Source: Verrucomicrobia bacterium UBA4286 (GTDB lineage: Bacteria; Verrucomicrobiota; Kiritimatiellia; RFP12; UBA1067). Taken from it: a DNA stretch of 15,331 nt. The stretch is from the NCBI GenBank assembly GCA_002395905.1, contig DGVK01000189.1:1-15331 (forward strand), given 5' to 3'. The notes under the pieces were generated by a model. That model made no database searches. It was not told the DNA's origin and worked only from the letters and a program-made list of their open reading frames with translations. Below are positions 1 to 15,331 of this stretch, piece by piece; position 1 is the first letter of the stretch; every line of letters begins with the position of its first letter. A program made the translations under genes and the position numbers.

Positions 1-2
1 GG

Positions 3-56
3 ACAAAAGGCAAGTGGTACGATCACAGGGTCGTGGTCTCTTCGCCTGAGAACTGA
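3..56 (+). CDS. C-terminal tail of an upstream gene (partial)
   Basis: Frame 3 is open from the window edge to a TGA at 54-56 and reads TKGKWYDHRVVVSSPEN. The KWYD-x-x-VV pattern resembles the C-terminal ends of Bacillota surface or heme-binding proteins that accompany FecB-like genes; this is a recollection of style, not a match I could test. The stop lies 8 bases before the next start, and the Shine-Dalgarno (SD) sequence of the next gene overlaps it, which fits an operon. Frame 2 also ends nearby (TGA 47-49), so the assignment is tentative. Confidence 0.4.
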   Translation, partial: TKGKWYDHRVVVSSPEN

Positions 57-64
57 GGAAATCT

Positions 65-1651
65 ATGTCCAGAAGTACGTTCGGATATGCGGTAAAACGG
101 TGCGGGCTGTGCCTTGCGCTGATCATGCTGACCTCCTGCCTGCTGCAGGGGGTTAGTTCTATATCTGCCGCTCAGCAGCCCTCCGGCGGGCAGGGGGAGA
201 GCCGGCTGATCGATATCACTTTCGAGGGAGGGACCGGAAAGGCTTATATCCGGTCCCCGGTGGAAGTGACACAGGCGGAAGACGGGACCCTGACTGCAAG
301 ATTCGTGTGGAGCAGCAGGAATTATGACTACATGATCGTTGGCGGGGTCCGGTATGAGAATGAGAATGAAGGAGGGGACTCCACCTTCACGGTTCCCGTT
401 CCGTCCCTGGAGGAACCGCTCACTGTAATCGGAGATACCGTTGCGATGAGCACTCCCCATGAGATCGAATACGTGATCAGATGGGGGAAGGAGAACGATC
501 AGGCAGGAGAGGACCGGGGAAAGGGCGGCACGCAGGATGAAGACGGGGATATTCCTGCGGAAGGATCTTTTGACGATGGAGGAACGGTTTCGGAAACCCA
601 GGCGGCGCTAGAAGCTGCCGGCATTCCTCGGACCGGGAGCATGGAACTTCAGTATGCGGAAGGCTTCCGCGTGGAGTACTTTGACCCGTATACCCTGATC
701 TCTATAGAGAATTCAGGAGAGTATGTCCTGGTTCCCTCCGGAAGCGAGGTCCCGTCCGGCATCCCTGAGAGCGCAGTGATCATCCGGCAGCCGGTGGAGC
801 GGACTTATCTGGTCTCCACCTCGGCCATGGATCTGATCCGCTGCTGCGGCGCCCTTGACAGGATCCGCCTGTCGGGGACCAGGGAGAATGACTGGTATAT
901 CGAAGATGCGAAAAATGCCATGCAGAAGGGTGATATCATCTATGCAGGCAGATACAGAGCCCCTGATTATGAGACGATCCTCGCGGAGAGCTGCGACCTG
1001 TGTATAGAGAACACGATGATCTATCATGAACCTGCGGTGAAGGCGAAGCTGGAGGAGCTGGGGATCCCCGTGCTGGTGGAGACCTCAAGCCGTGAACCGC
1101 ATCCCCTCGGGAGGCTGGAATGGATCCGGCTGTACGGGGTGCTGTTTGACAGAGAGAAAGAGGCGGATGCATATTTTACACAGCAGCTTCAGGCTCTGCA
1201 GCCGCTGCTGGAAGAGAAGCAGGATACCGGGAAGAGCGCGGCATTCTTCCATATTACGGGAAACGGCATGATCAATGTCCGAAGGCCCGGGGATTATATC
1301 TCCAGAATGATCGAACTGGCGGGAGGACACTATGTCCCTTCGGATACAGGCGGGAATGAAAATGCGCTTTCGACCATGAACATGCAGATGGAGGACTTTT
1401 ATGCCGCCGCGGCGGAAGCGGACATCCTGCTGTATAACAGCACCATTGGGGGAGAGATCGCGTCGGTGGGTGAACTGACGCAGAGGAGCGCCCTGTTTGA
1501 GGACTTCCGGGCTGTGAAGGAAGGAAATGTTTACTGTGTTGAGCGGAACTTTTTTCAGCAGATAACCGGAATGGCAGAGTTCATGCAGGATCTGAGCGGT
1601 GTACTGAATGGTTCCGGGGACGGTTTTACCTACCTGAAGAAGCTGGAATGA
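65..1651 (+). CDS. Iron/heme-type ABC transporter substrate-binding lipoprotein with extra N-terminal beta-sandwich domain
   Basis: This 528-residue extracellular binding protein probably captures an iron complex or heme and hands it to the permease encoded just downstream. The start has a strong SD (GAGGAA at 55-60). A basic N-terminus and hydrophobic stretch lead to a lipobox-like L22-T-S-C25; a second hydrophobic stretch ending ISAAQQ could instead be a type I signal-peptidase site. Residues about 48-140 form a beta-sandwich-like domain (FEGGTGKAYI, WSSRNYDYMIVGG, MSTPHEIEY) that often precedes FecB-like domains in gut Clostridia. A Gly/Asp/Glu-rich linker (about 141-175) follows. Residues about 246-500 match the periplasmic-binding (TroA/FecB-like) fold, including RTYLVSTSAMDLI, the CDLCIEN segment and a C-terminal VKEGNVYCVER. 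The next gene begins 19 bases downstream. Ligand identity is not shown by the sequence. Confidence 0.85.
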   Translation: MSRSTFGYAVKRCGLCLALIMLTSCLLQGVSSISAAQQPSGGQGESRLIDITFEGGTGKAYIRSPVEVTQAEDGTLTARFVWSSRNYDYMIVGGVRYENENEGGDSTFTVPVPSLEEPLTVIGDTVAMSTPHEIEYVIRWGKENDQAGEDRGKGGTQDEDGDIPAEGSFDDGGTVSETQAALEAAGIPRTGSMELQYAEGFRVEYFDPYTLISIENSGEYVLVPSGSEVPSGIPESAVIIRQPVERTYLVSTSAMDLIRCCGALDRIRLSGTRENDWYIEDAKNAMQKGDIIYAGRYRAPDYETILAESCDLCIENTMIYHEPAVKAKLEELGIPVLVETSSREPHPLGRLEWIRLYGVLFDREKEADAYFTQQLQALQPLLEEKQDTGKSAAFFHITGNGMINVRRPGDYISRMIELAGGHYVPSDTGGNENALSTMNMQMEDFYAAAAEADILLYNSTIGGEIASVGELTQRSALFEDFRAVKEGNVYCVERNFFQQITGMAEFMQDLSGVLNGSGDGFTYLKKLE

Positions 1652-1670
1652 CTCCGACGGAACGGAAGCT

Positions 1671-2681
1671 ATGAGAAAGAAACGGTATGCATTGTTTTTC
1701 AGCTTAATCATCGTCCTGATCCTGCTTCTGGCATGGATGAACATCGTGCTTGGAAGCGTGGACCTGTCCCCCGCCGAGATCGTCGGGATCCTGGCCGGTG
1801 ACCGGAGCGACGTGATGCACGCGAACATCATCTGCGGGATCCGCCTGCCCAGGATGGCGGGGGCATTCCTGCTGGGCGGAGCGCTTGCGCTCTCCGGTTA
1901 TCTGCTGCAGACGTTCTTCGGCAATCCGATCGTCGGGCCGTTTGTCCTGGGAATCTCCTCCGGGGCAAAGCTGACGGTGGCCCTGACCATGATTTTTTTC
2001 CTGTCCCGGGGAAGGGCGATCGGGCTGTACGCGATGGTCGGCGCGGCGTTTGCCGGTTCGCTCATTGCCATGGGATTCGTCCTGCTGATCTCTGTGAAGG
2101 TCCGGAGCATGAGCATCCTGGTGGTCTGCGGGATCATGATCGGATATATCTGTTCAGCGATTACCGATTTTGTGGTGACCTTTGCGGACGATTCCAACAT
2201 CGTGAATCTCCACAACTGGTCGATGGGAAGCCTGTCGGGAATGAACCGGGAGGAACTTCAGATCATAGCGGTTATCGTGGCGCTCTGCCTGCTGCTGGCA
2301 GGATGCATGGTGAAACCGATCGGGGCGTACAGACTGGGAGAGGAATACGCCAGGAGCGCCGGTGTCAATATCCTCCGCCTCCGGGTACTGCTGATACTGG
2401 TCTCCAGCCTGCTTGCGGCCTGTGTGACCGCTTTCGCGGGACCGATCTCATTTATAGGCATCACGGTCCCGCATCTGGTCAGGTCGTGCCTGAAGACAGA
2501 TGCCCCGAAGGTGATGATCCCCGCCTGTTTCCTGGGCGGATCGGCTGTGACGCTCCTGTGCGACGCGGTTGCCAGGACGGTATTCGCGCCGACGGAAGTG
2601 AGCATCAGTTCAGTTACGGCAGTGCTTCTGGTACCGGTCGTCATCTATATGATGATCCGCAGGAATACCCGGGAGCCGTGA
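1671..2681 (+). CDS. FecCD-family iron-complex ABC transporter permease
   Basis: This 336-residue multi-pass inner membrane protein is the transmembrane subunit of an iron-siderophore, heme or cobalamin importer. It has the family's usual length and about nine to ten hydrophobic segments. Hallmarks are the early IRLPRMAGAFLLGGALALSG segment, LQTFFGNPIVGPFVLGISSGA, and the conserved AGPISFIGITVPHLVR coupling region at residues 256-271. The C-terminus MIRRNTREP is typical. It follows the binding protein by 19 bases with a weak SD-like GGAACGGAAG upstream of the ATG. The expected third partner, a FecE-type ATPase, begins at 2796 but is only represented by its first 40-odd codons before the sequence switches to another family. 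Arginine is often AGG or AGA here, unlike the CGC-rich genes to the right. Confidence 0.92.
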   Translation: MRKKRYALFFSLIIVLILLLAWMNIVLGSVDLSPAEIVGILAGDRSDVMHANIICGIRLPRMAGAFLLGGALALSGYLLQTFFGNPIVGPFVLGISSGAKLTVALTMIFFLSRGRAIGLYAMVGAAFAGSLIAMGFVLLISVKVRSMSILVVCGIMIGYICSAITDFVVTFADDSNIVNLHNWSMGSLSGMNREELQIIAVIVALCLLLAGCMVKPIGAYRLGEEYARSAGVNILRLRVLLILVSSLLAACVTAFAGPISFIGITVPHLVRSCLKTDAPKVMIPACFLGGSAVTLLCDAVARTVFAPTEVSISSVTAVLLVPVVIYMMIRRNTREP

Positions 2682-2690
2682 TGCGCGGGT

Positions 2691-2777
2691 CTGCCGCCGG
2701 CAGGCCTGCCATGCAGAGAGATGTTCAAGTACGCCGCCGGCGTACCTGCGCCAGACCGCGCGGCCGCTTCAGCGGCC
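2691..2777. repeat. Cluster of GC-rich inverted repeats between permease and ATPase genes
   Basis: The 114-base spacer holds closely packed perfect inverted repeats. They are CTGCC-GCC-GGCAG (2691-2703), the palindrome GGCAGGCCTGCC (2699-2710, overlapping the first), GTACGCC-GCC-GGCGTAC (2729-2745) and GGCCGC-TTCA-GCGGCC (2762-2777). The first and third share the core GCCGCCGGC. None is followed by a T-run, so they are not classical terminators. They could be a REP-like element, an mRNA-stabilising structure or a translational attenuator for the ATPase gene. Confidence 0.6.
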
Positions 2778-2795
2778 TTCCACTGAGGTTGTACT

Positions 2796-4766
2796 ATGGC
2801 AGATCAGAGAGGAATCAGGACAGAACATCTGAATATCGGCTACAGAGACGACCTGATTCGGGATATCTGCCTGGAAGTGAGGCCGGGGCGCATCGTGACT
2901 CTGATCGGGCCGAACGGAAGCGGCAAATCCACCCTCTTCAAGATAGTGCTCGGCGAGATGTCGACCGACTCCGGCGAACTGATAATCGAGAACAATCCGC
3001 GAATCGGCTGGACGCGTCAGAACCCGGAGCCGGAGAGCGACGACGAGACGCTGCTGGAGTATTCCGTGCGCGGCGTGCCGGGCCTCGCCGAGATGGAGGC
3101 CGAGATGCGCGAGCTTGAGGCGGATCTCGCCGACCCGCAGAAGATGAAGCGCTACGGCGAGCTGCAGACGACGTTCGAGCACCTTGGCGGATACGACCTT
3201 GAGACGCGCGTGAAAGTCGCTCTCGGAGGTCTCGGCTTTTCGACCGAGGAGTTCACGAAGCCGTTCAAGTCGTTCTCCGGCGGATGGCGCATGAGGGCCG
3301 AGCTCTCGCGCGTCCTCGCCTCCAGGCCCGACCTTCTTCTTCTCGACGAACCGTCCAACTACCTCGACCTGCCCGCCGTGGACTGGCTGCAGAAGTTCCT
3401 GAAGGCGTACGACGGGACGTTGATGCTCATCTCCCACGACCGCTATCTCCTGCGCACGCTCACAAGCATAATCGTCGAGGTGGATGCGGGGACCGCGACG
3501 CGCTACGAAGGCGGCCTCGACTGGTACATGCGCGAAAGGGAGGTGCGCTACGAGCATCTCAAGGCCGCGAAGGAGAACCAGGACCACCACCGCGAGCAGC
3601 TCCAGCGGTTCGTGGACCGCTTCCGCGCGCAGGCGACGAAGGCCGCGCAGGCGCAGAGCCGCCAGAAGCTCATAGACAAGATCGACGAGGAGCGGATAGT
3701 GCTGCCGAAGCGCTACACGCAGTCGGGCAGGCTGCGCCTCGCCGAACCGCCGCCGAGCGGGATAGAGATGTTCCGCTGCGAGAACCTGGAGTTCTCCTAC
3801 GACGGGCGGAAGAAGGTCCTCGACGGCATCTCCTTCAACATCGCGCGCGGCGACAAGGTGGCGCTTATCGGCTACAACGGCCTCGGCAAAACGACGCTCA
3901 TGCGCATCATCGCCGGAACGCGCGAGCCGACCGGCGGCAGGGCGGTGCTGGGCCACAACGTGGTTCCCGGCTACCTGAGCCAGGAGTTCGCCGAGACCAT
4001 TCCGCCGGACGTCAGCGTGTACCGCAACGCGAAGAACGCGTGGGATGCGCACGGCGGCGGGCCGGAGAAGAACTTTCGCAACCAGCTCGGGGCGTTCGGC
4101 TTCGACGAGAACGACATCGAAAAACCGGCGGGCGTCCTCTCCGGCGGCGAGAAGATACGCCTGGCGTTTCTGCGGCTCTTCTTGAGCGCGCCGAACTTTC
4201 TGCTTCTCGACGAACCCACGACCCATCTCGACCTCGACGGACGCCGCCTTCTGCAGGAGGCGCTTCAGAAATACAAGGGGACGATACTCCTCGTCTCGCA
4301 CGACATCGACTTCGTGAGGGCCGTGGCGACGAGCGTTCTCGAAATCACCCACGAGGGGCTGAGGCAGTTTCCGGGCGGCTACGACTATTACTGCGAAAAG
4401 CGCGACGAAGGGAGAAGGGCGGCCGCGCCCGCGAAGAGGCAGGACGCCGAACCGGCGGCGTCCGCAACGCGCGCGCCGACCTCGAAGGAGCTGCGCCAGC
4501 AGCGTGCCGCCGAGCGCGCGAAGATCGCGCCGAAGCTCAAGGAGCTGAAGTCGCGCGTCGAGAAGGCCGAGAAGAAGGTGGACGAGCTGCAGGCCGCGCT
4601 TGACGCCGCGTCGGAGGAGCTGTTCAACCCGCGGCCCGACACGAATTTCGAGGAGGCGAACCGCAAGGTGCGCACGCTTCAGTTCGAGATAGACCGCTAC
4701 ACAGCCGAATGGGAGGCCGCCGCTACCGAGCTTGAAGAGCTCGCGTCCGGCGCGTCGCAGACATGA
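2796..4766 (+). CDS. ABC-F ATPase whose N-terminus is FecE-like (in-frame chimera)
   Basis: The 656-residue product is mainly an ABC-F protein, a soluble tandem ATPase of the family that acts on ribosomes. The first half has Walker A GPNGSGKST (38-46), signature SGGWRMR (161-167) and Walker B with DEPSNYLD (184-191). The linker, about 230-300, contains the ABC-F hallmark FVDRFRAQATKAAQAQSR. The second half has Walker A GYNGLGKTT (359-367), signature SGGEK (449-453) and DEPTTHLD (472-479). A Lys/Glu-rich coiled coil fills about 565-650. Residues 1-37 instead resemble a FecE transporter ATPase (TEHLNIGYRDDLIRDICLEV, then RPGRIVTLIG), matching the upstream permease. The start has a GAGG SD at 2785-2788, but it belongs to the left-hand operon; the true ABC-F start is probably missing. 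The 3' end overlaps the next gene by ATGA. The first switch motif is SNYLD rather than the usual TNHLD. Confidence 0.85.
   Translation: MADQRGIRTEHLNIGYRDDLIRDICLEVRPGRIVTLIGPNGSGKSTLFKIVLGEMSTDSGELIIENNPRIGWTRQNPEPESDDETLLEYSVRGVPGLAEMEAEMRELEADLADPQKMKRYGELQTTFEHLGGYDLETRVKVALGGLGFSTEEFTKPFKSFSGGWRMRAELSRVLASRPDLLLLDEPSNYLDLPAVDWLQKFLKAYDGTLMLISHDRYLLRTLTSIIVEVDAGTATRYEGGLDWYMREREVRYEHLKAAKENQDHHREQLQRFVDRFRAQATKAAQAQSRQKLIDKIDEERIVLPKRYTQSGRLRLAEPPPSGIEMFRCENLEFSYDGRKKVLDGISFNIARGDKVALIGYNGLGKTTLMRIIAGTREPTGGRAVLGHNVVPGYLSQEFAETIPPDVSVYRNAKNAWDAHGGGPEKNFRNQLGAFGFDENDIEKPAGVLSGGEKIRLAFLRLFLSAPNFLLLDEPTTHLDLDGRRLLQEALQKYKGTILLVSHDIDFVRAVATSVLEITHEGLRQFPGGYDYYCEKRDEGRRAAAPAKRQDAEPAASATRAPTSKELRQQRAAERAKIAPKLKELKSRVEKAEKKVDELQAALDAASEELFNPRPDTNFEEANRKVRTLQFEIDRYTAEWEAAATELEELASGASQT
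2903..2936. other. Junction between Bacillota-like and Kiritimatiellae-like sequence, in Walker A codons
   Basis: Upstream of this interval the encoded protein fits FecE and the operon logic fits a binding protein, permease and ATPase order. Immediately downstream (FKIVLGEMSTDSGELII) it fits ABC-F and codon use changes to CGC/CGT arginine and ATA isoleucine. The Walker A codons at 2907-2933 are conserved in both families and could provide the shared k-mer for a mis-join. The exact crossover base cannot be placed within the shared motif. Confidence 0.75.
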
Positions 4767-5875
4767 AAGCGTCCTGCGCCAAACGCCTGCCGTTCGCGGT
4801 GAACAAGAATCTGGCCGTAAACCTTTCGGACCAGGTTGCGGACGGTCTGCGCAGCGCGATACTCTCGGGGTATTACAAGAAGGGCGAAATGCTGCCGAAG
4901 CTCTCCGACATGGCGAGTGCGCTCGGCGTGAGCATGCGCATTCCGCGCGAGGCCGTGGCGAAGCTCGCGGCGGAGAATCTCGTGAGTCCGCGCCAGAGGC
5001 TCGGCTGCGTGGTCCTGGGGCGGCGCGAAGCGTACTGGCGCGGACAGGTCCTGGCGATAGCGCCCGTCGCCTGCGAAGGCGCCTACTTCGCTACGATGCT
5101 TTTCGGGGAGATGCGGCGCAGGCTGGTCCGGGCGGGATATCTTTTCTCTCTGTTCACGCTCGACCGCGACGCGAACGGCCGGTGGAATTTCACGGGGCTC
5201 GACCTCATGCTCCAGCAGAAGCAGACGTTCGCAGTGCCGTTGTACTGTCCGAAACAGGTTTTCGACCGCCTCGACCGTGCGGGGACGCCCTGGTCGACGA
5301 TACTGTATTCGGAGGATTTCCTGCCGCACGGTTCGGTCGGATACCTCGGCGACATGGCGGAGTTCCTCAGGCGGTGCGCGGCGAAGAACGTGCGCCGCGT
5401 GCTGCTCGTCGGCTGCGATTTCAGGGAGGCCTACGACGGCATAAGCCGCACTCTCAAGGACGCAGGGCTGGAGGTGGAGGAATGTTTCTTCAGCAAGGCG
5501 CAGTGCGGCGGCTACTCCTACGGATATCTCGAACGGATACAGCGTCTCGGCATGAAAGCCGCGCTCAAGCGTTTCTGCTGCGAGCGCGCGACCTGGCCGG
5601 ACCTTGTTCTGTGGCTTGACGATTTTCTTGCCGTCGGCGGTCTGGCGGGGCTTCAGGAGCTTGGCGTCCGCGCGCCCGACGACGTGTATGCCGTAACGCT
5701 CGCCAACAAGGGGTTTGTGCCGGCATATCCGCGCTCGCTCGCGCGTTTCGAGTTCGATCCTGTCGCGACGGGCGCGAAGGCGGCCGAGGTGATTCTAGGA
5801 CATATTGCCGGGAAGCCCGCGGAGCTGTTCGGCTTCATCCAGCAGTACAAGCCCGGCGAGACATTCCCCGACTAG
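4763..5875 (+). CDS. GntR-type winged-helix regulator with LacI-like sensor domain
   Basis: A 370-residue cytoplasmic transcription factor. Residues about 15-86 form a GntR winged helix: LSDQVADGLRSAILSGYYKKG, MLPKLSDMASALGVS, a recognition helix IPREAVAKLAAENLV and a wing RQRLGCVVLG. The rest resembles the periplasmic-binding fold used by LacI/GalR regulators; PDLVLWLDDFLAVGGLAGLQ followed by ELGVRAPDDVYAVTLAN corresponds to the end of that domain. A sugar effector is likely by family but not shown. The ATG overlaps the ABC-F stop (ATGA) and no SD is visible, so translation is probably coupled. The gene ends tail-to-tail with the XylR-type gene, sharing the CTAG bases as both stop codons. 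Whether it controls the glycoside hydrolase cluster is unknown. Confidence 0.83.
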   Translation: MKASCAKRLPFAVNKNLAVNLSDQVADGLRSAILSGYYKKGEMLPKLSDMASALGVSMRIPREAVAKLAAENLVSPRQRLGCVVLGRREAYWRGQVLAIAPVACEGAYFATMLFGEMRRRLVRAGYLFSLFTLDRDANGRWNFTGLDLMLQQKQTFAVPLYCPKQVFDRLDRAGTPWSTILYSEDFLPHGSVGYLGDMAEFLRRCAAKNVRRVLLVGCDFREAYDGISRTLKDAGLEVEECFFSKAQCGGYSYGYLERIQRLGMKAALKRFCCERATWPDLVLWLDDFLAVGGLAGLQELGVRAPDDVYAVTLANKGFVPAYPRSLARFEFDPVATGAKAAEVILGHIAGKPAELFGFIQQYKPGETFPD

Positions 5876-7041
5876 TCAAGAGCCGATGCACGCCACGTGC
5901 GCATTGTGGTGCCGAATTGCGCGCGGAAAGCGTTTCGCAATGTTCCGGGCGAGCCGTAGCCGCATTCGGCGGCGATGTCCTCTTCGCTTTTCGCCGTGCG
6001 CTTGAGAAGGTCAAGCACCTTCGTCATTCTTACTTCGCCCATCTCGTGTATCACGGACCTTCCGAGCACGTCCTTGAAGTCCTTTTCGAGAAGCCGCGCC
6101 GAGCAGCCGATCTTCTGTGCGATGGCCGCGACGGTCAACCGGGATCTGATTTCGCCGCGTATCAGTTTCATCGCCCTTGCGACCCTGTTCGCCGCGCCGG
6201 ACGTATCCGAAGTAGAAAGGCGCTCGACGATCTCTGCTATTCCGAAGAGGTTCGTGCGCGAGTATGATCTCCCCTCGATAATCGCGTCAAGCGTCTGTGC
6301 GGCGAGGAAGCCACCGCCTTCGAAGTCGGGGGAGATCGAGGAAAGTGTCGGTATCGCGTATTCGCAGAAGTACGTTTCGTTGTCAACGCCCAGAACCTGC
6401 ACCTGCGCCGGCACCTTGATTTCGGCTTCACGGCATGTGTCGAGGACAAACCGTGCGAGTGAATCGTATGCGGCGAAGATGCCGCATGGTTTGGGAAGGG
6501 ATTTTATCCATCGCAGCACCTCGCTGCGTTCTTTCGTCCATGACATGGGCGATTTGCCGGTCGGCAGGTACACCGACACTTCATGCCCGGTTCTGCTTAC
6601 GGCTTCCTTGAAGCTGGCAAGACGGGCTTTTTGCCAATAGACTGTTTTGCCGGTGCCGAAGAATGCGAAATGCGCAAGATTGTTCTTCGCAAGGCACTTG
6701 GCCGCCGCCTTGCCGATGGCCTGGTCGTCTGCGTAGATCGAGGCGGACGGCGCTTTCATGCGGCTGTAGGGCACTATGCATGTGAACACTGTCGGGATGT
6801 TCAGGCGCATTCCGGCAGGCACGGGGTTCACGGGCTCGTTCGAAGAGTAGCCGGTGATGATGCCGTCCGGGCGGCTGAACGGCCGTGCGTCATCGCGGTC
6901 AAAAGGATGCCCGCCGTGGACGAATACATTCCAGCCGCGTTTCGACGCCGCATATCGCAGAACGCCCGCGATGATGTCTCGCGCAGCCTTCACGCCGATG
7001 CTTTCCGCAACGAGGATGTTCACGCTCTTTTTCCTGTTCAT
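5872..7041 (-). CDS. XylR-type transcriptional regulator (LacI-like sensor plus AraC DNA-binding domain)
   Basis: A 389-residue regulator with the domain order of E. coli XylR. Residues about 5-270 form a LacI/GalR-like sugar-sensing domain, including KSVNILVAES near the start, the inter-lobe segment PCGIFAAYDSLARFVLDTC, and the strongly XylR-like VLGVDNETYFCEYAIPTLSSI. Residues about 285-389 are an AraC double helix-turn-helix (LTVAAIAQKIGCSARLLEKD, then EDIAAECGYGSPGTLRNAFR). Proteins of this type usually activate sugar-use genes when a monosaccharide is bound. The gene diverges from the secreted beta-repeat/glycosidase cluster, the usual position for its target. Its promoter (-10 at 7050-7055) lies only 8 bases before the ATG at 7041, so the message is probably leaderless. 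Its stop codon shares CTAG with the convergent GntR-type gene. Confidence 0.88.
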   Translation of the reverse strand: MNRKKSVNILVAESIGVKAARDIIAGVLRYAASKRGWNVFVHGGHPFDRDDARPFSRPDGIITGYSSNEPVNPVPAGMRLNIPTVFTCIVPYSRMKAPSASIYADDQAIGKAAAKCLAKNNLAHFAFFGTGKTVYWQKARLASFKEAVSRTGHEVSVYLPTGKSPMSWTKERSEVLRWIKSLPKPCGIFAAYDSLARFVLDTCREAEIKVPAQVQVLGVDNETYFCEYAIPTLSSISPDFEGGGFLAAQTLDAIIEGRSYSRTNLFGIAEIVERLSTSDTSGAANRVARAMKLIRGEIRSRLTVAAIAQKIGCSARLLEKDFKDVLGRSVIHEMGEVRMTKVLDLLKRTAKSEEDIAAECGYGSPGTLRNAFRAQFGTTMRTWRASALD

Positions 7042-7048
7042 GGTGTTG

Positions 7049-7060
7049 CATTATAGCAAA
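7049..7060 (-). promoter_or_regulatory. Extended -10 promoter of the XylR-type gene
   Basis: On the minus strand the bases read TTTGCTATAATG, a perfect extended -10 element (TG-n-TATAAT). The TATAAT ends 8 bases before the start codon at 7041, which places transcription initiation at or next to the ATG. No good -35 is seen at 17 bases; TTGCAC lies 20 bases upstream. The 12-mer is repeated in inverted orientation at 7109-7120. Confidence 0.75.
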
Positions 7061-7108
7061 TCCTGTTCGTATTGTGTGCAAAAATTATTCGTCTTTTGTG
7101 CGGCGCGG

Positions 7109-7120
7109 TTTGCTATAATG
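7109..7120 (+). promoter_or_regulatory. Extended -10 promoter of the rightward surface-protein/glycosidase cluster
   Basis: TTTGCTATAATG on the plus strand is identical to the divergent promoter at 7049-7060, making a 12-bp perfect inverted repeat with a 48-bp centre. Initiation is expected at about 7126. That gives either a leaderless message starting at the GTG at 7127 or a leader of about 230 bases for the gene at 7356. The 48-bp centre contains the small symmetric element CAAAA-n10-TTTTG, a possible regulator site. Confidence 0.75.
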
Positions 7121-7126
7121 TAAAGC

Positions 7127-7339
7127 GTGAAGCGTAGAAAACTATATGCTGCAATTGTGCGTATGCTGATCGCCTGTTCTTTCGCCGCGCTCGCCGCCCT
7201 CGGGCTAGACAAGATCGCGGACGCGCTCTTCGCGGCGAACGACGCCGCGCATGACGCGATGACGGCCCGCCGCGACGAACGCGGCGCCGGAACCCAACGG
7301 GGTCGCATCCGTTTCGTAAACCACTTGCGCCACTTCTGA
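7127..7339 (+). CDS. Possible 70-residue membrane peptide, GTG start
   Basis: The ORF starts with a GTG 7 bases after the -10 element and encodes a basic N-terminus (MKRRKLY), one hydrophobic segment (residues about 7-27, AAIVRMLIACSFAALAALGL) and an Arg/Ala/Asp-rich tail ending NHLRHF. It stops 16 bases before the next ATG, and the SD of the next gene lies just past its stop. I do not recognise it. It could be a single-pass membrane peptide, a leader peptide for the surface-protein gene, or chance coding potential in a 5' leader. A perfect hairpin, CGCCGCG-ACGAA-CGCGGCG, lies at 7268-7286 within it, without a T-run. Support is its placement at the predicted transcription start and its signal-like sequence; no SD is possible if the message is leaderless. 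Confidence 0.4.
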   Translation: MKRRKLYAAIVRMLIACSFAALAALGLDKIADALFAANDAAHDAMTARRDERGAGTQRGRIRFVNHLRHF

Positions 7340-7341
7340 AC

Positions 7342-7347
7342 AAGGAG
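7342..7347 (+). promoter_or_regulatory. Ribosome binding site of the beta-strand-repeat protein gene
   Basis: AAGGAG lies 8 bases before the ATG at 7356. It decides this start over in-frame ATGs at codons 9 and 14 and contrasts with the SD-less or leaderless starts of several neighbouring genes. Confidence 0.7.
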
Positions 7348-7355
7348 AGAAAAAC

Positions 7356-10300
7356 ATGAAGGAAAAGACAACTCACAACATGGCAAATCGTCACATGTCG
7401 GAGACACGCCGCATTTTTCTGGCGGCGTCACTTCTCGCCGCCACAGGCGCATGGGCGGACAACTGGCTCTGGACAGGCGCAACGGACAACATCTGGAGCA
7501 CAGACGCCAACTGGAGCAAAGACGGCAACAACAATGTCAATCGCAAATTCGAGGAGGCGTCTTTCAGCGAGAAGTTTAAGACGGATTACGGCTACCGCGT
7601 CCAGTTCACCGGCAATGAGTCGATAAACTGGAAGGCGCACATCCGTACAGGAACGTCGGAGAAGCCTGTCGTATTCTATGCCGACGACCCTTCGCATGGC
7701 CTTAAGGTCAACAAATCGGACGGAGGCTGGTATGTCGGCTACGATGGCTGCGCATCGGGCGAGGCCTGGCTCAAGCTTGAGTCCGGCACCTACGAAACCA
7801 CCGGTTATTGGCAAATCGGCTATACGGACACAGGGCATCTTATCGTCGGCGAAGGCGCGACAGTCAGCGGCACGGACTTCTTTCTCCGAAAAGGTTCTGT
7901 TGTCGTTGATGGCGGAACCGTGACGGTGCCAAGCGGGAACTGGACACGCTTTGGTTCTCATGGTGCCAGCACTCTTAACTTGAACGGCGGCATGTTTGCG
8001 ACCAAGCACATCCACAAGGACGCCAATTCCCCCGTCATCAACTTCAACGGCGGCACGCTTCTGGCGAACGCGACGTACACATCAAACGGCGGGCTGATAC
8101 AGTCCGGGATTGCGGTCAACGTCCTCGCGGACGGCGGCAAGATAGACAATGGCGGATTCGATGTCACGATTAGCGCGGCCATCAACGATGACAGTTCCGG
8201 CGTCCTCACTTTCACCGGCAGCGGTTCGACCACGCTTGCGGCGGACACTCTTAACGGTCTTGATGTCGAGTTGGATGACGGCTATCTGCATATAGCCAAC
8301 GATACCGACATATCCAAGTCTCTGACGGTCAACGGGGGAACGTTCGAATCGGCTGTCAGCACGTGGACGAAAATGTATAGTGGATGCACGTTGAACCTGA
8401 ATGGTGGATGCTTCAAGACAAGGCATATTGAGGGATATGGCGGGACACTCAACTTCAACGGCGGAACGCTTCAGGCGACTGCTTCATATGCCAACGGCCT
8501 TATCGGCGGTAATAGTGTTGCCGTCAACGTCAATGGCGGCACGGTCGATTGCAACGGCTACGACGTCATTATCGTCAGGACTCTTTCGGGGTCAGGCGGC
8601 CTGACCTTCATTGGCGGAAGCACGATCACTCTCAACGGCGACATTAACTACGGCGGCGTTACGGGTGTCGCGCCCGGCACGACGCTCAAGGCAACCGGCG
8701 CAAGAGTTTCGTCGATCCTGTCGAAAGGTGTCGCGCTCGTCGGCGTCCCCGCGCTCAACACGCCATATACGATACTGACCTCCGATGATGATTTGTCCGG
8801 CCTCGCGCTCGGCAACGTGACGTGCCCCATCGCGTCCGCGTTCACGGCTGACTTCGCCAATGAAGGCAAGTCCATAGTCGTTACCGTCACGGCCCTCAAT
8901 CCCGGCTGGTATGTCGGCCCGGCGGACGGCGATTTGAGCGTCGCCGCCAACTGGTCGGATGGCGTTGTGCCGACAACAGGCAATGCCGCGATATCGTGCG
9001 TCACGAAAGCGACGCTGACGAAGGGCGTGTCGTTCGCTCCGACGTCAATTACATTCGGTGCGGGCAGCGCCCCCGTGACGATAATCGGCGACACCGCTTT
9101 CGAGAACGTCACGGAGGTGGTCAGCCTTTCATCGTCTTCGCACACGATAAACGTACCTGTGCGTTTCGTCGGCGACATACAGGTCAAGCAGGCGGCGATG
9201 GCCGAAATTGGCGACCTTGAGAAGCCGCATGTCACGTTCGCCGACGGCGCATATGCCGCTGCGGGCCATGCGCTTGAGAGCGGCAGTTCAGATGCCGTCT
9301 ATTCGCGCTGCATTTTCGGCAAGTACTACCTCGCCTCGACGGCGGCGAATCGCTGGGACGCTTCGTATCAGGGCAGCACAAAGCGCCGCGTCTGCGTTGC
9401 CGACGGCGCAACGCTCTACATTCCGTATGCGGGAGCTTTGAAGGAGCTGTATGTCGGAAAAGGCGCTAAGGTTGATATCGGCGACTGGAATACAGACGCC
9501 CGTTCCTCCTATCAGATTCACGGCGAGATTGTCGCCACGAATCTGATGGAATCGGGTTCTGGCGACAGGTTCATGTCATGGGATCAGGGCACAACCACGC
9601 CGGGCGTATTCAAGTTCGAATCGGTTACGAACGCGATGACGGGTAACTGGTGGGTTCTCGGCGACCAGAATGCGGCGTCCAAGCACGTGTATTATATCGG
9701 TGCGGGTGGTCTGAACTTCTCGGGCACGGCGGCGACGTACTGCATTGGAGCCAACAACAGCGGCAACCATGAGACGATTCGTCCGTGGTATTCCGACTTC
9801 ACCATCGCCGGACGCGGCGACGGTGGTCGCGCGCTTGTGTTTCGCCAGACTGTCGAGTTCTGCACGGACGATGAGAGCGGCGCGGGTCGCACGATAACGA
9901 TAGACACTGTCACGCGGGGGAACACCTCGCCGGCGGTGATCGTCTCCGGTTCCGGAACGCTGAAGGTGAACAGACCGGCCAGCAACGATCAGCATCCGTC
10001 GGTGACGGTGACCGACACTGCGACGCTGGAGTACGCGTCTGGAGCAAAACTCGGCGATGGCACTGTGACGCTCGGCGCGGGCACCACCTTTGCGTTCGCA
10101 AATTCCGGCAGTACGCTCTCGCTCCCCTCGACCATCGTCCTGCCCGACTCTGGCGTTGCGACGCTGCGCATCGACGGCGACCTCCTCAAGAGCGGCGATC
10201 ACACAATTCTCGCCTCCGCACCAGAAGGCGCCGCCGCGCACTTGGCCATTGACCAGAACAGCCTTGCCATCGACGGACGTAAATTTTCACTTGAGGAGAA

Positions 10301-10361
10301 GGATGGCGCACTCGTCCTCAACATCGTCCCAATCCCTGGATTGATGATTATAGTCCGGTAA
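7356..10361 (+). CDS. Large secreted beta-strand-repeat (autotransporter-associated/beta-helix-like) protein
   Basis: A 1001-residue exported protein of unknown precise role. The first 34 residues form a signal peptide (RRIFLAASLLAATGAWA, cut before D35). The mature protein opens with WLWTGATDNIWSTDANW, a motif typical of autotransporter-associated beta-strand repeat proteins in Verrucomicrobiota and relatives. A similar motif (WYVGPADGDLSVAANWSDG) recurs at about residue 518. Gly/Asn/Thr-rich short strands such as LNLNGG and NFNGGTL predict a beta-helix or beta-solenoid. Residues 180-301 and 321-429 are an internal duplication. No catalytic motif, beta-barrel domain or SusD-like feature is visible. 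The C-terminus is PIPGLMIIVR, a short hydrophobic end with a final Arg but not a full PEP-CTERM signal. It is first of a tightly packed set with GH5 and GH106 genes, so surface binding or presentation of the same glycan is a reasonable inference. Confidence 0.8.
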   Translation: MKEKTTHNMANRHMSETRRIFLAASLLAATGAWADNWLWTGATDNIWSTDANWSKDGNNNVNRKFEEASFSEKFKTDYGYRVQFTGNESINWKAHIRTGTSEKPVVFYADDPSHGLKVNKSDGGWYVGYDGCASGEAWLKLESGTYETTGYWQIGYTDTGHLIVGEGATVSGTDFFLRKGSVVVDGGTVTVPSGNWTRFGSHGASTLNLNGGMFATKHIHKDANSPVINFNGGTLLANATYTSNGGLIQSGIAVNVLADGGKIDNGGFDVTISAAINDDSSGVLTFTGSGSTTLAADTLNGLDVELDDGYLHIANDTDISKSLTVNGGTFESAVSTWTKMYSGCTLNLNGGCFKTRHIEGYGGTLNFNGGTLQATASYANGLIGGNSVAVNVNGGTVDCNGYDVIIVRTLSGSGGLTFIGGSTITLNGDINYGGVTGVAPGTTLKATGARVSSILSKGVALVGVPALNTPYTILTSDDDLSGLALGNVTCPIASAFTADFANEGKSIVVTVTALNPGWYVGPADGDLSVAANWSDGVVPTTGNAAISCVTKATLTKGVSFAPTSITFGAGSAPVTIIGDTAFENVTEVVSLSSSSHTINVPVRFVGDIQVKQAAMAEIGDLEKPHVTFADGAYAAAGHALESGSSDAVYSRCIFGKYYLASTAANRWDASYQGSTKRRVCVADGATLYIPYAGALKELYVGKGAKVDIGDWNTDARSSYQIHGEIVATNLMESGSGDRFMSWDQGTTTPGVFKFESVTNAMTGNWWVLGDQNAASKHVYYIGAGGLNFSGTAATYCIGANNSGNHETIRPWYSDFTIAGRGDGGRALVFRQTVEFCTDDESGAGRTITIDTVTRGNTSPAVIVSGSGTLKVNRPASNDQHPSVTVTDTATLEYASGAKLGDGTVTLGAGTTFAFANSGSTLSLPSTIVLPDSGVATLRIDGDLLKSGDHTILASAPEGAAAHLAIDQNSLAIDGRKFSLEEKDGALVLNIVPIPGLMIIVR
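7893..8258 (+). repeat. Internal coding repeat, copy 1 (residues 180-301)
   Basis: The copy reads VVVDGGTVTVPSGNWTRFGS, STLNLNGGMFATKHI, INFNGGTLLANATY and GGFDVTISAAI in order. It aligns segment by segment with 8316-8642 at the protein level, with small insertions. Confidence 0.75.
8316..8642 (+). repeat. Internal coding repeat, copy 2 (residues 321-429)
   Basis: The copy reads SLTVNGGTFESAVSTWTKMY, CTLNLNGGCFKTRHI, LNFNGGTLQATASY and NGYDVIIVRTL, matching copy 1 in order. DNA identity has decayed except in the LNLNGG and FNGGTL segments, so the duplication is not recent. Confidence 0.75.
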
Positions 10362-10368
10362 ATAATTT

Positions 10369-11865
10369 ATGAATAAGACAGTCATATCGTTGCTCTTTGC
10401 GGCAAATGCAATCCTCTCGCTTTCATCGGCGGCGGGCGCCGACCTTAAATGGCAGTGCGGGGCGAACACTCGAATCGAGGGTCGCTTTCTGATTGCCGAG
10501 GTGCCGCAGGGCGAGGAAAAGACTGGTGGCGTCGCCAGCGCCGAAATCGACCTTTCGGAGTGGGACGGCAAGCCCGTCGGCGCTTCGATCGTCGCCAGAG
10601 GCGCTGGCATCGCTAAGCCGCTCAATTGGTACAACGGACTGAAGTTCCAGTTCGAGTACGTGGATGCGGTTACGGGCGAGTGGGCGTATCCGAACACGCA
10701 AGGACGGCTTGGCGACTTCCCCACGCAGACGATTCGCGTGTCCGACCTCGTTTCCGGCGCGAAGCGCAGCAAGGCGCGACTCATGCTTGGGCTTCAGGAG
10801 ACGAGCGGCAAAGTCGCGTTCGACCTTTCGACGCTCCGTATCGGCGAACCGGCTCCGCTTTGGCCAATCACAAACCAGAACCTCAAATGCGAATACAGCG
10901 TCAAGTCCGAAAAACGGCTGCGCGGCGTGATGTCGCCGTCGCAGGACATGACCATCGACGACTTCGACACGCTGCAGTCGTGGGGCGCGACGCTGATCCG
11001 CTACCAGATGGGGCGCAACTGGAATGCGCAGAAGGTTACGCCCGACCTCGGCGAATACGACCGCTGGCTTGACACGCGGCTTGACCATTTCGACACCTTT
11101 GTGCTGCCGCAGGCGGTGAAGCGCGGCATGAAGGTCGTTCTCGACATGCACGAGGCTCCGGGCATGAAGAACGAGTTCAACGAATGGAACATGCTGCACG
11201 ACCCTGCCGTGGCGCGGCATTTCGTAGAAACGTGGCGGCGCATCGCAAAGCGGTTCAAGGGGCGGAAAGGCATATACGGATACGACCTCGTGAACGAGCC
11301 GTTGCAGACTTCCGAGGCGGCGCCGGGGTGCGACTTCTGGACGCTCCAGAAGCGAGCGGCGGAGGCGATTCGCGCAATCGACCCAGACATGCCGATCATC
11401 GTGGAGTGCAACGGCATGGATTCTCCATGGGCGTATGGGTGCTTCTCTCCCCTCGACATGCCGAACATCATCTATCAGGTCCACATGTATCTGCCGCTCG
11501 CCTATACGCACCAAGGCGTGATGTGGAAGCAGGGCGAGCCGCGCGCATATCCAGACGAGGCCAAGGGCTGGAACAAGGAGTATCTGCGGGCGGGGCTGCG
11601 TCCCGTGCGCGAGTTCCAGCTGCGCCACGGCGCGAAGATATTCTGCGGCGAGTTTTCGGCCATTGTCTGGGCGCCAGGAGCGGGAGAATACCTGCGCGAC
11701 TGCATCGACATATTCGAGGAGTACGGCTGGGACTGGTGCTACCATGCATTCCGCGAATGGGAAGGCTGGAGCGTTGAGCGCGAAGGACCCAACCGGCGCG
11801 AGCTTGTACCGTCCGCCGACAATCCGCGAAAGCGAGCGCTGCTGAAAGGACTTCGCGCAAAATGA
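10369..11865 (+). CDS. Secreted GH5-type glycoside hydrolase with N-terminal beta-sandwich domain
   Basis: A 498-residue exported enzyme expected to cleave beta-linked polysaccharide (glucan, mannan or related) by a retaining mechanism. A signal peptide ends near residue 24 (SAAGA before DLKW). Residues about 25-165 resemble a carbohydrate-binding jelly roll. From about 185 the protein is a GH5-like TIM barrel: LIRYQMGRNW, VVLDMHEAPG (H261), YDLVNEP with the likely acid/base E310, YQVHMYLPLAYTHQG, and FCGEFSA with the likely nucleophile E428. A Trp-rich C-terminal segment (CYHAFREWEGWSVE) follows. Both catalytic glutamates are present, so the enzyme should be active; the GH5 subfamily and substrate are not certain. 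The start is 7 bases after the previous stop with no visible SD, and the stop overlaps the next gene by ATGA, so the genes are probably co-translated. Confidence 0.88.
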   Translation: MNKTVISLLFAANAILSLSSAAGADLKWQCGANTRIEGRFLIAEVPQGEEKTGGVASAEIDLSEWDGKPVGASIVARGAGIAKPLNWYNGLKFQFEYVDAVTGEWAYPNTQGRLGDFPTQTIRVSDLVSGAKRSKARLMLGLQETSGKVAFDLSTLRIGEPAPLWPITNQNLKCEYSVKSEKRLRGVMSPSQDMTIDDFDTLQSWGATLIRYQMGRNWNAQKVTPDLGEYDRWLDTRLDHFDTFVLPQAVKRGMKVVLDMHEAPGMKNEFNEWNMLHDPAVARHFVETWRRIAKRFKGRKGIYGYDLVNEPLQTSEAAPGCDFWTLQKRAAEAIRAIDPDMPIIVECNGMDSPWAYGCFSPLDMPNIIYQVHMYLPLAYTHQGVMWKQGEPRAYPDEAKGWNKEYLRAGLRPVREFQLRHGAKIFCGEFSAIVWAPGAGEYLRDCIDIFEEYGWDWCYHAFREWEGWSVEREGPNRRELVPSADNPRKRALLKGLRAK

Positions 11866-14459
11866 ATGCGCTGACTGCGGCTCTTGCCGCGATTGCCGTG
11901 TCTGCTGCGGCGGATACCAGACCTGAGACGTGGTTTCACATCATCGGTGGCAATGCATCGAAGGAAGGACTCGCCGCCGACATCGCGGCGGTTGCCGAGG
12001 CGGGCATTTCGGGAATATCGCTCTTTCATGGCGGCGGGGATGGAACCGAGTTATGGCCCGGCGTCACGAACGGCATACCGTGCATGAGCGGGAACTGGGT
12101 GGATTTGATCAAGTTCGCCGAGACAGAGTGCCATCGGCACGGGCTCAAGTTCAAGATGCAGAACTGTCCGGGCTGGTCGATGTCTGGCGGACCGTGGATC
12201 ACGCCCGACCGCGCGATGAGGAAACTCGTCTGCTTCGAGCCCGGCAGGAAGCCGAAGTTCGACGCTGACGACGACTACTGCGAGATAGGCGAGGTGGAGT
12301 TTCCTGTCGAGGCGGAAGATGCAGGTGTCGTGCGGTCACTTACGGTTCCCGCGCCGAGCCAGCTGAACCACGACTGGAGCTTTGAGCCGGGCGTCGTATT
12401 CGAGGTGTGGTCTTGCGGGAAGAAGGTCATCGAGCGGGAGTGTCCTGTCGGGACGTGGGCGGATACGTTCGGCGGGCCGGGGCTGGAGATGACGTTTGAT
12501 GTCGGTGCGCTGCCGCGAGACGGTCTGGAGCTGCGGACGCGGGCCGTGCACGACATGAAGCCGTTCGAGCCGGTCTGGTCGCCGGCGCACAGGCTCGACA
12601 ACTGGCAGGCGAAGGCGGGACGCACCCTGCGCAGGTTCGAGATGTCCACGAACGCCGCGCCGGTTCGCGCCGCCGGAAAGAAGAGGCTTGTGTTCGGTCA
12701 CGTCAACATGAAGCGCAGGAACCATCCCGCGCCGCCGGAGGCGACGGGTTGGGAATGCGACAAGATGGATCCGCGCGGCTTCGAGGCGAACTTCGCGGGC
12801 TATATCGGGCGGCTCGTGGAGGCGGGCGTGAAGGTGGATGGCATCCTTGTCGACAGCTGGGAGTGCGGAAGCCAGTCCTGGACGTGGAGGATGGAAGACG
12901 AGTTCAGACGGCGCACAGGCTATGCGCTCAGGCCGTGGCTTCCCGCGCTCTTCGGCTACATCCTCGGCAGCGAGGTCGAGACCGAGAAATTCCTCCTGGA
13001 CTGGCGAAACGTCTGTTCGCGCCTTGTTGAGGAGAACTACTACGGCGCGATTGCGCGACTTGCGCGGGAGCACGGCATGTCCGTCGTGTACGAGACGGCG
13101 TTCGGCGACGTGATACCGGGCGACATCATGCGCTTCTGGAAGTACGCCGACGAGGCGATGTGCGAGTTCTGGAACCCGCACGACAACAACGGTTTCGTCG
13201 GCAGCTTCGACTTCAAGCCGATTCTCCCCTGTGCGTCCGCCGCGCACATCTACCGCAAGCGCCGCGTGAGCGCCGAGGCGTTCACGAGCTTCGAACTGAC
13301 GTTCGACGAGAACTTCAAGGACTGGAAGAAGGTCCTGGACGAACATTATGCGAGGGGCGTCACGCACATCGTCTACAACACCTTCACGCACAACCCGGTA
13401 ATTGGAGGGAAGCCGCCGTCTTCAAGTTACGGCGACGCCATCGGCTCGCCGTTTCTGCGCGAGCAGACGTGGTGGCCGTACCTGAAACATTTTTCGAAGT
13501 ACATCGAGCGGTGCGGACGCGAACTGGAGCGCGGCGTTCCGGCGGTTGACATCCTAATGTACCTCGGCGACGACGTGAACCACAAGCCGTCGGAAAGCAA
13601 ACTTCTTTTCGGTGGCCGCTACAAGTACGACTACCTCAATAACGATGTGCTGATGAACGCGCTGGACGTGACGGACGGACGGCTGGCGATAGGTGCGTGT
13701 CAAGGCTGCGAGCCGCAGACGGATTCGCCGACATACCGCGTCCTGTGGATTCCTGAGGGGACGTTTCTGCTTCCGGCGACTGAAGCGAAGATTGCGGCAC
13801 TCGCGGCGAAGGGAGCGCGCGTGGTGCGCGGCGATTTCGAGCCGGACTGGCCGTCGCCTGTAAAGGCGATGCTTGGCATCGAACCATCAACCTTGCGCGG
13901 ATGGTATCAGCGTCGCGACGGCGACGAGGACATCTTTTTTGTAGTGGAGGAAGACGGGCGCTCCGCGTTCCATCGCGTCAAAAACGGTGTCTGCACGGTG
14001 CTTGATCCCGTCACTGGTGTAGAGCACAGCCCTGATGTGTGGCGGGATATGCAGAAGCCGGATGCAAACGCCGTCGGCATTGAACTTAAGCCCGTCGAGG
14101 ACTATCCCGTGCGAGTGACAAAGCGCATATACGAGGGAACGGTCGGAATTGAAAACGCGGCATTGGAAGTTCGCCTTGATCTTGGAAAGGTGCGCGACTG
14201 GGCGACGGTGTATGTTGACGGGCGAAAGGCTGCCGACCTGTGGTGTGAGCCGTACGCATGCGACATTGCGCCGTATGTGAAGCCCGGACGAAACGCCTCC
14301 ATCCGCGTGGAAGTCACATCTACATGGTACAACGCGCTTGTGGAGGACGCGAACCTCCCGGAGAAAGACCGCCGGACATGGACGAAGTTCGGACCGAAAC
14401 CGGGCGCACAGTACCATGAAGCAGGTTTCATCGGCCCCGCGATCATACGTGAGCGCTGA
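11862..14459 (+). CDS. Secreted GH106-family glycoside hydrolase (alpha-L-rhamnosidase family)
   Basis: An 865-residue exported enzyme. A short signal peptide (MNALTAALAAIAVSAAA) precedes the opening motif WFHIIGGNASKEGLAADIAA, a variant of the GH106 entry motif. Further family features are KMQNCPGWSMSGGPWI, the SWECGSQSWTWRMEDEFRRR and TGYALRPWLPALFG pair, VVYETAFGDVIPGDIM and the AMCEFWNP segment. The C-terminal part holds a galactose-binding-like sandwich (LDLGKVRDWATVYVDGRKAA, LWCEPYACDIAPYVKPG, VTSTWYNALVED). Length is within or slightly below the family's usual size. Alpha-L-rhamnosidase activity follows from the family but related sugars cannot be excluded; I did not assign the catalytic residues. 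The entry motif differs from the WWHWMNGN form of the second GH106-like gene at 15121, so the two may have different specificities. The ATG overlaps the GH5 stop. Confidence 0.83.
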   Translation: MNALTAALAAIAVSAAADTRPETWFHIIGGNASKEGLAADIAAVAEAGISGISLFHGGGDGTELWPGVTNGIPCMSGNWVDLIKFAETECHRHGLKFKMQNCPGWSMSGGPWITPDRAMRKLVCFEPGRKPKFDADDDYCEIGEVEFPVEAEDAGVVRSLTVPAPSQLNHDWSFEPGVVFEVWSCGKKVIERECPVGTWADTFGGPGLEMTFDVGALPRDGLELRTRAVHDMKPFEPVWSPAHRLDNWQAKAGRTLRRFEMSTNAAPVRAAGKKRLVFGHVNMKRRNHPAPPEATGWECDKMDPRGFEANFAGYIGRLVEAGVKVDGILVDSWECGSQSWTWRMEDEFRRRTGYALRPWLPALFGYILGSEVETEKFLLDWRNVCSRLVEENYYGAIARLAREHGMSVVYETAFGDVIPGDIMRFWKYADEAMCEFWNPHDNNGFVGSFDFKPILPCASAAHIYRKRRVSAEAFTSFELTFDENFKDWKKVLDEHYARGVTHIVYNTFTHNPVIGGKPPSSSYGDAIGSPFLREQTWWPYLKHFSKYIERCGRELERGVPAVDILMYLGDDVNHKPSESKLLFGGRYKYDYLNNDVLMNALDVTDGRLAIGACQGCEPQTDSPTYRVLWIPEGTFLLPATEAKIAALAAKGARVVRGDFEPDWPSPVKAMLGIEPSTLRGWYQRRDGDEDIFFVVEEDGRSAFHRVKNGVCTVLDPVTGVEHSPDVWRDMQKPDANAVGIELKPVEDYPVRVTKRIYEGTVGIENAALEVRLDLGKVRDWATVYVDGRKAADLWCEPYACDIAPYVKPGRNASIRVEVTSTWYNALVEDANLPEKDRRTWTKFGPKPGAQYHEAGFIGPAIIRER

Positions 14460-14510
14460 TGAAAGGCGAATGAAGCGCACGGTAAGCAGGCGCGACGCTG
14501 TGCTGAGACA

Positions 14511-14521
14511 TTTGGTATAAT
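14511..14521 (+). promoter_or_regulatory. Extended -10 promoter of folE
   Basis: TTTGGTATAAT fits the same TTTGnTATAAT form as the two promoters near 7049-7120. TATAAT (14516-14521) ends 9 bases before the ATG at 14531, so the transcript would be nearly leaderless. No convincing -35 or SD is seen. It lies in the 71-base gap after the GH106 stop, where no terminator hairpin was found. Confidence 0.7.
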
Positions 14522-14530
14522 ACTCACGTT

Positions 14531-15109
14531 ATGCATCAGAAGAAATCAATGCAGCCGAACGAGGCGAAGGTGGCGAAGCTCGTGAAGGAGCTTCTCGTCG
14601 AGCTTGGCGAGGACCCGGAGCGCGACGGTCTCAAGAAGACGCCCGAGCGCGTCGCCCGCTCTCTCGCTTTCCTCACGCGTGGATATCGCCAGGACATCCG
14701 CAAGGTCGTGAACGGCGCGAAGTTCACGAGCGGGACCAACCATATGGTAATCCTGAAAGACATCGAGCTTTACTCCCTCTGCGAGCACCATATGCTGCCG
14801 TTCTACGGCAAGTGCTCAATCGGTTACATATCGCAGGGAAAGGTTCTCGGCGTCTCCAAGCTGGCGCGTATAGTCGACATGTTCGCGCGCCGCCTTCAGA
14901 TACAGGAGCGGCTTACCGAGGAGATTGCAAACGCCGTTATGGAAGAGTCCGGGGCCGAGGGCGTGGGCGTTGTGATCAAGGCAAGACATCTTTGCATGAT
15001 GATGCGTGGTGTTGAAAAGCAGAACTCCGAAATGACGACCTCCGCCGTGCTTGGATCGTTCCGTACGGACGAAAAGGTGCGTCAGGAGTTCCTGTCGCTC
15101 ATCCGCTGA
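14531..15109 (+). CDS. folE: GTP cyclohydrolase I
   Basis: This 192-residue enzyme converts GTP to 7,8-dihydroneopterin triphosphate, the first step of tetrahydrofolate and, in many bacteria, queuosine synthesis; it is cytoplasmic and forms a homodecamer in known members. The core motifs are intact: [12 protein letters not shown], the zinc-binding [10 protein letters not shown] (C84, H87), [31 protein letters not shown] and [10 protein letters not shown] with the third zinc ligand C155. The length is normal for a bacterial type I enzyme. The gene has its own promoter and no SD, and sits between two GH106-type genes with no metabolic link to them. Its stop (TGA 15107-15109) overlaps a possible upstream ATG of the next gene, but the next gene's better start is at 15121. 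Confidence 0.95.
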
Positions 15110-15110
15110 T

Positions 15111-15114
15111 GGAG
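15111..15114 (+). promoter_or_regulatory. Ribosome binding site choosing the start of the last gene
   Basis: GGAG lies 6 bases before the ATG at 15121, immediately followed by a basic, signal-like N-terminus. An in-frame ATG at 15109 that overlaps the folE stop has no comparable SD. Confidence 0.6.
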
Positions 15115-15120
15115 AAAGTC

Positions 15121-15331
15121 ATGAAACGGATTACAACGCTCCTGGCCGCGTGTCTTTGCACCGCCGCGCTGCAGGCCGGTCTTTCGCGCGAGAGTTTCGC
15201 GAACCCTCCGCACGAGGCTCGCGCCCACACGTGGTGGCACTGGATGAACGGCAACGTCACGAAGGCCGGCATCACCGCCGACCTGGAGGCCATGGCGAAG
15301 GCCGGAATCGGCGGCGCGCAGATCTTCGACG
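15121..15331 (+). CDS. Second GH106-like glycoside hydrolase, truncated by the window end
   Basis: Only the first 70 codons are present. MKRITTLLAACLCTAALQAG is a clear signal peptide. It is followed by NPPHEARAHTWWHWMNGNVT and KAGITADLEAMAKAGIGGAQ, then IFD. The WWHWMNGN-(V)-(T/S)-K-x-GIT pattern is the classical N-terminal motif of GH106 alpha-L-rhamnosidases. The gene starts 11 bases after the folE stop and is probably co-transcribed with it. The same motif family is seen in the gene at 11862-14459, where it reads WFHIIGGNASKEGL, so the two are probably distant paralogues. The catalytic region lies beyond the window, so activity cannot be judged. Confidence 0.8.
   Translation, partial: MKRITTLLAACLCTAALQAGLSRESFANPPHEARAHTWWHWMNGNVTKAGITADLEAMAKAGIGGAQIFD

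Follow-up and report, generated by a model that had tools for sequence, protein, structure and literature searches.

An apparently intact ABC ATPase gene in a Kiritimatiellae-like MAG joins two unrelated genes at the Walker A motif and is most likely an inter-genome misassembly

Introduction

Inter-genome translocation misassemblies join two genomes, and conserved sequence common to distinct organisms is a stated cause of them; of the assemblers, MEGAHIT is said to be more prone to inter-genome translocations and IDBA_UD to intra-genome ones (metaMIC, PMC9661791). Two sets of ABC ATPases are also relevant to the locus described here. BtuD-CobQ-type fusion ATPases of Lachnospiraceae run on as an ATPase followed by cobyric acid synthase, and in-frame fusions of a FecE/BtuD-type ATPase to CobQ were seen in the proteins P0121 and P0122 and at 6995-9376 of L019, a locus from a Lachnospiraceae MAG. 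ABC-F ATPases related to Kiritimatiellae proteins (P0002-P0011) begin with a native stretch of 33 residues.

We analyzed a stretch of 15,331 bp (the window, bases 1-15331 of the 30,040-bp contig C174) from a bin of 2.37 Mb in 237 contigs. One of its ORFs resembles both sets of proteins. Its first 47 residues are those of P0121, with the same gene order to the left as in L019, whereas the protein then runs on as an ABC-F, near-identical to P0002-P0009 (and 591/619 identical to P0010 and P0011) over residues 38-656, with 37 foreign residues instead of the native first 33. Judged by these likenesses, the ORF is a chimera of two unrelated ATPase genes from different bacteria, and we consider it very probable (about 0.9) that it is an inter-genome misassembly and hence an artefact of a known kind.

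As in the misassemblies described in the metaMIC paper (PMC9661791), two genomes would have been joined at conserved sequence common to distinct organisms, and the bin statistics look acceptable (82.58% complete, 1.46% contamination). The join here differs from those in lying inside a coding motif that is read in the same frame on both sides, which gives an apparently intact chimeric gene. No mention of this locus was found in the titles and abstract openings of the papers listed in literature searches.

Results

An ORF composed of two ATPase genes

The features on the two sides of the junction are as follows.

3-56, + strand: 3' end of a CbiK-like (sirohydrochlorin cobaltochelatase) gene, truncated where the contig begins; foreign, Lachnospiraceae-like (likeness of the C-terminus)
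65-1651, + strand: periplasmic binding protein of the FecB/BtuF type; foreign, Lachnospiraceae-like (PF01497, 2.7e-25; DNA alignment with L019)
1671-2681, + strand: permease of the FecCD/BtuC type; foreign, Lachnospiraceae-like (PF01032, 1.3e-74)
2796-2936, + strand: first 47 residues of a BtuD-CobQ-type fusion ATPase, the foreign half (47/47 residues as in P0121)
2907-2936, + strand: junction, residues 38-47 (GPNGSGKSTL), common to both halves (alignment of P0001, P0121 and P0002)
2907-4766, + strand: ABC-F ATPase without its native first 33 residues, the host half (614-618/619 against P0002-P0009; 88.3% DNA identity to G006 over 2907-4752)
4763-5875, + strand: GntR-type regulator with a periplasmic-binding-like domain, host side (PF00392 and PF13377)
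2937-15331, no strand assigned: host-side remainder with regulators, PF00150 and PF17132 glycoside hydrolases and FolE (tetranucleotides uniform with the rest of the contig)

In the ORF reading of the window, 2796-4766 is open and in frame and encodes a protein of 656 aa, in agreement with an earlier reading of the DNA alone (the sequence-only reading), which held that the frame survives the crossover. GPNGSGKST occupies residues 38-46 (window 2907-2933). A Pfam search placed two ABC_tran (PF00005) stretches and the linker PF12848 in the protein, and residues 38-656, with both of these stretches, the linker and no membrane-domain family matched, have the make-up of an ABC-F. The top model for residues 1-46 alone was FecE at 34 bits, far under the FecE whole-protein cut-off, and that for the whole protein was a ribosomal-protection-like ABC-F model, barely over its cut-off (380.6 bits vs 380). 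A complete single ABC domain of the BtuD/FecE type beside the binding protein and permease was not found in the window, which holds 47 residues of one; the continuation is found in P0121. Residues 1-47 are P0121-like and residues 38-656 ABC-F-like, with residues 38-47 (2907-2936) common to both. The crossover had been placed at 2903-2936, in a motif common to both families, and the shared residues lie inside that interval.

Counterparts of the two halves

A search with residues 1-46 returned 111 proteins at E up to 10 from 193 candidates of 361-1148 aa, a length range in which ordinary FecE proteins (about 255 aa) could not appear. One other protein in this search, P0121, was identical over all 46 residues. 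It is a FecE/BtuD-type ATPase of 817 aa fused to cobyric acid synthase (CobQ), and it matches the chimera over 47 residues before the two diverge, with Leu in P0121 and Phe in the chimera at residue 48. The same combination of ATPase and CobQ Pfam families was seen in several further clusters of the search. P0121 may stem from an organism other than that of the window's permease; the best listed full-length permease is P0232 (92% identity).

Among the best 120 of 7997 hits of the whole-protein search, P0001 is the window's own protein, from one contig, and P0002-P0009 are eight clusters of 652 aa each, from 19 contigs in sum. From GPNG on, these eight are identical to residues 38-656 of the chimera at 614-618 of 619 positions. 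All eight share one identical native N-part of 33 residues (MLDFRNISVHYG..., or in a fuller reading MLDFRNISVHYGHQDVLTNVTFRVNKGDRVGVV), and they have Val where the chimera has Ile at residue 37. P0010 and P0011 differ from this native start in one residue. An MLDF-type start was found in 117 of the 119 proteins besides P0001 among these hits; one of the two exceptions begins inside the same native sequence (MLSNVTFRVNKG) and the other begins differently (MCRRELHRQDLG). The N-parts of the 119 are at most 29% identical to that of the window. We call the host side Kiritimatiellae because the three relatives listed with an organism name among these hits (82-86% identity) are Kiritimatiellae. In the relatives search, an ABC-F gene was present at E <= 1e-100 in 54 of 58 genomes, own included.

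These counterparts bear out the proposal that a FecE N-terminus is joined to an ABC-F protein at Walker A, and separate searches with the two parts, as that proposal had advised, gave best hits that differed in family and in phylum. A second genome with this fusion, which the sequence-only reading had named as counter-evidence, was not seen: among the best 120 of 7997 hits and the 111 hits (candidates of 361-1148 aa), P0001 was the only protein with it, and no second contig or genome was found. Within the bin, the native ABC-F start does not occur elsewhere (next best match, 45%) and CobQ had no match at E <= 1e-15. Both absences fit an artefact and would fit a real replacement too.

A 612-aa ENA protein, P0137, also has a FecE-type N-part that runs in frame into an ABC-F protein, scoring as FecE over residues 1-168 (143 bits) and, with most models, as ABC-F from roughly residue 133 onwards. 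Its switch lies near the Walker B motif (LDEPTNHLD), in contrast to the switch at Walker A in the window, and the sequences differ. P0137 looks like a second in-frame chimera.

DNA alignments and composition

The window was compared by blastn with 80 loci carrying permease relatives, mostly from Lachnospiraceae, with some from Treponema and others. None of the 80 aligned past 2943; the best left match, L019, was 73.8% identical over 209-2666 and 78.5% over 2795-2943. Eight same-genus regions were also fetched. Five of them carry abc-f and align from 2905 or 2907 rightwards (the best being G006, 88.3% over 2907-4752), the three without abc-f match at 4769 and beyond only, and none of the eight aligns left of 2905. 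A permease match at E <= 1e-5 was obtained in 16 of 58 genomes, own included. No such match was found in 42 of the 57 other genomes, and those in the remaining 15 were at 27-33% identity, besides two short pieces at 40% and 43%.

Tetranucleotide profiles were compared for 19 segments of 2900 bp along the contig (raw / normalised correlation with the host part). The first segment, 1-2900, correlated at 0.45 / 0.58 with the host part and at 0.81 with Lachnospiraceae loci. For the second, which lies across the junction and partly within the host sequence used for comparison, the values were 0.86 / 0.78, and the remaining 17 segments gave 0.82-0.96 / 0.75-0.87 with the host and 0.38-0.63 with Lachnospiraceae. 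The profiles on the two sides of the junction differ, in a comparison that the sequence-only reading had called for. Composition alone would not settle the origin, since the first 2900 bases of single Lachnospiraceae loci correlate with the host at 0.10-0.73 (23 loci).

Codon use, which had been described as different on the two sides, gave a log2 likelihood ratio of +18.2 (left-type) for residues 1-37, -0.7 for residues 38-47 and -15.1 (right-type) for residues 48-84, scores that are somewhat inflated because the scored stretches, residues 38-50 excepted, belong to training genes. Elsewhere, the other left windows ranged from +1.0 to +16.8 and the abc-f windows from -2.3 to -22.9. A finer placement of the crossover by codon use was dropped, residues 38-47 being neutral.

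The foreign operon and its probable substrate

The translation of 3-56, TKGKWYDHRVVVSSPEN followed by a stop, resembles the C-terminus TKGKWYDHKVTVSSPVQ of the ORF at L019 2839-4395, which matches CbiK at 191.9 bits, under the cut-off of 400. The first 250 residues of the binding protein (window 65-800) have no Pfam match, and L019 has a similar N-part. The best NCBIfam model for the permease is BtuC (193.5 bits, under the cut-off of 334); its amino acid identity is 79% to the Lachnospiraceae MAG RUG14848 and 92% to P0232, in a database clustered at 90%. Another FecCD permease, P0231 (532 aa, on a 1.42-Mb contig), has about 190 residues repeated almost exactly, which may be a local duplication error.

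The genes of L019 are, in order, CbiK-like, binding protein, permease, ATPase-CobQ fusion, CobT, a further ORF and CobS-like, the CbiK-like and CobS-like assignments both lying below model cut-offs. From its gene content, the L019 cluster would serve corrinoid synthesis and, presumably, uptake. Because this context includes CbiK-like, CobQ, CobT and CobS-like genes, the left operon of the window is, judged by the gene context of this one relative, more likely to take up corrinoid (B12) than iron, and the CobQ fusion of P0121 points to corrinoid likewise. The left genes had been read as an iron-transport operon; the transporter superfamily stands, and iron is the less probable substrate.

The host side of the contig

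To the right of the ORF lie the GntR-type regulator, a regulator with an AraC-type HTH and Peripla_BP_3, a large Pfam-less protein, PF00150 and PF17132 enzymes and FolE, and the earlier remark that the neighbors on the two sides are unrelated was right. The GntR-type regulator is 88-89% identical in amino acid sequence to counterparts in the same-genus genomes G005, G006 and G014, and FolE has best matches of 80-89% in 33 of the 34 other same-genus genomes. The gene at 7356-10361 encodes a 1001-aa protein whose start looks secreted and which has no Pfam or NCBIfam match.

The GntR and ABC-F genes overlap by 4 bp in the window and lie on different contigs in G005, G006 and G014. A second join at 4763 was considered on this ground and not adopted, because composition is uniform there and the neighbors of abc-f differ between G006 and G022. 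The gene that precedes abc-f in G006 is a helicase, presumably UvrD-type; it had no match at 1e-20 in the bin, which was not counted as evidence. The gene that follows, which we take to be ilvC, is present in the bin in two pieces, at one end each of contigs C22 and C63. These pieces (C22 1-148 and C63 1-969; L164 and L165) have 13 nt in common, and the split therefore yields no k-mer size.

At 1353-2777 on the minus strand of a further locus (L160, G019:C77), the end of a GntR gene is joined in frame to an unrelated protein, which we assume from its look to be transposase-like. This GntR end is 99% identical to the window over residues 294-370, and the joined gene is possibly another chimera or an insertion remnant.

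Discussion

Most probably the metagenome contained a Kiritimatiellae abc-f gene together with a cobalamin cluster of Lachnospiraceae (cbiK-btuF-btuC-btuD/cobQ type), and the DNA of the two source genes was almost the same at Walker A. The assembly path would then have led into the short Walker A word from the Lachnospiraceae side and out of it on the Kiritimatiellae side. Because the motif stands in one and the same frame in both genes, such a join yields one long ORF, which gene callers would take for an intact ABC ATPase. The overlap of the two sources, which are known as proteins alone, is established at the protein level, and the exactly shared DNA would be at most 34 nt (2905-2938), given Leu/Phe at residue 48 (P0121) and Val/Ile at residue 37 (P0002-P0009). 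A point against this reading is that, with so short a shared stretch, the join must have depended on an assembly stage at small k or on a few chimeric reads.

Walker A regions from 53 left-type loci (of 80) and 22 right-type loci (of 24) were compared in 1166 pairs. Exact in-register matches reached 22 nt at most, with 19 nt or more in five of the pairs; small assembly-k words are hence occasionally common to such unrelated genes, while in a given gene pair a shared word of some 30 nt would be a rare event. The 24-nt junction word occurs in the window only, among the 58 genomes searched, and so yields no count of possible collision sites.

The two genes may instead have been joined in the library, through ligation or template switching within the short stretch common to both, and the product then sequenced and assembled faithfully. 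An overlap of at most 34 nt suits template switching, and the sequence data would otherwise be the same as for a misassembly. Such a molecule should, however, be scarce compared with intact copies of either gene, and joins of low coverage are usually discarded by assemblers. We regard this origin as unlikely and infer that the assembler, rather than library chemistry, made the join. Considerably less probable still is a real recombination, in which a Lachnospiraceae fragment replaced the abc-f start at Walker A in a Kiritimatiellae cell and left a working hybrid ATPase. The preserved frame, the position of the swapped segment ahead of Walker A in both families and the failure to find a second native abc-f start in the bin would all fit such an event, although the missing start means little in a bin that is only 82.58% complete. 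Against it, the native start is present in each of the eight clusters with 99% identity over the shared part, no contig but this one showed the junction (among the best 120 of 7997 hits and the 111 hits), and the left piece keeps its Lachnospiraceae-like composition and stops at the contig edge. It is thus very doubtful that there is a Kiritimatiellae strain in which a hybrid ABC-F ATPase with a transporter-type N-terminus stands behind an acquired B12-uptake operon.

Least credible of all is that the gene is an ordinary ABC-F with a divergent N-terminus, lying behind an operon that was acquired horizontally and is unremarkable. The uninterrupted frame and the ABC ATPase sequence of both parts would fit this, but the N-part is identical at 47/47 residues to a different protein, P0121, and P0002-P0009 all carry one and the same native N-part of 33 residues, so that this reading is already contradicted. 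Inter-genome misassembly, which had been proposed as most likely, with the genes on the two sides coming from different organisms, is supported by intact, near-identical counterparts of both halves and by the change of composition and taxonomic affiliation at the junction. The foreign piece of 2.9 kb forms one end of the 30,040-bp MAG contig, and the genes left of about 2907 are foreign to this genome, most likely through an assembly error.

It would be wrong to assign the B12-uptake operon to this Kiritimatiellae-like genome or to take the 656-aa protein for a natural variant of ABC-F. When a join at Walker A or Walker B stays in frame, it causes no frameshift and need not raise contamination estimates, and hence such joins can enter protein databases as new domain architectures.
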